Shown: positions 1-64,000 of the stretch, in pieces | How positions within the stretch are numbered: the stretch's first letter is position 1 | Layout of the letters: each line of letters starts with the position of its first letter | Source of the DNA: Firmicutes bacterium HGW-Firmicutes-14 | Lineage (GTDB): Bacteria > Bacillota > Thermincolia > Thermincolales > UBA2595 | DNA length: 64,000 nt | NCBI GenBank assembly: GCA_002840275.1 | Contig: PHAB01000012.1 | Coordinates: 48,678 to 112,677 of the forward strand | Direction of reading: 5' to 3' | Position numbers and translations under genes: made by a program | Notes under the pieces: generated by a model | Databases searched by the model: none | What the model saw: only the letters and a program-made list of their open reading frames with translations | What the model was told of the DNA's origin: nothing

Positions 1-1
1 T

Positions 2-364
2 AAGGCTGATAGTAAAAGGGTTGTTGCCCTGGATGGCAGTGGGAATGAGGTATCATCCTTCCCGTTTGACAAGCCGGTTGATGACAGGTTCCTGACTAAT
101 TTCGGCTACTCGGTGTCCCCGGACGGGAGGCTGCTGGCATATCTCTTTGGTGAAAAAGGGTCATATGCTGACAGTAATATTAAAGGACGGAAGGTTTGGG
201 TGGTAAAATATGACGGTACAGGGACAACTGAACTGACTGCGGATTACGGGGATTTCACAACACCTGTATGGACCCGCGGCAGCAGCCACCTGGTAACCAC
301 AGAGCAGAAAGGCGGGCAGGAGAGCAAGTTTGTTATCCGGGTCACTCCGGTCCCGTCAAGTTAG
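2..364 (+). CDS. C-terminal part of a beta-propeller (TolB/WD40-like) protein, cut by window edge
   Basis: The frame is open from base 2 to a TAG stop at 362-364, giving about 120 visible residues, so the true start lies to the left of the window. The piece holds a stretch reading SPDGRLLAYLF followed by a KVWVVKYDGTG strand. This is the usual rhythm of a PD40/TolB-type propeller blade, in which a cell-surface or secreted protein repeats S-P-D-G turns. It sits 32 bases before a GerMN lipoprotein gene on the same strand and may share its transcript. Propeller membership is inferred from one clear blade, and no function can be assigned. Confidence 0.6.
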   Translation, partial: KADSKRVVALDGSGNEVSSFPFDKPVDDRFLTNFGYSVSPDGRLLAYLFGEKGSYADSNIKGRKVWVVKYDGTGTTELTADYGDFTTPVWTRGSSHLVTTEQKGGQESKFVIRVTPVPSS

Positions 365-396
365 GTCATAGTGAAAATAAACGGAGGTGATTCATA

Positions 397-1002
397 GTGA
401 AAATGAAGTGGAAGAAGCTTTCCGGAATAATTGTGCTGGTTTTCCTGACCGCTGTTATTGTTTCCGGCTGCAGCCTGACAGGGAGCAAGGATAAGGAGGA
501 AATGGGTGCCGGTGACCGGACCCCTGTCGAAGAAAACGGCAGCGAATCCGAAACCCCGCCCGTTAACCCGCAGCCGACCACGGAAAAAGTTGAACTGACC
601 CTGTATTTTGGTGATGACCAGGCCATGTACTTAAAACCGGAAAAACGTACAGTGGAAAAGGGTGGAATGCCGGTGGCAGAACTCCTGGTACAGGAACTCA
701 TCAAAGGCCCGGAAACCGACGGCCTGCATAAAACTATTCCTGACCGTACAAAACTAATCTCCCTGGAAATAACCGATGGTGTGGCCTATGTCAATTTCTC
801 CAAAGAGGCAAAGACCAATCACTGGGGAGGAAGCGCCGGAGAAGCCATGACCGTACAATCAGTGGTCTGTACCCTGGCCCAGCTGCCGGAAATAGACCAA
901 GTCCAGTTTCTGATTGACGGTGAAAAAGAGGAGTCCATCTGGGGCCACGGTTATACCGCTGAACCGATTTCCCCGGCACAGGATATAATTAAAGGCGAAT
1001 AA
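397..1002 (+). CDS. GerMN-domain lipoprotein
   Basis: This encodes 201 residues. It starts at a GTG seven bases after the ribosome binding site GGAGGTGAT (381-389). Residues 1-25 form a lipoprotein signal peptide ending in the lipobox VSGC with Cys25, so the protein should be anchored outside the cell membrane. A low-complexity, acidic and proline-rich linker follows to about residue 65. The rest matches a GerMN domain, with the typical core E-L-x-x-G-P and D-G-V-A-Y-V-N-F-S. GerM-type proteins act in sporulation and germination, and single-domain lipoproteins like this one are common in Clostridia. The exact role is unknown. Confidence 0.85.
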   Translation: MKMKWKKLSGIIVLVFLTAVIVSGCSLTGSKDKEEMGAGDRTPVEENGSESETPPVNPQPTTEKVELTLYFGDDQAMYLKPEKRTVEKGGMPVAELLVQELIKGPETDGLHKTIPDRTKLISLEITDGVAYVNFSKEAKTNHWGGSAGEAMTVQSVVCTLAQLPEIDQVQFLIDGEKEESIWGHGYTAEPISPAQDIIKGE

Positions 1003-1036
1003 AGGAATCTGTTGATGATAAGGTCAAAATAAGACC

Positions 1037-1087
1037 TGAAGGGTGTGTTCCGCAGAGTTGTTGCCGCTCGGAGGAATACACCCTTCA
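1037..1087. terminator. bidirectional terminator hairpin
   Basis: A 15-bp stem (1037-1051 with 1073-1087, one G-U pair) closes a 21-base loop between two convergent genes, the GerMN lipoprotein and the DUF815 ATPase. It probably ends transcription from both sides. No long T-run follows on either strand. Confidence 0.6.
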
Positions 1088-1127
1088 CGTATTATTATCT
1101 AGGAAGAGACTTTGTCAACAGGCACCT

Positions 1128-2525
1128 TTAGAACCTTCTCTTTTTCTTTTCACCGGTAAGCCAGTCAACAAACTGGCGTGCTGTCCTGCCGGACCGTCCG
1201 TTGTACCTCATCTCCCACTGCAGGGCCAGGCGGTGAAGTTCTTCCCTGGGAAGTTGTAACCCGGCCTGCTGGGCCAGGGTCTCTGTGATAGCAAGGTATT
1301 CTGACTGAGAAGGGGAAGTAAAAGTAACAGTAATGCCGAACCTGTCTGCCAGGGAAAGTTTCTCCTGCATGGTATCCTGGATTCTAATTTCATCACCGGT
1401 TGAATGAGATTCCCTGTCACTGAAAAACTCTTTCACCAGGTGACGCCGGTTAGAGGTGGCGTAAATCAATATATTCTGCGGCTGGGCTTCTAAACCGCCT
1501 TCCAGAATTGCTTTAAGGTATTTATAATCAGACTCATTTTCTTCAAAAGAGAGGTCATCTACGAATACAATGAATTTCTGGGCACGCCCTCTCAGGAGCT
1601 GAATTATTCGGGGAAAATCGCTCAGGTTTTGCTTGGGCACCTCTACAAGCCTCAATCCCTGCCTGCCGAATTTGTGCAGAAGTGCTTTTACTGTTGATGA
1701 TTTTCCTGTCCCCCGTTCCCCATATAAGAGGATATTGTTTGCGGGAAGGCCCTGCAGCAGTTTCTCAGTATTATCAATTACAGTTTTACGTTCATTGTTA
1801 TAGCCCACCAGGCTGTTAAAGGTAATAGGGTCCGGTTTCTCTATACCTTGCAGATAAGCCCCGGTTTCAGAGGAATCCCACCTGAAGGCCAGGTGCCTGC
1901 CAAAAATACCGGCACCGTTTTCCCTGTAAAACTGAGCCACATCAGGAAGTTTAGATTGCCAGTCATCAGTTTTGAGAAGATCATTAGCGAGAGTGATATC
2001 GGGATCTACCCCCGCTTCTTTGATGGGAGTGTGACCCGGTGCCAGGTCCCAGCCGGGCCAGGATTCAAAAGACGGAAGTTCGGCAACCCAGGGAACCAGA
2101 TCCATGAGTTTGCTTCTGACCATGTGGCGTATGCTCCGGGCATCAAGGGCTGAAACGGCCCCGATATTTCGGAGGTCAAGCCCGGCAGCCTTCTTTAAGC
2201 CGGCATCCAGTTCGTGGAATTGTTTTGTTTCACACTGCCTGCTAAAGGTATTGTCATCCCCCAGGACCAGGGACAGAAGATGGTACTGCCAGGGGTCACC
2301 GTTGAAGCCGGGAGGAACGTCTGTTTCCAGAAGCCTGTGGGTTAGCTCAAAATATGTATCAGTAAGACGTTCCGGAGAAGGTTTGTCATCTATAGTGAGT
2401 TCAACGGCATCCATTAATAATTTAAAGATTCCGTCACTAAGAAGCCTGCGGTAAACTGAAAGCTGCCTGCCGGCAAAATATACGCCGGTAAATTTCATTT
2501 TCAGGGCTGAATCCGGGCGGAACAT
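1128..2525 (-). CDS. DUF815 family AAA ATPase
   Basis: This 465-residue protein has a Walker A motif GERGTGKSS near residue 270 and a Walker B motif FIVFVDD near residue 320. They are followed by sensor-like and lid segments ending in a GRTARQFVDWL stretch. This layout matches the DUF815 family, which is AAA-like ATPases of unknown role that are widespread in Clostridia and proteobacteria. The first 200 residues are a family-specific region without a motif I recognise. It is alone on its strand and converges on the GerMN gene. The ATPase fold is secure but the biological job is not known. Confidence 0.85.
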   Translation of the reverse strand: MFRPDSALKMKFTGVYFAGRQLSVYRRLLSDGIFKLLMDAVELTIDDKPSPERLTDTYFELTHRLLETDVPPGFNGDPWQYHLLSLVLGDDNTFSRQCETKQFHELDAGLKKAAGLDLRNIGAVSALDARSIRHMVRSKLMDLVPWVAELPSFESWPGWDLAPGHTPIKEAGVDPDITLANDLLKTDDWQSKLPDVAQFYRENGAGIFGRHLAFRWDSSETGAYLQGIEKPDPITFNSLVGYNNERKTVIDNTEKLLQGLPANNILLYGERGTGKSSTVKALLHKFGRQGLRLVEVPKQNLSDFPRIIQLLRGRAQKFIVFVDDLSFEENESDYKYLKAILEGGLEAQPQNILIYATSNRRHLVKEFFSDRESHSTGDEIRIQDTMQEKLSLADRFGITVTFTSPSQSEYLAITETLAQQAGLQLPREELHRLALQWEMRYNGRSGRTARQFVDWLTGEKKKRRF

Positions 2526-2646
2526 TATACCCCTCCTTTTTGATGTTTTTTGAGCGGCACGAGAATAAAAATCTGATATTTTGGCGAGCAGTATAAGACT
2601 ATGTTCGACATTGGCGGGTTAAATCCCTGCGGGAACCGGGCAGCAT

Positions 2647-2679
2647 AAAAAAAAGCAGATGGAGCTTAAAACTCCACCT
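2647..2679 (-). terminator. terminator of the CotJC-like gene
   Basis: On the minus strand an 8-bp stem (2657-2664 with 2672-2679, one G-U) is followed by a run of eight T (A-run at 2647-2654). It lies just after the stop of the catalase-like gene and is a classic intrinsic terminator. Confidence 0.75.
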
Positions 2680-2703
2680 GAAGTAAGTTCCCTTTATGTG
2701 TGA

Positions 2704-3528
2704 TTAACGCTGCGGCTGGTTCTGTCTTCCGGTGTAAACTTGCGGGTTTGGATTCCCCTGGGGAGCTGCGGGCCCCTGATAACCGGGCCCTTGGTGGCCA
2801 AACCCCTGGTACCCGGGCCCCTGGGGGAAACCGGGTCCCTGGGAAAAACCGGGTCCCTGGGGGCTGTTAAACTGTGGAGGATTAGGACTGTGAAGCTGCT
2901 GACCAACATAATTTCCCGGCTTGGAAAGGTTAAAGTACAACCTCGCATCCTCATCCACACCCCAGTCCCTGTTGGACCCCGTGTCCTGAATTTTTTGGAA
3001 GCATTCCCTGAACATCGTATTATGGGCTTCTTCCCGGTTCAACAGGAAATCTATGGTATACCGGACATGTTGGTCATTTATCTGCCGGTGCAGGTATTCA
3101 TATACAACTTTTGCCCTCTGTTCGGCTGCAATGTTAGAAAGCAAATCTGCCACCAGGTCACCCGTCACATTGACATAGGCCGCAGTCCAGAGCTGCCCTG
3201 AGGCATTGGTTAGCATTGGGTTCAACCCTGAGAGGACATGGGCTTCTATGTTTCCTGCAGATGCCTGGGCAGCAGCCGGGTCATGGCCGTTAAGCATGTT
3301 GATAGTCGTAGCCACCATCTCCATATGGCTGAGCTCTTCGGCTGCAATGTCGAGGAAGATGTCCTTTATTGCCGGGTCCTTGATTCTGAAACTCTGGGAA
3401 ATATACTGCATTGCTGCCTTGAGCTCTCCCTGTGGTCCGCCCAGCTGTTCCTGAAGCATGGCAGCATAGTTGGGATTGGGTCGTTCGATCTGAACCGCTT
3501 CTAAAAGTGGTTTTTCATGTTTGAACAT
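2704..3528 (-). CDS. manganese catalase / CotJC-like protein with Gly-Pro-Gln tail
   Basis: This encodes 274 residues. Residues 1-210 are a ferritin-like four-helix domain of the manganese catalase/CotJC family. Likely metal ligands lie in EELSHMEMV and NREEAHNTMF, each an E-x-x-H type helix motif. Residues 215-274 form a low-complexity tail made of repeats such as GPGFSQGPGFPQGPGYQG, which the shorter CotJC at 55369-55941 lacks. CotJC proteins coat the spore, and the tail looks like a coat-assembly or cross-linking segment (inference). It is a single gene with its own terminator. A ribosome binding site (GGAGGA, in 3536-3542 on the minus strand) supports the start. Confidence 0.82.
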   Translation of the reverse strand: MFKHEKPLLEAVQIERPNPNYAAMLQEQLGGPQGELKAAMQYISQSFRIKDPAIKDIFLDIAAEELSHMEMVATTINMLNGHDPAAAQASAGNIEAHVLSGLNPMLTNASGQLWTAAYVNVTGDLVADLLSNIAAEQRAKVVYEYLHRQINDQHVRYTIDFLLNREEAHNTMFRECFQKIQDTGSNRDWGVDEDARLYFNLSKPGNYVGQQLHSPNPPQFNSPQGPGFSQGPGFPQGPGYQGFGHQGPGYQGPAAPQGNPNPQVYTGRQNQPQR

Positions 3529-3731
3529 AAAATTTTCCTCCTAACAAAATTTATAGTTAGTATTTGTGAAGTTATCAGCTATTATTTACGATTGGAAGCA
3601 TTAGTATAATTTTTTGCCTGTGCGTATCCTGGTATTTTAAACAGGAGATTCTGAAAAATTATAGAATATCGATGGTAACCCGAATTAGTTTTAAATCTGT
3701 TGGGTGAGTTCTCGCAGGAGAGGGCACTGAT

Positions 3732-4655
3732 ATGGGACCTGTGTGTATTTTGAACCCGTCTGCCGGCCGGGGAACAGCCGGCAGGAAATGGAAGAGGCTC
3801 AGGGAAGGCCTTAAGAGACAGGGTTATGATGTAGAAACCCTTGTCACAACAGGTCCGGGTGATGCTGCCAGGCTGACAGGGCAGGTCATATCCCAGGGGG
3901 CCAAAGTAATTATTGCCGGCGGCGGGGACGGTACCGCCGGCCAGATAGCGGGAGCGGCAGCTTGGTCCGGTGCTGCTGTGGTCCTGGCCCCTTTGGGAAC
4001 CGGAAATGACCTGGCAAAGGGACTGGGGATTCCCTTAAACCGGACACTGTGGGTAAAACGATTCCCGACGCTGGTTTATAGAAAAATTGATATTGGAATG
4101 GTAAATGGACAGCCCTTTGTTAATCAGACCGGTGTTGGTTTTGATGCACGGGTGGCCCGTAAAGCTAATTTAGGAATTGGTCCTTTTACCGGAAGCTTGG
4201 CTTACCTGGCATCAGTTGTCTCGTGCCTGAGGGACCTGAACCCGTCAGAAGTGGAAATAAGAGTTGAGGAATTCACCCTGCAGCTGAAAATACTACTTGC
4301 GGCATTTGCCAACAGCCGGTATGTGGGTGGGGGGCTGAACCTGGTGCCGGCGGCGGTGCCGGACGACGGTGTACTGAACCTGGTTATTATAGAAGAGGTG
4401 TCTGCAGCTGAGCTTCTAAAGTCTTTTCCCCTGATATTTTCCGGGCGTCATGTAGACCATCCGGCCGTAAGCCATTGGCGCGGAAAGAGCTTTACCCTTA
4501 ATTGCGGTAAACCGGAATACATTCATATTGACGGGGAAATCCAAAAGGCCGATAGACTGGAAATCAGTGTTAAACCCAGATGTCTGAACATGCTTGTGCC
4601 CCCGGAAAGTCTAAAGAGACTGAAAGCTATAAAGAAGCTGGAACCGGCAACATGA
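3732..4655 (+). CDS. diacylglycerol kinase family lipid kinase (YegS/BmrU type)
   Basis: This 307-residue cytosolic kinase transfers phosphate from ATP to a lipid alcohol such as diacylglycerol. The nucleotide-binding loop GGGDGTAGQ lies near residue 64 and the second catalytic motif PLGTGNDLAKGLG near residue 86. The C-terminal half is the beta-sandwich lipid domain with an N-Q-T-G-V-G-F-D-A segment and a final H-I-D-G-E motif. Length and motif order match the YegS/DgkB-like family. It stands alone between the catalase-like gene and a secreted protease. The lipid substrate cannot be read from sequence. Confidence 0.88.
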   Translation: MGPVCILNPSAGRGTAGRKWKRLREGLKRQGYDVETLVTTGPGDAARLTGQVISQGAKVIIAGGGDGTAGQIAGAAAWSGAAVVLAPLGTGNDLAKGLGIPLNRTLWVKRFPTLVYRKIDIGMVNGQPFVNQTGVGFDARVARKANLGIGPFTGSLAYLASVVSCLRDLNPSEVEIRVEEFTLQLKILLAAFANSRYVGGGLNLVPAAVPDDGVLNLVIIEEVSAAELLKSFPLIFSGRHVDHPAVSHWRGKSFTLNCGKPEYIHIDGEIQKADRLEISVKPRCLNMLVPPESLKRLKAIKKLEPAT

Positions 4656-4754
4656 CAATAATACCCTTGAAAAATTATCAGCCCAGAATACAAAATTCGA
4701 CAAAAAAATTAGGCCATGGGTGATAGAATAGAAGTATTATAGAAGGAGGGATTT

Positions 4755-6524
4755 ATGATGGGAACCGGGACAGGCAGATACAGACTGGTGATCTTTGGCA
4801 TAGTTATCCTGGTGGCGGTTTTCAGCCTGGCCACAGTGGTGTTGGCTGCAGCGGGCCCGGCAGGAGATACTCCCGGCAGATACATCGTTATTTTTGATGA
4901 TGAGGATGCAAAACAGGGTACAAAACAGTTTATAAAACAAAAAGGCGGGAAAGTTCTGGCAGACTTCCGGATTGTATCCGGCATGACCGTCGAGATAGGA
5001 GCTGACAAGGTTTCCGGTCTGAAGAAACTGAAGGGGGTCAGGGAAGTTGGCCCTGACGTCAAAGTTTATGCTCTTGATACTGAACTGGAAAGGTCCTGGG
5101 GTGTCAAACGTATTGGCGCCGGAACGGTACATGGGTACAACACAGGCAGCGGCACAAGTGTGGCAGTTGTGGATACCGGAATTGATTATACACATCCTGA
5201 CCTGGATGCTAATTATGCCGGGGGTTATGACTTTGTAAACAATGACTTCGACCCGATAGATGATAATGGGCACGGCACCCACGTGGCAGGCATTATTGCA
5301 GCTGAGGATAATGATTCAGGGGTAGTGGGTGTTGCTCCGGGGGCTTCCGTTTATGCTCTTAAGGTGCTGGATTCCAGTGGCAGCGGTTACTTGAGTAATA
5401 TAATAGCTGCCCTGGACTGGGTTTTTATCGAGAATCAGAATAATCCGGGGAGATGGGTAGTAAATATGAGCTTAGGAAGCTCCTCTGGATCTGATGCATT
5501 ACATGCAGCCATCATCAAAGCCTATGATGCGGGTATTATCCTTGTTGCTGCTGCAGGCAATTCCGGCCGGCCAAACGGAAAGGGTGATTCCATAGAATAC
5601 CCTGCCCGTTATCCTGAGGTAATTGCAGTTGGTGCTACTGACAGTCTTGACGTAAGGGCTCGTTGGTCAAGTACCGGTGATCTGTTGGAACTTAGTGCTC
5701 CCGGAGTCGGGATTTTGTCCACTGTTCCGGGCGGGTATGCATCATACAGCGGTACTTCCATGGCTTCACCCCATGTGGCCGGGACAGCTGCCCTCGTCCT
5801 GTCCGGGGAGAGCCTTACTGACCTGGATGGAGACGGGTCAGTTAACAATGAAGACCTAAGATTCCTCCTCCGGCAGACGGCAGAAGACCTGGGGGCAGCG
5901 GGGAAGGACAATTTATATGGCTATGGCCTTGTTGATGCTGATGAAGCTGCACTTCCTGTGTTGGCGGCAGGCACCATTTCCGGCACGGTAACTGACAGTT
6001 CAACAGGTATCGGCATAGCCGGGGCCGTTATAACCGATGGCACAAGGTCGGTAAACACGGATGAATCCGGCAATTACGTCATTAACGATGTGCCCCCGGG
6101 AGAATATACGGTTATTGTATCTGCTCCCGGTTACCAGAGCGCATCTAAAACTGTAACGGTCCAGGAAGCCCTCACCAGCACTGCGGATTTTATATTAAAT
6201 GAATCTGTTATATCACAAGCGACAGTTGACAGTATCAAATATGCTACTATAGGTGGCAAGAACTCTGCCGCTCACCTGCTGGTTACTGTTTCTGTTGTCG
6301 ATGGGTCAGGAAATCCGGCGGCCGGTGCATATGTTTCTATCACCCTGTGCCTGGATGGTTCCGTATATTCTACAAATACAGGCACAACCGGGTCAGGCGG
6401 TACGGTTAGTTTTAAAGTACCTAACGCCCCGCCGGGAACTTACACCACAACGGTTACCGGTGTCACCGCAGAGGGGCTGACCTGGGACGGTGTAACCCCG
6501 GAAAATTCTTTTGTCAAGAACTAG
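4755..6524 (+). CDS. secreted subtilisin-like serine protease (S8) with C-terminal beta domains
   Basis: This encodes 589 residues, starting after ribosome binding site AAGGAGGG. Residues 1-33 are a signal peptide. An I9-type inhibitor propeptide covers about 40-105. The S8 catalytic triad is complete, with Asp140 in VDTGID, His173 in NGHGTHVAG and Ser335 in GTSMASPH, and Asn269 in the oxyanion hole. A dockerin- or EF-like D-L-D-G-D-G-S-V-N segment near 360 may bind calcium. Residues 405-480 form a carboxypeptidase-regulatory-like beta domain (GTVTDSSTGIGIAGA), and about 490-589 a further Ig-like domain. It is exported and probably degrades extracellular protein. Confidence 0.92.
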   Translation: MMGTGTGRYRLVIFGIVILVAVFSLATVVLAAAGPAGDTPGRYIVIFDDEDAKQGTKQFIKQKGGKVLADFRIVSGMTVEIGADKVSGLKKLKGVREVGPDVKVYALDTELERSWGVKRIGAGTVHGYNTGSGTSVAVVDTGIDYTHPDLDANYAGGYDFVNNDFDPIDDNGHGTHVAGIIAAEDNDSGVVGVAPGASVYALKVLDSSGSGYLSNIIAALDWVFIENQNNPGRWVVNMSLGSSSGSDALHAAIIKAYDAGIILVAAAGNSGRPNGKGDSIEYPARYPEVIAVGATDSLDVRARWSSTGDLLELSAPGVGILSTVPGGYASYSGTSMASPHVAGTAALVLSGESLTDLDGDGSVNNEDLRFLLRQTAEDLGAAGKDNLYGYGLVDADEAALPVLAAGTISGTVTDSSTGIGIAGAVITDGTRSVNTDESGNYVINDVPPGEYTVIVSAPGYQSASKTVTVQEALTSTADFILNESVISQATVDSIKYATIGGKNSAAHLLVTVSVVDGSGNPAAGAYVSITLCLDGSVYSTNTGTTGSGGTVSFKVPNAPPGTYTTTVTGVTAEGLTWDGVTPENSFVKN

Positions 6525-6545
6525 TCTTTTAGATTATTCGCACAT

Positions 6546-6580
6546 AAAAGCACAGAGCCCCTTCCGGGGTCTGTGCTTTT
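6546..6580 (+). terminator. intrinsic terminator after the protease gene
   Basis: A stem of about 15 bp (6546-6561 with 6566-6580, one bulged base, TTCC loop) ends in TTTT and lies 21 bases after the protease stop codon. Confidence 0.75.
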
Positions 6581-6698
6581 ACGGTTTCTGGTTTCATTGT
6601 TTTTACCCTGTCAAAATCCATGGGCAGGAGTTTTGGCCGCAAACATAGAATCTTGTCTAACCAAAAGTAAATCTGAACTTTAATGGGAGGACAGCATT

Positions 6699-8378
6699 AT
6701 GTCCCTTTTTACACATTACAGTACCGGCTATAGGGAGCGGTACCGCCAAATTATTGCGGTTTTACTGAAACATGGTTTCGGCTATTTCCTGCTGGAATTG
6801 GGCCTGGGAAACCTGGTTCCCCTGCACAAGGGCATAATGGGCCACGAACCCCAGGACCATGCTTATACCAAGCCTGAGCACCTGCGCCTGGCTTTTGAGG
6901 AACTGGGTACAACCTTTATTAAACTTGGCCAGGTGCTGAGTACCCGGGCTGACCTCTTATCACCCGAATTTCTCAAAGAATTGGCTAAACTTCAGGTGTC
7001 TGTACCCCCTATTTCTTATGAAACTGTGTGTGAAGAAATAGAAAGGGAATTAGGACTTGAAATAAATATACTGTTTGCTGAATTTGATGAGAATCCCATG
7101 GCGGCTGCCTCCATCGGCCAGGTTCACAGGGCCAGGCTGCATACCGGTGAACAGGTCGTAATAAAAGTTCAGCGGCCGGGAGTATCCAATCTGGTCAATA
7201 CAGACCTGGAAATACTTCGTCACCTTGCCGGGCTTATCACCAAAAGGACTTCCCTTGGTCAGATTGCCGACCTTAATTCACTGCTGGATGAGTTCGCTTA
7301 TACCCTGAGGAACGAGCTCAGCTATTTCCAGGAAGGACGCAACGCGGACCAGTTCAGGGAGAATTTCGCCGGTAACGACCGGGTTCGTATTCCAATGGTA
7401 TACTGGGACCTGACTACCAGTAAGGTCATAACGTTTGAGGAACTCCACGGATATAATATAACTGAAGTGGACAAACTTGACGAGCGTGGCATTGACCGGC
7501 ACCGCCTGGCTGCTGAATGTACCATGGCTTATATGAAGATGGTCTTTGAGGACGGTTTTTTTCATGCTGACCCGCACCCTGGGAATATTCTTGTCGAAGA
7601 GGACGGGCATATTAACCTGATTGATTTTGGCATGGTGGGCCATTTGGATGAAGAGACCAGGGAACAATTGATGTACCTGTTCCTGGCGGTAGCAGCCAAT
7701 GACGCTGACGGGGTTGTTGAAGCCACCCTTAACATGGGTGCCTCTGCGGGTAATGTTAAGAGGGAAGACATAAAAAAAGATATTAAGCTGTTCCTGGCGA
7801 GGTATTACGGGCTCAGCCTGAAGGAAATCAACATGGCTCACGTCATTAATGAAATTATGAATGTTGCCTATAACCGGCGTCTGCGTCTGCCGGCAAACCT
7901 TTCGGTACTGGGTAAAACCATGCTGATGTGTGAAGGCTTGGGCCGCCAGCTGGACCCCGAATTCAATTTATTGGAAGTAATTGTCCCCTATGCAAAGAGG
8001 ATGTTGGTAAAACAATACAGTCCGGAGCGGATATGGCGCAAAACTGTAAAAACTGCGTATCAGGTAGTCAGGCTTATGACCCGTATGCCGGAACAGCTGA
8101 CCAAGCTGATGTACCGCCTCCAGGACAATAATTTTGTTATAGGGATGGATTTCCGGAATACCGAAAATATAATTCATGAGATGAATTCGATGGTTAACCG
8201 GATGTCCCTGAGCATCCTGGCGGCTGCTTTTATACTTTCCCTTTCCCTGATACTTACTGTGGCCTTCCCGCAGGAATGGCAAAATGTACTGGCCTGGTTT
8301 TTCGCTTTGGGTTTTGTTATGGCCAGCCTTCTGGGAATTACCCTGATTATTTCAATCTGGCGGTCAGGGCGGCGGTGA
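6699..8378 (+). CDS. UbiB/AarF (ABC1/ADCK) family atypical kinase
   Basis: This encodes 559 residues. The family-defining K-L-G-Q-V-L-S-T-R motif lies near residue 70, followed by an Ala-rich nucleotide loop AAASIGQVHRA near 130. The catalytic loop FHADPHPGNILV is near 290 and the metal-binding LIDFGMVG near 310. Two hydrophobic helices at the C terminus (about 505-555) anchor it to the membrane. Family members support quinone biosynthesis or lipid homeostasis as ATPases/kinases. There are no quinone genes next to it, so the partner pathway is unknown. It converges on the ABC exporter operon with only one base between the two stops. Confidence 0.92.
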   Translation: MSLFTHYSTGYRERYRQIIAVLLKHGFGYFLLELGLGNLVPLHKGIMGHEPQDHAYTKPEHLRLAFEELGTTFIKLGQVLSTRADLLSPEFLKELAKLQVSVPPISYETVCEEIERELGLEINILFAEFDENPMAAASIGQVHRARLHTGEQVVIKVQRPGVSNLVNTDLEILRHLAGLITKRTSLGQIADLNSLLDEFAYTLRNELSYFQEGRNADQFRENFAGNDRVRIPMVYWDLTTSKVITFEELHGYNITEVDKLDERGIDRHRLAAECTMAYMKMVFEDGFFHADPHPGNILVEEDGHINLIDFGMVGHLDEETREQLMYLFLAVAANDADGVVEATLNMGASAGNVKREDIKKDIKLFLARYYGLSLKEINMAHVINEIMNVAYNRRLRLPANLSVLGKTMLMCEGLGRQLDPEFNLLEVIVPYAKRMLVKQYSPERIWRKTVKTAYQVVRLMTRMPEQLTKLMYRLQDNNFVIGMDFRNTENIIHEMNSMVNRMSLSILAAAFILSLSLILTVAFPQEWQNVLAWFFALGFVMASLLGITLIISIWRSGRR

Positions 8379-8379
8379 G

Positions 8380-10209
8380 TTACCCCTCTAGGGAATTGCG
8401 TTTAAACTGGCTGTTATACAGGTTGTAATAGAAACCTTCTGCCTCAACGAGTTCCTCATGGGTACCCCGTTCGATTATTTCACCGTCGTTTATTACCAGT
8501 ATCCGGTCAGCCTGGCGGATTGTACTCAAACGGTGGGCGATGACGAAACTGGTCCTGCCTTTCATCAGGGATAGCATAGCCTGCTGGATATGCATCTCGG
8601 TTCGTGTATCCACACTGCTGGTAGCTTCATCAAGGATAAGGATTGCCGGATCAGCCAGAACTGCCCTGGCAATTGTCAGGAGCTGGCGCTGCCCCTGACT
8701 GAGATTGCTGCCTTCTTCCGACAGGACAGTATCATAACCTTCAGGCAGCCGGAGGATGAAGGATTCAGCATTGGCCAGCCGGGCTGCCTCCTCAACTTCG
8801 GGGTCAGTTGAATTAAGCCGCCCATACCTGATATTCTCTCTGACCGTATCAGAGAAAAGGTAACTATCCTGTAATACGATCCCCAACGAAGAACGCAGGC
8901 TGTCTTTTTTTAAATCGCGTATATCTTCCCCGTCAACATAGATGGCTCCGCTGTTCACATCATAGAATCGGGTCAGCAGGTTGACAATGGTTGTCTTACC
9001 GGCGCCGGTCGGGCCTACCAGGGCGACAGTTTCCCCCGGTTCAGCCTCAATATTAATATTTTTCAGGATAGGGACTCCATCTTTATACCCAAAGGTCACA
9101 TCCCTGAAGATAACCTCCCCGGCGACGTTTTTCAGGACATGGGCGCCGGGCCTGTCTGCGATTTCCGGTACTTCATCCATCACCTCAAAAACGCGTTCAG
9201 CGCCGGCGAGGGCAGCCTGCATCATGTTAAACTGGTTAGCAATATCATTAATTGGCCGGGCGAATTGCCTGGAATAATTCAGAAATGCCGCAATGACCCC
9301 TATAGTTATCGTGCCTTTTACCGCCATCCAGCCCCCGGCAAAGGCAACCAGGGCAAAACTAAGGTTATTGATCATGTTCATAATGGGCATGACCAGGCCG
9401 GAAAAGGTCTGTGCCCGGATTGCGACTTCTCTCAACCTGCCATTAACGGCATTGAAATTCCTTACTGATTCTTCTTCCCGGCCAAATGCCTTAACGACCT
9501 TTTGGCCCGAGATTGTTTCTTCAATAAGGCCGTTAAGCTGTCCCAGTTCTTTTTGCTGTGCTGTGAAGTAGTTCCTGGACCGCCTGGCTATTTTCCCGAC
9601 AGGAAACACCCCTGCCGGAATGGCAGCAAGGCTGATCAAGGCCAGGATGGGACTAAGGTAAATCATCATGACAATTGACCCGGCTACTGTTATGATGCTG
9701 GAGAAAAGCTGGGTAGTACTCTGGCTTAAGGTGTTGTTAATCATCTCCACATCGTTGGTCAGCCGGCTCATCAACTCCCCGTGGGGCTGACGGTCAAAGA
9801 ATTTTAGGGATAATGCCTGCATTTTTTCGAACAGGTCTGTTCGCAGTTCTTTCAATGTTCTCTGGGCTGCCCCGGCAATAAAATACATTTGAAACCATGT
9901 CATCAGTGCAGTCAACAGGTATATCACCAGCAGGGCAGAGGCAACTGCTGCCAGCCTGTCAAAATCGACCTGGCCCGGCCCTTTTGCCATGGCATCGATC
10001 CCCAGACCAATCAGGTACGGCCCGGCAAGGGTTAAAACCGCAGCGGCAACTACTGCCAGGAATGTCAGTATCAAATGAGTTTTCTGACGTCCCAGGTATT
10101 GCCACAGCCTTTTTAATGTGCGCCAGGAGTTTTTTGCCCTGACCTTGGGTCCAAAAGGGCCCTTGGGTATATTTGCCGGCAGGTTATGGGTTTTCTTTCC
10201 CGCAGTCAT
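8380..10209 (-). CDS. heterodimeric multidrug ABC exporter, catalytically complete half
   Basis: This 609-residue half-transporter has about six membrane helices (residues 40-330) followed by a nucleotide-binding domain. Walker A is GPTGAGKTT, the signature is LSQGQRQ, and Walker B ends ILILDEATSSVD with the catalytic Glu present. It lies one base after its partner gene (10211-11938) and downstream of a MarR regulator. This is the standard arrangement of YfiB/YfiC- or TM287/288-like exporters. The pair should expel drugs or lipids across the membrane using ATP. The substrate is unknown. Confidence 0.92.
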   Translation of the reverse strand: MTAGKKTHNLPANIPKGPFGPKVRAKNSWRTLKRLWQYLGRQKTHLILTFLAVVAAAVLTLAGPYLIGLGIDAMAKGPGQVDFDRLAAVASALLVIYLLTALMTWFQMYFIAGAAQRTLKELRTDLFEKMQALSLKFFDRQPHGELMSRLTNDVEMINNTLSQSTTQLFSSIITVAGSIVMMIYLSPILALISLAAIPAGVFPVGKIARRSRNYFTAQQKELGQLNGLIEETISGQKVVKAFGREEESVRNFNAVNGRLREVAIRAQTFSGLVMPIMNMINNLSFALVAFAGGWMAVKGTITIGVIAAFLNYSRQFARPINDIANQFNMMQAALAGAERVFEVMDEVPEIADRPGAHVLKNVAGEVIFRDVTFGYKDGVPILKNINIEAEPGETVALVGPTGAGKTTIVNLLTRFYDVNSGAIYVDGEDIRDLKKDSLRSSLGIVLQDSYLFSDTVRENIRYGRLNSTDPEVEEAARLANAESFILRLPEGYDTVLSEEGSNLSQGQRQLLTIARAVLADPAILILDEATSSVDTRTEMHIQQAMLSLMKGRTSFVIAHRLSTIRQADRILVINDGEIIERGTHEELVEAEGFYYNLYNSQFKRNSLEG

Positions 10210-10210
10210 G

Positions 10211-11938
10211 CTAGGCCACCTCCGTACCCAACTGGGAATGATAGATATCCCGGTAAACCTCGCTGGACTGCATTAATTCCCTGTGGGCGCCGGACGCTGC
10301 TATCTGGCCGTCTTCCAGAACCAGGATTTTATCGGCCTCCAAAACAGTTGATATGCGCTGGGCTATAACAATACGGGTGGAATTTTCCATAAGGGTTTTC
10401 AGGGCCTCCTGAATACGTGATTCGGTAGCCACATCCACAGCGCTGGTGCTGTCATCCAGGATAAGGATGGCAGGTTTTTTTATTATTGCCCTGGCAATAG
10501 CTATTCTCTGTTTTTGGCCCCCTGAAAGGTTTACACCGCGCTGGCCTATTAAAGTATCATAGCCTTCAGGCAGTTTTATGATAAATTCATGGGCCTGTGC
10601 CGCTTTCGCCGCCTCCTCCACTTCCTTATCTGAAGCATTATCCCGGCCCCAGCGGATGTTCTCCCTGACAGTACCCGAAGATAACATTGATTCCTGGAGA
10701 ACCATACCTATTCCCCGGCGCAGTGTATCCAGCCTGATATCCCTCACATCAATGCCGTCGATCAATACCCGGCCTTCGGAAGGCTCATAGAATCGCGGAA
10801 TCAGGTTAACCAGGGTGGATTTACCTGAACCTGTAGCACCAAGAACAGCAACGGTTTCCCCTGGCATAGCGGTAAAGGTAATGTGCCGCAGAACCGGTTC
10901 ACCTCCGGCCCCTTCATACCGGAAGGAAACATTGTCAAAATCAATGCGTCCCGATTTAATGGATAATGCGGAGGCGTTTTCTCTGTCCCTGATTTTTGTT
11001 TCCATATCCAGGACCTCTCCTATCCGGTCTGCCGATACCTTGGCCCGGGATACCATCATCAGCATAAACCCCACTATCATTAAGGCAAACAGTATCTGGG
11101 TCATATAGTTGATAAAAGCCATTACTTCTCCAACCTGCATATTTCCAGTGTCAACCCGGCCGCCGCCAAACCATATTACCGCCAGAATGCTGAAGTTAAG
11201 TACCAGCAGCATGACAGGCATAATAATACTGACAATCCTTATCGCCTGGATGCTCACATCTGTGAATTCGTCATTGACAGTCCCAAACCGCCTGATTTCA
11301 TAATCGGACCGGACAAAAGCCTTCACAACCCGGACGCCGGAAAGGTTTTCCCGCATCACCGTGTTTACCCTGTCCAGTCCTTTCTGTACCCTGGCGAAAA
11401 GAGGGAAGCCTTTATGAATAATAAAAGCCAGCGCCAAGACCAGAACCGGTACGGTAGCCAACAAAATCATTGCTAACCCCGGGTTAATGGCGACAGCCAT
11501 GATTAATCCTCCGATACTCAGCAGGGGAGCGCGCACCAGAATTCGAAGCATGGTAAGAACCACGTTTTGCACCTGCAATATATCATTGGTCAGCCTGGTT
11601 ATAAGTGAAGCGGTCTGAAGCCTATCCAATTCCGTGAAAGAAAAGGTCTGAACTTTTTTATAAAGGTCTGACCTCAGGTCAGTACCGAAACTCTGGGCGG
11701 CTATACTGGAAAAAAACACACAGCCAAAGCCCCCGAGAACACCGATCAGGGTAACTCCAATCATAATCGAACCTATTCGCATGATATATCCCAAGTCTCC
11801 GCGGGCAATTCCGTTATCAACGATATCAGCCATCAATTTTGGCTGCAGCAGTTCAGTAACTACCTGAAACAGCATTAAAAGCGGCGCCAGCAGCGCTGCC
11901 TTCCAATATGGTTTTAAATAGCCGGCCAGTTTGTTCAT
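10211..11938 (-). CDS. heterodimeric multidrug ABC exporter, degenerate-site half
   Basis: This 575-residue half-transporter has six predicted helices followed by an ATPase domain. It carries Walker A GATGSGKST, signature LSGGQKQR and Walker B ILILDDSTSAVD. The residue after the Walker B aspartate is Asp, not the catalytic Glu found in the partner. This is the known mark of the degenerate nucleotide site in asymmetric exporters. The gene follows the MarR gene by 36 bases and precedes the second half by one base, so all three form one operon on the minus strand. Confidence 0.92.
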   Translation of the reverse strand: MNKLAGYLKPYWKAALLAPLLMLFQVVTELLQPKLMADIVDNGIARGDLGYIMRIGSIMIGVTLIGVLGGFGCVFFSSIAAQSFGTDLRSDLYKKVQTFSFTELDRLQTASLITRLTNDILQVQNVVLTMLRILVRAPLLSIGGLIMAVAINPGLAMILLATVPVLVLALAFIIHKGFPLFARVQKGLDRVNTVMRENLSGVRVVKAFVRSDYEIRRFGTVNDEFTDVSIQAIRIVSIIMPVMLLVLNFSILAVIWFGGGRVDTGNMQVGEVMAFINYMTQILFALMIVGFMLMMVSRAKVSADRIGEVLDMETKIRDRENASALSIKSGRIDFDNVSFRYEGAGGEPVLRHITFTAMPGETVAVLGATGSGKSTLVNLIPRFYEPSEGRVLIDGIDVRDIRLDTLRRGIGMVLQESMLSSGTVRENIRWGRDNASDKEVEEAAKAAQAHEFIIKLPEGYDTLIGQRGVNLSGGQKQRIAIARAIIKKPAILILDDSTSAVDVATESRIQEALKTLMENSTRIVIAQRISTVLEADKILVLEDGQIAASGAHRELMQSSEVYRDIYHSQLGTEVA

Positions 11939-11974
11939 TCAAATCACTCCTGCGTATATTTTAAGGGCTAAATG

Positions 11975-12406
11975 TTACATGCGGTTTAGGTTGTTCCGCA
12001 TGCATATCAGGAATCGCTTCATTAAAACCTTTTCTTCTTGGGTGAATCCTTCGAAAGATTCCTCATATATGGTATTCAGGACCTGTTTGACCTTAGGACG
12101 GAATTTTTCTGCCCGTTCTGTCAGAAACACCCTGGAAACCCGTAGATCCTCAGGGTCCGGTTTGCGTTCAACCCAACCGGCCTTTTCCATCCTTTTCAAC
12201 ATAACAGTTATTGTAGCAGGCTTAAGCCCCAGCATTTCTGCAAATTCTTTTTGGCTGCGCCCGTCTTTTTTCCAGAGCATGAATAAAATAGGCGGCTGGC
12301 CGGGATAGATTCCCAATTCTCCCAGCAGTTTCTGGGTCCGGTGATGATGGAGCCTCATTACTTGGGCAAACAAAAATTCCAATGATTCATTGTCATAAAA
12401 ATTCAT
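11975..12406 (-). CDS. MarR family transcriptional regulator
   Basis: This 143-residue winged-helix protein has a recognition region reading KEFAEMLGLKPATITVMLKRMEKAGWVERK. The wing follows (KPDPEDLRVSRVFLTERA) and a C-terminal dimerisation helix completes it. It is the first gene of the operon with the two ABC exporter halves and most likely represses that operon until a ligand binds. A candidate operator overlaps its own promoter region. Confidence 0.9.
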   Translation of the reverse strand: MNFYDNESLEFLFAQVMRLHHHRTQKLLGELGIYPGQPPILFMLWKKDGRSQKEFAEMLGLKPATITVMLKRMEKAGWVERKPDPEDLRVSRVFLTERAEKFRPKVKQVLNTIYEESFEGFTQEEKVLMKRFLICMRNNLNRM

Positions 12407-12424
12407 ATAGCTACCTTCTTTTAG

Positions 12425-12477
12425 TTAGTCGGCTAATCATATGCGATTATAATAATACTTTATCTGTTAGAAGTCAA
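12425..12477 (-). promoter_or_regulatory. promoter and candidate MarR operator
   Basis: On the minus strand, TTGACT (12472-12477) and TATTAT (12449-12454) are spaced by 17 bases, a good vegetative promoter for the marR-exporter operon. Just downstream, at the expected transcription start, lies the imperfect palindrome TTAGTCGGCTAA (12425-12436, 10 of 12 positions symmetric), a plausible MarR binding site. Confidence 0.6.
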
Positions 12478-12512
12478 CAGCAAGAAATTTTCTGTTTATT
12501 GTCATTTTTTTA

Positions 12513-12541
12513 TTGACATATGAAAATTAGGGCATTATAAT
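12513..12541 (+). promoter_or_regulatory. strong sigma-A promoter for the siroheme reductase gene
   Basis: Consensus TTGACA (12513-12518) and consensus TATAAT (12536-12541) are separated by 17 bases, about 120 bases before the gene. The long leader between them shows no riboswitch that I recognise. Confidence 0.8.
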
Positions 12542-12668
12542 AAAACTATACCAAATGAGTGAACAATGCGAGCTGCGCAAAATTTTTTAAGAACAAACTA
12601 TACCTAAACGGTAAACAAATCGTTTTGAAAATCAATTTGATTAAAAATACATAAATGGGGGTATGAAA

Positions 12669-13388
12669 ATGACAGCTGAAAACATGAAAAAGGACATTCC
12701 GGAACTGGGAGCAATTGTGCAGAGGGACAGGGAAACCTATGCCATTGCCCCGCATTTGCCAGGCGGAATCACTAATACAGCCACTTTGAGGAAACTGGTG
12801 GATATTGGTGAGAAATACGGCTGTAAGCTGGTTAAGGTAACTTCAGCCCAGCGCATTGCCCTGGTAGGTTTAAAAGAAGAGGACCTGGAAAATATATGGA
12901 CAGAGCTTGAAATTGACAAGGGCTCTGCCATAGGGTTCTGTGTAAGGAGTGTGAAAATATGCCCGGGCATAGATTTTTGTAAAAGGGCGAAACAGGATTC
13001 AGTGGGTGTGGGTCTGGCTATTGATAAGAAATATCATGGGATGCCTCTGCCCAACAAATTTAAAATCGGTGTCAGCGGATGCCCAAATTCCTGTGCTGAG
13101 AGTGCGGTCAAGGATATTGGTATAATAGGTGCAGCAAAAGGTTTTAAAATCTTGGTTGGCGGAAATGCGGGCGGCCAGCCCAGGATAGCGGAGACCATAT
13201 ATGAAGACAAAACCGCGGATGAAGCCCTGAAAATTGTAGATGATATTATCACATTGTACGAAAAAGCAGCCAGTAAGGGGCAGAGGCTGAGCAAATTTAT
13301 CGATAAAATAGGAGTTGAAAACCTGGTCAGGTATATTGATGCCCCGGTCGGGGATAAGGAAAGAATACTGGTGGAAATAAAAGAGTAA
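12669..13388 (+). CDS. small siroheme nitrite/sulfite reductase-like protein
   Basis: This encodes about 239 residues. The ATG at 12669 is preferred over the ATG at 12663 because the GGGGG ribosome binding site ends at 12661. The protein has a ferredoxin-like half domain followed by the [4Fe-4S]-siroheme cysteine pattern, Cys in ICPGIDFC near residue 100 and GCPNSC near 140. It is about half the length of classical assimilatory reductases, like the monomeric low-molecular-weight reductases of anaerobes. It may reduce sulfite or nitrite or only carry electrons, and sequence alone does not decide. The next gene is desulfoferrodoxin, which suggests a redox or stress role. Confidence 0.8.
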   Translation: MTAENMKKDIPELGAIVQRDRETYAIAPHLPGGITNTATLRKLVDIGEKYGCKLVKVTSAQRIALVGLKEEDLENIWTELEIDKGSAIGFCVRSVKICPGIDFCKRAKQDSVGVGLAIDKKYHGMPLPNKFKIGVSGCPNSCAESAVKDIGIIGAAKGFKILVGGNAGGQPRIAETIYEDKTADEALKIVDDIITLYEKAASKGQRLSKFIDKIGVENLVRYIDAPVGDKERILVEIKE

Positions 13389-13396
13389 AACAGCTG

Positions 13397-13453
13397 ATGT
13401 TGGATAACAACTGTTATATCCCTGATTGCGGATGTTCGAAGTGTGCTGAATAA
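13397..13453 (+). CDS. possible 18-residue cysteine-rich peptide
   Basis: A short frame runs from ATG 13397 to TAA 13453, between the siroheme protein and desulfoferrodoxin genes. It encodes 18 residues with four cysteines, including a C-G-C-S-K-C cluster. I see no convincing ribosome binding site. It could be a real metal-binding micropeptide, a decayed C-terminal piece of another protein, or chance. Confidence 0.2.
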   Translation: MLDNNCYIPDCGCSKCAE

Positions 13454-13470
13454 AAAAGGAGGAATCTGTT

Positions 13471-13848
13471 ATGACAGAACTGAATCAGATTTATAAATGT
13501 GATGGGTGTGGAAATATAGTTGAAGTGGTTCATACAGGCAACGGTCAGTTGGTTTGCTGTGAAAAACCGATGCAGCAGAAAAAAGCCAATGACCAGGATG
13601 CCGTAGTGGAAAAACATGTCCCGGTGGTAGAAACTACTGACAGTGGATTAAAAGTGACCGTTGGGAGCGTGATTCACCCGATGGAGGAGAAGCATTACAT
13701 TGAATGGATTGAAGTTATCACCGATAACAGGGTTTACCGTAAATACCTCAAACCCGGCCAGGAGCCTGTGGCTGAGTTTTGCCCGGTTGGTGATATTTTG
13801 GAGGTCAGGGAATATTGTAACCTGCACGGTTTATGGAAAACCAGCTGA
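13471..13848 (+). CDS. dfx: desulfoferrodoxin (superoxide reductase)
   Basis: This 125-residue protein reduces superoxide to peroxide in anaerobes. The N-terminal desulforedoxin domain has the FeS4 ligands in CDGCG (about residues 9-12) and the CC pair near 28-29. The catalytic domain holds the iron-binding histidines in IHPMEEKHY and the C-terminal CNLHGLW motif, with the usual Cys and His ligands. Two-iron desulfoferrodoxins have this length and order. The AAAGGAGG ribosome binding site precedes the ATG. It is probably co-transcribed with the siroheme protein gene. Confidence 0.95.
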   Translation: MTELNQIYKCDGCGNIVEVVHTGNGQLVCCEKPMQQKKANDQDAVVEKHVPVVETTDSGLKVTVGSVIHPMEEKHYIEWIEVITDNRVYRKYLKPGQEPVAEFCPVGDILEVREYCNLHGLWKTS

Positions 13849-13906
13849 CAACGGGAAAAGGGTGGACGGCTGTGATGGGTATTGAATAATTTGCTAAATA
13901 TTAACG

Positions 13907-13936
13907 GGCTGCGGATATAGTAAATTATCCGCAGCC
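13907..13936. terminator. bidirectional hairpin between convergent genes
   Basis: A perfect 11-bp GC-rich stem (13907-13917 with 13926-13936) lies between dfx and the convergent cytochrome c gene, with T-rich sequence on neither side. It probably ends both transcripts. Confidence 0.55.
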
Positions 13937-13975
13937 TGCTTGCTTGTGCCTGCACTTGCCGGTATATGGGTAAAG

Positions 13976-15100
13976 CTATTCCACATAAGGAGCTTTAGGT
14001 ACAGCTGCCTTAGTCTGATCAGGTTTAAAGGTATGGCTGCGGATATCAGCTTCAGTGGCACTCTTAGCCCGTTTTGGCATATAATTATCAAGGTATGGTT
14101 TCTGCAGCTTCACATTGGCCGCAACTTGACCTTCCTTATGGCATGATTCACAAAGTTGGTCCACAGGCCGCTTTAACGGAATTTCACCTTTAGGACCTTT
14201 GGATTCATGAGGTGCGTGGCAATAATCGCAAGAAGCTGCCTCTTTGGCATAGTGTTTACTTTGGATAAAATCATTGTATTGTTGATGATGCTTTTTAGAA
14301 GCTCCGTCCGGGAAGAAAGCCGGTTTTTCCTTGGCCAATTCTTCTTGAGACGGTGTTAATGGTTTCATGAATTTGGCAAAGTCCCCGCCTGGGATATAGC
14401 CCAGGGCATCTTCGCGGACGCCCTTTTCTTCCGGCCCGCGGACGTGGCACTGACCACAGGTTTCAATTTTTTGTTTATAACTGAGTTTTGCAGGGTTAAT
14501 AATTTTCTCCTGCGTGTTAGAAGCATGTTTTGCTCCAGGGCCGTGACAGGCTTCACAACCAATACCTGCTTCGTTTATTTTCGCCCCCAATTCTTTCTGA
14601 TAACCTGTCGTATGACAAGCAATACATATATCTTCCCAGTGGCGATGTTCTTGATTCCAGTCATCAGCGTGATAGGGCTGCCAGGAACTGGTTTCAATTA
14701 TCCATTCAGCCGGCAGGATAAGGAAATTATCATCTTTTTTGACAACATAACGTTGTTTCCATTGGGAACCGATAGTATAAACAATATCTTCTTTTTTGAA
14801 ATCCTTGGCTGTTTCAAAGGGATTACCTGTTTTAGAAAAGTTGCCAATGATAACACCTGCTTGTTTTGCATCTTGAACCATTTTACGGTGCAGGTTGTTT
14901 TCCCAACCGTCATAGATTTCTCCATGGCAGCCCTGGCATTTTTCAGAACCTGCATAACCGGCCTGTTCGGCCACCGGAGGATTTGGTTCTTCTTTAGCCG
15001 GGCGTTCTTCCGCCGGTTTCTTGGCACAACCACCCAGCCAAAGGGAGACAAGGACACAAAGAGTTGTTAAAAACAGTAAAAGAGTTTTGTTTCCTTTCAA
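13976..15100 (-). CDS. hexaheme c-type cytochrome lipoprotein
   Basis: This encodes 374 residues. The N terminus is a lipoprotein signal ending LGGC, so the protein sits on the outer face of the membrane. Six CxxCH haem motifs are present in order: CQGCH, CIACH, CEACH, CGQCH, CDYCH and CESCH. The spacing resembles the cytochrome c554/multihaem family rather than NrfA, as there is no CxxCK site. It may pass electrons to an extracellular or periplasmic-side acceptor. No partner reductase or cytochrome maturation genes are adjacent. Confidence 0.88.
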   Translation of the reverse strand: MKGNKTLLLFLTTLCVLVSLWLGGCAKKPAEERPAKEEPNPPVAEQAGYAGSEKCQGCHGEIYDGWENNLHRKMVQDAKQAGVIIGNFSKTGNPFETAKDFKKEDIVYTIGSQWKQRYVVKKDDNFLILPAEWIIETSSWQPYHADDWNQEHRHWEDICIACHTTGYQKELGAKINEAGIGCEACHGPGAKHASNTQEKIINPAKLSYKQKIETCGQCHVRGPEEKGVREDALGYIPGGDFAKFMKPLTPSQEELAKEKPAFFPDGASKKHHQQYNDFIQSKHYAKEAASCDYCHAPHESKGPKGEIPLKRPVDQLCESCHKEGQVAANVKLQKPYLDNYMPKRAKSATEADIRSHTFKPDQTKAAVPKAPYVE

Positions 15101-15285
15101 AATGTTGCCTCCTTAAGTCAGCGTATAGTTTAGTGTTAATATTTCCAGATGTATTTTTATTACTCATGACGGCAAAAGTTGGCATTGAGAAGACGAAAGC
15201 TGGGAGTTTGCGAACACAAGAAAAGGCTATTGGAGAATTTCCTATAGCCCACTATTATCTCGTATTTTACTGAACTAACGCCTTG

Positions 15286-15738
15286 TTAGGTTGGTTTAAG
15301 CATGTTGAAGTGTCGCCGGTACCTCTGGGGAATTTGAATTTTCGCGTTATAGCCAATTGTGCGAATAGCCTTAGAGATCTGGTTAACGCCGTCATTGAAG
15401 AAGGTTTCCATTCTCTTATCTTGATTGCTTATTCCTTTGTACCCCCTTGGGCATACGAAGGTCCAATCAGCACCCTCCTGATTTAATACGACCCGGAAAA
15501 ATCTGTCTATCTCAGTATCTTTATAGTCCAGTTTTTTTAGAAGGATATGATGCTCAAATGCATCATCGATATTGGCCAGCAATATTTCGTTCCCATCATA
15601 AGAAACCAGCATTAACAATGGGTCGTTCACCTGCATAGCTTCGGTCACATGAGTTTCGTCAGGATAGTATTTAATAACCATGTGGTTCCTCCCCGGCACA
15701 TACTTATAGATCCTTAACCTGTCTTTATTATAAACCAA
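15286..15738 (-). CDS. conserved-looking hypothetical protein
   Basis: This 150-residue soluble protein has no signal peptide or membrane helix and no motif I recognise. It is rich in aromatic and charged residues and reads like a small alpha/beta domain. It lies 51 bases upstream of nothing obvious and is transcribed in the same direction as the flanking glp and cytochrome genes. The frame is supported by its length and typical codon use. Function is unknown. Confidence 0.55.
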   Translation of the reverse strand: MVYNKDRLRIYKYVPGRNHMVIKYYPDETHVTEAMQVNDPLLMLVSYDGNEILLANIDDAFEHHILLKKLDYKDTEIDRFFRVVLNQEGADWTFVCPRGYKGISNQDKRMETFFNDGVNQISKAIRTIGYNAKIQIPQRYRRHFNMLKPT

Positions 15739-15789
15739 ATTGAATTGAGCCTCAAATGCTATTATAATGTATCTGCCCTTTTAACCAAT

Positions 15790-17001
15790 TCAATTCAAGC
15801 CGTAGGCTTGCATCAGCACCCATATAGGGTGCTCTGTTTTTATCCCAGAGCCGTGACGAATCTGAACCTGGCACCCCCCGCATTCGGTTATTACGGATTG
15901 AAATTCACCGCTGGCAACACCCTGCCGGACCCGATTAAACAACGGGTTCCCAATCTGCATGGCTGTGTTGTATTTTTCTTTTTTGAAGCCATAGCTGCCG
16001 GATAATCCGCAGCATCCTTGATCCAGTTCGGCCACCTGCACCCCTGGAATCAACCGCAATAGGCGAACCGATGGAGTTCCGATGCCTTGAGCCTTTAAAT
16101 GGCAAGAGGCATGATATCCCAGGGATACTTGAACCTCATTAAAATTTTCCCGGAGCTCATTTTGTTCGTGAAGCTGCCAAAGAAACTCAAACAAATCGTA
16201 GGTTTGCAGTTCAGATTCAGGTTCTTCGAAACTTGGACATTCTTTTAACGCTAAGCCGCAACTGGTGCATCCGGTGATTAAGGGTATGCCGGCACGCATA
16301 AATGGGTCCATCAGAGCCAGATTTTTTTTCGCAATTTCTTTGGCCTCGTTTAGATAGCCGTTGCCTTCAAGGGGAGTTCCGCAACAATGAAAAGAAGGAA
16401 CAATCACCTCATATCCATTGTGTTCCAATACCTTTACTATAGCCTGACCTGTCGGTGGGTCATTATACGTGACAAAACAACCGGGAAAATATACAACCTG
16501 TTTCTTGCTTTGCCGACCTGTTTCAGTTCCCTTAAACTTTGGGTTATAGGCAGGAAGCGGTGCCTCACTGCTAATTCCCAGCACTTGTGCCAATATTTTT
16601 CGAACCGGAGGCGCCTTAAGCAGCACGTTTGTCAAATTGGGAGAAATCATCGCCAGTCTGCCCAGATATTCAGCCCGTCCAAACAGGTAATCCCGAATGC
16701 TGAATTGCAGAGTTTTGCCACCCCCGGATATCTTTGCGTCTTCCTGAGCTCTCGTAATCATTTCAGTAATTTTTACGCCTGATGGGCAGGTAATCTCACA
16801 GGTTTTACATTTCGAACAATAATTCAACAGTGTTGTGCCAATCTGTAAACCCTCAAGCCGAAAACGCTCGGCATCCGGTCCCAGGATTTTCGGTCCGGGG
16901 AACAAGGGGTTCACAGCAGCGACGGGGCATAGGGCTGTACACGCGCTGCACTTGATACAGGCATCTAGATTTTCTGCCTTGTTCGGCTCAAAACTCATCA
17001 T
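15790..17001 (-). CDS. glpC: anaerobic glycerol-3-phosphate dehydrogenase subunit C
   Basis: This encodes about 403 residues. The ATG at 17001 is chosen because a GAAAGGGGG ribosome binding site stands just before it, while the longer open frame runs back into glpB. Two 4Fe-4S ferredoxin clusters occur at the N terminus (CIKCSACTALCP and CSKCKTCEITCP). They are followed by two CCG-type cysteine-rich domains (HCCGTPL and GCCGLSG). GlpC is the membrane-associated iron-sulfur subunit that passes electrons from GlpAB to the quinone pool. It is the last gene of glpA-glpB-glpC, and its start overlaps the end region of glpB closely. Confidence 0.88.
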   Translation of the reverse strand: MMSFEPNKAENLDACIKCSACTALCPVAAVNPLFPGPKILGPDAERFRLEGLQIGTTLLNYCSKCKTCEITCPSGVKITEMITRAQEDAKISGGGKTLQFSIRDYLFGRAEYLGRLAMISPNLTNVLLKAPPVRKILAQVLGISSEAPLPAYNPKFKGTETGRQSKKQVVYFPGCFVTYNDPPTGQAIVKVLEHNGYEVIVPSFHCCGTPLEGNGYLNEAKEIAKKNLALMDPFMRAGIPLITGCTSCGLALKECPSFEEPESELQTYDLFEFLWQLHEQNELRENFNEVQVSLGYHASCHLKAQGIGTPSVRLLRLIPGVQVAELDQGCCGLSGSYGFKKEKYNTAMQIGNPLFNRVRQGVASGEFQSVITECGGCQVQIRHGSGIKTEHPIWVLMQAYGLN

Positions 17002-17014
17002 ATATGCCCCCTTT

Positions 17015-18229
17015 CTAGAGCTTCTCTCCAGCAAACCACCCCGTAGCGAGGGAAACGCCTCCGCCACAGTTGTCGGTCCATGGATCCCAATGGGCCAGCA
17101 TACGGCCGATAACCCGAAGATTCTCAAAGAGAACCTCTTTATTACCCGGGCCGGTTGGCCGAAGTTCACTGTCAACTTCAATGCCCATGTGCGCATAGGG
17201 TTGCTCTCCCAGAAACTCGCTATTTGTCAACTCTGCAGGAACATAGAGGGGGAGCCCCAGTACTGTTTCTTGTGCGGCCTCAGGTGTGACCTCAATTCCT
17301 CCGCCAAAAATCCCTCCGGTGGCCAGGATAAAGGAACGGGCAGAAAAAGCCGTGTATCTGCCTTTACTTTTGACAATGGCTTTGTCGCACAGTTTGCCCT
17401 GTAACTCAATTCTCTGTACCCCGGTTCCAAACAGTAATTCTCCGCCCAATGACTTAAACTTTTGCTTTAAGGCACAGTAAAGGTTATGCCCGCTGGCAGA
17501 AGGCGGAAAGGCGGTCATTTCAATCACCGGAAACGGTGTTTCAGACAATATTTCCTTCAGGGGGTCAGAAAACGCTGTTGCGATTCCGGGAAATAAGACA
17601 GCTGTCTCGTTCTTTTTACTGGATACTTCACCGTCAAAAATCATGGTCAGGCAATTCAGCACCCGTTTTAACTCTGAAATCCCCGGTCCTGACTGCCAAT
17701 ATTTCGCATACTCCATTCCTGTGACCGATTTTCCAATGGCGTGCCAGGACTCAAATGCACCGACGCGGAATGGGTATACCTCGACAACACATTGTGGATA
17801 GGACCTTTCCAAATTAGTTTTGATAATCTCGGGGAAAAAATCTTTCATTCCGTCCGGGGCCATAAGCACAATCCGTCTCGCATCCTGCAGGCTCTCTGCG
17901 TTCTGCCCATAGGGCACAATACTTGCTTTTCTGGGGGAACCCAAGGGTGTGAGCAAGTTTTGAGTAACCCCCCACTTACCCTGATAATCTGGAAAAAGCC
18001 TTTGGAAGTAATCCATGCCGGCACGTATCGACGTTTCTCCAAGTAGAGCGTAAGGGTGGTTTTCTTGGTTTAGTAACTGTCCGGCATCCCCGAAATCCAA
18101 AGCGCCTGAACTGTAGGTCAGACTGCCTACCCCTTCGGAGATAATCAAGATGTGTTTACCTCTTTCCGAGGCTCGGATTCCTGCCAGGAGACCCGCCAGT
18201 CCGCCGCCGATAATAATGCCATCCCACAT
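17015..18229 (-). CDS. glpB: anaerobic glycerol-3-phosphate dehydrogenase subunit B
   Basis: This 404-residue flavoprotein has an N-terminal FAD-binding Rossmann motif, GGGLAGLLAGIRASERG. It continues with a GALDFGD segment, and a second nucleotide-binding element near the C terminus (GGGVSLATGW) ends the protein. This is the pattern of GlpB, the FMN/FAD subunit that joins GlpA to GlpC. It lies 45 bases after glpA and is followed within about 15 bases by glpC, so all three are co-transcribed. Confidence 0.88.
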   Translation of the reverse strand: MWDGIIIGGGLAGLLAGIRASERGKHILIISEGVGSLTYSSGALDFGDAGQLLNQENHPYALLGETSIRAGMDYFQRLFPDYQGKWGVTQNLLTPLGSPRKASIVPYGQNAESLQDARRIVLMAPDGMKDFFPEIIKTNLERSYPQCVVEVYPFRVGAFESWHAIGKSVTGMEYAKYWQSGPGISELKRVLNCLTMIFDGEVSSKKNETAVLFPGIATAFSDPLKEILSETPFPVIEMTAFPPSASGHNLYCALKQKFKSLGGELLFGTGVQRIELQGKLCDKAIVKSKGRYTAFSARSFILATGGIFGGGIEVTPEAAQETVLGLPLYVPAELTNSEFLGEQPYAHMGIEVDSELRPTGPGNKEVLFENLRVIGRMLAHWDPWTDNCGGGVSLATGWFAGEKL

Positions 18230-18274
18230 GGTAAATCCCCCTCATTAACCCTAATTACCTCTGATTATTAACCT

Positions 18275-19900
18275 CTAACCTCTAACCTGCAGTATACTGG
18301 CATATATGGCTCGCGTTAACTCCGTTTCACGTAACTGCTGCCCCCAAAGGATCGGCCTAATACCTTTCCAACGTTGATTCAAAAAGTCTCTTAACTCGTC
18401 CTCGATGGCATCATATTTTTCTTGTCTCTTCCATAACAATGGTAGAGCCCTATACGTGCAGTAGGCTCCCTGACATGTCCCCATTCCTAACCGTGTCTTG
18501 CGCCGGATATCCGCCAAATGGTGGGTGTCCTCATCGGCAGCTGTTTTTTCAACCTCAGCCATGCTCACCATTTCACATTCGCAGAGCATTTGCCCTTTAC
18601 GCGGATCTCGCTGAATCTCCCCCAAAACACTCTCCGTATCTTCTTGCAGCCGTTCCAGCATTTTTCCCACAGGAGCATAAGGCAATAACTGGGCTGCTTT
18701 TTTCCATAGGTTTTCCGGGATTTCAGGTAGCAGGTCTTCTGTGGCTGTGCGGCAGGGGGTCATATTGCCAAGCTTTTCAGCTACCCAGTCCGAAACCTTT
18801 TCAGCCATCAGCCGATAGGTGGTAAACTTTCCACCCACAATACTTATAAATCCCTGAACACCATTATGTACCCCGTGGTCGATTAAGACGAAAGACCGGC
18901 TGACATTCCGTCCTTCTTCCTTGTTTATACCAGGAACATTTACACCAGGAACATCGTGGTCCTCCCGGTGGAGTGGTCTTACACCGGAAAAGGCCCGAAT
19001 AACGCGGTATTTCGTTAAATTCGGCAGCACCTGTTCGCCTATTTGTAAAAGTTTTTTGACTTCTTCCTCATTAGGATCGTTCTCTTGTGGAGAATCCACG
19101 AATTGAGAGGTTGTGCCCAGAATGGTAATAGTCTCATGAGGCACAAAGATATCCCCGTCACCCGAGGGACGGAGGCGATTAATCACGCGTTGAAAAAGCC
19201 GCTGGTTAAAAGCCAGCAGGGTACCCTTATCACAAATAACATCTAACGGAATATCGATTGACCCCGCGACAAGAGATGCCCATGCGCCGGCAGCGTTAAC
19301 CACAATATCACAACCCACCATGATCTCTTCCCCATTCAAAAGGTTCTTGGTCACCACACCGACAACCCGCTCCTTTTCCATAACCAGCCGTTCCACTTGA
19401 TGATAGGTCTTATATTGCCCACCGTAACGTCTGGCGGATTTGGCATTGGCCCAGACAATCTTAAAGCCATCTACGGTGGCATCAGGCACTTCGAAGACTC
19501 GCAGCACACTTTTGCTCATTAGCGGTTCTTTCCTATATGCCTCAGAAGGCGAGATCTCACGTATGGGAATATGTGCCTCAGCACAAGCCTTAATCCATTG
19601 TTCAACATAATCAGGAGGGTCATCCTGTGTTTGGACAAACCAACCTCCCGTATTGGAAATACAGTGAGGGGCAATTTTTTTCAAAATAAGATTTTCATCA
19701 ATACATTCAGTGGCTGACTCAGGGTCTTTTACGGCATAACGCGCCCCGCTGTGTAATAGCCCGTGAAAACGTGAACTGGTCCCATGGGCCAGATCCCCCT
19801 GTTCCAGCAGTAAGGCCGAGACGCCCCGCATACTTAAATCTCGCAAAATGCCAACCCCGGTTGCGCCACCCCCGATTATTACAACTTGATAGTCTGACAT
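18275..19900 (-). CDS. glpA: anaerobic glycerol-3-phosphate dehydrogenase subunit A
   Basis: This encodes 541 residues. The FAD motif GGGATGVGILRDLSMRG is at the N terminus and the DAO-type oxidase core contains R-P-L-H-R-E-D and G-G-K-F-T-T-Y-R-L motifs. The C-terminal BFD-like [2Fe-2S] domain has cysteines in MLCECEM and GTCQGAYCTYR. The enzyme oxidises sn-glycerol 3-phosphate to dihydroxyacetone phosphate. The length and added BFD domain fit the anaerobic GlpA form rather than aerobic GlpD. It heads the glpABC operon behind a leader terminator. Confidence 0.93.
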   Translation of the reverse strand: MSDYQVVIIGGGATGVGILRDLSMRGVSALLLEQGDLAHGTSSRFHGLLHSGARYAVKDPESATECIDENLILKKIAPHCISNTGGWFVQTQDDPPDYVEQWIKACAEAHIPIREISPSEAYRKEPLMSKSVLRVFEVPDATVDGFKIVWANAKSARRYGGQYKTYHQVERLVMEKERVVGVVTKNLLNGEEIMVGCDIVVNAAGAWASLVAGSIDIPLDVICDKGTLLAFNQRLFQRVINRLRPSGDGDIFVPHETITILGTTSQFVDSPQENDPNEEEVKKLLQIGEQVLPNLTKYRVIRAFSGVRPLHREDHDVPGVNVPGINKEEGRNVSRSFVLIDHGVHNGVQGFISIVGGKFTTYRLMAEKVSDWVAEKLGNMTPCRTATEDLLPEIPENLWKKAAQLLPYAPVGKMLERLQEDTESVLGEIQRDPRKGQMLCECEMVSMAEVEKTAADEDTHHLADIRRKTRLGMGTCQGAYCTYRALPLLWKRQEKYDAIEDELRDFLNQRWKGIRPILWGQQLRETELTRAIYASILQVRG

Positions 19901-19948
19901 ATTCGCCCCTCCCCGTGTTAAGTTCTTAACAAATTTCCGTAAGGTCTG

Positions 19949-19999
19949 AAAAAAAGAAAGCCATTAGTGGGCCGTATAGAACGGTCCACCAATGGCTTC
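19949..19999 (-). terminator. leader terminator of glpABC, probable GlpP antitermination target
   Basis: On the minus strand a stem of about 19 bp (19958-19975 with 19981-19999, two G-U pairs) is followed by seven T. It lies between glpP and glpA, about 50 bases before the glpA start. GlpP is known to bind leader RNA and prevent termination when glycerol 3-phosphate is present, so this hairpin is its likely target (inference from position). Confidence 0.75.
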
Positions 20000-20081
20000 T
20001 CTTATTCTCTAAGCCTTGATTATCAAGTTTTGCCAGGCAATCAGTTACCGGTATTGCCATCATTATAAGCCAAAATTCACT

Positions 20082-20678
20082 TTAGGTCAAATGTAAATTC
20101 CACAAATTCCTCCGACTTGATGTTACGGCCGTCAGCCCATTATCCAACGCTTTATGAACATCCTCTTCCGTGCGGAGTAATCCCCCGCCCAGAATACTTA
20201 AAGCCGTCGCCTTATGCAATTCATCAATGGCAAACTTTGGCACACTGGCGGGCATGATTTCTATGGCATCCGGCGACATTTGTTTAATAACCTTCAAACC
20301 AGTGCGAATTGCTTCCGAATCAACCAAAAACAAACGCTGAACTGTTAACATCTTGTTTTCTTTGGCATATCGCAGCAACTGCCATTTTACAGAAACAATC
20401 CCTTCAAGCCCAAGTCGCTTTAAGTAACGGACCCCTGATTCATCTTTACCGATTCCATTAAGCAGATCAATATGTGCCAGCAAAAATTTCTCCGGGTACT
20501 TCCGCCGGACCTTTAACATTTCTTCCAGGCCGTTAAGATCTCCACCCAGCAGGATGATAACAGAAACCCAGGGCATGTTAAATACTTCTCCCAAATCCTC
20601 AGGGTGTTTGACAGCCGGTACAATCTTGCTCTTAATCAGAGCATTGTTGAAAGCATCTCTGTTTTTCAAAGTAATCAT
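20082..20678 (-). CDS. glpP: glycerol uptake operon antiterminator
   Basis: This 198-residue protein of the GlpP family has a TIM-barrel-like fold. It shows motifs HIDLLNGIGKDESG, EIMPASVPK and a final GGGLLRTEEDVHKALDNGLTAVTSS phosphate-binding region. GlpP senses glycerol 3-phosphate and binds leader mRNA. It precedes glpABC on the same strand, with a terminator hairpin between, so its target is in the same operon. Confidence 0.9.
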   Translation of the reverse strand: MITLKNRDAFNNALIKSKIVPAVKHPEDLGEVFNMPWVSVIILLGGDLNGLEEMLKVRRKYPEKFLLAHIDLLNGIGKDESGVRYLKRLGLEGIVSVKWQLLRYAKENKMLTVQRLFLVDSEAIRTGLKVIKQMSPDAIEIMPASVPKFAIDELHKATALSILGGGLLRTEEDVHKALDNGLTAVTSSRRNLWNLHLT

Positions 20679-20764
20679 TCCAATTCTAACAAAGTATAAA
20701 CATAGAAAATTAATTTACTGGTAGCATTATCTTTATATCACAATATTTTGGGATAATCAATGAA

Positions 20765-20793
20765 TTGACAGCTTTCAATTTTGATATTATACT
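20765..20793 (+). promoter_or_regulatory. sigma-A promoter of the SorC-regulator gene
   Basis: TTGACA (20765-20770) and TATACT (20788-20793) are separated by 17 bases, a near-consensus promoter about 95 bases before the regulator start. A pair of direct repeats follows immediately. Confidence 0.8.
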
Positions 20794-20804
20794 AATGGCA
20801 AAGA

Positions 20805-20840
20805 TGAGAAAATGCACAGTTAAGTGAGCAAATGCACAGT
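20805..20840 (+). repeat. two direct repeats, candidate SorC operator
   Basis: TGAGAAAATGCACAGT (20805-20820) and TGAGCAAATGCACAGT (20825-20840) are identical at 15 of 16 positions. Their starts are 20 bases apart, so they face the same side of the helix. They lie just downstream of the promoter, where binding would block transcription. The likely binder is the regulator encoded directly downstream. Confidence 0.65.
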
Positions 20841-20887
20841 CGTGCTAACCAAAATTTTAAAAAGTCATGTTGGGGGTGATAATGGTT

Positions 20888-21817
20888 ATGGATTACTTGT
20901 TAAAAGTGGCCAGGTTATATTACCAGGAAAACATGAATCAACAGGAAATTGCTGATTGTCTAAATATTTCCCGGGTGAAAGTTTACAGGCTGCTGATGAA
21001 GGCGCGGGAAGAAGGAATTGTAAAGATTGAATTGCACTTTCCCCCTCAGGACTTCAGTGAGCTTGAAATCAAAATTGAGAGAAGTTTTGGTATCAGACAA
21101 TGTATTATTGTTCCCACATCAGATTCAATGGATAATGTCTACAGCGCTTTTGCAAATGCACTGATTTCAGTCATCGACAGGTACTATAAAAAAGGAATGA
21201 GTGTGGGCGTCGGATGGGGACAGACTATTAAGGGTACTGTCGAAAAAATGAATTTCACCAAAAAATATAATATGAAAATATTACCGGTAATTGGTGGATC
21301 GGGGTTAGTTTACGATGATGATGATATTCATGCTAATTCCATTGTTTCTTTACTTGCCGGCAAATCAGGAGCAACCGGCTACATCTTAAATTGTCCTGCC
21401 ATTATAGATACCCAGGCCAGCAAAGAGGTATTTTTACAGGAAAGTATTATCAGGAAAATCGTTGATCAGTTTGAAAGCTTAGATTTGGTAATCGTACCTA
21501 TCGGATACATAGGTCCTGATATAACAATATATAAGACAAGAGATATTATGGCTGAAGATATCGAATACTTCCAGAGTTTGGGTATTGTTGGTGATATCAA
21601 TTCCAATTTCATCGATGATAACGGAAATTTAGTACCCAACAAAATCCAAGACCGGATTATCAATGTGACTTTAGAATCGCTGAAAAAAATAAATAACACC
21701 ATAGCAATCTGCAATGGTGAAAAAAAGATTGTGGCCACACGGGCGGCGCTTAAAACCGGTGTGATTGACACACTGATCACTGATACCAGTATTGCGGATA
21801 AACTATTGTCACCCTAA
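20888..21817 (+). CDS. SorC/DeoR family sugar-binding transcriptional regulator
   Basis: This encodes about 309 residues. The ATG at 20888 fits best with the GGGGGTGAT ribosome binding site ending at 20880. Residues 1-50 are a helix-turn-helix (MNQQEIADCLNISRVKVYRLLMKAREEGIV). The rest is a SorC-type sugar-phosphate effector domain with a GVGWGQTI motif. SorC regulators respond to phosphorylated sugars or polyols, which fits the sugar kinase gene that follows 43 bases later. It probably controls the kinase-transporter-methyltransferase run and itself. Confidence 0.88.
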   Translation: MDYLLKVARLYYQENMNQQEIADCLNISRVKVYRLLMKAREEGIVKIELHFPPQDFSELEIKIERSFGIRQCIIVPTSDSMDNVYSAFANALISVIDRYYKKGMSVGVGWGQTIKGTVEKMNFTKKYNMKILPVIGGSGLVYDDDDIHANSIVSLLAGKSGATGYILNCPAIIDTQASKEVFLQESIIRKIVDQFESLDLVIVPIGYIGPDITIYKTRDIMAEDIEYFQSLGIVGDINSNFIDDNGNLVPNKIQDRIINVTLESLKKINNTIAICNGEKKIVATRAALKTGVIDTLITDTSIADKLLSP

Positions 21818-21860
21818 AAGGAATCCTCAACAAAATTAATATATCAAGGAGGTTTTTCAA

Positions 21861-23411
21861 ATGAGTGGGCATCTAACTTTGGGAATTGACATCGGGACAA
21901 CCAATGTAAAGGCCTGTATTCTTGACACAACTACAGGTAAAGTAATTGCTTCAGGTTTTCAGCCACACCCATTGTTCATTCCAAAACCAGGATATGCCGA
22001 GCAGGAAGGGGACAACTATTGGCAGGCAGTGGTATCAGCCATTAAGCAGTGTCTCCAGCAAGGCCCTTCCGCAGAGGATATAGCTGCCATTGGCCTGTCT
22101 GGTTTAGTTGGGGTTACATTACCAATCAGCAGGGACGGCAGACCGGTACGTCCCGGTATGATCTGGATGGATGCCAGGTCTGAAGCCGAGTGCCAGGAAA
22201 TACGCGAAAGAGTTGGCGAGGACAAGATTAATTATAATAACGGAAACAGGATTGCTCCCTGGTTTATTGAACCAAAAGCCCTTTGGATGAAAAAACATGA
22301 ACCTGAACTTTTTGAAAAAACCTATAAATTCTTATCTCCCTCCGGTTATTGTACATATAGGTTATCAGGAGAATTTACAATTAATACGGGAGATGCAGGA
22401 TTATTTTACCCATATGATTATCAGAACGAGAGATGGAATCCGGAGATAGCTGATGCGATCGGCATTCCCATGGAGAAATACCCCAGGATTTACCGGTCTC
22501 ATGAGGTTGTCGGGGAAGTAACTGCTGAGGCTGCAGCAGAAACCGGGCTTAAACAGGGGACTAAAGTGGTTGCCGGGGGAACAGATATCAGCTCGGCAGC
22601 CCTGGGGAGCGGAGTCACAGTTGCCGGCCAAGCCTTTTACTCCATGGGCACGGGATCTAACATCGGCATCATGATTCCCACGGAACAGAGGGTAGAAGAA
22701 TATAGAATATTAAAATGGCCTCACGTCTTGCCGGGTTTAACCATGTTTGACGCGCCAATGGCGTTTACCGGCGCTTCACTTAAGTGGTTTACCGATACAT
22801 TTGGGGCTAATGAAAGAGCAATGGCAAACCAAACAGGTTTAAGCGAGTATTCCTTACTGACTATGCAGGCAGATAAGACCAGGCCCGGTGCAAACGGTCT
22901 TTTATATCTCCCGTACTTGGGGAACACCTTATCTCCAAACTGGAATTCAACTTCCAAAGGCGTTTTTTTCGGTGTAACTCTTAGTACAACCCGGGCCCAT
23001 ATGATCAGGGCTGTGATCGAAGGGGTTGCCTTTGATATTTATTCTAATGTGAAAATTGCCTTAGGAGCAGGAGTAAAAATCGATAAACTGATTTTAAACG
23101 GTGGTCCGACCAAAAGCCCCTTCTGGAATCATATAACCGCGAATGTAGTCAATATTCCTCTGGAAACTACCAACATAGATGAAGCTGCTCCATTGGGAGA
23201 TGCTATTCTGGCGGCAACCGGAGCGAATCTTTATGATAACCCGACAGATCCTCTGAAAGACATTGTCACAACCACAGGGACCATCGAGCCTGACGCTAAA
23301 ACCCATGAGATGTACGAAGATTTCTATCACATTTGGCGGAGAGTTTATAAAAATCTTATTGATGAGATGGAAGACCTGCATCATCTTTTGTACAAATATC
23401 ATGTTGAATAA
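21861..23411 (+). CDS. FGGY family carbohydrate kinase
   Basis: This encodes 516 residues. The ATP-binding N terminus reads GIDIGTTNVKACILD. The FGGY signature region contains M-G-T-G-S-N-I-G and a C-terminal LILNGGPTKSPFWNHI that fits the family adenosine motif. Overall it resembles xylulokinase-like members that phosphorylate sugars or polyols. The gene follows the SorC regulator and precedes a UroD-type methyltransferase and a ribose-type ABC transporter. Its substrate is therefore probably the molecule imported by that transporter, perhaps after or before demethylation (inference). Confidence 0.88.
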   Translation: MSGHLTLGIDIGTTNVKACILDTTTGKVIASGFQPHPLFIPKPGYAEQEGDNYWQAVVSAIKQCLQQGPSAEDIAAIGLSGLVGVTLPISRDGRPVRPGMIWMDARSEAECQEIRERVGEDKINYNNGNRIAPWFIEPKALWMKKHEPELFEKTYKFLSPSGYCTYRLSGEFTINTGDAGLFYPYDYQNERWNPEIADAIGIPMEKYPRIYRSHEVVGEVTAEAAAETGLKQGTKVVAGGTDISSAALGSGVTVAGQAFYSMGTGSNIGIMIPTEQRVEEYRILKWPHVLPGLTMFDAPMAFTGASLKWFTDTFGANERAMANQTGLSEYSLLTMQADKTRPGANGLLYLPYLGNTLSPNWNSTSKGVFFGVTLSTTRAHMIRAVIEGVAFDIYSNVKIALGAGVKIDKLILNGGPTKSPFWNHITANVVNIPLETTNIDEAAPLGDAILAATGANLYDNPTDPLKDIVTTTGTIEPDAKTHEMYEDFYHIWRRVYKNLIDEMEDLHHLLYKYHVE

Positions 23412-23458
23412 GCCATTAATTATATAAAAAAAACGGCTTTTGGGCGGAGGAAATTAAT

Positions 23459-24517
23459 GTGAATGCAAAAGAGAGAGTTCTAATGTCACTCAATCACCAG
23501 GAACCTGACAGATGTCCGATAAATTTTCGGGCAACTGATGCAATTGTCGATATTGTGTGCAAGCATTACAAAAAAGATTATTACGGATTGCTTGAGCACT
23601 TAAATGTTGATTTCCGGGAGGTTTTTGCGGATTATGCCGGTCCAAAGTTTAAAAAACTGGACGATGGGACTCAACTTGATATTTGGGGGGTTGGTCGTCA
23701 GGAACTAATCACAGAATTAAGCCGGGATGTATATGTTAATCATTCCCCATTGAGCCACGCCGAGACGGTTGAAGAGGTCAGAAAATATAATTGGCCTTCA
23801 GTAGACCTGTTTGATTTTAGCCAAATGGAAAGTAAGTGTGACCGGTTTGCCGGCTATGCGATTTCAACTCCGGGCATTCATGCTGAAGGATACCATGGTG
23901 TGTTTCACTTATTGACCTATTTGTTTGGTATGGAAAAAGCCATGCTGGATTTGGCGTTGAATGAAGAGATGGTCCAAGAGGCTATAAAACATATAAACAA
24001 ATTCTTGGTTGACTATTATGAAAAGATGTTCCAGCAAGCAAATGGGAAGATTGACTTCTTATTTTACAAAGACGATTTTGGCTCCCAAAACAGTCAGCTT
24101 ATTAGCAGAGAGATGTTTCGGCAATTTTTCGGACCGGGTCTGAAGGAACTGGTGGATCTGGCCAATAGTTACGGGGCTGCCTTGATTTTACATTCCTGTG
24201 GGAGTGTCATTAACCTGATCCCGGATTTCATTGATTTAGGAGTTAGAGTATTAGATCCAATACAGACATCGGCCAAAGACATGGATATCTCTGTATTAAA
24301 AGAAAAGTTCGGCGATAAATTAACCTTTCATGGTGCAATAGATACTCAAGAAGTTTTGCCTGCGAGCAGCCCGGCGGAGATTAGAGAAATAGTTAAAAAT
24401 ACAATCGATATTTTAGGTAAAGGAGGAGGGTATTTCTTTAGTCCGTCCCATAGGATTCAACAGGATACCCCATTGGAAAATATCATTGCTATGTATGAGA
24501 CGGTCAATAACTATTGA
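23459..24517 (+). CDS. UroD-family (MtaA-like) corrinoid methyltransferase
   Basis: This encodes 352 residues from a GTG start after GGCGGAGG. It has the uroporphyrinogen-decarboxylase fold of MtaA/CmuA-type methyltransferases. The likely zinc ligands are His and Cys in LILHSCGS near residue 240. A C-terminal SPSHRIQQDTP segment closes the barrel, typical of UroD-like methyltransferases rather than true haem enzymes. It probably moves a methyl group between a substrate and the corrinoid protein encoded downstream. Its place between a sugar kinase and a sugar-type ABC transporter suggests a methoxylated sugar or polyol as substrate (inference). Confidence 0.75.
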   Translation: MNAKERVLMSLNHQEPDRCPINFRATDAIVDIVCKHYKKDYYGLLEHLNVDFREVFADYAGPKFKKLDDGTQLDIWGVGRQELITELSRDVYVNHSPLSHAETVEEVRKYNWPSVDLFDFSQMESKCDRFAGYAISTPGIHAEGYHGVFHLLTYLFGMEKAMLDLALNEEMVQEAIKHINKFLVDYYEKMFQQANGKIDFLFYKDDFGSQNSQLISREMFRQFFGPGLKELVDLANSYGAALILHSCGSVINLIPDFIDLGVRVLDPIQTSAKDMDISVLKEKFGDKLTFHGAIDTQEVLPASSPAEIREIVKNTIDILGKGGGYFFSPSHRIQQDTPLENIIAMYETVNNY

Positions 24518-24664
24518 TCAAGCTCAGAGGGCGAGAGGGTTTTTTATAAATAGATGATAACAAATGTGTGCAGAAAGGGGGCGTTGGATAATAAGGCTTG
24601 CGTCTTAACAGTCGGTTGCATGTAGTATGTGGGTCTAAGCACAATTAAAGGAGGCTATTTGTAG

Positions 24665-26086
24665 ATGAGAAAAATTACCAAATTGTTATGTTTTTTACTC
24701 ATTGTTATGATGGTGTTCACTGTTGTGGGTTGCGGAGGCGGTGAAAAAGAGCCTGCAAAAACCGGGGATAGCCAGAATAATTCAGGACAACCATCTTCTA
24801 CCGGGAATGAGAAAATTGACGCATTATACGCAGAAGTTGCAAATCTTCAGGGAGAAGATGCCCTCAAATTCTTCGAAGGCCTTAAAGACAAAGGGCTGAA
24901 CGATGCTGAAATACTGCAGTTTTTTATAGACCTTCCTTTATCACAGGCAAATGCACAGATCGCAAAAATATACAAAGATGAAGGATTTGAAATGTACGGC
25001 AAATCCTACCCCAAAGGTGAAACCTATAATGACTTTCAGTGGTCCAAAGGTTCAGGCACAAAAATTACAGGACCTTACAGTAAAAATGACTTAAAACTGC
25101 CCTTTACTGATTATGTGGCCCTTGATGAAGGAACAGTCGGCGATGCCAGCAAGAAATATAAAATTGGCGTTGTGTTCCATGGGTTCAGCCATCCCTGGCT
25201 GATAAACTGGGCTGATGCAGCTAAATGGGAAGCTGACAGGCATTCAAATGTTGAATTAAATGTTCAGGATGCAGAATTTGACAACAATAAATGGGCCTCA
25301 ATTATGGATTCATTTATTTCTCAAAAAGTAGACGGTATCCTTGTTTGGCCGATGGTTGAGGCTCCCACAGGACCGCCGGTTGACAGGGCTTTGGAAGCAG
25401 GCATACCGGTGGTAAGTGTTGACAGAACCTCCGGTTCCAAAGAAATTACATCCAGAATTACCGGTAACTTTCCGGCCAATGGAGCCCAGGCAGGTATGTA
25501 CGCTATATGGAAACTGGCCCAGGAAGGGGACTTAAACGCTAAAGCAGTAATGCTCAGGAAGCCATTGGGAAGTACTGCTGATGCTGTAAGAACCGGTCAT
25601 TTCTTAAAAGTATTAAGTTATTTCCCGGGTATCGAAATACTTAAATCTTATCATGACACCGATAACAGGGAAGAAGCATTTACCAACGCCCAATCAGCGC
25701 TTCAGGCATACCCCGAAATTGATATCTTCTTTGGCACCGGTGACCATGAAGCACTTGCTGCCCTGGAGGCTGCCAAGATGGCTAACAGACTTAACAGCAG
25801 AAAAGACGGTAAGAAGATAATGTTCTTAAGTATAGACGATTCCAAGGAAGCTGTAACCCAGGTTAAGGATGGATTGTTTGAAGTAAATACTCCTTATACT
25901 CCGCTGATCTCAGATATTGGTATGCGGGTACTCCTTAATATTGTCACCAAATCAGCTGAAATGCCTCAAGATGTAATTACACCCAATATTCCAATGGTCA
26001 CTCAAAAAGGTGATGTTATCTTCGGCATGCAGACACAAACTCCTGATCAATGGTATGAGTATACTTTTGGACCGGCACTGAAATAA
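24665..26086 (+). CDS. sugar-type ABC transporter substrate-binding lipoprotein
   Basis: This encodes 473 residues, starting after AAAGGAGG. The lipoprotein signal ends VVGC near residue 23. A helical extension covers about residues 45-120, which is longer than in classical RbsB. It is followed by a periplasmic-binding-protein type 1 domain with KIGVVFHGFSHPW and DGILVWPMVE strands. This is the outer capture subunit for the permease/ATPase genes downstream. A stable hairpin after the gene probably raises its mRNA level. The ligand cannot be named from sequence. Confidence 0.88.
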   Translation: MRKITKLLCFLLIVMMVFTVVGCGGGEKEPAKTGDSQNNSGQPSSTGNEKIDALYAEVANLQGEDALKFFEGLKDKGLNDAEILQFFIDLPLSQANAQIAKIYKDEGFEMYGKSYPKGETYNDFQWSKGSGTKITGPYSKNDLKLPFTDYVALDEGTVGDASKKYKIGVVFHGFSHPWLINWADAAKWEADRHSNVELNVQDAEFDNNKWASIMDSFISQKVDGILVWPMVEAPTGPPVDRALEAGIPVVSVDRTSGSKEITSRITGNFPANGAQAGMYAIWKLAQEGDLNAKAVMLRKPLGSTADAVRTGHFLKVLSYFPGIEILKSYHDTDNREEAFTNAQSALQAYPEIDIFFGTGDHEALAALEAAKMANRLNSRKDGKKIMFLSIDDSKEAVTQVKDGLFEVNTPYTPLISDIGMRVLLNIVTKSAEMPQDVITPNIPMVTQKGDVIFGMQTQTPDQWYEYTFGPALK

Positions 26087-26103
26087 ACTTAACCATCTCC
26101 GTT

Positions 26104-26138
26104 TCTCTCTCTGCAGGCTGACAGCCTGCAGAGAGAGA
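26104..26138 (+). promoter_or_regulatory. intercistronic mRNA-stabilising hairpin
   Basis: A perfect 16-bp stem (26104-26119 with 26123-26138) with a three-base loop GAC lies between the binding-protein and permease genes. There is no T-run after it. Such hairpins commonly protect the binding-protein mRNA so that it outnumbers the membrane subunits. Confidence 0.6.
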
Positions 26139-26186
26139 TTATCGGACTGCCACTCACTAAAACCTTTTTACTTAAGGAGAGTCGAA

Positions 26187-27209
26187 ATGGCTAGTGATAC
26201 TGCCTCATTTAATGGAAAATCTATAATTTCAATAAAGTTTATCAAAGATAATATGCTTGTCTTTATTCTGTTTTTAGAGTTAATAATGGGTGTGATTCTT
26301 TCACCGGTGTTCTTGGGTAAAAGCAATATTTATAGTATACTTATCAATTTGACAATTTTTGGTTTGCTGGCTATTGGACAGTCTTTAGTGATGCTCGTTA
26401 AGGAAATTGATTTATCAGTAGGCGCCATAATGGCCTTTGGCCCGATTGCCGCCATAGCACTAAGTAAAAAGATCTTGGCTGTTTCCGGGACGGAAATAAT
26501 CGTAGGCGGTAATTACGTAGTCGATGGACTGGCTCTCATCGTTGTGTTAGTGCTTTTCATCAGCGCTTTAATTGGCGTACTAAACGGAGTTATCAGGGTA
26601 AAAGCGCAAGTTCCTTCATTAATTGTCACATTAGGCATGCTGTATGTTCTTAGTGGTTTATCCTATATCCTCTCGGGAGGGTATTCTCTTTATCTGACCA
26701 ATTTGGAAGGGGCAAAATGGCTGGGCAACACTAAGCTTGCCAGCATTCCGGTTAATTTTATTTTGTTTTTAACTGTTGGGGTCTTGGTTATCTTAGTTTT
26801 AAAATATACGAAAGTTGGTCATAGGATTTATTCCACAGGGGGTAATGAAAAGGCTGCCATATATTCCGGTATTAACACAAAGTTCTGGAAGGTTATAGCT
26901 TTTGGATTGAGCGGATTATGTGCGGGTATTTCCGCCCTGGTATATAGTTCTCGTTTAGAATCGGTAGAAACAATTCAAGGAAGCGGTTATGAACTGATAT
27001 CTATAGCAATTGCCGTTATTGGCGGCATAACCCTGGAAGGCGGCAGGGGTAAGATTTTTGGAACAATTATAGCAAGCGCTATATTATGTATTATGTTAAA
27101 TATATTATCACTGGTAGGTTTAATAGCGTGGTATAAAACGATTATTGTCGGTTTGATTATAATTGGTGCTGCATCCCAGCATGCTTTTTCCCGCAGAACA
27201 ACGGAATAG
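26187..27209 (+). CDS. ribose-type ABC transporter permease (first copy)
   Basis: This encodes 340 residues with eight to ten membrane helices. The conserved RbsC-type segments IGQSLVMLVKEIDLSVGAIMA and GGITLEGGRGKIFGT are present, together with the EAA-like GGNEKAAIYSGI loop. It follows the binding protein and precedes the ATPase by 34 bases. A second, different permease comes after the ATPase, so the channel is probably a heterodimer. The frame ends in TAG. Confidence 0.9.
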   Translation: MASDTASFNGKSIISIKFIKDNMLVFILFLELIMGVILSPVFLGKSNIYSILINLTIFGLLAIGQSLVMLVKEIDLSVGAIMAFGPIAAIALSKKILAVSGTEIIVGGNYVVDGLALIVVLVLFISALIGVLNGVIRVKAQVPSLIVTLGMLYVLSGLSYILSGGYSLYLTNLEGAKWLGNTKLASIPVNFILFLTVGVLVILVLKYTKVGHRIYSTGGNEKAAIYSGINTKFWKVIAFGLSGLCAGISALVYSSRLESVETIQGSGYELISIAIAVIGGITLEGGRGKIFGTIIASAILCIMLNILSLVGLIAWYKTIIVGLIIIGAASQHAFSRRTTE

Positions 27210-27243
27210 TTGTCCAGGGCTACAAGGAAGGTGAAAGATATTA

Positions 27244-28773
27244 ATGCAGGAGCCTTTGTTATTTCTAAAAAACATTCATAAACAATTTCCGGGAGTCAAG
27301 GCCTTAAGAGGCGTGGACCTTACCCTTGAGAAGGGGAAAATTGTTTCCCTGGTAGGGACTAACGGGGCGGGTAAATCCACCCTGTCGAATATTATTGCCG
27401 GTATTTATCCTCCTGATAGTGGTGAAATTTTTATTGAAGGTAAAAGTGTAACCATATCAGATCCGAAAGTTGCAGAACAGCTTGGTGTGGGCATTGTACA
27501 TCAGGAACCCACTTTGGCGCTTAATATGACAGTTGTGGAAAACATTTTTCTAAATAAAGAACTTACCAGAAACCGGATTTTACTGGACCTTAAAAAGATG
27601 AAACAAGAGAGTGAGAAAGTACTGGAATTCCTGGGTTTTCAAATTAACGTGGATAAGAAAGTTGAAGAGTTAACATTAGTAGAAAAAGAAGTGGTGGCAA
27701 TTGCCCAGGCCATGTTAGTTAAACCAAGAATTTTGATCCTTGATGAAGTTACTGCTCCGCTGAATAAGGGCGAAGTCGATCACCTCTTTAAAATTATCAA
27801 GGACCTGAGAAATAACGGGATGGGTATTATTTTTATCGGACACAAACTCCAGGAAATAATTGAGATATCGGATTCTATCATGGTATTTAGAGATGGTAAA
27901 AACGTTGGCGAACTGATTCCATCTGAAAAGTTGTCAGAAAAAGAGGTCATAGCTTTAATGTTGGGTGTAACCCTCAATGAAGACCTGGAGGCGGGCGAAA
28001 AAGCATCGGAATCCGAGCAGAGAGAGGAAGTCCTAAATCTGATAAACCTTTCAAAACAGGGGTTATATGAGAACATAAATTTTACCCTGTATAAAGGAGA
28101 AGCAGTTGGTTTTGCCGGACTCAAAGGCTCCGGAATTACGGAGTTATTTCAATCACTGCAGGGAATCATTACCTTTGATGACGGTGAAATGTATGTCAAA
28201 ACCAGACGTGTTAAATTCAAGAACCCCAAGGATGGAATCGATGCCGGAATAGGAATGGTTACCAATGATAGGCAAAAGGAAGGGCTGGCTTTAACTCTTG
28301 ATGTTAAGGAGAATATTTCAGTAAGCTCTCTTAAGTATTTGCTTAACAAATTGAAACTTATCGATACTAAATTATTAAAAGATAAAGCAGAAAAATATGT
28401 TCAGGCTTTATCTATTAAAACCCCTTCCATAAACCAGTTCGTACAAAACTTATCCGGGGGTAATCAGCAAAAGATTGTTATTGCCAAATGGCTGTTAAAA
28501 AATCTGGATATAATCCTTGTTGACGAACCAACCAGAGGAGTTGACGTAAAAGCGAAAAACGAGATATACAAACTCCTTCTTAATGAAAAAAATAACGGTA
28601 AGAGTTTATTAGTTGCATCCCCGGAAATAAGAGAATTATTAAATATATGTGATAGGATTCTAATCGTTATCGGTGGCAGAATTGTTGCTGAAGTACATCG
28701 AAACACTAAAGAATTTAATGAGGAAGACATCCTCAGCATAATTCATTCATCTCACCATTACAATACTGCTTGA
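27244..28773 (+). CDS. ribose-type ABC transporter ATPase with two ATP-binding domains
   Basis: This encodes 509 residues and is built like RbsA/MglA. Domain 1 has Walker A GTNGAGKST and Walker B ILILDEVTAPL, but its signature reads LTLVEKEVVAIAQ, which departs from LSGGQ as in many RbsA proteins. Domain 2 has a degenerate Walker A (GLKGSGITEL), signature LSGGNQQKIVIA and Walker B IILVDEPTRGVD. It drives uptake of the ligand bound by the upstream lipoprotein. It is flanked by two permease genes on one transcript. Confidence 0.92.
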   Translation: MQEPLLFLKNIHKQFPGVKALRGVDLTLEKGKIVSLVGTNGAGKSTLSNIIAGIYPPDSGEIFIEGKSVTISDPKVAEQLGVGIVHQEPTLALNMTVVENIFLNKELTRNRILLDLKKMKQESEKVLEFLGFQINVDKKVEELTLVEKEVVAIAQAMLVKPRILILDEVTAPLNKGEVDHLFKIIKDLRNNGMGIIFIGHKLQEIIEISDSIMVFRDGKNVGELIPSEKLSEKEVIALMLGVTLNEDLEAGEKASESEQREEVLNLINLSKQGLYENINFTLYKGEAVGFAGLKGSGITELFQSLQGIITFDDGEMYVKTRRVKFKNPKDGIDAGIGMVTNDRQKEGLALTLDVKENISVSSLKYLLNKLKLIDTKLLKDKAEKYVQALSIKTPSINQFVQNLSGGNQQKIVIAKWLLKNLDIILVDEPTRGVDVKAKNEIYKLLLNEKNNGKSLLVASPEIRELLNICDRILIVIGGRIVAEVHRNTKEFNEEDILSIIHSSHHYNTA

Positions 28774-28808
28774 TATTGTAGGTTCATTAACGGGAAAGGG
28801 GTTATGAC

Positions 28809-29786
28809 GTGGAAGACATGGTGATTGCCAATGAAATGAACAAAAATAATTTAAGGCAGGCCCTTTTGAAAAACCATACCTTTATTTTGTTCATTATTAT
28901 GGCATGTGTAATGATTATTGGCAGTATTTTTGTTCCTTCTCTCATGCAAAAAGATAACTTATTAAATGTGTTAAGGTTAGCTTCAATAGTCGGTTTAGCA
29001 GCCATTGGGTCTACAGTGGTTTTACTGGTAGGAGAGATTGATTTATCCATCGGTTCCATAATGTCGCTGTCTCTTGTCACAGGCGGGCTCATGGTTGGAT
29101 ATGGATCGGTCCCGGCGTTGACAGTAACATGCCTTACCGGAATAATCCTTGGAATCGTCAATGGAGTGTTCGTTACTAAGTTGAAGATCAACTCATTAAT
29201 GGTCACACTGGGAACTATGTCAGTATTTGGCGGACTTGCAAACGTAGCCACCAGGGGACAATCTATTTTTCTCTATGATTCACCTCTATATTTATGGTTA
29301 GGGCGAGGGTACATCGGCGGTATACCGGTTCCAGTCATTATATTTCTTTCAGTTGGAATTATACTTTCATTATTATTGAGGTTTACAAAAACCGGAAAGG
29401 AAATCTACTTTACCGGGGCAAACAAAAGAGCGGCATGGATTTCCGGTATTAATATTAACAAAATTAAAATCACCGCTTACGCGGTATCTGGTTTAACAGC
29501 TGCTTTGGCGGGACCTCTGTTGAGCAGCCAGACCAACAGGATTACTCCCATTCAGGGCGTGGGTTTTGAGTTGTCGGCAATTGCTGTGGCAGTCCTGGGT
29601 GGTACCTCTCTTAGCGGAGGAAAAGGAACTGTTATTGGTACAATTCTGGGAGCATTGACCTTCCAATTATTATTGAACATTTTAACTTTATCCGGTGTAG
29701 GTACTTATATGGAGCAAGTTCTTAAAGGATTTTTGCTAATTGTGATTGTCGTGGTTTATCAGGTTGTCGACAAACCCAGGGGATAA
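28809..29786 (+). CDS. ribose-type ABC transporter permease (second copy)
   Basis: This encodes 325 residues from a GTG start after AAAGGGG. Multiple membrane helices carry RbsC motifs AAIGSTVVLLVGEIDLSIGSIMS and AVAVLGGTSLSGGKGTVIGT. It is homologous to, but clearly diverged from, the permease upstream of the ATPase, so the pair should form the channel. It is directly followed by a corrinoid protein gene, which ties uptake to methyl transfer. Confidence 0.9.
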   Translation: MEDMVIANEMNKNNLRQALLKNHTFILFIIMACVMIIGSIFVPSLMQKDNLLNVLRLASIVGLAAIGSTVVLLVGEIDLSIGSIMSLSLVTGGLMVGYGSVPALTVTCLTGIILGIVNGVFVTKLKINSLMVTLGTMSVFGGLANVATRGQSIFLYDSPLYLWLGRGYIGGIPVPVIIFLSVGIILSLLLRFTKTGKEIYFTGANKRAAWISGININKIKITAYAVSGLTAALAGPLLSSQTNRITPIQGVGFELSAIAVAVLGGTSLSGGKGTVIGTILGALTFQLLLNILTLSGVGTYMEQVLKGFLLIVIVVVYQVVDKPRG

Positions 29787-29837
29787 CTGTTTTGTCACTA
29801 TAGATTCAGAAATATATTTAAAATGGGGAGGAAGAAC

Positions 29838-30488
29838 ATGAACGTCTTAGAAGAAATCAGAGATGCGGTTATTGACGGTAATGCAATAAAAGTCGGGGAA
29901 TTGTCCCAAAAGGCGATAGAAGAAGGCTGTACTGCTTCACAGATTCTTAATGACGGGCTTATTGCCGGGATGAATGTCATTGGTCCCAGGTTTAAAAACA
30001 ATGAAATCTTCATACCCGAAGTTCTAAAGAGCGCCCGGGCTATGCACACCGGTATGGATGTAATCAAGCCTCAAATAGTAAGTTCTAATATTCAGGAAAA
30101 GGGTATTATTCTTATCGGAACAGTTGCCGGTGACCTGCATGATATAGGTAAAAACATGGTCATTATGATGCTTGAAGGGTCTGGCTATAAGGTGATTGAC
30201 TTGGGCATTAATGTGGCAACAGACAAATTCGTCGAAGCAATTGAGCAGTACAAACCTCAAATTGTTGGACTGTCAGCATTACTTACCACCACCATGAAAC
30301 AAATGAAAAGCACCGTTGAAACCTTACTTACATTAGAATCACGGCCTAAAATTATTATTGGCGGCGCCCCGATAACTCAGAAGTTTTGTAATGAGATCGG
30401 TGCTGACGCCTACGCTGCGGATGCAGCAAGTGCCGCTGAAATCGCTAATATGTTGATGGAATCGAATGCTAAGGCAGCAGGCGCTTGA
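29838..30488 (+). CDS. corrinoid (methyl-B12 binding) protein
   Basis: This encodes about 216 residues. The ATG at 29838 is chosen because the GGGGAGGAA ribosome binding site stands at 29825-29833. Residues 1-90 are the helical cap domain. The cobalamin domain holds the base-off motif GDLHDIGKN, with the histidine that binds cobalt. A later GGAPIT segment completes the B12 pocket. It is the methyl shuttle between the UroD-type methyltransferase upstream and the MtrH-type methyltransferase 13 bases downstream. Confidence 0.93.
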   Translation: MNVLEEIRDAVIDGNAIKVGELSQKAIEEGCTASQILNDGLIAGMNVIGPRFKNNEIFIPEVLKSARAMHTGMDVIKPQIVSSNIQEKGIILIGTVAGDLHDIGKNMVIMMLEGSGYKVIDLGINVATDKFVEAIEQYKPQIVGLSALLTTTMKQMKSTVETLLTLESRPKIIIGGAPITQKFCNEIGADAYAADAASAAEIANMLMESNAKAAGA

Positions 30489-30501
30489 AAGGGGACAACA
30501 A

Positions 30502-31299
30502 ATGATAGTTGTAGGTGAATTAATTAATGCCAGCCGTAAGGCGGTTGGAGCAGCTATTGAAGCTCAGGATGCGGGTTACATACTGCAGGTTGCCAGGGAC
30601 CAGATGGAAGCCGGAGCAGATTATATCGATGTTAATGCCGGTATATTTGTAGATAAAGAAGGCGACTATGCAGAGTGGATGGTCCGGCTGATTCAGGAAA
30701 ACACTGACGCAGTTTGCTCCCTGGACAGTCCTGACCCCGAAGTACTTACCCAGGCTCTCAGGGTTCATCAGGGCACTGCCATGATTAATTCTATCTCCCT
30801 GGAAAAAGAGCGCTATGATGCAATCATTCCCATTGTTGCCGGTACCGGCCTGAAAGTTATAGGACTGTGTATGAGTGATGAAGGTATGCCTGTAACTAAA
30901 GAAGACCGTCTGAAAATTGCCGATAAGCTAATTAATGGTTTGGTCAAGAACAATGTTAAACTTGAAAACATTTTTATTGATCCCCTGGTACAGCCTGTTG
31001 CTACAGATCAGTCTTATGGAGCAGAGTTCCTGAATGCTATTGAGGGGATCATGACAGGCTATCCCGGAATTCATACTATATGCGGGCTTTCCAATATCTC
31101 TCATGGTTTACCTAACCGGAAATTACTAAATATGTCTTTTGCCATCATGGCTGTTGCCAAAGGGCTGGACGGTCTGATCATCAATCCTCTTGACAGGCAG
31201 ATAATGGCCGGTCTGACAGCTGCCGAAACATTGGCCGGCCGGGATGAATACTGTGAGAAATACTTGAGTGCCTTCCGGGCTGGAAGGTTTGAGCTCTAA
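30502..31299 (+). CDS. methyltetrahydrofolate:corrinoid methyltransferase (MtrH/MeTr type)
   Basis: This encodes 265 residues. The ATG at 30502 follows AAAGGGGA and gives the same N terminus (VVGELINASRKA) as the paralogue at 48012. It is a pterin-binding TIM barrel with YIDVNAGIF, CSLDSPDPEV and MINSISLEKERY segments typical of AcsE/MtvA/MtgA-like enzymes. It should pass methyl from the adjacent corrinoid protein to tetrahydrofolate. Its last 26 codons are repeated as a fragment at 50872-50955. It is the last gene of the run. Confidence 0.9.
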   Translation: MIVVGELINASRKAVGAAIEAQDAGYILQVARDQMEAGADYIDVNAGIFVDKEGDYAEWMVRLIQENTDAVCSLDSPDPEVLTQALRVHQGTAMINSISLEKERYDAIIPIVAGTGLKVIGLCMSDEGMPVTKEDRLKIADKLINGLVKNNVKLENIFIDPLVQPVATDQSYGAEFLNAIEGIMTGYPGIHTICGLSNISHGLPNRKLLNMSFAIMAVAKGLDGLIINPLDRQIMAGLTAAETLAGRDEYCEKYLSAFRAGRFEL

Positions 31300-31365
31300 G
31301 TATTCCTTTGGAACCTATTAAGTTTAGAAAAGACAATTATATGCTTGGTGCACAAATTGTCTAAT

Positions 31366-32841
31366 TCATACAAAATTATGTAAACCTCCACTTGCAGCAT
31401 TATTTTTAATTCCAAATGTTCTAATTTTATAATGCAGGTTTTGTCTTGAAATTCCTAATTCTTGTGCTGTTTTGGAAACATTCCCGTTATATTTCTGAAG
31501 AGTGTCTTCAATTGCTTTTTTTTCAAATTCCGACAGAGCGTCACGTATATTACTTTTATCACTAGTTTTGGTTTGGAAATCCTGTTTTCTTTTTAATAAT
31601 CTTTCACTATAGCATTCGGGCAAATGGTGTAATTTAAGAATCGTATTATCGATTTCAACTAAATTCATAGAACTTTCAATAACATTTTCCAATTCTCTTA
31701 CGTTTCCAGGCCAATGGTACCCTTGAAAGACATCGATAACCTCGCTTGAAATGTCATTAACAAACAATCCGAATTTGTTATTAAATTTTTTGATGAAATG
31801 CATAGCCAGAATCTCAATGTCTTCTTTTCTTTCGCGAAGTGGCTGAATGTTTAGAATAACAGTTGCTAATCGGAAAAACAGGTCTTTACGAATTGAATTT
31901 TCGTTAACAGCAGCAAAAGGATCCACATTCGTAGCGCTTATAATCCTGCAATTAACCGGAATTTCAGCTTTACTTCCAATCCTTCTAACCGTCTTTTCTT
32001 GAAGAACTCTCAATAGTTTAGTTTGAAGTAAAGAAGGCATAGAATTTATTTCATCTAAGAAAACAGTCCCATCTTCTGCTTGTTCAAACAAACCGGGAAG
32101 GTCAACCGCTCCGGTAAATGCGCCTTTCATTGTTCCAAAGAGGGTACTCTCGAGCAATGTATCTGGGATAGCAGCGCAATTGACTGGAACAAACGGGCCT
32201 TTGGAATATAAGCTGGCGATATGAATTCCATGTGCAAAGAGCTCTTTTCCTGTGCCGGTTTCCCCAACAATTAATATAGGTGATCCATTACCGGCAACTC
32301 GTCTTGCCAAAGATATGGTGTTTCGAAGTTTAATATTCACACCAATTATATCGTCAAGATGGTACACAGCTCCTGTTTGGTCGTTTTTTTCTTCCAGAAT
32401 ATATTTCTTTTGTGTCTCCAATGTTGTGGTTATAAAATTACTGATTTGGTTTATGTTACGCGCTATGGTGTAAACGGCAGCTATCTGACCTTTATAATAA
32501 AAAGGGTATGAACTGAATATTATGCTGGTTTTTCGTCCAATCGGTAAGTCATATTTATAATGCTGTTCTTTTATGGGCTTACCTGTTTTTAGGACTTTGT
32601 TTGTGACATCCTTCGAAAAGGAGTGACCTGTATATAAATCTGCCTCTTTCTTACCCAGCACATCTTCCCTTTTTATCCCTTCTATTTTTTCTGTTTCATA
32701 ATTGTATAAAATTACTTTACCTGCCTTGTTAGTAGCGAATACTGATTCATGGATACTGTCAATTATCGTTTTCAGTAATTGGTTTTCCATCTTTAGTTTT
32801 TCAATTTGTTGCTCAAGCACTTCATTATCAGCTCTATTCAT
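31366..32841 (-). CDS. sigma-54 dependent activator with PAS domain
   Basis: This encodes about 491 residues. The ATG at 32841 is preferred over the upstream start because GGAGGGAT stands directly before it. An N-terminal helix and PAS sensor cover about residues 15-125. The AAA+ domain has Walker A GETGTGKE, the sigma-54 contact loop GAFTGA and Walker B GTVFLDE. A Fis-type helix-turn-helix (NVSKTAQELGISRQNLHYKI) ends the protein. It activates sigma-54 promoters, and the clear one in the window is at 44532-44547, in front of the kinase/methyltransferase genes. Confidence 0.93.
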   Translation of the reverse strand: MNRADNEVLEQQIEKLKMENQLLKTIIDSIHESVFATNKAGKVILYNYETEKIEGIKREDVLGKKEADLYTGHSFSKDVTNKVLKTGKPIKEQHYKYDLPIGRKTSIIFSSYPFYYKGQIAAVYTIARNINQISNFITTTLETQKKYILEEKNDQTGAVYHLDDIIGVNIKLRNTISLARRVAGNGSPILIVGETGTGKELFAHGIHIASLYSKGPFVPVNCAAIPDTLLESTLFGTMKGAFTGAVDLPGLFEQAEDGTVFLDEINSMPSLLQTKLLRVLQEKTVRRIGSKAEIPVNCRIISATNVDPFAAVNENSIRKDLFFRLATVILNIQPLRERKEDIEILAMHFIKKFNNKFGLFVNDISSEVIDVFQGYHWPGNVRELENVIESSMNLVEIDNTILKLHHLPECYSERLLKRKQDFQTKTSDKSNIRDALSEFEKKAIEDTLQKYNGNVSKTAQELGISRQNLHYKIRTFGIKNNAASGGLHNFV

Positions 32842-32968
32842 AATAATATCCCTCCAGATAATTGGATTTTGCAGTTCCATATCCGGTTCTATTTTCCTGA
32901 TAGATAACTATCTTTTTCGAAAATGTAGGGACTAGAGGTTATCTGCACCCAAACTTGGAGAACTCTTT

Positions 32969-33553
32969 TTAATTATCGGATTTTATGGATTTCCAAAACA
33001 AATCCCATACTTCGTCCACTATCTTTTTATAGATGTTGATTTCGTAATAATGGGATAAAACATATAATCCATCTGCTACACATTGAAATGCATTTAGCAG
33101 TTTATTAATTTTCTCATTTTTTAATATTCCCTGTCTTATCCCATCGTGAAAAGCAGGTGTTAACAGTTTTACGTATTCTTCCTCATAAGATATTAATATT
33201 TTCCGAGTTGTTTCTTTTAGATTTTCTGGGGGGAACATTGCATTTCTTTTGTAGAAAACGAGTCTATCCCGGTTAGTTTCAATTTGTTTTAGGTGATTAT
33301 CCAAATAATTCTGAAGTAGATTTTTTATACCTTTGTCTGCCGTTTTGTTCCTTAGTTCTTCAAGATAATCGAGTTTTTCATTTACTATGTCCTGAAAAAG
33401 GCTCAGAAATAGTTGTTCTTTACTTTCATAATGAAAATAGATTGATGATGCTCGAATATTTGCTTTTTTTGCAATATCAGATACTGATGTCCCTTCGTAA
33501 CCTTTTTTAACAAATAGACTAAGAGCCTCCCTTTTAATATTATCTTTTGTCAT
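32969..33553 (-). CDS. TetR family transcriptional repressor
   Basis: This encodes 194 residues. The N-terminal helix-turn-helix reads EGTSVSDIAKKANIRASSIYFHYESKEQLF and is typical of TetR. The C-terminal helical domain binds an unknown ligand. A 26-bp perfect palindrome lies 18-43 bases upstream of the start and is the likely autoregulatory operator. The gene stands between the sigma-54 activator and the pyrrolysine region, so it may control the methylamine genes or only itself. Confidence 0.9.
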   Translation of the reverse strand: MTKDNIKREALSLFVKKGYEGTSVSDIAKKANIRASSIYFHYESKEQLFLSLFQDIVNEKLDYLEELRNKTADKGIKNLLQNYLDNHLKQIETNRDRLVFYKRNAMFPPENLKETTRKILISYEEEYVKLLTPAFHDGIRQGILKNEKINKLLNAFQCVADGLYVLSHYYEINIYKKIVDEVWDLFWKSIKSDN

Positions 33554-33570
33554 ATGATACCTCCCGGATA

Positions 33571-33596
33571 TTATCTAACGAATATTCGTTAGATAA
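33571..33596. promoter_or_regulatory. TetR operator, 26-bp perfect palindrome
   Basis: The half site TTATCTAACGAAT (33571-33583) is followed by its exact reverse complement (33584-33596). It lies directly upstream of the tetR start codon, in the position of an autoregulatory TetR operator. Confidence 0.8.
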
Positions 33597-33686
33597 CTAT
33601 ATCATATTTTTCTATCTAGGTCAATTCTTTTTAGTGATTTTATAATAAAAAGGATGGTATAAATCCAAACATATATAGGGACTATT

Positions 33687-33744
33687 TATAAAAAAGGTGG
33701 AATGTTTTTTTTCATGAAAAAAAACATTCCACCTTTTTTATAAT
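33687..33744. repeat. 58-bp perfect palindrome
   Basis: Every base of 33687-33715 pairs with 33716-33744, without a loop. The arms read through A6-GGTGGAATG-T8. It lies between the TetR operator and the IS630 remnant. It could be a bidirectional terminator, a cruciform-forming site or the remnant of a mobile-element end. Confidence 0.8.
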
Positions 33745-33927
33745 AGAGAGTTCTGTTTAGATATACGATGGAGCCTCTAAAGACTTAGAATATTAAAATT
33801 CTTCAATAGACCAGCTGAATATTTGAATAGAAATTTAATTAATTTATTGACAAACAGCATTTTATTTAGAGGATTTAAGGTAAAAACAACTCATAACCGA
33901 GGAATTTTTATAGAGAAAAATCGTAAT

Positions 33928-33943
33928 TGGCAAAGAAATTGCA
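33928..33943 (+). promoter_or_regulatory. sigma-54-like promoter motif beside the transposase remnant
   Basis: TGGCAAAGAAATTGCA has GG and GC exactly ten bases apart, as required at -24/-12. It stands about 1.1 kb upstream of pylT, with a decayed transposase between. It may be the former promoter of the methylamine genes, or chance within the mobile-element sequence. Confidence 0.4.
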
Positions 33944-33950
33944 TATGGTT

Positions 33951-34974
33951 ATGGATAAATCGAATGGTGCCATTATATATTTGTGAGTGAAATCGAAATT
34001 GCAGAGATTTTTAATGTCCACCAACAAACCGTATACTATTCGAAAAGAGTATTCCGAAAAGGGGCTTGACACTGCTCTGTCAAGGAAAAAGCGGGAAACG
34101 CCACCAGTGGAACCCAAGATTACAGGAGAAGTAGAAGCAAAAATTATTGCTCTCAGTTGCAGTACTCCACCTCCAGGAAGATCCAAATGGTCTCTTAGAT
34201 TATTGGCAGATAAAGCTGTTGAACTTGAGTATATTGACAGTATTTCTTATGTGGCTATAAGCAAGCTTTTAAAAAAACGAGTTAAAACCACATCTTCGTA
34301 AGTGCTGGTGTATTCCTCCGGATAAAAATGCTGCTTTTGTGGCATGTATGGAAGATATTTTAGATTTATATCAACAACCCTTTGATGAAGATTATCCTGT
34401 CATTTGTATGGATGAAAAGCCTTATCAACTGTTGGATGAAGCCAGGAGCCCTATCCCCATGAAGCCTGAGAAACCTGCACGTCGAGATAGTGAGTATAAG
34501 AGAAATGGCACTTGTAGCATCTTCCTCTTTACAGAGCCATTAGCGGGATGGAGGCATGTGGCAGTATATGAAAGACGAACTCGCATCGACTGGGCCAATG
34601 AAATTCGGGAACTGCTGGAAGTGCACTACCCGGATGCTCCCAAAATCAGGTTGGTGATGGATAATCTGAACACCCATTCTATTGCATCTCTGTACGAAGC
34701 TTTTATCCCGGAAACAGCACGCAGGTTAGCCAAACGGTTAGAAATTCATTACACACCCAAACATGGTAGTTGGCTCAACATTGCTGAAATCGAGTTAGGG
34801 GCAATGACCAGACAATGCCTGGGTCGGAGAATCCCATCCCTAAAGGATCTAAGTCTTGAACTACGGGAATGGGAATCATCACGTAACAACAATCAAAAAG
34901 GTGTTGACTGGCAGTTTACCACAGATGACGCAAGAATCAAGCTGCGAAGGCTGTATCCACAGTTTAAGAGTTAA
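33951..34974 (+). pseudogene. decayed IS630-family transposase
   Basis: Reading frames for an IS630/Tc1-type transposase are present but broken. The N-terminal helix-turn-helix is split between frames: EIEIAEIFNVHQQTVYY stands in one and RKEYSEKGLDTALSRKKR in another. The first long piece (33987-34301) and the second (34339-34974) are joined only through a frameshift at a run of seven A near 34270. The second piece holds the DDE catalytic domain with CMDEKP, VMDNLNTH and HYTPKHGSWLNIAE. The extreme N terminus is missing. It is probably inactive, and separates the possible sigma-54 site from pylT. Confidence 0.85.
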
Positions 34975-35004
34975 CAAAGTACTAGTCTGCTTACAATATT
35001 ATAT

Positions 35005-35076
35005 GGAGGGTTGATCGGCAAGCTTATGAAGACTCTAAATCTTCATAGCCGGGTGGAATTCCCGGACTCACCTCCA
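35005..35076 (+). tRNA. pylT: tRNA-Pyl (anticodon CUA)
   Basis: These 72 bases fold as a pyrrolysine tRNA that reads UAG. The anticodon stem is six bp (35027-35032 with 35040-35045) around the loop CTCTAAA, with anticodon CTA at 35035-35037. There is one base between acceptor and D stems, a five-base D loop, a three-base variable loop and a five-bp T stem without the usual TTC loop. All of these are marks of tRNA-Pyl. CCA is encoded (35074-35076). Oddities are an A-A mismatch at pair 3:70, a weak D stem (one mismatch), and T rather than the usual G before CCA. It lies 66 bases before the corrinoid gene of the cluster containing two in-frame TAG codons. Confidence 0.85.
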
Positions 35077-35142
35077 AAAAGTGTTGAAGGTTTTTCAGCC
35101 CAGTTAATTACATAATAAACTAAAACGGAAAGGAGTCAAAAA

Positions 35143-35787
35143 ATGAACAAGGAGGAACTGTTTAAACAAGCTGCGCAATCGGTCGTTGATGCCAACCGTG
35201 ATGCAGCTGTTAAACTCGCAGAAAAAGCGATAGCTGAAGGCGTTGATCCAATGGATATGATCAACGGCGGATTTTCAGCGGGGATGTCCACTTGTGGTGA
35301 AATGTTTGACAGAGGCGAAATGTTTTTGCCAGAACTGATTGTAGCATCAGATGCCATGGTAGCAGCTATCAATGTGCTGGAGCAGGCCTTACCAGTAGAC
35401 CAGGTCAAAGAGAAAATTGGTATTGCAATTATCGGATCTATTGAAGGTGACGTGCATGACATTGGAAAGGGTATCGTTGCTACCATGTTAAGAGTCTATG
35501 GTTTCGAGGTTCATGACCTTGGCCGTGATGTACCTATCAAGACCTTTGTGGAAAAAGTCAGGGAAATAAATGCGAATATCGTTGGGTCATCGGCGTTGAT
35601 GACTACTACACAGGTTGGACAAAAAGCGCTGGAAGATGCTCTCAAAGCAGCCGGACTCCGTGACAAAGTAAAGACTATGGTGGGCGGGGCAGTTGTCACC
35701 CAGCGGTGGGCCAACAAAATCGGTTCCGACCTCTATGCAGAGAATGCAAATGACGCTGTAAAAAAACTAAAAGAACTATTAATTTAA
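35143..35787 (+). CDS. methylamine corrinoid protein (MtbC/MttC type), first copy
   Basis: This encodes 214 residues, starting after AAAGGAG. A helical cap (about 1-90) precedes the cobalamin domain with the cobalt-binding motif GDVHDIGKG. A closing GGAVVTQRWANKIGSD region completes it. Protein and spacing match the dimethylamine or trimethylamine corrinoid proteins of methanogens and acetogens. It is the first protein gene after pylT and is followed by a close paralogue and by mttB and mtbB. Which of the two corrinoid proteins serves which methyltransferase cannot be decided here. Confidence 0.9.
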   Translation: MNKEELFKQAAQSVVDANRDAAVKLAEKAIAEGVDPMDMINGGFSAGMSTCGEMFDRGEMFLPELIVASDAMVAAINVLEQALPVDQVKEKIGIAIIGSIEGDVHDIGKGIVATMLRVYGFEVHDLGRDVPIKTFVEKVREINANIVGSSALMTTTQVGQKALEDALKAAGLRDKVKTMVGGAVVTQRWANKIGSDLYAENANDAVKKLKELLI

Positions 35788-35893
35788 AATGAGCAAAGGG
35801 AGTTAACTACAGGATTTGGATAACCTTAAGGAGGTGAGTTTTCTCTATATATAGTCCGGTAAATTTTAATTAATTCTGGAGGTGATACAAAGG

Positions 35894-36535
35894 ATGAGTA
35901 AGGAAGCCATTATTAAAAGAGCAATTCAGGCAGTGGTGGACGGTGATGAAGAAGCCGCCGAACAAGTTGCCCGGGATACTATCGCAGAGGGCCTTAACCC
36001 GGTAGAAGTTATCAATGAGGGGCTTGCCTTAGGAATGACCCAGGTGGGAGATTTATTTAACAATGAGGAAATTTCTTTACCTTTTGTTATCGTTGCTGCA
36101 GACGCTATGATTAAAGCTATCGCTATCCTGGAACCTTACATTCCTGCAGAAAGCAAAGGAGAAAAGATAGGGACAGTAGTCATCGGGACGGTGGAAGGTG
36201 ACATCCATGACATTGGTAAAGGAATTGTAGCTACTATGTTAAAAGTATACGGTTTTGAAGTTTTTGACCTGGGCAGGGATGTACCAATCTCAGCGTTCAT
36301 AGACAAGGCCAAAGAAATCAATGCAGACTTAATTGCATCATCAACCCTGATGACAACAACACTGGTTGGACAGAGCGCTTTGCAGGAAGCTGTCATTCAA
36401 TCCGGAATCAAGGTGAAGACCATGATTGGAGGAGCTGCTGTGAATCAGCGCTGGTGTGATAAAATTGGTGCCGATGCTTATGGGGAAAACGCATCAGAGG
36501 CGACCCGGAAAGCCAAGGAACTAATGCTTGGTTAA
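35894..36535 (+). CDS. methylamine corrinoid protein (MtbC/MttC type), second copy
   Basis: This encodes about 213 residues. The ATG at 35894 is preferred because GGAGGTGAT stands at 35877-35885, while the GTG at 35882 lies inside it. The B12 motif is GDIHDIGKG and the C terminus GGAAVNQRWCDKIGAD, nearly the same as in the preceding gene. The two probably arose by tandem duplication and partner separately with MttB and MtbB. It lies 19 bases before mttB. Confidence 0.9.
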   Translation: MSKEAIIKRAIQAVVDGDEEAAEQVARDTIAEGLNPVEVINEGLALGMTQVGDLFNNEEISLPFVIVAADAMIKAIAILEPYIPAESKGEKIGTVVIGTVEGDIHDIGKGIVATMLKVYGFEVFDLGRDVPISAFIDKAKEINADLIASSTLMTTTLVGQSALQEAVIQSGIKVKTMIGGAAVNQRWCDKIGADAYGENASEATRKAKELMLG

Positions 36536-36554
36536 AAGGATAAAATTATGTTAA

Positions 36555-38036
36555 ATGGGGGTGACGGAATTGATTAGAAATTCGAAAGCCGGACAGAACC
36601 AATTGAGTGGTTTCTCTTTAAATATGTTTTCTGATGATGAGTTAAGAGACATCCATTCAGCTACTTTAGAGGTGCTGAATGATACCGGAATTTTAGTCAT
36701 GGATAAAGAAGCCCGGGATATCATGGCTAGTGCCGGTTGTATCGTAGAAGGGGACATAGTACGGATTCCATCTTACATTGTGGAAGAAACCATAAGATCT
36801 TGTCCCAGTAAGGTATTACTGGCTGGACGAAATCCTAAGTACGACATGATTTTAGAAGGCCGGCGGGTGGGGTTCACCAACTTCGCAGTTGGTGTAATGA
36901 TAGTAGATCCTTATACCGGAGAATTGCAGGAAACTACCAACGATTCAGTGGGCAAAACCGCTCTGATTTGTGATGCTATGGATCAAGTTGATATATTCTC
37001 CAGCGCCGTAGTAGGGCGGGATATGCCTGAGTACTCGCAGGATTTGCATGACAGCGTTGCTATGTTTACTAATACCAGCAAACACATTTCGCACGGGGAT
37101 CTGATTAGTGGGGAAAACACTAAGAGGTTCTTTAGGATGGCAGCCGAAATTGTTGGCGGTGAGGACGAATTAAGGAAAAGGCCTATTGTATCGACCATCA
37201 CATGTCCAGTTAGCCCGTTGCAGTTGAGTGATTTGTCCTGCCGGATTATAATCGAGTCTGCCCGGTGGGGGATTCCCTGTAATGTTCTTTCTATGGCCAT
37301 GTCCGGCGCTACTTCTCCAATTACTTTGGCGGGTACGTTGGTGACCCATAATGCTGAAGTTCTTGGAGGACTCGTTCTCTCTCAGGCAACCTGCAAGGGT
37401 GCACCCATCATATATGGGAGTTCAACCACCACATTTGACCTTACTTACGTAACTGCGCCGGTAGGGGCGCCCGAGCTGGGTATGACCAGCGCAGGTGTAG
37501 CCGCTCTGGCTGATTTGTACAACTTACCGAGTTATGTTGCCGGTGGGTAGGCTGACTCCAAGATATCTGATCACCAAACCGGCCATGAAAAGACCTTAAC
37601 AGCCCTCCTTCCAGCGTTGGCAGGTGCCAACCTGATATATGGGATGGGCATGCTGGAATTGGGTGTGACATGGAGTCACGCGCAATTGGTCATGGATAAT
37701 GAAATAGCCCGCATGATTAAACGGGTAGTGCAGGGCATTCCCGTTAATGATGACACACTGGCTGTTGATATTATCAAAAAGGTTGGTGTAGGTAATAACT
37801 TTTTGGGTGAGAAACATACTCGCCAGTTTATGGGAAGTGAACAATCAACAACAAAATTAATTGATCGCAGGATGCGCGGGACTTGGATGTCTCGCGGTGG
37901 CAAGGACATGACTCAGAATGCTAATGAAATTGCAATTAGCATTCTTGAAAACCACAAACCAGATCCATTGCCAGAATCAGTATTGAAGAAATTCAAAGAG
38001 ATTATTGCGGAAGCAGAAGAGCCTTTTAAAAAATAA
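36555..38036 (+). CDS. mttB: trimethylamine:corrinoid methyltransferase with in-frame TAG (pyrrolysine)
   Basis: The frame runs from ATG 36555 to TAA 38036, 493 residues, if the TAG at 37548-37550 is read as pyrrolysine 332. Homology does not stop at the TAG: LPSYVAGG precedes it and ADSKISDHQTGHEKTLTALL follows in the same frame, as in archaeal MttB, where pyrrolysine sits at residue 334. Other MttB marks include GSSTTTFDL, YGMGMLELG and QGIPVNDDTLAV. The enzyme moves a methyl group from trimethylamine to the corrinoid protein encoded just upstream. The context of pylT at 35005 and mtbB downstream supports readthrough. Without suppression a 331-residue fragment would result. Confidence 0.92.
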
Positions 38037-38071
38037 ATCTATTATAAACTATAAGTAGGAGGTGGACAGAC

Positions 38072-39472
38072 TTGAAAAAATATTTGACCAGAATGGGTGA
38101 TGGGTCTCGGGTTGAGATGACCAAAGAAGAATTGCTCCGGGATTTTGAACTGGGCAGCAAGGATGCTGCAGGGCGGGGCAAGATTCCCGAACTCACATCT
38201 GAAGATTATGATAAGCTTTTAGAGATATTTACTTCGCCATTCCGCATTGTTGCTGTTGAACCAGGTAATGAGATTGTCATGACTGATGATGCCGGCCAGA
38301 TGCGCTTAAATACGGATCAAATGAACAGCGGAATTAGTATTATGATTGACCCCACAGTTTCAAATATGGTACATGAACGCTGTTTCTGCTGTGATACCGT
38401 GACGCTGGGGCACGTAGATTATAGCTTTAAACCTATTAAGCCCATTGTTTCAACCTATCAGGTAATGTACGAAACCATGTCACAAAATTTAATTGCTCCG
38501 GTTTTCTTTGGGGCTATGCCTAACCTGGGCACTTATTACTATCCCGACGGACCATGTGGCAATCCTTCTGACCTATTTCAGGCCGGTAAATTGGATGAAG
38601 CCCGGAAAGCCCAGGAAGATGCCATGGAATTTGCAATCAAGGATGGCACTTTTATTGCTGAAAAGTTGGATGAGATTGGGTGTGACGGCTTCAACCTTGA
38701 TACTGTTGGGGCCGCCGGAGACGCTGATGTTTTGGCCAGTCTAAGGACAGTAGAATACATAAAGAAAAACACCAAACTTTCCGTGGAAGTTGGGATGGCC
38801 GGTGAATTTATTTTAGGAATGCACGGCGGTTTGGAGTACAAGGGGACCAGGCTTGCCGGCTTGTATCCACACCAGCAAGTAAAGCTTTTTGAAGAAGCCG
38901 GTTGTGACATCTTCGGACCGGTGGTTAACACAAACAGCGGCAAATCAATGCCTTGGAACATAGCCCGCGCGGTAACCTTTATAAAAGCCTGTTCAGAAGC
39001 AGCCAATATTCCAATACATCCAAACGTGGGCATGGGTGTTGGCGGGGTGCCGGTTTGCGAGGTTCCTCCTATCGACTGTGTTACAAGGGCGTCTAAGGCT
39101 ATAGCGGAGATCGCCAAAGCAGACGGGTTGTAGGTGGGTATTGGAGATCCTCTCGGGATGCCTATCGCTCACGTAATGGCTTCTGGTATGGGCGGCATCA
39201 GGACAGCCGGAGATCTGGTTGCCCGGATGCAGATGAAAGGAATGCGCCTTAAGGAAGCAAAAAAATATGTCGCGGAGCGCCTGAAAATTGACCCGATAGA
39301 CCTTGCTAATGAAGAGGTCATGAGGGAGATCAGAGAAGACTTGGATATCGGCATCATTACCGGAGTACCAGGGTGTGCTAAAGGTATGGATGCCAAGGTG
39401 CGAATTGCCAATCTGCTGGAAATAGAGATTAACTGTGTGGAAAAGATGAAGACGAAAACAGGTCTTATGTAG
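38072..39472 (+). CDS. mtbB: dimethylamine:corrinoid methyltransferase with in-frame TAG (pyrrolysine)
   Basis: The frame starts at TTG 38072 after GGAGGTGG and gives 466 residues if the TAG at 39131-39133 is read as pyrrolysine 354. IAKADGL precedes the TAG and [19 protein letters not shown] follows in frame. This matches archaeal MtbB, with pyrrolysine near 356 and length 467. Further MtbB marks are [16 protein letters not shown] and [12 protein letters not shown]. The terminal stop is TAG (39470-39472) followed at once by TGA, which would limit readthrough to one residue. The enzyme demethylates dimethylamine onto a corrinoid protein. It follows mttB by 35 bases. Confidence 0.92.
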
Positions 39473-39474
39473 TG

Positions 39475-39520
39475 AATCGTGGTTGGGTGAATTTGGAGGC
39501 AAATTCACCCAACCACGATT
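39475..39520. terminator. 20-bp perfect hairpin after mtbB
   Basis: A perfect 20-bp stem (39475-39494 with 39501-39520) with a six-base loop begins three bases after the mtbB stop. It is followed by an A-run rather than T on the plus strand. It may end the transcript or protect its 3' end. It marks the border of the methylamine unit. Confidence 0.6.
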
Positions 39521-39597
39521 CCAAGAAAAAAATTAAAAATAACCTAAGGCATAATGCTATTGAATTCTAGCTTACTTTTTTAGAGGAGGATTAAAAA

Positions 39598-40374
39598 GTG
39601 GGAAGATTAGACGGTAAGGTTGCTATGGTCACTGGCGGCGCTCTCGGAATTGGGGAAGGAACCTCATTGTTGTTTGCCAAAGAAGGCGCCAAAATTGTGG
39701 TTGCGGATATAGCTCAAGAGGCCGGTCAAAGGCTTGTGGAGCAAATCAGGGAAAATGGTGGCGACGCTTCATTTGTAAAACTTGACGTATCAAAAGAAGA
39801 CGAATGGAAAAAAGCTATGGAGCTGGTAATTAAGATTTACGGCAAGATAAACGTCGTAGTTAACAATGCCGGTGTTTCGTTAGGTAAGAACATTGAAGAA
39901 ACTACCCTGGAGGAATGGAATTGGTTAATGGGTATCAATGCTACCGGCGTTTTCCTTGGCACCAAATACGCTATCCAGCATATGAAGAACAACGGAGAAA
40001 ATTGCTCCATTATTAATCGGTCTTCCATAGATGGACAAGTTGCTGAAGCAGGTCTGTTTGCATATTGCGCGTCTAAGGGAGCTGTAACTAGCCTGACCAA
40101 GGCTGCCGCACTGCATTGCGGGGAGCAGCGCTACAAAATTAGGGTTAACTCTGTTCATCCTGCTTATGTACATACAGCATTAACTGAAAAAGAAGCTGAA
40201 GATTCCGGACTTACCAAAGAGGAATATTTTGCCAAAGTGGCGGCCTTGCACCCGATTGGCTACATTGGCAAGCCCATTGATATCGCTTACGCCGATGTAT
40301 ATCTGGCTTCTGATGAATCATTGTTTGTAACAGGAGCCGAATTAACCATAGATGGCGGTTGGACAGCACAATAA
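39598..40374 (+). CDS. short-chain dehydrogenase/reductase (copy 1 of a tandem set)
   Basis: This encodes 258 residues from a GTG start after AGAGGAGG. It is a classical SDR: TGGALGIGEG binds NAD(P), NNAG is present, and the catalytic Ser and Tyr-x-x-x-Lys lie in SSIDG and YCASK. It closely resembles the next gene (identical first residues GRLDGKVAMVTG), so the pair came from tandem duplication. The substrate is an alcohol or ketone that cannot be named. It stands between the methylamine genes and a solute symporter. Confidence 0.9.
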   Translation: MGRLDGKVAMVTGGALGIGEGTSLLFAKEGAKIVVADIAQEAGQRLVEQIRENGGDASFVKLDVSKEDEWKKAMELVIKIYGKINVVVNNAGVSLGKNIEETTLEEWNWLMGINATGVFLGTKYAIQHMKNNGENCSIINRSSIDGQVAEAGLFAYCASKGAVTSLTKAAALHCGEQRYKIRVNSVHPAYVHTALTEKEAEDSGLTKEEYFAKVAALHPIGYIGKPIDIAYADVYLASDESLFVTGAELTIDGGWTAQ

Positions 40375-40417
40375 TCAACTGGCTTTAAGTTCAATCAAAA
40401 GTAAGGAGTAGATAATA

Positions 40418-41197
40418 ATGGGAAGATTAGACGGTAAGGTTGCTATGGTTACAGGTGCTGCTATGGGATTAGGGGAAGAAACGTGTCGTGTCTTTGCTAA
40501 AGAAGGGGCTAAGGTCATGATCACTACTGGAAAATCTGTGCAAGCTGCCCAAATGGTTGTGGATGAAATTAGGAAAGACGGTGGTGACGCTGCATTTATA
40601 CAGCTTGACGTAAGAAAAGAGGAAGAGTGGCATCGGGCACTGGAACAAACTATTAGGACTTTTGGAAAAATCAATATTTTGGTTAATAATGCCGGCATTG
40701 CCATTGGTAAGAATGTTGAAGAAGCAACACTAGATAGCTGGAGCCTGGAGATGGATGTTATGGCAACCGGTGTATTCCTTGGTACTAAATATGCCATTAA
40801 ATATATGAAAGAAAATGGAGAAAACTGTTCTATTATCAATATTTCTTCGATGGAAGCGATAGCTGCCGAATCTATCTGGTTCTCATATTGTGCAGCTAAA
40901 GGAGCAGTTAGAACTTTAACCAAATCCGCTGCCCTGCATTGTGGGGGAAAACGATATAAGATTCGTGTTAATACGGTCTATCCAGGATATATCCACACTC
41001 CGATGAACGAAAAGGCAGCTAAAGACTTAGGCCTTTCTTTAGAGGAATACTATGGAGATGCATTAACCCGCCATCCTATCGGCTATATAGGTAAACCAAA
41101 AGATATTGCCTATGCCAATTTATTCTTAGCTTCTGATGAATCGTTGTTTATAACTGGAGCCGATTTATGCGTAGATGGCGGTTACACTGCACAATAA
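40418..41197 (+). CDS. short-chain dehydrogenase/reductase (copy 2 of a tandem set)
   Basis: This encodes 259 residues. The NAD(P) motif is TGAAMGLGEE, followed by NNAG, SSMEA and YCAAK. It is a clear paralogue of the gene 43 bases upstream, with matching ends (AKDIAYANLFLASDESLFITGADLCVDGG type). Both copies keep their catalytic residues, so each should be active, perhaps on different isomers of one substrate or successive steps (inference). Confidence 0.9.
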   Translation: MGRLDGKVAMVTGAAMGLGEETCRVFAKEGAKVMITTGKSVQAAQMVVDEIRKDGGDAAFIQLDVRKEEEWHRALEQTIRTFGKINILVNNAGIAIGKNVEEATLDSWSLEMDVMATGVFLGTKYAIKYMKENGENCSIINISSMEAIAAESIWFSYCAAKGAVRTLTKSAALHCGGKRYKIRVNTVYPGYIHTPMNEKAAKDLGLSLEEYYGDALTRHPIGYIGKPKDIAYANLFLASDESLFITGADLCVDGGYTAQ

Positions 41198-41273
41198 GAA
41201 CATCGGTGTGATAAAAGAAAAACTGCATTGGTGGGAAGGAGCATCTTCTCAATAAAAAACTGAGGTGTGAAAT

Positions 41274-42065
41274 ATGAGAAAGCTTGATGGCAAAACAGCA
41301 TTTGTTACAGGCGCCGCAATGGGAAACGGAGAGGGCGTCGCTCGGGTATTTGCAGAACATGGCGCACATGTTTTGTTGGTAGACATTTCTGACCGGGTAT
41401 TCGATACAGCCCAGGCCATTCAATCAAAGGGCTTAAGAGCCACGGGGTATAGAGCTGATGTTACAAAATTAGATGATGTTAAAAAAATTGTTGAGAATGC
41501 TTATAAAGAATTGGGGAAAATAGACATTCTTGTTAATAATGCCGGTGTCATCCAGTTGGTTAGTTTTCTTGAAATGAGTGATGCAGTAAGGGATTTTCAT
41601 TTTAACGTTAACATAAACGGTGTTTGGAACTGTGCCAAAGCGGTACTTCCTTACATGATTAAAAAAAAATATGGAAAGATTGTTAATCTATCCTCTGTAA
41701 CCGGTCCTATGGTTTGTGATGAAGGTGAAACCGCTTACGCAACTTCAAAAGCTGCAATCTGGGGGTTCACAAAGGCTCTTGCCAGAGAAGTTGCTAAATA
41801 TAGAATTACAGTAAATGCAATTTGCCCGGGATATATTTATACTCCTATGGTAGAAAAAATCGCCCAAGAATCAAATCCCGATAACCCGAGAACTGTAATT
41901 GAGGGGATTGCAGGCGGAGTTCCTTTAGGTAGATTGGGAACGATAAAGGAAGTCGGAGAAGTGGCTGCGTTCTTGGCTTCAGATGAATCAAGCTATATTA
42001 CGGGTACACATGTTGTGATTGATGGAGGTAGTACTTTGCCTGAAACTGTTTCTGTTGGAGTATAA
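41274..42065 (+). CDS. short-chain dehydrogenase/reductase (copy 3, more diverged)
   Basis: This encodes 263 residues, with TGAAMGNGEG, NNAG, SSVTG and YATSK motifs of a classical SDR. It is more distant from copies 1 and 2 and resembles 3-oxoacyl-ACP reductase/gluconate-5-dehydrogenase-like enzymes in the active site. It follows copy 2 by 76 bases and precedes the symporter. Its substrate is unknown. The three together suggest oxidation of a hydroxylated compound imported by the neighbouring transporter. Confidence 0.9.
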   Translation: MRKLDGKTAFVTGAAMGNGEGVARVFAEHGAHVLLVDISDRVFDTAQAIQSKGLRATGYRADVTKLDDVKKIVENAYKELGKIDILVNNAGVIQLVSFLEMSDAVRDFHFNVNINGVWNCAKAVLPYMIKKKYGKIVNLSSVTGPMVCDEGETAYATSKAAIWGFTKALAREVAKYRITVNAICPGYIYTPMVEKIAQESNPDNPRTVIEGIAGGVPLGRLGTIKEVGEVAAFLASDESSYITGTHVVIDGGSTLPETVSVGV

Positions 42066-42293
42066 AGATGGGGATAAGCATTCTGTTTCTTTCGAAAAGT
42101 TTAGCGATTCCTTGAAATCGTATCTACATAGGCTCATAAGGCAAGAGGTTAGTTGTGCACGGCTAGCTTTGTGCCTTACGCACAGTATCATAATAAATGG
42201 GGGAGAGTTTAATAGATAGTATCAGGTAAAGCCTTGTGCAAACAATCTCATCTAATTGTTGAGAGGCTAATTATATAAGGAAGGTGATATTGA

Positions 42294-43973
42294 ATGTCTA
42301 CAGAAGTTAGTTCAATATGGTACTGGTTAATTTTCTTAATCTATTGTGTTTTAGTTGTATACCTAGGATGGATTGCTTATAGAAAACAAAAAACCGCTAC
42401 TAGTGCGGAAGAAGAGCATAATGACTATTGGATCACCGGTCGTAAACAACCTGCGTACCTCGTAGGAATGTCCATAGCCTCTGGCTGGATGTTAATAGGT
42501 ATGATAACCTGGATGACATGGGCTACTTATGATCAAGGATTAACGGGGTCGTGGATGGTGGTAATACCTTGGACAATTGCACTGTTTATCTATATACCTA
42601 TGGTAGGTTATATAAGAAAGGTTAAAGCTATTTCTCAGTGTCAAATGCTGCACAACCGTTTTGGTTTACCAGCGCGTATATTATCTGCGCCTATAAATAT
42701 TTTCTCTTATACTCTATGGTCAGCTGCCGAGTTGTATGCAGCATCACTGATAATGGCACCCGCTTTGGGTTTATCGGTAAAATGGATGATTATTATATAT
42801 GCCATCCCGGTAGCAGCTTATATGTGGATGGGCGGCTTCCGATCGGTAGTAAATGCCAATGTACTTCAGTTTTTCATGGGTGCTGGAATTTTAGTTGCAG
42901 TAGCAATCGGCACGTACTTGACCGCACGGGGCATCGCAATAGGCCAAGATACAACTATTTGGGCTATGTTAAAGAATCAGGATATAGTCAATAGTATGGC
43001 TTACCCACTCAAAGAGGGTGCCACAGCAACAACATTTTTCGGTTTTGCGTCTGTTGCATTTCCCTTAATAATTTTTATAGCGCTGTTACCAGGGTGGTCA
43101 GCAGCCGAAGATTATTGGTTAAAGGCTCAATCTGCTATAAACACCAGGGAAGCGCGTAAAGGAACGTTATACAGTCTTATATACAATCTTGTCTTTATCG
43201 TTCTATGTGCTTCATTTGTTGGTTTAATGGGTATAATTATTTTCCCACCGGAACTTAAAGATGGTGTCCTCTCTTCCGCAGCTGCTTTAGGAGATACAGG
43301 TGGCTATAATGTAATTTCTGTTTATATCAATGAATATATGTCTCCGTGGCTAAAAGCCATATTAATATTTCTTCTCTCAGCTCACAGTATGTCCACTGTG
43401 GCCAATTACAGTAATGTTACTTCCATGAATTTATCATATGATATCCTGCAACCTTTAATATATCGGAAAAAGAAGTGGACTGACGAAAAGATCATGAAAT
43501 GGGCCCGTGGTATCACATTGGTCATTATTGGTGTGAATGTTTTAATTGCAATGCTATATGATAGTCCTATGATAGGGGCATCCCTAAATGATGCTTACTT
43601 CCTATCATCTGGTTTACTGACTGCTGGTGTAGCGATTATGGTTTTCTCGCTCTGGTGGAAGCGTGCCAATCTTACGGGTGTAATGGCAGGAGGTATATCT
43701 GGAACTCTGGCAACTATAATCTTTTTTATTTTAGAATACAAAGTGTGGAACTTTTCTTATACCATGCCGGTATGGGACTGGATATTTGGCAAAGGATCAA
43801 TGGCTAGCTCATATTTGGGTTATTGCGTAGTTGGGTTTGTTTTTGGCCTTGCAGGTTTGATTATTGGTACGTACTTGACTGAACCACCAACGAAGGAACA
43901 ACTGGAATCAATTTCAGATGTACCCATAGATGATACTGACGAATTTTTCGAAGGAGTTCGCCAGACATCTTAA
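42294..43973 (+). CDS. sodium:solute symporter (SSS) family transporter
   Basis: This encodes 559 residues with 12-13 membrane helices. The first part (WYWLIFLIYCVLVVYLGWIA) and the linker EHNDYWITGRKQPAYLVGMSIASGW match the SSS family, whose members import sugars, amino acids, choline or betaines with sodium. The gene follows three dehydrogenases and precedes the kinase/methyltransferase run, separated from it by a 620-base stretch of remnants. A quaternary amine or hydroxy compound is a reasonable substrate guess, but not proven. Confidence 0.88.
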   Translation: MSTEVSSIWYWLIFLIYCVLVVYLGWIAYRKQKTATSAEEEHNDYWITGRKQPAYLVGMSIASGWMLIGMITWMTWATYDQGLTGSWMVVIPWTIALFIYIPMVGYIRKVKAISQCQMLHNRFGLPARILSAPINIFSYTLWSAAELYAASLIMAPALGLSVKWMIIIYAIPVAAYMWMGGFRSVVNANVLQFFMGAGILVAVAIGTYLTARGIAIGQDTTIWAMLKNQDIVNSMAYPLKEGATATTFFGFASVAFPLIIFIALLPGWSAAEDYWLKAQSAINTREARKGTLYSLIYNLVFIVLCASFVGLMGIIIFPPELKDGVLSSAAALGDTGGYNVISVYINEYMSPWLKAILIFLLSAHSMSTVANYSNVTSMNLSYDILQPLIYRKKKWTDEKIMKWARGITLVIIGVNVLIAMLYDSPMIGASLNDAYFLSSGLLTAGVAIMVFSLWWKRANLTGVMAGGISGTLATIIFFILEYKVWNFSYTMPVWDWIFGKGSMASSYLGYCVVGFVFGLAGLIIGTYLTEPPTKEQLESISDVPIDDTDEFFEGVRQTS

Positions 43974-43989
43974 ATTAGAAAGTCTGTAA

Positions 43990-44400
43990 TTTGGAGAGAA
44001 AGAATGAAAAAATTTTAGGAACCAACAGTGGGCAACTATTGGTTATGGGGTGCAAGCGGCGATTATTATTGTGCCCCATACCAATATGCTTGCCTTTCCT
44101 GGCAGAGGGGAAGGAAACACATTACTACATCTTTTACAGGCCAGCATCATTTGGAGAGAATTATTAGTAAAGCATTAGCAAAACGTCCGCTTTCATTTAA
44201 TGAAATTTTGTGCCTTCTTTCTTTGAAGGATACGGAGGCCATCAGAGTAATGTTGGCTGCTAATTTGCCGCCATTATTAGTATGTTAAAATAGGTTGTCC
44301 TCCGGCCAAATATGAAAAAATTCGTCAATTAGCGATAAAGGGAAAAGGGGATTTTTCCTTTGTTGAAGTGGAAAGTAAATTTTCATGAAAAAAATTATTA
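43990..44400 (+). pseudogene. gene remnants, one resembling a radical-SAM N terminus
   Basis: This gap after the symporter holds broken coding pieces in more than one frame. The clearest (44145-44280) reads ERIISKALAKRPLSFNEILC, followed by LLSLKDTEAIRVM. That is the opening helix pair of BioB/HydE/PylB-type radical SAM proteins, but the frame stops before any CxxxCxxC cluster. A further piece near 44290-44385 reads IGCPPAKYEKIRQLAIKGKG and I do not recognise it. The rest up to 44525 is AT-rich and shows no gene. Confidence 0.35.
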
Positions 44401-44531
44401 CACTCTGCTTCGGTATTAAGAACAATTTAAACAGTCGAAGAAAAATAGTACAGTTGGTACGATGTCTTCTATTTCTTAAGAAATTCCCCGCATGCTTTAT
44501 CTAAACAATATATTGAGGTTGTATCTTTTTA

Positions 44532-44547
44532 TGGCATGAACTTTGCA
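44532..44547 (+). promoter_or_regulatory. sigma-54 promoter
   Basis: TGGCATGAACTTTGCA matches the -24/-12 consensus (TGGCAC-N5-TTGCW) at all but one key position, with GG and GC ten bases apart. It stands 50 bases before the kinase gene. A perfect 14-bp palindrome (ATTTCTTAAGAAAT, 44471-44484) just upstream could bind the activator encoded at 31366-32841. Confidence 0.82.
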
Positions 44548-44596
44548 TTAAACGTTGTTTGCAGAATCTTAAAATATAGAGAGGAGGAAATATAAG

Positions 44597-45802
44597 ATGG
44601 ATACTAGTAAGATGCTTCGCTTGGAATCATTGGATTCAGAACTGGGTTTTAAACTCCTAGCCCAAAGCCAGGAACTGAGTAAAACAGCTGTAGAGCTAGT
44701 GGAAATACTAGACCGAGCATCTTTATGCCAGCAAATTAAGGAAGTTTTAAATAATAACTACAATCTTGGTAAGATAACAGAAATCTATGAGATATTCGGT
44801 GGATACATTAATAGGAGTTTTGGGATATATAGTGAAAAAGAAGGAGAAAAGCTTGAATTTTTTGTCCGGAAATATAGTAAAGGAAAACAAGAAAAGGAAG
44901 TTCTGCTAGAACACAATATGTTAATTCATGCCAAGAAGAATGGCTTAGATATTGCCGCGGCTCCGATTCGGGCACGTAATGACAAAACCTATTTCAAATT
45001 AACCGAGGATACAGGTGACGAAAAACTTGACTGGTATTTTGCGGTCTATGAATTTTTAGGGGGTGAAGATAAATACACCTGGGTTGAAAACGAATTAACA
45101 GATGAGGCATATGCCAGTTCCGCTGAAGCTATTGCCACTTTCCACAATGCAGTGAAGGATTTTGATCCTAATGGGATGGAAAGAGTTGAACCCGGGATAC
45201 TAAATTTAATGCCTACACTTCCAAAACTCTTTAAAGAATATACAGAAATGGATGTTCATAATAAGTTTCATAGTTATTTTAAAAACAACCTTTCAAGGAT
45301 TATCGAAATTATTGATAAATTAGTAATTGCCGAAGAAGACTTAGTGAATCTGCCGGTACAGGCAATTCAATGTGACTGCCACCCTGGCAACATGAAGTAT
45401 AAAGACGAAAAAGTAGTAGGTATCTTCGACTTTGACTATGCAAAGATGGATTTAAGGATCTTCGAAATCGGCTTGGCATTGGTTTATTTCTGCGCTTCGT
45501 GGGTAGAACAACTTGATGGGGTTTTACACCTTGATCGATGCAAGGTTTTTTTGGAAGCTTACAACAAAAAACTTAAGGAATTAGGAGGTCTGCCGCCCCT
45601 CAACGTAACAGAGAAGCGTTATCTGCCCGAGATGCTAAATGCAGGAAACATTTACTTGATATTGTGGTGTTCAAAAGCATACTATAACGACCTGACCCTT
45701 AATCCTTACGAATATTTTGCCTATATGGAGCACCAGGTTACATGTATGAACTGGGTGGATGAGCATAAGGAAGAAATTGTGGAAATGATAAAGGGCCTTT
45801 AA
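44597..45802 (+). CDS. aminoglycoside phosphotransferase/choline-kinase-like kinase
   Basis: This encodes 401 residues, starting after AGAGGAGG. It is a protein-kinase-like small-molecule kinase. The catalytic loop reads QCDCHPGNMKY (Asp and Asn) and the metal-binding part GIFDFDYAKMD. Relatives phosphorylate choline, homoserine, methylthioribose or antibiotics. It is the first gene behind the sigma-54 promoter, and a quaternary-amine-type methyltransferase follows 30 bases later. It may therefore phosphorylate the substrate or product of demethylation. This pairing is unusual and the substrate is unknown. Confidence 0.82.
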   Translation: MDTSKMLRLESLDSELGFKLLAQSQELSKTAVELVEILDRASLCQQIKEVLNNNYNLGKITEIYEIFGGYINRSFGIYSEKEGEKLEFFVRKYSKGKQEKEVLLEHNMLIHAKKNGLDIAAAPIRARNDKTYFKLTEDTGDEKLDWYFAVYEFLGGEDKYTWVENELTDEAYASSAEAIATFHNAVKDFDPNGMERVEPGILNLMPTLPKLFKEYTEMDVHNKFHSYFKNNLSRIIEIIDKLVIAEEDLVNLPVQAIQCDCHPGNMKYKDEKVVGIFDFDYAKMDLRIFEIGLALVYFCASWVEQLDGVLHLDRCKVFLEAYNKKLKELGGLPPLNVTEKRYLPEMLNAGNIYLILWCSKAYYNDLTLNPYEYFAYMEHQVTCMNWVDEHKEEIVEMIKGL

Positions 45803-45832
45803 GAAAATCATCTTTACCTGGGAGGAGATATT

Positions 45833-47266
45833 TTGGAAACCAAATTTAAGGTTGAGGTATTATCAAAAGAGGATTGTGTTAGAATTCATGAAGCAAGTCT
45901 GAAAATTTTAAAAGAAACGGGAGTTATATTTCATGGAGAACAAGCCCTGGAGATTTTCCGCAAACATGGAGCAGAGGTCGATGGGAAAGTAGTTAAGTTT
46001 AGTCAGAAAATTGTGGAAGAATCAATAAGAAAATGTCCCAGTAAGTTTAAACTGACAGCTCGGGACAAACAACGCTCCGTTACCGTGGGAGAGGGCTTGT
46101 TAATTCATCCGCCTGGCGGGGAAATTTTTGTTTCTGATTTAGACAATGGGCGCAGAAAAGGCACACTCAAAGATTTTGCGAACCTCCAAAAGTTGTTTCA
46201 GGCCTGTGATGACATAGATATTGCTGGTTATCAGCCAATTAGCCCAGAGGATGTTGATACGGATTTTAGAGGCCTCTATTGCACCTATGAATCAATTAAA
46301 CATACTAATAAACCAATGCTTTCACCTATGCAGTTGGATAATACCCAACAAATGCGAGAATCTCTCGAATTAATGGAAATATCTTTTGGGGGAAAGGGAT
46401 TTTTTAAAGACAATTATTGCACGTGGCAAGCAGTGTGTCCAAATAGCCCTCTAACCTACTCGGATTATGCCTGCGACGGCATTATCGAATATGCCAAATG
46501 GAATCAGCCTGTTCTTATAGTCCCGGCTCCAATGGCTGGAATTACGTCCCCCGCTCAAATAATGGGAACAATTATATTACAAAATGCTGAGCTGCTCGCC
46601 GGTATAGTACTAGCTCAATTAGTTAATCCCGGGATTCCCGTGATAGCTTCTGCCTCTACTACTTTCGCTAACTTAAAACTGGCGACATGGGAATGTGCTT
46701 GCCCCGAAACGGCTTTATTGGTTGTCGCTATCACGCAAATGAATAGAGATTTTTATCATTTACCGGCCAGGGTTCAAACTGGCATTACCAGTTCGAAACT
46801 AGTAAATTATCAAGCAGGCTATGAAACCATGCAGAGTCTATTGTTATCAGCATTGGCCGGCGCTCAGTTAACAAGTCAGTCTGTTGGTTCTATGGAAAAC
46901 TTAATTTCTGTTTCGTATGAAAAATTAATTATCGATACAGAGATTGTCAGCCGTATTAGACGTATTCTTCAAGGCATAGATACATCTGAAGAGGCCTTCT
47001 CAATTGATCTAATTCAAGAGTTAGGACATAAGGCTGATTATCTCTGGCATGACAGTACCCTCGAACTATGCCGCGCGGGCTGGCAGCCCACAATGGCAGA
47101 TTGGAACTCCTACGATAATTGGCACAGAGACGGTTCGGTGGACATAATGGTTACTGCTAATAAAAAGGTTAAAGAAATACTTGCAAATGCGCCGGATAAA
47201 ATTATTGATGAACAACTGGAAAAAGATTTAACGTCTTACATTAAAATGGTTGAAAAAAACAGATAA
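45833..47266 (+). CDS. MttB-superfamily methyltransferase without pyrrolysine
   Basis: This encodes 477 residues from a TTG start after GGGAGGAG. It shares the fold and landmarks of MttB (PMAGITSPAQIMGTIILQNAE, SQSVGSMENLISVSYEKL). The residue aligning with pyrrolysine is an ordinary Ile, in VQTGITSSK, and no in-frame TAG occurs. Such proteins, for example MtgB for glycine betaine and MtcB for carnitine, demethylate quaternary amines. The exact substrate here is unknown. It is followed by its own corrinoid protein and MtrH-type partner, forming a complete three-part system. Confidence 0.88.
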   Translation: METKFKVEVLSKEDCVRIHEASLKILKETGVIFHGEQALEIFRKHGAEVDGKVVKFSQKIVEESIRKCPSKFKLTARDKQRSVTVGEGLLIHPPGGEIFVSDLDNGRRKGTLKDFANLQKLFQACDDIDIAGYQPISPEDVDTDFRGLYCTYESIKHTNKPMLSPMQLDNTQQMRESLELMEISFGGKGFFKDNYCTWQAVCPNSPLTYSDYACDGIIEYAKWNQPVLIVPAPMAGITSPAQIMGTIILQNAELLAGIVLAQLVNPGIPVIASASTTFANLKLATWECACPETALLVVAITQMNRDFYHLPARVQTGITSSKLVNYQAGYETMQSLLLSALAGAQLTSQSVGSMENLISVSYEKLIIDTEIVSRIRRILQGIDTSEEAFSIDLIQELGHKADYLWHDSTLELCRAGWQPTMADWNSYDNWHRDGSVDIMVTANKKVKEILANAPDKIIDEQLEKDLTSYIKMVEKNR

Positions 47267-47319
47267 TTTAGGTTTCATAATTTACAATTTATTTCAATCA
47301 AAGGAGGAATAATAATTTA

Positions 47320-47949
47320 ATGTCAACTTTAGCTGATGTTGCTCAAAGTGTTGTCAAAGGTCAAATGGATAAAGTAAAAGAACATGTACAAAACCTTATT
47401 GATGCGGGAAATGCTCCGTTAGACATCATTAACAACGGCTTAATTGAAGGCATGAATGTTGTAGGTGTCCACTTTAAAGCCGGAGACATGTTTGTGCCTG
47501 AGGTACTAAAATCTGCCAAAGTTATGGCTGCGGGGGTTGAACTGGTTAAACCTTTAATCGATGATTCTGAGGAGCAAAGCAAAGGCGTGATTGTTCTTGG
47601 GACAGTAAAAGGTGATCTTCACGATATTGGGAAAAATCTGGTCAATATGATGATGACTAGCAGTGGTTTTAAAGTAATTGATATTGGTATCGATATGCCA
47701 CCTGAAAAATTTGCAGATGCTATTAGGGAGCATAAACCTCAGATACTGGCAATGTCTGCTCTGCTCACTTCAACTGTGTATGCAATGGATGATACTATTA
47801 AATATATTACAACTGAAGGCCTTAGGGACAGAGTAAAAGTAATTATCGGTGGCGCCCCTATTACTCAGGAATTCGCTGAATCTATCGGAGCTGATGGTTT
47901 TGCTCCGGATGCAGCTTCTGCAGTTGATCTCTGTAAAGAACTTGTTTGA
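47320..47949 (+). CDS. corrinoid protein partner of the non-pyrrolysine MttB homologue
   Basis: This encodes 209 residues, starting after AAAGGAGG. A helical cap is followed by the cobalt-binding motif GDLHDIGKN and a closing GGAPITQEFAESIGAD. It is more like the protein at 29838 than the two at 35143 and 35894. It should accept methyl from the protein encoded 53 bases upstream and give it to the MtrH-type enzyme 62 bases downstream. Confidence 0.93.
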   Translation: MSTLADVAQSVVKGQMDKVKEHVQNLIDAGNAPLDIINNGLIEGMNVVGVHFKAGDMFVPEVLKSAKVMAAGVELVKPLIDDSEEQSKGVIVLGTVKGDLHDIGKNLVNMMMTSSGFKVIDIGIDMPPEKFADAIREHKPQILAMSALLTSTVYAMDDTIKYITTEGLRDRVKVIIGGAPITQEFAESIGADGFAPDAASAVDLCKELV

Positions 47950-48011
47950 CACATAAGCAGGATTTATTAAGGCAAAGGTTTCGTTAACTTACGACTTGGG
48001 GAGGAAATGAT

Positions 48012-48809
48012 ATGATAATAGTAGGCGAACTGATTAATGCTAGCCGAAAGGTAATTGCAGAAGCAATCAAAGCCCAAGACGCCGATTACATAAAAAAAGT
48101 AGCGATTAATGAGCGTGAGGCGGGTGTGGATTATATTGACGTTAATGCCGGAATATTTATAGGAAAAGAAATGGAGTACCTGAAATGGTTAGTTCAGTTA
48201 GTTCAAAAGGCTACAGGTGCTCCCTGCTGTATAGATAGCCCGGACCCAAAGGCAGTGCAGGCAGCGCTGGCAGTTCATAAAGGGATTGCCATGATTAACT
48301 CTATCTCCCTTGAAAAAGAGCGCTACGAAGCCCTGCTCCCCATTGTGGCAGGTACTAACCTGAAGGTCGTAGCTCTGTGTATGAGTGACAGGGGCATGCC
48401 TCAAACAACAGAGGATAGATTAGCAATCGCTGATAAGTTGATTAATGCATTGGTAAGGAACAATGTGTCCCTCGAGAACATCTATGTTGACCCACTTGTT
48501 CAGCCAGTTGGGACTAAGGACTCTTTTGGCATAGAATTCCTGAATGCTATTCAGGCGATTATGGAAACATTTAAAGGAGTACACACAATGTGTGGGTTGT
48601 CCAATATTTCCTATGGATTGCCAAACCGTAAGTTTTTAAACAGGACATTTGCGATAATGGCCGTCGCAAAGGGTTTGGATGGACTGATAATCAACCCGTT
48701 GGATAAGGAAATGATGGCAAGTCTCACAGTTGCGGAGACTCTTGCAGGTCGGGACGAATACTGTGAAAATTATCTAGAAGCATTTCGTGCTGGCAGATTT
48801 GAGTTTTAA
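48012..48809 (+). CDS. methyltetrahydrofolate:corrinoid methyltransferase (MtrH/MeTr type), second copy
   Basis: This encodes 265 residues, the same length as its paralogue at 30502. It shares IVGELINASRK, YIDVNAGIF, CIDSPDPKAVQ and AGRDEYCENYLEAFRAGRFEF. It should move the methyl group from the corrinoid protein upstream to tetrahydrofolate, feeding the Wood-Ljungdahl or C1 pathway. It ends the kinase-methyltransferase run and is followed by a terminator. Confidence 0.9.
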   Translation: MIIVGELINASRKVIAEAIKAQDADYIKKVAINEREAGVDYIDVNAGIFIGKEMEYLKWLVQLVQKATGAPCCIDSPDPKAVQAALAVHKGIAMINSISLEKERYEALLPIVAGTNLKVVALCMSDRGMPQTTEDRLAIADKLINALVRNNVSLENIYVDPLVQPVGTKDSFGIEFLNAIQAIMETFKGVHTMCGLSNISYGLPNRKFLNRTFAIMAVAKGLDGLIINPLDKEMMASLTVAETLAGRDEYCENYLEAFRAGRFEF

Positions 48810-48862
48810 TAATATAGTTGTCGGCTCTTTAGATATAACCTCCTTTTTCTATAGTTTTTTCC

Positions 48863-48896
48863 CTTACACTTATAATAGTAAGGGAAAATTTTTTCT
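48863..48896 (+). terminator. intrinsic terminator after the quaternary-amine operon
   Basis: A stem pairing TTTTCCCTTAC with GTAAGGGAAAA is followed by a T-run (TTTTTTC). It lies about 60 bases after the MtrH-type gene, before the EamA transporter gene. Confidence 0.7.
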
Positions 48897-48932
48897 AACA
48901 GAAGTTAACACATCATAAAGAGGAGCAAAATT

Positions 48933-49826
48933 ATGAAAGCTTTTAAATACCCATTATATGTTTTATTGGGAGCGTCTAGTTATGGATTATTATCTACTGG
49001 AATGAAAATTGCTTACAATCGCGGGTTTTCCACAGGGGAAGTGCTGAACGGGCAATTCTTTTTTGGTTGGTGGATGTTATTAGGGTTGGTGCTTCTCTTT
49101 TGTAGAATAAACGTAAGAGGGGCGATAAAGAAGTGGTTTCTCCTGTCTTTACTCGGGGCAAATTTAGGTTTATCTTATATTTTTTATGGTCTTGCTTTGC
49201 AAACTCTTCCAGTATCTATCACAATGGTTTTCCTGTTTCAATTCATTTGGATGGGATTAGTTATTGAAGCAGTTGCAAAGAAAGAGTGGCCAAGTTCCAA
49301 AAAATTATTATCTATAAGCTTAGTTTTAGCTGGCGCAGTTTTGATTGGAGGTGTTTTAGAAAACCGGATAGAAATTACAATTGGCAGGGGAGTAGCGTTC
49401 GCTCTTTCATCAGCAATAACTTATGCTATTTTTATTTATGCGAGTGGTGGGGTTGCAACCGACATGCCACCTTTAGTCCGTAGTTTCTTCATGACGACAG
49501 GGTCTATGGTATTACTGCTGATTGTGTTTAAACCGACGTTTTTATTTAATGGTTCCCTTACCAATGGATTATGGAAATATGGAATGATGTTGGGCGTGGT
49601 TGGCATTGCACTTCCGATACTATTTTTTGCTATCGGTGTTCCAAGAATTGGCCCGGGCTTAGCTACTATTCTTAGTGCGGCAGAATTACCTGTAGCGGTG
49701 ATAACATCGTTTATTTTATTGAAAGAAAAAGTTACATATCTTCAAAGTTTGGGCATCGTTTTTATACTACTGGGTATTGTTATTCCTCAAATAAGAATTG
49801 GTCTTAATAGAGAAATTGAAGAATAA
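48933..49826 (+). CDS. EamA/DMT family transporter
   Basis: This encodes 297 residues with ten predicted membrane helices in two homologous halves. EamA marks are present, such as the GLALQTLPVSITMVFLFQFI region in half one and LKEKVTYLQSLGIVFILLG near the end. DMT transporters export or import metabolites. It has its own ribosome binding site (AAAGAGGAG) behind a terminator, so it is probably a separate transcript. It may export a product of the pathway (inference). The substrate is unknown. Confidence 0.88.
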   Translation: MKAFKYPLYVLLGASSYGLLSTGMKIAYNRGFSTGEVLNGQFFFGWWMLLGLVLLFCRINVRGAIKKWFLLSLLGANLGLSYIFYGLALQTLPVSITMVFLFQFIWMGLVIEAVAKKEWPSSKKLLSISLVLAGAVLIGGVLENRIEITIGRGVAFALSSAITYAIFIYASGGVATDMPPLVRSFFMTTGSMVLLLIVFKPTFLFNGSLTNGLWKYGMMLGVVGIALPILFFAIGVPRIGPGLATILSAAELPVAVITSFILLKEKVTYLQSLGIVFILLGIVIPQIRIGLNREIEE

Positions 49827-49904
49827 TCAAATTAATGCGTTTAAATTATTCAATTATCGTGCTATAATAACATTTTAAAAATAATTGAATCGAGGTGTTT
49901 AATA

Positions 49905-50792
49905 ATGGCAGGGCACGTAGATTGTTACGTATGTATGGTTCAAGATGCGGAAAACCTAGCGAAATGGGCGAAGGACAGTAATATTAAGTCAAAGTTTATG
50001 CAGGAATGCCTCAAAATACTAATAGAAATTGGCTGCGAAAAATCTGCTACTCATTTTCATTCTGAAATACACAAATTGGCTCAACAAAGTTTTGACATTT
50101 ATGATGTTTTTGAAGAAGAGAAGAAGTATTTTAATAAACAGCTGCTGGAGATAGAGCCTGAAATTGACAGAATGCTAACTACATCTGCTGATAATCTATA
50201 TGATGCCATGAGGATAGCTACTGTTGGCAACATCATTGACCTGTTCTTCGGCGATATAAGTATTGATTTCGTTAAGAAATTACTTTTAGAGTCTCGCGAG
50301 ATTAACTATAATTATGACTTGTATAATGACTTAAAGAAAGATATTTCCGAGGCTTCGAAGTTATTGTATCTGGCTGATAATGCAGGTGAAATTGTTTTTG
50401 ATAAGATTTTTGTTAAAAATATTAAGGAGAGATACCCGGGTTTAACTATATATTTTGCTGTTAGGGGCGAACCGGTTTTAAATGATGCTACCGAACAAGA
50501 TGCTTATTTTGTGGGTATTGAAAAATATGCCGAAATAATAAATAATGGAACTTGCGTTCCAGGCACAGATTTAGATATAGTCTCTAAACAATTTAAACAA
50601 GTATTTAAAGAGGCTGATCTTATTATTTCGAAAGGAATGGGCAATTATGAAACATTATGTGGATGCAAAGAAAACATATATTATCTAATGCTCTGTAAAT
50701 GTCAGGTTTTTCAGAAGAAGTTCAAATGTGATTCTTATGATCACTTATTCACACATGAAAAGCTTTTAACTAATGAACAGATAAATTTTTAA
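49905..50792 (+). CDS. DUF89/ARMT1-like damage-control phosphatase family protein
   Basis: This encodes 295 residues. An N-terminal CYVC pair is followed by a helical region. The metal-binding Asp-rich core comes next, with ADNAGEIVFDK near residue 160 and the late GMGNYETL motif near 245. These are the signature residues of DUF89 metal-dependent phosphatases, which remove phosphate from abnormal or overproduced sugar phosphates. In this island with two sugar-type kinases it may clean up misphosphorylated intermediates (inference). The start is supported by GAGGTG. Confidence 0.85.
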   Translation: MAGHVDCYVCMVQDAENLAKWAKDSNIKSKFMQECLKILIEIGCEKSATHFHSEIHKLAQQSFDIYDVFEEEKKYFNKQLLEIEPEIDRMLTTSADNLYDAMRIATVGNIIDLFFGDISIDFVKKLLLESREINYNYDLYNDLKKDISEASKLLYLADNAGEIVFDKIFVKNIKERYPGLTIYFAVRGEPVLNDATEQDAYFVGIEKYAEIINNGTCVPGTDLDIVSKQFKQVFKEADLIISKGMGNYETLCGCKENIYYLMLCKCQVFQKKFKCDSYDHLFTHEKLLTNEQINF

Positions 50793-50871
50793 CTGTATGT
50801 CGCGGGGGCTGGGGTTGTTTTAGAGGAAAATGTCCCACCTGAAGCGGCGAAAACTACCAGGAGTCTGTTGC

Positions 50872-50955
50872 ACAGCTGCCGAAACATTGGCCGGCCGGGA
50901 TGAATACTGTGAGAAATACTTGAGTGCCTTCCGGGCTGGAAGGTTTGAGTTCTAA
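50872..50955 (+). pseudogene. duplicated 3' end of the MtrH-type methyltransferase gene
   Basis: Bases 50872-50949 are identical to 31216-31293, the last codons of the methyltransferase at 30502-31299, and only one base differs before the stop codon. Nothing upstream in this frame continues the gene, so this is a cut-off remnant of a former or duplicated copy. The 75 bases before it contain an open stretch (GAGVVLEENVPPEAAK) that I do not recognise. Confidence 0.85.
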
Positions 50956-50974
50956 CTGAAATAAAACAGGTGAT

Positions 50975-51016
50975 AAAGGAGAAGGGCGGTGGTTCAACCC
51001 GCAGCCCTTCTCCTTT
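50975..51016. terminator. strong terminator hairpin
   Basis: A 13-bp perfect stem (50975-50987 with 51004-51016) is followed by TTTGTTC. It lies 20 bases after the methyltransferase remnant and is probably the original terminator of that lost gene. The rest of 51017-51118 shows no gene. Confidence 0.7.
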
Positions 51017-51118
51017 GTTCTAAAAGCACTTCTCACTGTTCTTTAACCAATTCACTTCAAGCAGCTTTTCTTGTCATAGAAGGGCCAAGCGTTTTATGCT
51101 CGGCCCACTGTCTGCCAG

Positions 51119-51886
51119 TTAAAACCCGGCCCTGCTGACAATAGGGTTATTTTTTAGCAAAATTCCGGAATTGTCATTGTAAAATATAACGCTTCTGTGA
51201 TGATTCATCAAATCGACCATCTCGCCAAAACAATCGTCCATGGCCTCAAAAATGTAAGGACACAGTCCTACAACCGGGAGTTTTTTAAGGACATCATCCA
51301 GGGTACTTTCAAACTCAATCAGGTTGGGGAAATGTCCGCCACAAGACAGCAGGTGAGGTGAACCGGAACCCCACATAGTATTATAGCCCATTTCCAGTGT
51401 TTTTCTGGCCTCATCTGACCATGATTGGACCGGTCCTGTATTGCCTGAACGATTATATTCGTCTGTTAAATTGACAATAGTTAAGGAATTCTTCTCTTCA
51501 AGCTTATCAATAGGCAATCCTCTTAAGGATAATTCCTGCCGTACGTCATCAGGATGCTGCCACCAACACCCTTTGAATAATCTATATCCTCTGGACAGCC
51601 CTATTTTAAAAAACTCGGCCTCAAGATTATACAGATTATTTGTGTCACGGGTAACCGCCAATACATGGTCGTGCTGCCGGTCAATGCTGTCGAGAAAACC
51701 TTCACTTTTGACAATGGCGGTATTGCTTTCAGTAAGTTTGGCTGCCAGTGTCTCTTTCTTTATACGCCATTCCTTACCGATTTTAACGCCAGGAAGTTTT
51801 CCGGCCCTCAGCCATCTATAAATTGTATTTGGGGTAGTTCTTAATATTTCAGCTACCTCATCTACGGTTAGCAATCTCTCCTTCAT
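51119..51886 (-). CDS. excisionase-type HTH regulator with MEDS-like sensor domain
   Basis: This encodes 255 residues. Residues 1-50 are an excisionase/MerR-like DNA-binding domain (LTVDEVAEILRTTPNTIYRWL). After a linker, residues 70-250 form an alpha/beta domain beginning DHVLAVTRDTNNLYNL. It resembles the MEDS sensory domain of DcmR and of methanogen/methylotroph regulators. It is divergent from the MtrH/UroD-fusion genes, with a promoter and palindromes in the shared 220-base gap, so it probably controls them. The MEDS assignment is by pattern only. Confidence 0.75.
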   Translation of the reverse strand: MKERLLTVDEVAEILRTTPNTIYRWLRAGKLPGVKIGKEWRIKKETLAAKLTESNTAIVKSEGFLDSIDRQHDHVLAVTRDTNNLYNLEAEFFKIGLSRGYRLFKGCWWQHPDDVRQELSLRGLPIDKLEEKNSLTIVNLTDEYNRSGNTGPVQSWSDEARKTLEMGYNTMWGSGSPHLLSCGGHFPNLIEFESTLDDVLKKLPVVGLCPYIFEAMDDCFGEMVDLMNHHRSVIFYNDNSGILLKNNPIVSRAGF

Positions 51887-51927
51887 ATTAACTGCCTTCT
51901 CCCAACTTTTTGTTCATTCATTAAATA

Positions 51928-51956
51928 ATGATAGCACAGCATTTTGAACATATCAA
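51928..51956 (-). promoter_or_regulatory. promoter of the MEDS-type regulator gene
   Basis: On the minus strand TTGATA (51951-51956) and TATCAT (51928-51933) are 17 bases apart. They stand about 40 bases before the start codon. Confidence 0.55.
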
Positions 51957-51981
51957 GTAAAGTATAGTCTTTTGATACTTT

Positions 51982-51998
51982 TATTATACGGTATAATA
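51982..51998. promoter_or_regulatory. 17-bp palindrome in the divergent gap, candidate operator
   Basis: TATTATAC, one central G, and GTATAATA are exact reverse complements. The palindrome lies between the two divergent promoters, where a regulator could act on both. A second inverted pair (AAGTAT/ATACTT) flanks it at about 51959-51980. Confidence 0.55.
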
Positions 51999-52030
51999 CA
52001 ATGTAAATAAATAATACACAATAAAGTATA

Positions 52031-52059
52031 TTGACATACAATATAGTACGGTTTATAAT
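52031..52059 (+). promoter_or_regulatory. consensus sigma-A promoter
   Basis: TTGACA (52031-52036) and TATAAT (52054-52059) are 17 bases apart, a perfect consensus. The transcript would start near 52066. That rules out the ATG at 52062 and supports the TTG start at 52110 for the next gene. Confidence 0.88.
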
Positions 52060-52109
52060 GGGTGCAAATACAGGCATTGAGTTATTTCATAAGAAGAGGA
52101 GGAAGGTCG

Positions 52110-53006
52110 TTGACAAATTTCCATGTTCTAAAGATAGGTAACGCTGCAATTGGGGGCCCGATGGGGTCAATGACGGGCTTGGCAGCAGGAAGTATTTTTT
52201 ATGACAATCATTCTGTTGTTTCCGATCCATTTGCCGGAGAATTTGATGAAAACAGAGCAGCAGATTTGGTGGATCGTGTGAATAAACTCAGTATCCGGTA
52301 TGGTATGCAAATGGCATTTGACATTATTGCAGCTTCTCCTGAAGCCATGGAACGCTTTCTGGAATTTGTCAGTAAACGTACTGACCTTCCCTTATTAATA
52401 AATGCTACCGAAGCTGAGGTCCGGATGGCCGGTCTTGAAGCTGCCGTTAAACTTGGCATTCTAAACCGGGCCATTTATGCTTCACTGAATGAAGATACTG
52501 AAGACGAAGAATTGGAACTGCTTAGCCGGCAGCGTCCCGCAGCCGTTATGATACTTGCCAGTGACATTGGCAACCCGACTCCCGAGGGAAGCTGTGAAAT
52601 GATTGAAAACTATTTTCAACCAATGTTAAAAGAAATTGGTGTAGCAGCCCCTATAGTTGATGTAGGCACGATGGACCCGCCTTCTATTGGTCTTAATATT
52701 CGCCAGATTCAGGCTGTCAGGGAACGTTTTGGCTATCCGGCAGGTTGTGCCTTCGCGAACTGTTTTCCCCAATGGACCAGTGTAACTCAGCTGGGCCGCG
52801 AGTGGACCAATCTGTCTTTAGCGACAGCCCTTGTTGCCTGCCGGGCAGCAGGTGGGGATTATTTGCATTATGGAATCATTGAAAAAGCAGCAGTTGCAGC
52901 CCACGTTTCAGCAACTGCTGAAGTGTTTTACGGTTTTGCAGCCCAGGAACTTGATGGACATAAACTGCCGGAAGGGCATGCTTTATGGAATATGTTCAAA
53001 TTGTAG
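52110..53006 (+). CDS. MtrH-family methyltransferase
   Basis: This encodes about 298 residues from TTG 52110, which follows AGGAGGAAGG and lies after the promoter start point. It resembles subunit H of methanogen tetrahydromethanopterin methyltransferase: NAAIGGPMGSMTGLAAGSIF, a DIIAASPEAMERF stretch, LPLLINATEAEVR and ASDIGNPTPEGS. In bacteria such proteins transfer methyl from a corrinoid protein to tetrahydrofolate. It is longer than, and distinct from, the two 265-residue MtrH-type proteins. It leads a run with the UroD-corrinoid fusion. Confidence 0.85.
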   Translation: MTNFHVLKIGNAAIGGPMGSMTGLAAGSIFYDNHSVVSDPFAGEFDENRAADLVDRVNKLSIRYGMQMAFDIIAASPEAMERFLEFVSKRTDLPLLINATEAEVRMAGLEAAVKLGILNRAIYASLNEDTEDEELELLSRQRPAAVMILASDIGNPTPEGSCEMIENYFQPMLKEIGVAAPIVDVGTMDPPSIGLNIRQIQAVRERFGYPAGCAFANCFPQWTSVTQLGREWTNLSLATALVACRAAGGDYLHYGIIEKAAVAAHVSATAEVFYGFAAQELDGHKLPEGHALWNMFKL

Positions 53007-53117
53007 GTGGGGTAAAATGGGTTCTAATATACAATAAGGCGGTGAGACATGAGTTAAAAAGGGAAAAATGCATCTGTTGCGATGAGGTTAAAAAATTCTA
53101 AAGGAGTGAATGTAAGA

Positions 53118-54956
53118 ATGCCAAAAATGACCAGCCGGGAACGGGTTTTTGCAGCAGTCACTATGAGTGAGCTGCCGGATCAATTGCCAGTAACCCCATT
53201 ATTGATGACCCGGGGGATTCGTGAGGGGGGCGTTAGAGTTGACGAGGTTCTCCTTGACGGTGAGGCCATGGCCAGGGCAAAAATTAAAGCCCATCAAAAA
53301 TTTGGCGGAGATGTGGTAATCGCCGGTACCGACTTGTTTACCCCGGTAGAGAACCTGGGCGCCGTGTTAGAATACCTTCCGTATGCACAACCCTCCTTAC
53401 TGGAACACCCTGCACCCACTAAAGAAGCTTTTTTCCGTCTTAAGGAGAACTACCTGTCTAATGGTTTTGATCCGGAAAAAGGTCGTTTGAGAGCAATTCA
53501 GGAAGAAATAAGAACCTTTATCCAGGAAGGTTGGAAAGACACTCATGCGCTGGCTACACCCGTGGGTGGACCCATTACTACCGCTCAAATGGTTACCGGC
53601 ACCGATGAATTTTTCACCTATTTAGCTGAAGAGTCGGATTTTGCTAAGGAAGTTATTGAGTTAAGCCTGGATGTTTGCAAAAACGTTTGCCGAATGATGT
53701 TTGAAGCTGGCATTGATGTATGCAATATTCTTGACCCATTCTGTTCCTGTGATATTTTGCCGCCGGAGATGTACCGTGAATTTGGACTGCCTTATCAGCA
53801 ACGGCTGTTTGCATATATTAAGGAAATTGGCGGCATTGGGTTTACTCATACCTGCACCTATACCCAACCCATCTGGTCCGATATTGCTGAAAGCGGTACC
53901 TTTAACTTTAACGGAGATATGTACCCCGGGGCCGATCACACCAAGAGAGTTATCGGAGATAAAATTTCACTGATGGGTACGCTTAGCCCTTATTCCACAT
54001 TAACCCACGGTACCCCGGAAGATGTAGCTAATGAAGTAAAGAAACTGGCTGTTGAGGTTGGTCACAACGGTGGATTTGTCTGTATGCCTGGTTGTGATAT
54101 TGACTGGACAGTTCCCGAAGCGAATATGCGCGCTTTAATTGATACCTGTGCATCTATTAAGTACCCGATAGATATCGAAGCTCTTGGTGATTTGAGCAGT
54201 GTCTATTTGGCGGGTCATCCTAAGCATCCGGGGATGCGCAAAATATCTACCGAACATGACCAAATGGTCAGAATGGGAATTCAAAGGACCCAGGCAGATA
54301 AAACTCCTGAAGAGGAAGTTTATTTCAACTTAGCTGATGCGATTATGGAATATGACAGTGATAAGGTAGTAGAATGGACCAAAAAAGGTTTGGAAATCGG
54401 TTTGTCCCCTCAACAAATAATATTTGATGGTTTATCTCTTGGGATGAAAATGGTCGGAGACCTGTATGAGCGTAAGGAGCGTTTCATCACTGACATGATT
54501 AAGTCTGCCAAAACAATGGAAGCGGCTATGCCAATTCTTGTTCCACTGTTGGAAGCAACAGGATCGGTAGATGAAAATAAAGCAACGGTGATTATCGGTC
54601 TGGTCCGTGGGAACACTCAGGACATAGGGAAAAATCTCGTGGCCCTGATGCTTAAAGCCAACGGTTTTAATGTCATTGACCTGGGCAAGAATGTTAAACC
54701 GGAACAATTCGTTGAGGCAGCAGAGGCTAATGATGCAGCGGCCATTGCTATGACTGTTATGACTAACTCATCAGTTGTCTATGCCGAAAAAACTGTTGAA
54801 TTATTAAAAGAAAAAGGCCTGCTGGACAAGTATTTGGTTTTGACCGGTGGTTCAGCGATGAATGAACAGATTGCAGGCCGGATTGGGATAAAATACGGCT
54901 CTGATGCCAATGCTGCAGTTGCTTTGATTAGAGAACGTATCGCGGCAACAGCCTAA
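53118..54956 (+). CDS. UroD-type methyltransferase fused to a corrinoid domain lacking the axial histidine
   Basis: This encodes about 612 residues. The ATG at 53118 follows AAGGAGTGA with eight bases between. Residues 1-355 are a UroD/MtaA-like barrel with a candidate metal site in TCTYTQP and CMPGCDIDW. Residues 400-612 are a corrinoid-binding domain of the type seen in the free-standing proteins. Its B12 motif reads GNTQDIGKN where the others read GDLHDIGKN, so the Asp and the cobalt-binding His are Asn and Gln. A role as methyl acceptor or in B12 handling, possibly in MtbA-like transfer, is plausible but unproven. Confidence 0.85.
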   Translation: MPKMTSRERVFAAVTMSELPDQLPVTPLLMTRGIREGGVRVDEVLLDGEAMARAKIKAHQKFGGDVVIAGTDLFTPVENLGAVLEYLPYAQPSLLEHPAPTKEAFFRLKENYLSNGFDPEKGRLRAIQEEIRTFIQEGWKDTHALATPVGGPITTAQMVTGTDEFFTYLAEESDFAKEVIELSLDVCKNVCRMMFEAGIDVCNILDPFCSCDILPPEMYREFGLPYQQRLFAYIKEIGGIGFTHTCTYTQPIWSDIAESGTFNFNGDMYPGADHTKRVIGDKISLMGTLSPYSTLTHGTPEDVANEVKKLAVEVGHNGGFVCMPGCDIDWTVPEANMRALIDTCASIKYPIDIEALGDLSSVYLAGHPKHPGMRKISTEHDQMVRMGIQRTQADKTPEEEVYFNLADAIMEYDSDKVVEWTKKGLEIGLSPQQIIFDGLSLGMKMVGDLYERKERFITDMIKSAKTMEAAMPILVPLLEATGSVDENKATVIIGLVRGNTQDIGKNLVALMLKANGFNVIDLGKNVKPEQFVEAAEANDAAAIAMTVMTNSSVVYAEKTVELLKEKGLLDKYLVLTGGSAMNEQIAGRIGIKYGSDANAAVALIRERIAATA

Positions 54957-54979
54957 GGTTTATATCAGGGAGGTCAGTT

Positions 54980-55276
54980 ATGCCAATATATGACTTTGTA
55001 TGTAACGGGTGTCATACCAGCCGTCCGGTGCTGGTGGATTATGAAGCAAAAAAGGGATTAGAGCTGACGTGCAGCCAATGCGGTGGAATTATGAAAGCGG
55101 CAGAGATAAGTATGTTCAATGTGATTGGCTCAGCTAAAAGCAACAAGACCGCTGTTCAGAAAAAAGTCAAATCCTGTGGACACACCCATCACTGCCAGTG
55201 TGCTGCTATAAAACAAAGTAAACCAAACCCGTTTCAAAAACAAATCGACCAAGCTTTAGGAAAAACAGAACATTAG
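54980..55276 (+). CDS. small zinc-ribbon (FmdB-like) protein
   Basis: This encodes 98 residues. The start MPIYDFVCNGCHTSRPVLV and the CSQCGG pair form an FmdB/CxxC-type zinc ribbon. A second part has CGHTHHCQC, another possible metal site. It follows the UroD-corrinoid fusion by 23 bases behind GGGAGG and is probably co-transcribed. FmdB-like proteins are linked to C1 enzyme regulation, but the role here is unknown. Confidence 0.75.
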   Translation: MPIYDFVCNGCHTSRPVLVDYEAKKGLELTCSQCGGIMKAAEISMFNVIGSAKSNKTAVQKKVKSCGHTHHCQCAAIKQSKPNPFQKQIDQALGKTEH

Positions 55277-55310
55277 TAAATAGACATTGTATATCTGTCT
55301 AATAAATTAG

Positions 55311-55344
55311 AAAGTTGGGTAAGCCTTGGCTTTAACCCAACTTT
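55311..55344. terminator. terminator between convergent genes
   Basis: A 10-bp outer stem (55311-55320 with 55335-55344) and an inner 5-bp stem close a two-base loop. T-rich sequence follows. It separates the zinc-ribbon gene from the convergent cotJ operon. Confidence 0.7.
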
Positions 55345-55368
55345 TTAATTTAATCATTTTTATGTTAT

Positions 55369-55941
55369 TCAGAAGCACTTCTTACTGTTCATCCAGGTCT
55401 GCACATTATCCAGCACTTCTCCGAATCTCTGGAAGTGCACAACCTCTCTCTCGCGGAGGAATCTCAGGGTATCATTGACACATGGGTCATCACTGAGATT
55501 AAGCAGATTCTCATAAGTAGCCCTGGCCTTTTGCTCAGCCGCCATGTCTTCCACCAGGTTGGCTACAGGGTCACCTTTTGCGGCAAAATATGCAGCCGTG
55601 AAGGGTACTCCGGCGGCGTTCTCAAGGAACACGTCCTTGCCGTGGTTGGCATAATATGCCTCCAGCCCGGCAGCTTTTATCTGGGCCGGGGATACGCCCT
55701 TCATTAGCTTATAGAAAAGGGTGGCGACAATTTCCCAGTGGGCCAGTTCTTCAGTCCCAATATCTGTAAGAACACCCTTTGCCATGCCGGTAGGCATGGC
55801 GTATCTCTGAGTAAGGTAACGGTTGGCCGCTGCAGCTTCACCGTCCGAACCGCCGTATTGTTCAATTATTATCTTCGCCAGCCTTGGGTTTGGACCGCTT
55901 ACCCTGACGGGGTATTCAAGTTTCTTTTCATATATCCACAT
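55369..55941 (-). CDS. cotJC: spore coat protein CotJC (manganese catalase-like)
   Basis: This encodes 190 residues, the usual CotJC length. It has a ferritin-like fold with metal-ligand helices TEELAHWEIV and REREVVHFQRF. It is the last gene of the operon cotJA-cotJB-cotJC on the minus strand, made during sporulation in the mother cell and placed in the inner coat. It resembles the N-terminal domain of the protein at 2704-3528 but lacks the Gly-Pro-Gln tail. Confidence 0.92.
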   Translation of the reverse strand: MWIYEKKLEYPVRVSGPNPRLAKIIIEQYGGSDGEAAAANRYLTQRYAMPTGMAKGVLTDIGTEELAHWEIVATLFYKLMKGVSPAQIKAAGLEAYYANHGKDVFLENAAGVPFTAAYFAAKGDPVANLVEDMAAEQKARATYENLLNLSDDPCVNDTLRFLREREVVHFQRFGEVLDNVQTWMNSKKCF

Positions 55942-55957
55942 AGAGTTTTAAGCCTCC

Positions 55958-56224
55958 TTAGAATTCAATTTGCCACGGCCAGGGTTCATCTATCCAACGC
56001 CATGGGTGCTGGCTGGGGGAATTCCCGAAGTTAGCCAATGGACCGTAACACTGTTCATAAGCGTGCTTGAGTTTTTTCAGCTGGCATACTGTCTGGTTGT
56101 ATTCTGCCAGAGCCCTCATGTCCCCCGGATGGGTGTCCAGGAAGAGGTTGAGATCCACGGCAGTAAATTCGTAAGACATTATTTCTTTGAGCAATTTTGC
56201 CTGATGGGAAATTTTTCGGTTCAT
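55958..56224 (-). CDS. cotJB: spore coat protein CotJB
   Basis: This encodes 88 residues of the CotJB family, with the typical MSYEFTAVDLNLFLDTHPGD segment and a C-terminal W-x-W-I-D-E-P-W-P-W tail. It lies 16 bases before cotJC and 15 bases after cotJA on the same strand. The protein works with CotJA and CotJC in coat assembly. Confidence 0.92.
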   Translation of the reverse strand: MNRKISHQAKLLKEIMSYEFTAVDLNLFLDTHPGDMRALAEYNQTVCQLKKLKHAYEQCYGPLANFGNSPSQHPWRWIDEPWPWQIEF

Positions 56225-56239
56225 GATTTACCTCCTAAC

Positions 56240-56437
56240 CTAATACCATTTCGGAGTACAGGGATGCCGGTCATAAGGCCTGACCAATTCCGGAAAGATT
56301 GTTCCATGCATCAGACCGACAGCCGGGTCAAAGACCATCATAAGACATTGGTAAGGCACCCACGCTTCTGCCAGCCTGGCCTGGGGGAAACATGCCCCCC
56401 TGGGTTCCATCATTTTATGGTGTACCGGGTTATACAT
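56240..56437 (-). CDS. cotJA: spore coat protein CotJA
   Basis: This encodes 65 residues. The ATG at 56437 is preferred because an AGAGGGGG ribosome binding site lies between it and an upstream TTG. The CotJA pattern is seen, with ARLAEAWVPYQ and PELVRPYD. It heads the cotJABC operon. Confidence 0.88.
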   Translation of the reverse strand: MYNPVHHKMMEPRGACFPQARLAEAWVPYQCLMMVFDPAVGLMHGTIFPELVRPYDRHPCTPKWY

Positions 56438-56581
56438 CAAACTTAAACCCCCTCTGAGCAATTAGTTGTTTCCTATGTTCAGCATATGCAGAAAACAAGG
56501 GATTTGTTATCAGTAAACAAGATATGTAAACGTATTATAAAAAAGGTTTGTCGAAAATTAACCCGGATAATGACCGGCAAA

Positions 56582-56790
56582 AACAAAGGGCTGTATGGAC
56601 TCTAAGCGAAGGCGTTTGAATATCAACTGGTCCATCTGGGAAGTGAGAGGTGAGAAGTTGGAAGTGAGAAGAAGAAGGAATTCGCAAAAGCAAATTCCAA
56701 CCAATATCTCACATCCCATTTCCCACTTCACACTTCCCAGACGGACCAGTCGAATTCCGCCTGCAGCGTGAGTCCATACAGCCCTTTGTT
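56582..56790. repeat. 209-bp long imperfect inverted repeat
   Basis: The outer arms are perfect over 21 bp (56582-56602 with 56770-56790). Inner arms 56626-56645 and 56731-56750 pair at 19 of 20 positions. The centre contains purine-rich (AGTGAGA) and pyrimidine-rich (TCACATCCC) tracts that also pair partly. It lies in the gene-free stretch 56462-56832, upstream of cotJA and downstream of DUF4363. It looks like a MITE-like or structural DNA/RNA element. No coding frame is convincing there. Confidence 0.8.
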
Positions 56791-56832
56791 AGCGGGAATA
56801 ATTTTTGGGTTTTAATTTTCCATGAACCTTTT

Positions 56833-57213
56833 TCATAATACGTTTTTTAGGTTGAGGGCTTCTTTTTCAGGAATGTGTCTGAGCAGAAGTTTCAATTCAG
56901 CTAATTCGGCCATCAATCCCGAAACATCCCTGGTTTCCATGTACTTCATAGCCCTGGACATGGTAATGTTGATTTTATCCAGTTCTTCATGGTCGATAAG
57001 AATCGTCCATTTTCCATTGGCCTTTTCCCATGATGACCTGAGACGGTGGAGCTGTTCTTCTGCCTGGTCCCATTCCCCGGCTTCGGCTTTTTTCTCCGCG
57101 GTTTCGGCTGCCTGCAGCAGTTTGCCGGCGGTGTGGTCGAAGTAATAGTAATTAAATGTCCCAAACCCTAGGAGAGCAACGAAAAGTATAATGATTACAG
57201 CCATAATTCTCAA
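56833..57213 (-). CDS. DUF4363 family protein
   Basis: This encodes 126 residues. A single N-terminal membrane helix (VIIILFVALLGFGTFNYYYF) is followed by an extracytoplasmic helical domain, as in DUF4363 proteins. It overlaps the DUF421 gene by four bases, so the two are translationally coupled. This pairing is common in spore-forming Firmicutes. Function is unknown. Confidence 0.82.
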   Translation of the reverse strand: MRIMAVIIILFVALLGFGTFNYYYFDHTAGKLLQAAETAEKKAEAGEWDQAEEQLHRLRSSWEKANGKWTILIDHEELDKINITMSRAMKYMETRDVSGLMAELAELKLLLRHIPEKEALNLKNVL

Positions 57214-57911
57214 GGTGTCTTACCCCCCGGTACCTGCCCGCTGTTTTTTTTCTGACAATAGAGTTTTCCTTCGGAATCAAGGCTGGCAATGAGTAATTCT
57301 TCAGCTTGTTCAATGCCTAATGCCTGCAGTTGCTGACAAAGCCAGGTAAGGTCAAGATTAAGTTTCCTCAAATTTTCATGCATGATGTTACCATCCATGA
57401 CCAGGATATGAGGAATTCCTTCATGTTTTGTCTGCAGGTTCAGATCTTCCGGGGTAACTGCTCTTTTCTGTGATTTTGGGACAACACTAAGGTGCCCGCT
57501 GGTTTCAAGGATGGCAAATTCAACGTCTGCTATATTCGGAATGTTTTTTGCTCTCAGTTGTTCCAAAAGGTCACTCAGATTATACCTAAGCCTTTTAAGT
57601 TCCTGTTCAACTATCCGGCCGTTTTCCACCAGCACGGTGGGCCTTCCGCATATTATTGCCCTTGCCCTGTTGCTTCTTAAAGAAACATAAGATATGGTGA
57701 CCTGGGCTACCAGAAGGGTTAATATAGGGGTAATGCCGTTGATAAGGGGTATTCCGGAATTTTCCATAGGGATAGCAGCCAGTTCAGACAGCATCAGGGC
57801 AACTACCAGTTCAAAAGGCTGCAGCTGGCCGATCTGGCGTTTGCCCATTACCCGCATTGCCACCACCACCAGGGCATATAATATCAGGGTTCGTACAATA
57901 ACTATAAGCAC
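57210..57911 (-). CDS. DUF421 (YetF-like) membrane protein
   Basis: This encodes about 233 residues. The GTG at 57911 is preferred as start because GGAGG stands seven bases before it, though an upstream ATG keeps the same frame. Three membrane helices precede a YetF-type soluble domain with RAIICGRPTVLVENGRI and LRAKNIPNIADVEFAILE motifs. YetF-like proteins are found with sporulation and stress genes. It is coupled to DUF4363 downstream. Confidence 0.88.
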   Translation of the reverse strand: MLIVIVRTLILYALVVVAMRVMGKRQIGQLQPFELVVALMLSELAAIPMENSGIPLINGITPILTLLVAQVTISYVSLRSNRARAIICGRPTVLVENGRIVEQELKRLRYNLSDLLEQLRAKNIPNIADVEFAILETSGHLSVVPKSQKRAVTPEDLNLQTKHEGIPHILVMDGNIMHENLRKLNLDLTWLCQQLQALGIEQAEELLIASLDSEGKLYCQKKNSGQVPGGKTP

Positions 57912-58177
57912 GGCAGATCCTCCTGTTACATTATACATACACATTGTAACCATCTATAAAATCTTTTATGAAACGAGATTCTTACGGGAGTTACCTGTCT
58001 TTCCGCGACAGGTCCTGATTTTCCGGACAGTTCAGTCCCTGTAAGTTCCATTCGAGGCGGATTTTTGACATTTCATCAGAAAAGAATAGAAAAACTACAG
58101 TTGTAGTGATACTGTTATCATAAGGGGAAAAAGGTCGGTAATAGTTATCTTAGTCACAAATATTAGGGGGGAAGGCC

Positions 58178-58351
58178 ATGGATATGGTATTTTCAGTGTT
58201 TGCCATTATCGTAATGATGTTAGTCGGAGCGAGCCTGCTGACTCTGGTTGGAATCGTACTCTCTCTGGGTTACTATGACCGGGAAGAGGTCAGGGCAAAA
58301 TACGAGAAAAAACAAATGGACTCAACTGATCTGAGTGATATCGTAGCCTGA
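58178..58351 (+). CDS. small single-span membrane protein
   Basis: This encodes 57 residues. It starts at ATG 58178 after TAGGGGGGAAGG. A hydrophobic segment covers about residues 5-34 (VFAIIVMMLVGASLLTLVGI), and a charged tail (DREEVRAKYEKKQMD) follows. A terminator hairpin stands right after it. No known family is recognised, but ribosome binding site, membrane span and terminator make a real gene likely. Confidence 0.65.
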   Translation: MDMVFSVFAIIVMMLVGASLLTLVGIVLSLGYYDREEVRAKYEKKQMDSTDLSDIVA

Positions 58352-58397
58352 AATGTACCGCAGGGAAGCTGAACCCTGCCTTATAAAGATTACGCGG

Positions 58398-58428
58398 CAA
58401 GCCGCGGGTATTGTTAACCCGCGGCTTG
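58398..58428 (+). terminator. intrinsic terminator
   Basis: A perfect 12-bp GC-rich stem (58398-58409 with 58417-58428) with a seven-base loop is followed by TTTAG. It ends the transcript of the small membrane protein. Confidence 0.72.
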
Positions 58429-58500
58429 TTTAGTTCACCGGAAGAATATGCTATAATTGACAATAAACCTGTTTAGAAAAATTTTGATAAGGAGCTGATA

Positions 58501-58917
58501 TTGTTGAACGCCTATACCGAATACCTTGTATTCAACACCGACAGGAGAAGAGAGTATATAAACATCACTTCACAGGTTAAAGAGGCCCTGGAAAAATCGG
58601 ACATTAAGGAAGGTATGGTACTGGTTTCGGCCATGCATATTACTGCAGGGGTTTATGTTAATGATGCTGAGGATGGGATAATTCAGGACATTGACAACAT
58701 GCTGGAAGAAGTGGCTCCCTTCGGATTGGATTATTATCACCACCGGACAGGGGAAGACAACGGGGATGCCCACCTTAAGAGCATCCTTGTCCACCACCAG
58801 GTCATCCTGCCGGTAACGGACGGCAAACTTGACCTTGGGCCGTGGCAGCAGGTATATTATGCTGAGTTTGACGGTCAGAGGCGAAAAAAAGTAATAATTA
58901 AAATTATGGGTGAATAA
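58501..58917 (+). CDS. yjbQ: YjbQ/UPF0047 family protein
   Basis: This encodes 138 residues from a TTG start (58501 or the next TTG at 58504) after AAGGAG. UPF0047 marks are present: [15 protein letters not shown], the [15 protein letters not shown] metal-site region and [14 protein letters not shown]. Some members have thiamine-phosphate synthase activity, but most have an unknown role. Confidence 0.9.
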
Positions 58918-58944
58918 GATAAGCGTTCCATGAGTAAAATCAAT

Positions 58945-58990
58945 AAGCGGTTAATAGGTCTGAGAAGGCCGTTAACCGCTTTTGTTTTTA
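58945..58990. terminator. terminator after yjbQ
   Basis: A 10-bp stem (58945-58954 with 58972-58981) is followed by TTGTTTTT. It separates yjbQ from the convergent aminotransferase gene. Confidence 0.7.
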
Positions 58991-59023
58991 GCAAAGGACA
59001 GTATATCCTTTCCAGTAATCCTT

Positions 59024-60214
59024 TTATGGTTTCAACTTGTATTCTTCTGCCAGCTTTTTGAAGGCTGGCAGGGAATTTATAATGACCTTTTTATTCATGC
59101 AGTAGGCAATACGGAAATAGCCCGGTTTCCCAAAACCGCTGCCGGGCACCAGCAGCAGGTTGTACTTTTGGGCAGATTTGATAAAGGCCACATCATCGGG
59201 GATGGGTGACCTGGGGAACAGGTAAAAAGCCCCGGCCGGTTTGACCATCTCAAATCCCATTTCCGTCAGGTGATCATATAGTATGTCCCGTTTTTCCTGG
59301 TATTCGGCTATATCGACACTTTCCTTCTGCAGCTTGGCTACCAGTCTCTGCATCAGGGCAGGGGCATTCACGAAACCCAGGGTGCGGTTGGCAAAGACCA
59401 TACCTTCCATTACCAGGTCAAGGTTTTTGACCTTTGGACTTACGGCCAGGTAGCCGATACGTTCACCGGGCAGGGCCAGGTCTTTACTGTGGGAGGTGAC
59501 AACAATGCTGTTATCTATATATCTGAATATGCTGGGTACTTTTATACCATCATAACTGATTTTGGCATAAGGTTCGTCAGATATCACATAAATATCGGTG
59601 CCGAATTCGGCCTCTTTCTCCCTGAGCAGAGTACCCAGTTGTTCCAGGGAAGGTGCGTCATATATAACCCCGGTCGGGTTATTGGGGGTATTAATGATAA
59701 TCCCTTTTGTATTTGGCCTGACAGCAGATTTTATAGCCTCCAGGTCAATCTGGAAATCCTCCCTTGTAGATACTTCCTTCACTGCCCCGCCGTGATTGTC
59801 AATATAAAATTTGTATTCTACAAAATAGGGAGACAGGATGATAATTTCCTCACCGGGGTTCAGCAGGGTCTTTAAAACCACGTTCAATGCCCCGCCGGCC
59901 CCGACGGTCATCACAATGTTCCCTTCCGTGAACTCCATTCCTGATTCCTCAGACAGTACTTCAGCCACTGCCCTGCGAGTTTCCTGGTAACCGGCATTAC
60001 TCATATATTTATGCATTCCCGGGAAGGGGTTCAGGGCCAGATTCTTTAGTTCCTCACGGAATAAAGCCGGGGGTTCCACATCAGGATTACCGATAGTAAA
60101 ATCATATACCTTATCTGCTCCGTGGATTTTTCTGAGTTTTTCACCTTCTTCGAACATTGCCCTGATAAATGAGGCGCGCTTTAAGTTTTCTTCAACTTTC
60201 CTGGAAATCGGCAA
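59024..60214 (-). CDS. class I/II pyridoxal-phosphate aminotransferase
   Basis: This encodes 396 residues, of standard length. Active-site parts are PNNPTGVIY, SDEPYAKISYDG and the PLP lysine in VTSHSKDLALPGERIGYL. The substrate amino acid is not evident. Relatives act on aspartate, aromatic amino acids or in methionine salvage. A gene for an omega-amidase-like nitrilase lies 2.8 kb away, which would fit methionine or glutamine transamination, but the link is weak. Confidence 0.9.
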   Translation of the reverse strand: MPISRKVEENLKRASFIRAMFEEGEKLRKIHGADKVYDFTIGNPDVEPPALFREELKNLALNPFPGMHKYMSNAGYQETRRAVAEVLSEESGMEFTEGNIVMTVGAGGALNVVLKTLLNPGEEIIILSPYFVEYKFYIDNHGGAVKEVSTREDFQIDLEAIKSAVRPNTKGIIINTPNNPTGVIYDAPSLEQLGTLLREKEAEFGTDIYVISDEPYAKISYDGIKVPSIFRYIDNSIVVTSHSKDLALPGERIGYLAVSPKVKNLDLVMEGMVFANRTLGFVNAPALMQRLVAKLQKESVDIAEYQEKRDILYDHLTEMGFEMVKPAGAFYLFPRSPIPDDVAFIKSAQKYNLLLVPGSGFGKPGYFRIAYCMNKKVIINSLPAFKKLAEEYKLKP

Positions 60215-60389
60215 TTAAAACACTCTCCTTTTCCTGCATGGTTTATTCCAAATGAATGATAATTGAGTGATTGAAACACAAAAGTTAAGGATATTATAGC
60301 ATATATGGTAAAATTATAACAATCCGGTGAAGGAATAACCGTTTAGCGGGAGAATAAATTAAAGTATTTTGAAAGGAGGATTAATACTA

Positions 60390-60797
60390 ATGGACGGAGT
60401 AGAACGGGCAGTAAGGAGAATTACCTCCAATGACCGGTTTGCCAGGATGGTGGGAACGGAGATAGAGGAAGTTTCCCCGGGTTATGCCCGGGTCAGGCTT
60501 AAAATTGAAGACAAACATTTAAATTCCGTGGATATTACCCACGGGGCGGCTGTGTTTACAGTCGTAGATATGGCTTTTGCCCTGGCTTCAAATTCCCATG
60601 GACAGGTTTCCCTGGCTCTGAATATGAGCATAAATTTTCTTAAGGCTACGGGGCACGGAAATGTACTTATAGCCGAAGCCAAGGAGGATAAACTGACTAA
60701 TCGGACCGGCCTTTACAGGATTACTGTTCACGATGAGACCGGTGAACTGGTTTCCGTGGCCGAGGGATTGGTATACAGGAAGAAGGAACAGATTTAG
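60390..60797 (+). CDS. PaaI-type hotdog thioesterase
   Basis: This encodes 135 residues. The ATG at 60390 follows AAAGGAGG. The hotdog fold carries the thioesterase motif HGAAVFTVVDMAFALASN. It probably hydrolyses an acyl- or phenylacetyl-CoA. No CoA pathway genes are adjacent. Confidence 0.88.
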   Translation: MDGVERAVRRITSNDRFARMVGTEIEEVSPGYARVRLKIEDKHLNSVDITHGAAVFTVVDMAFALASNSHGQVSLALNMSINFLKATGHGNVLIAEAKEDKLTNRTGLYRITVHDETGELVSVAEGLVYRKKEQI

Positions 60798-60851
60798 GTT
60801 TTACTGCAGGAAACCAAAATTAAAAGGCTCTCCCAATTAGATTTCTTAACA

Positions 60852-60918
60852 AAAATGATGTTCAGTCACAGGAAAAACCGATTGATGGACTGGTTTTTCG
60901 GTGACTGAACATCATTTT
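60852..60918. repeat. 67-bp near-perfect inverted repeat
   Basis: The outer arms (60852-60869 with 60901-60918) are perfect over 18 bp and inner arms (60872-60879 with 60892-60899) over eight. It lies between the thioesterase and YkvI genes and probably acts as a terminator or mRNA-protecting hairpin. The rest of 60798-61053 shows no gene. Confidence 0.7.
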
Positions 60919-61053
60919 ATATTAGGAACTAAAAAGGGAACGCCTTCAGTTTTAGACACTCACTCTAAGGAACGCACTGTAACAACGGAGAATAAATAAC
61001 ACGGACAAGAAGAAAAATAGCATTTAACAGACTAGGGACAAGGAGGAAATTCA

Positions 61054-62142
61054 GTGAGCCGGTTGAAGGAGAGAGCGCCATTATCGGTATTCAAAATTGC
61101 CGCAACATATGTGGGGACTGTTGTGGGGGCAGGTTTTGCCTCGGGACAGGAGGTCCTGCAGTTTTTCGGCCAGTTCCGGGCAAACGGTTTCTGGGGTCTT
61201 TTACTGGCAACCGTATTATTCGGCGTCTTCGGCTGGGCAGCCATGTATTATGGTATGAAGCTGAATGCCCGTTCCCACCTTGAAGTAATCCGGTATACGG
61301 GGGGTAAATTGATGGGGACGGTTGTGGATTATGTGATTACTTTTTTCCTCTTTGGCGCTTTCACAGCAATGGCTGCCGGGGCCGGGGCTATCTTTGCCGA
61401 ACAGTTTCACTGGCCGGCTGTTCTGGGCAGCGGGGTAATGGTCTTAATAACCCTTCTCACTGTTATGCTGGGCCTGAACGGTGTAATTACTTCGATCAGC
61501 CTGGTAGTCCCTGTGCTTCTTGGGTCTGTCATCGGAATGGCTGTTTGGACTGTTCTGGACACCAAGTTTTATGTGAACCCTGTTATCGGCACGATCCCTG
61601 CACCGGCTGCGGTGCCTTTCTGGCCTTTGGCGGCAGTTATTTATGTTTCATATAACCTGGTAATGTCAGTCGCTATTTTGGCACCCATGGGCGCCAGGTA
61701 CCGGCGGCCTGAACTCCTGACCATGGGCGCCGGCCTGGGGGCGATTGGATTGGGATTGGGAGCTGCGGCTATTTATCTGGCTCTTGCTCCTAATATTCCG
61801 GCCGCTGCCCGGTTTGAAATACCGATGATATATGTTGCCGGCAAACTTAATGTGGTATTAAGAAGTCTTTACAGCCTGGTGCTTTTGGCAGAGATATACA
61901 CTACGGCAGTGGGAAGTTTGTTTGGATTTATTGCCAGGATTACTTCACCCGAAGGCCCCGGAGCCCGGTATTATATCGTCGGGGCGAGTATCGCCGCATT
62001 CCTGGCCAGCCAGCTGGGGTTTACCACACTTGTCAGGACCCTTTACCCTGCGGTGGGATATGCAGGACTTCTGCTCCTGTTCGGACTGACATATGCTCTT
62101 TTCAAGGGGCGGAAAGGGCCTGAAAATCAGGCCGGTTTTTAA
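61054..62142 (+). CDS. YkvI family membrane protein
   Basis: This encodes 362 residues from a GTG start after AGGAGGAAA. About ten membrane helices form a LeuT-like fold, beginning AATYVGTVVGAGFASGQEVLQFF, the hallmark of YkvI/branched-chain-transporter-like proteins. The substrate is not known. It has the same orientation as the two genes that follow. Confidence 0.85.
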   Translation: MSRLKERAPLSVFKIAATYVGTVVGAGFASGQEVLQFFGQFRANGFWGLLLATVLFGVFGWAAMYYGMKLNARSHLEVIRYTGGKLMGTVVDYVITFFLFGAFTAMAAGAGAIFAEQFHWPAVLGSGVMVLITLLTVMLGLNGVITSISLVVPVLLGSVIGMAVWTVLDTKFYVNPVIGTIPAPAAVPFWPLAAVIYVSYNLVMSVAILAPMGARYRRPELLTMGAGLGAIGLGLGAAAIYLALAPNIPAAARFEIPMIYVAGKLNVVLRSLYSLVLLAEIYTTAVGSLFGFIARITSPEGPGARYYIVGASIAAFLASQLGFTTLVRTLYPAVGYAGLLLLFGLTYALFKGRKGPENQAGF

Positions 62143-62201
62143 AGGGAAAATATACTAAAATGTAGAATTAATACCCCAAATAGCTTCTGGGGGGCATTAA
62201 T

Positions 62202-62993
62202 TTGCTGAAAAAAATAATTTTACTCTTAGTGATCATTGTCACGGGATTACTGATCGGGTATTACTCAGAGACTATCTACAGCTTTATCTGGCCGGATAAC
62301 GGCTACCTCACTGCCGGGGAAAAGCAGGGAAAAGATAAAGGGAGTGTTCCGGAAAGCAACTTTATTACGGGCGAAGAGGCGGTTGACCGGGTGAAAAACC
62401 TTCCCTATCTCAGAAACCTGGCCAGGGTATCGGAACTTGATGAAACCCAGCTTTCTTTTGAGACAGACCGGGAACCGTCTGAAGACTATCCCATCTGGTT
62501 AATACTGGTCAAAGAACGGCATCCTGATAAAATTCCGGATATAAGCTATTACCAGGTTGATGCTGTGTCAGGCAATGTCCTCAACCTGGATGAAGAAAGC
62601 CTGAAAATAGAAGGGGCCGGCCTGGGAATGACCAGACAGGAAGCAAGGGATATTATTGGCAAACCCAAAAATACGAAACGGGCCTATGACCAGGTTCTTA
62701 AAGAATATTTCCGGACCGATACTTACCAGGGCATGATAATAATTTACGATGGGGATAATAAAATTGTAAAAATCACGGTTTCTGAGCCCGGCATTTCCGG
62801 ACTGGGCCGGGTTGAGGTGGCAGATTCCAGGAAAGATGTCATAAAGAAACTGGGGATATCCAGGATAGCCCGGATTGATGCCCTTATTTATAATCCTATT
62901 GGAAACAAGGAAATTGAATATCTGGTGGCTTTTGATTCGGAAGACCGGGTAAAAGAAATTACCGTTCAGTCCGTGTTAACAGATAACAGGTAA
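62202..62993 (+). CDS. membrane-anchored hypothetical protein
   Basis: This encodes 263 residues from a TTG start after a GGGGGG-containing ribosome binding site. One N-terminal membrane helix (IILLLVIIVTGLLIGYYSE) is followed by an outside domain. That domain has a PepSY-like stretch (YYQVDAVSGNVLNLDEES) and two later halves resembling SmpA-like folds (GMTRQEARDIIGKPK). Its function is unknown. It lies close to the nitrilase gene and may be co-transcribed. Confidence 0.72.
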   Translation: MLKKIILLLVIIVTGLLIGYYSETIYSFIWPDNGYLTAGEKQGKDKGSVPESNFITGEEAVDRVKNLPYLRNLARVSELDETQLSFETDREPSEDYPIWLILVKERHPDKIPDISYYQVDAVSGNVLNLDEESLKIEGAGLGMTRQEARDIIGKPKNTKRAYDQVLKEYFRTDTYQGMIIIYDGDNKIVKITVSEPGISGLGRVEVADSRKDVIKKLGISRIARIDALIYNPIGNKEIEYLVAFDSEDRVKEITVQSVLTDNR

Positions 62994-63009
62994 GTTGAGG
63001 AGGATATTG

Positions 63010-63840
63010 TTGAAAAAACAATGGTATATCGGTATCATCCAAAACAGGGTGACAGGTGAAAAAACAGTTAATATTGATCAGGCCCGGAAGATGATAGCCG
63101 GGGCGGCTGATAAAGGGGCCAGGGTTGTTGTCCTGCCCGAGATGTTCAACTGTCCTTATGAAAACGAGGCTTTTCCGGTGTTTTCCGAGAGTTACCCCGG
63201 CGGTGAGACAATTGCGATGCTGAGGGAAACGGCAGCCGACAGGAAGGTATATATCATCGGTGGTTCAATTCCCGAAGAAGAAGAAAACCGGATATATAAC
63301 ACCTGTTTTATTTTTGGGCCTGACGGAAACCTGTTAGCCAGGCACCGCAAAGCACACCTTTTCGATGTTGAATTAAAAGAGGGTTTGGTTTTCAGAGAAT
63401 CGGACGTCCTTTCCAGGGGGGACGGAATCACCGTGGTTGATACCGGATTTGGCAGAATAGGAGTGGCGATATGTTATGATATCCGGTTCCCTGAAGTGGC
63501 CAGGATAATGGCCCTTCAGGGGGCAAAAGTGATGGTAGTCCCTGCGGCCTTCAACATGATAACCGGTCCCGCCCACTGGGAAGTTACCCTGAGAACCCGG
63601 GCCCTGGATAACCAGTTATACGTGGCCGGGGCAGCTCCGGCCAGGGATGAACAGGCCTCATATGTGGCTTACGGCCACTCTATGCTTGTTGATCCATGGG
63701 GCAGGGTTGTGGAGTCCCTCGATGAAAAAGAGGGTATCATCATCGCTGAAATTGACCAGGATCGCCTGGAACAGGTGAGAAACGAACTTCCCCTGTTGAA
63801 ACACCGGCGGACGGATTTGTATGAAATAAGAGAAATTTAA
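63010..63840 (+). CDS. nitrilase-superfamily amidohydrolase (omega-amidase-like)
   Basis: This encodes about 276 residues. The TTG at 63010 follows GAGGAGG, which makes the earlier TTG at 62995 less likely. The catalytic Glu-Lys-Cys triad is visible in VVLPEMFN, RHRKAHLFD and AICYDIRFPE. The sequence best resembles Nit2/omega-amidase, which hydrolyses alpha-ketoglutaramate or alpha-ketosuccinamate. Other carbon-nitrogen hydrolases cannot be excluded. Confidence 0.88.
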   Translation: MKKQWYIGIIQNRVTGEKTVNIDQARKMIAGAADKGARVVVLPEMFNCPYENEAFPVFSESYPGGETIAMLRETAADRKVYIIGGSIPEEEENRIYNTCFIFGPDGNLLARHRKAHLFDVELKEGLVFRESDVLSRGDGITVVDTGFGRIGVAICYDIRFPEVARIMALQGAKVMVVPAAFNMITGPAHWEVTLRTRALDNQLYVAGAAPARDEQASYVAYGHSMLVDPWGRVVESLDEKEGIIIAEIDQDRLEQVRNELPLLKHRRTDLYEIREI

Positions 63841-63946
63841 CAGACATAAGTATTTAATATCAATAAAACCTTTTAAACAGAGAGTGTCTCAATTATAGCA
63901 GTGGACTGCACCCTGTCAAGTAGACAGCACAAAAAATTAAATTAAT

Positions 63947-64000
63947 TTAGGCAGCCTTGGTCCGAAATTCCATCGGACTGAGGCTGTTTAATTTTGCCTG
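63947..64000 (-). mobile_element. C-terminal end of an IS3-family transposase, cut by window edge
   Basis: On the minus strand the frame from 64000 to the stop at 63947 reads QAKLNSLSPMEFRTKAA, the conserved C terminus of IS3/IS150-type OrfB. The element end should lie within 63870-63946, where GTGTCTCAATTATAGCAGTG precedes ACTGCACCCTGTCAAG-type sequence. The remainder lies outside the window. Confidence 0.78.

Follow-up and report, generated by a model that had tools for sequence, protein, structure and literature searches.

Why should genes for the uptake and phosphorylation of a sugar lie in one run with genes for corrinoid-dependent methyl transfer? This question is raised by nine open genes, identified by reading the open reading frames at 20867-31299 on the + strand of the window, that is, of the whole stretch of 64,000 nucleotides analyzed here. 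These genes and the features around them are as follows:

15790..20678, - strand: glpP-glpA plus GlpB- and GlpC-like genes, divergent from the run (G3P_antiterm PF04309; GlpA TIGR03377, 683 bits, over the cut-off of 553; GlpB and GlpC named by eye)
20765..20793, + strand: predicted sigma-70 promoter of the run, TTGACA-17-TATACT (consensus scan)
20810-20820 and 20830-20840, + strand: direct repeat AAATGCACAGT, possible SorC1 operator (sequence repeat)
20867..21817, + strand: SorC-family regulator, SorC1 (PF04198, 2.8e-57)
21861..23411, + strand: FGGY carbohydrate kinase, FGGY1, xylulokinase-like (PF00370/PF02782)
23459..24517, + strand: UroD-superfamily protein, UroD1, predicted methyl donor:corrinoid methyltransferase (MTI; URO-D Pfam match)
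24665..26086, + strand: CUT2 sugar-binding protein, SBP1 (Peripla_BP_4)
26105..26137, + strand: perfect 15-bp hairpin between the SBP1 and permease A genes (sequence and complement check)
26187..27209, + strand: CUT2 permease A (PF02653, 2.2e-37)
27244..28773, + strand: CUT2 ATPase with two ABC domains (PF00005, two stretches)
28809..29786, + strand: CUT2 permease B (PF02653, 6e-40)
29823..30488, + strand: corrinoid protein, Corr1 (PF02607 and PF02310; DLHDIG motif at residue 104)
30466..31299, + strand: MtrH/MtvA-like pterin-binding methyltransferase, MtrH1, predicted MTII (PF00809; NF005719, 319.9 bits, over the cut-off of 259; likelier start ATG 30502)

The first-pass annotation had described nine same-strand genes separated by short gaps, and this is borne out by the open reading frames, by their Pfam families (from 5' to 3': Sugar-bind/SorC; FGGY_N+C; URO-D; Peripla_BP_4; BPD_transp_2; ABC_tran in two stretches; BPD_transp_2; B12-binding_2+B12-binding; Pterin_bind) and by the gaps, which amount to 43, 47, 147, 100, 34, 35, 36, and -23 bases, the last becoming +13 if the MtrH-like gene starts at its likelier ATG. 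The start at 20888 given there is one of the in-frame ATGs, but 20867 and 20882 are candidates as well. No dehydrogenase, isomerase, or aldolase is encoded among the nine genes.

The answer that we consider probable, as judged from the sequences, is the use of an O-methylated sugar or polyol: the CUT2 importer would bring in this compound, without oxygen, FGGY1 would phosphorylate it, more likely before its demethylation, UroD1 would move the methyl group onto the cobalt of Corr1, and the MtrH-like enzyme would pass it from Corr1 to tetrahydrofolate. Central metabolism would receive the sugar phosphate either as a pentulose phosphate or as glycerol phosphate, the neighbouring glp genes serving the latter, and the methyl group and the sugar would be used separately. 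We infer the substrate class, the direction of demethylation, and the order of the reactions, as well as the functional tie of the divergent glp genes to the run.

The same gene order, for which the first-pass annotation proposed a search in other genomes, was found in two further genomes of the family: all nine genes are kept with 83-94% identity in one of them (locus L023), and in the other (genome G005) they are split over two contig ends (L128 and L129). Since the run is kept in both, more than chance adjacency is involved. UroD1 is present in three of the nine genomes of the family, and orthologues of UroD1 (86-100% identity), SBP1, and FGGY1 occur in the same three of the 398 genomes sampled in the phylum. 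The divergent glp genes are kept in L023 and in locus L024. The hexamers of the predicted promoter recur at the aligned place in both loci, promoter-like sites as a whole showing no enrichment in the consensus scan (33, as against 32.8 in shuffles); the second copy of AAATGCACAGT is kept in both with one mismatch, and the first is not clearly kept. A hairpin similar to that at 26105..26137, a possible processing or attenuation element, occurs at the equivalent place in L023. More broadly, 24 of the 92 listed UroD1-type clusters, the window's own contig included, share a contig with one of the 120 listed FGGY1-type clusters (of 1368 found), as judged from an identical size of the longest contig, against 0.42 in a control with shifted sizes. 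The UroD1-type set consists of those relatives (P0001-P0092; 92 of 120 listed, 835 found) showing at least 50% identity over most of their length.

The host genome carries a second, diverged set of these genes on contig C37, including UroD2, FGGY2, an importer, Corr2, and MtrH2, and this set sits inside an erythritol-type enzyme cluster. Erythritol catabolism involves EryA, EryB, EryC, EryD, EryH, and EryI. The second cluster resembles it in having an FGGY kinase, a Glp-type dehydrogenase, an epimerase-like protein, a SorC regulator, TIM, and RpiB (the latter reaching 149 of the 240 bits required by the erythrulose-phosphate isomerase model), and differs from it in adding UroD2, Corr2, and MtrH2. 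The host is related to Thermincola and, on the basis of two strong CdhD-family matches in its genome, may be an acetogen.

Two kinds of loci outside the family bear on the substrate. In a member of the Syntrophobacteraceae, in another phylum (L027), a binding protein (73%), two permeases, an ATPase, an FGGY kinase (74%), a corrinoid protein, and a UroD protein (56%) are encoded in one run, the corrinoid gene, whose product is 49% identical to Corr2, lying directly before that of UroD; this run lacks MtrH, and MtrH-like genes are found elsewhere in that genome. In two Sinorhizobium plasmids (L115 and L116), the same importer and kinase were recognized (binding protein, 48%; two permeases; FGGY, 67%; ATPase), together with a MocE-like ferredoxin encoded before the binding protein, a MocD-like protein of the FA_desaturase family, and a MocF-like reductase. 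As these stretches are unannotated, the genes were read from the DNA and compared with MocD, MocE, and MocF of Rhizobium lentis, giving 158, 93, and 280 bits, respectively, in L115 and 156, 93, and 272 bits in L116. We take it that MocDEF removes the methyl group in rhizopine catabolism. The MocDEF-like set is likely to be an oxygen-dependent means of methyl removal in the Sinorhizobium counterpart. The mocDEF genes are assigned to rhizopine catabolism (PMC10107442, as far as available), and their neighbours in R. lentis are iolE, a Gfo/Idh/MocA gene, purU, and a panB-like gene. An ADH resembling S-(hydroxymethyl)glutathione dehydrogenase is encoded nearby on both plasmids. Several observations speak against the preferred reading: one Rhizobium MocE-type set adjoins cobalamin and NAD genes; the closest listed relatives of the Sinorhizobium desaturase beyond these plasmids are from Ruegeria (40%), where the one locus read has a non-sugar context; the ADH scores below the family cut-off (470 as against 544 bits); and in the porphyran case, according to the accessible part of PMC10033563, a neighbouring ADH proved not to be responsible for formaldehyde detoxification.

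The Sinorhizobium swap, the L027 run, and the second cluster strengthen the reading based on a sugar or polyol bearing an O-methyl group. The import and demethylation of such a compound with methyl transfer to tetrahydrofolate, already proposed in the first-pass annotation, is the best-supported account of the run. The swap and the L027 run also bear on the view that a plain sugar or polyol is imported and phosphorylated, the methyl genes sharing the transcript and serving some other small donor (methanol, a methoxyarene, or a methylated amine or thiol). With 20 corrinoid-domain and 16 UroD matches, methyl-transfer genes are dense in the host genome, and their insertion into an unrelated operon is conceivable. 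UroD1 lies between the kinase and the binding protein, however, and not at the end of the run; the kinase, importer, corrinoid, and UroD genes also form one run in another phylum; and the two plasmids pair the same importer and kinase with a MocDEF-like set instead. We therefore regard a separate donor as unlikely.

The demethylation of an imported compound depends on the assignment of UroD1. The genes of a predicted three-component corrinoid system were all found in the run, namely those for a UroD-superfamily protein, a free-standing corrinoid protein with DxHxxG, and a pterin-binding methyltransferase, and five PF14574 matches, all outside the run, point to a RACo-type reactivator elsewhere in the genome. 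No PDB match to UroD1 was obtained with phmmer at 1e-5, and the UroD1 profile matched only MtaA (4ay7/4ay8), whose His-x-Cys pair is kept. In structure comparison with VIA-align, the fold ties with the UroD decarboxylases; the rows listed comprise chains of MtaA, of UroD, of the MetE type, and a few more, and the fact that no O-demethylase is among them is uninformative on membership. UroD1 might thus be some other enzyme of sugar phosphates within the UroD/MetE barrel family, to which Corr1 and MtrH1 were appended as a pair working for other methyltransferases. Among 80 loci with UroD homologues (of 201 confirmed stretches, some only 3 kb long; read in six frames), a corrinoid gene is present in four (L023, L027, L050, and L095), MtrH occurs in one, and CUT1 permeases occur in 16. 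Genes may be missed in the further loci L130 and L135-L137, where long antisense open reading frames could hide them, unlike in L127, which was read in six frames. Since most of the distant homologue loci lack a corrinoid gene in the stretch covered, the location of a UroD-type protein next to sugar genes does not by itself make it a corrinoid methyltransferase; in three other UroD1-type loci (L025, L026, and L028; at least 50% identity), the surroundings contain no corrinoid gene and no close relative of FGGY1. A plasmid search with UroD1 gave six records, all distant. Against this alternative stand the retained His-x-Cys pair, the corrinoid gene directly 5' of UroD in L027, the presence of the chain inside the run in three genomes of the family, and the fact that, in the set of 80 loci, the four further genomes carrying UroD1-type genes all encode corrinoid proteins and two of them MtrH-like proteins; it seems quite improbable.

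If UroD1 is the demethylase, its residues may also indicate the order of events. In alignments of 77 of the 120 UroD proteins listed (52 close and 25 distant), R24, K204, R332, H146, and H150 are fixed basic residues in UroD1-type proteins, unlike in most of the distant relatives, and some of them probably occupy sites facing the active site. This suggests a phosphorylated substrate, and because these residues are specific to the subfamily, the kinase-first order is the likelier one.

The remaining genes include those of a CUT2 sugar importer, with a Peripla_BP_4 binding protein, a double ABC ATPase, and BPD_transp_2 permeases. SBP1 has a ribose-binding fold in fold comparison, a lipoprotein signal, judged by eye, and a predicted helical N-terminal extension at about residues 49-160; it was aligned with 49 of the 120 relatives listed (453 found). 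FGGY1 scores 352 bits in the XylB equivalog model TIGR01312, below the cut-off of 380, and a plain xylulokinase operon was accordingly set low. A SorC regulator with an FGGY kinase and a CUT2 importer is also what we take to be the lsr layout, and the LsrK, LsrR, LsrA, and LsrC models all match, so the run might take up and process a signal like autoinducer-2, modified by the methyl genes. The scores, however, fall far below the cut-offs (LsrK 229 vs. 528, LsrR 121 vs. 486, LsrA 359 vs. 586 bits; LsrC is also under its cut-off), better scores are obtained with other models, and the matches listed include neither LsrF nor LsrG, which makes this very unlikely. It is equally hard to credit a reversed chain, in which methyl-tetrahydrofolate would methylate Corr1 and UroD1 would methylate the imported sugar: methyl transfer by corrinoid proteins can in principle run in both directions, but the importer and kinase form a catabolic layout and the oxygenase-type set of the aerobic counterpart would only take the methyl off.

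Within the preferred reading, two details of the first-pass annotation fared less well. O-methyl inositol is not favoured as the substrate: there is no inositol gene among the nine, and the kinase is of the FGGY type and not of the PfkB type expected for an inositol route. Glycolysis as the fate of the sugar is unsupported because the divergent neighbours are glpP-glpA with GlpB- and GlpC-like genes; it is just as likely that the sugar enters as glycerol phosphate/DHAP or as a pentulose phosphate.

Plants, algae, and RNA commonly contain methylated sugars and polyols. The substrates described for anaerobic corrinoid demethylases, in the sources as far as available, are methoxyarenes, methanol, amines, and haloalkanes. 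MtvB, OdmB, and VdmB of acetogens, MtoB of archaea, and CdmBCA, which acts on chloromethane, use methoxyarenes or haloalkanes (PMC13222342, in part). The run shares with these three-component systems a UroD-superfamily MTI, a free-standing corrinoid protein, a pterin-binding second methyltransferase, and a separate activating enzyme, whereas its chain sits in a sugar importer-kinase operon under a SorC regulator. UroD1 appears to form a subfamily of its own. Rhizopine catabolism (moc, mocDEF) takes up and uses an amine derived from inositol, which can carry an O-methyl group, and in Sinorhizobium, MocD/E/F-like genes stand beside the importer and kinase known from the run; rhizopine catabolism is based on an oxygenase and the inositol pathway, whereas the run would be oxygen-free and corrinoid-based, with an FGGY kinase. 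In porphyran-degrading Flavobacteriia, a P450 demethylates 6-O-methyl-D-galactose, and there, too, a methoxy sugar loses its methyl group before being metabolized; as described in the available part of PMC10033563, that system is oxygen-dependent, produces formaldehyde, and has no corrinoid chain. No earlier report pairing a sugar importer or kinase with a corrinoid chain was found among the matches listed in the open-licence PMC literature, and the accessible text of PMC10418091 contains no link to a sugar importer or FGGY kinase.

The run is thus likely to be a three-component corrinoid O-demethylation system turned to carbohydrates, a known type of chain with a new class of substrate. Tentatively, it might belong to a whole anaerobic B12 branch in which dedicated UroD-type enzymes demethylate methoxy-sugars and methoxy-polyols, in the form of sugar phosphates, after their import and phosphorylation; the host would have two such pathways, the run and the O-methyl-erythritol-type cluster on C37, and one importer-kinase core would be combined with a corrinoid enzyme in anaerobes and with a MocDEF-type oxygenase in aerobes. 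If this is true, the branch would be an unrecorded source of methyl groups for acetogenic and methylotrophic food webs, it would account for some of the UroD-like proteins that still lack an assignment, and it would provide a clean case of one catabolic core fitted with either an oxygen-free or an oxygen-dependent demethylase.

All nine genes listed in the first-pass annotation were found at 20867-31299 on the + strand: a SorC regulator, an FGGY kinase (FGGY1), a UroD-superfamily protein (UroD1), the parts of a CUT2 importer in the order binding protein (SBP1), permease, double ATPase and second permease, and lastly a corrinoid protein (Corr1) and a pterin-binding methyltransferase (MtrH1). 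The intergenic distances range from -23 to 147 bases. The window belongs to contig C23; the genome, 3.65 Mb in size, was found to contain a second cluster as well.

Features of the run and the second cluster
5' of the first gene of the run: predicted promoter TTGACA-17-TATACT, its hexamers retained in two relatives
Downstream of the TTGACA-17-TATACT site: direct repeat, one copy retained in two relatives
Between the binding protein and first permease genes: perfect 15-bp hairpin, with a similar hairpin in the related locus L023
Contig C37, 283071-301265 (from L019 5072 to L020 5266 in the fetched loci): second cluster, with a sugar importer, an FGGY kinase, a corrinoid chain and erythritol-type enzymes

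Residues 49-160 of SBP1 (window 24665-26086) form a conserved, mostly helical (predicted) N-terminal extension preceding the ribose-binding fold, which is common to the 50 sequences aligned (the window protein and 49 of the 120 binding proteins listed).

The gene order in the C37 cluster is UroD2, FGGY2, TIM, epimerase-like, GlpA-like, GlpB-like, DUF1667-type, SorC2, CUT1 importer, RpiB, transaldolase, Corr2, MtrH2 and DeoC, the GlpB, DUF1667 and CUT1 labels having been assigned by eye. The same enzyme types occur in erythritol catabolism (Ery enzymes). UroD2 is 35% identical to UroD1 over the aligned positions, while Corr2 and MtrH2 are 46% and 66% identical to the window copies. FGGY2 is present in 2 of 388 genomes, and the order SorC2-UroD2-FGGY2 recurs in a distant family at locus L127 (SorC 54%, UroD 70%, FGGY 71%), where the importer is different and CUT2-like. 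That one genome contains two such sets, diverged but organized on the same principle, argues against a chance adjacency of the genes.

The closest named relatives of UroD1 among the 80 UroD-relative loci come from two Thermincola ferriacetica MAGs (91% and 85%). At L023, all nine genes of the run are present at 83-94% identity, and the divergent glpP, glpA and GlpB/GlpC-like genes recur there as well; L024 stops within UroD1, and the remaining genes occur at another contig end (L129) of the same genome. These loci represent two genomes (G006 for L023, G005 for L024), not four. UroD1 is present in three of the nine genomes of the family and, at 1e-70, in 5 of the 398 sampled genomes of the phylum (three at 86-100% identity, two at 39%). 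SBP1 and FGGY1 each matched 3 of these 398, in both cases the three genomes with UroD1 at 86-100% identity.

The glpP-glpA genes (window 18275-20678, - strand) are divergent from the run in all three genomes. Despite their presence beside the run, the only FGGY kinases in the genome are those within the two methyl clusters, FGGY1 and, on C37, FGGY2 being the only FGGY_N matches. Glycerol phosphate would be either a product of FGGY1 or an imported compound.

Further afield, a single run in a member of the Syntrophobacteraceae (L027) contains a binding protein (73%), two permeases, an ATPase (58%), an FGGY kinase (74%), a UroD protein (56%) and a corrinoid protein which carries DLHDIG and is 49% identical to Corr2; the run is preceded by a GntR-like gene (labeled by eye), and the MtrH-like genes of that genome are located outside it. 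When contigs were matched by size alone, the longest contig was of identical size in 24 of the 92 UroD1-type protein clusters listed versus the 120 FGGY1-type clusters listed, the window's own contig being counted among the 24; shifting the sizes by 1-50 bases gave a mean of 0.42 matches. With the binding-protein clusters (120 listed), 9 of the 92 matched. On this evidence, indirect where contig sizes are concerned, the core of the run travels together. Orthologues of FGGY1/SBP1 also occur in Clostridium beijerinckii, Metabacillus, Mesorhizobium and Desulfosporosinus youngiae.

As regards the methyl-transfer chain, the genome contains 20 PF02607 and 16 PF01208 matches, five RACo-type reactivators and two strong CdhD-family matches. 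Among the other genomes in the 80-locus set with UroD1-type genes, corrinoid proteins were found in 4 of 4 and MtrH-like proteins in 2 of 4. According to work on CdmB, the UroD superfamily includes O-demethylases and dehalogenases, some of which lack zinc (PMC13222342).

A corrinoid gene lies within the fetched stretch at only 4 of the 80 loci (L023, L027, L050 and L095), some stretches being only 3 kb long, and MtrH at one, while CUT1 permeases occur at 16, which means that UroD-like proteins close to sugar genes may have other roles. At L130 (genome G301, 5338-12336), the gene for a UroD1 relative (37%) has a CUT1-like importer before it and a GH4-like protein (by eye) after it, and no corrinoid gene was recognized close to it; UroD-like proteins in sugar clusters may thus form a wider group.

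Transposase-like ORFs (IS630-like by eye; window 34339-34974) separate the run from a pair of genes that resemble methylamine methyltransferases (36555-38036 and 38072-39472; labeled MttB-like and MtbB-like by eye). Each of the pair is interrupted by one in-frame TAG (at about residues 332 and 354), the pattern expected for pyrrolysine-containing enzymes, and three similar cases were seen at the beginning of this contig (L021 5702, 7852 and 11964).

The first-pass annotation took the run to import and demethylate a methoxylated sugar or polyol. This general reading is probably right; the details it added about inositol and glycolysis were unsupported. In the open-licence PMC literature, no paper combining "corrinoid protein" with "FGGY" was found, and none of the matches listed dealt with sugars and corrinoid chains.

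A related importer and kinase occur on plasmids of Sinorhizobium mexicanum and S. terangae (binding protein 48%, kinase 67% versus the window copies). The order on both is MocE-like ferredoxin, binding protein, two permeases, FGGY, ATPase, MocD-like FA_desaturase-family protein, MocF-like reductase and zinc ADH. In rhizopine catabolism, MocDEF removes the O-methyl group. A rhizopine model dating from 1998 reportedly names a ferredoxin oxygenase complex (cited in PMC10107442). Compared with Rhizobium lentis genes, locus L115 scored 93 (MocE-like), 158 (MocD-like) and 280 bits (MocF-like). The R. lentis mocDEF genes adjoin a PLP-dependent aminotransferase-family gene (MocR-type in our reading), iolE, a Gfo/Idh/MocA gene, a panB-like gene and purU; mocDEF is listed among the rhizopine genes in PMC10107442. 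Against the model for S-(hydroxymethyl)glutathione dehydrogenase, the zinc ADH reached 470 bits, below the cut-off of 544. The weak points of an aerobic counterpart are the mixed contexts of the desaturase relatives in the three other cases examined (the moc locus, a set of MocE type next to genes for cobalamin and NAD, and a locus in Ruegeria that includes oxygenase genes and genes for amino-acid transport) and the fact that, according to PMC10033563, the adjoining ADH of a comparable methoxy-sugar locus does not act on formaldehyde. Overall, the same importer and kinase are accompanied by corrinoid genes in anaerobes, and in these Sinorhizobium aerobes probably by a demethylase that depends on oxygen.
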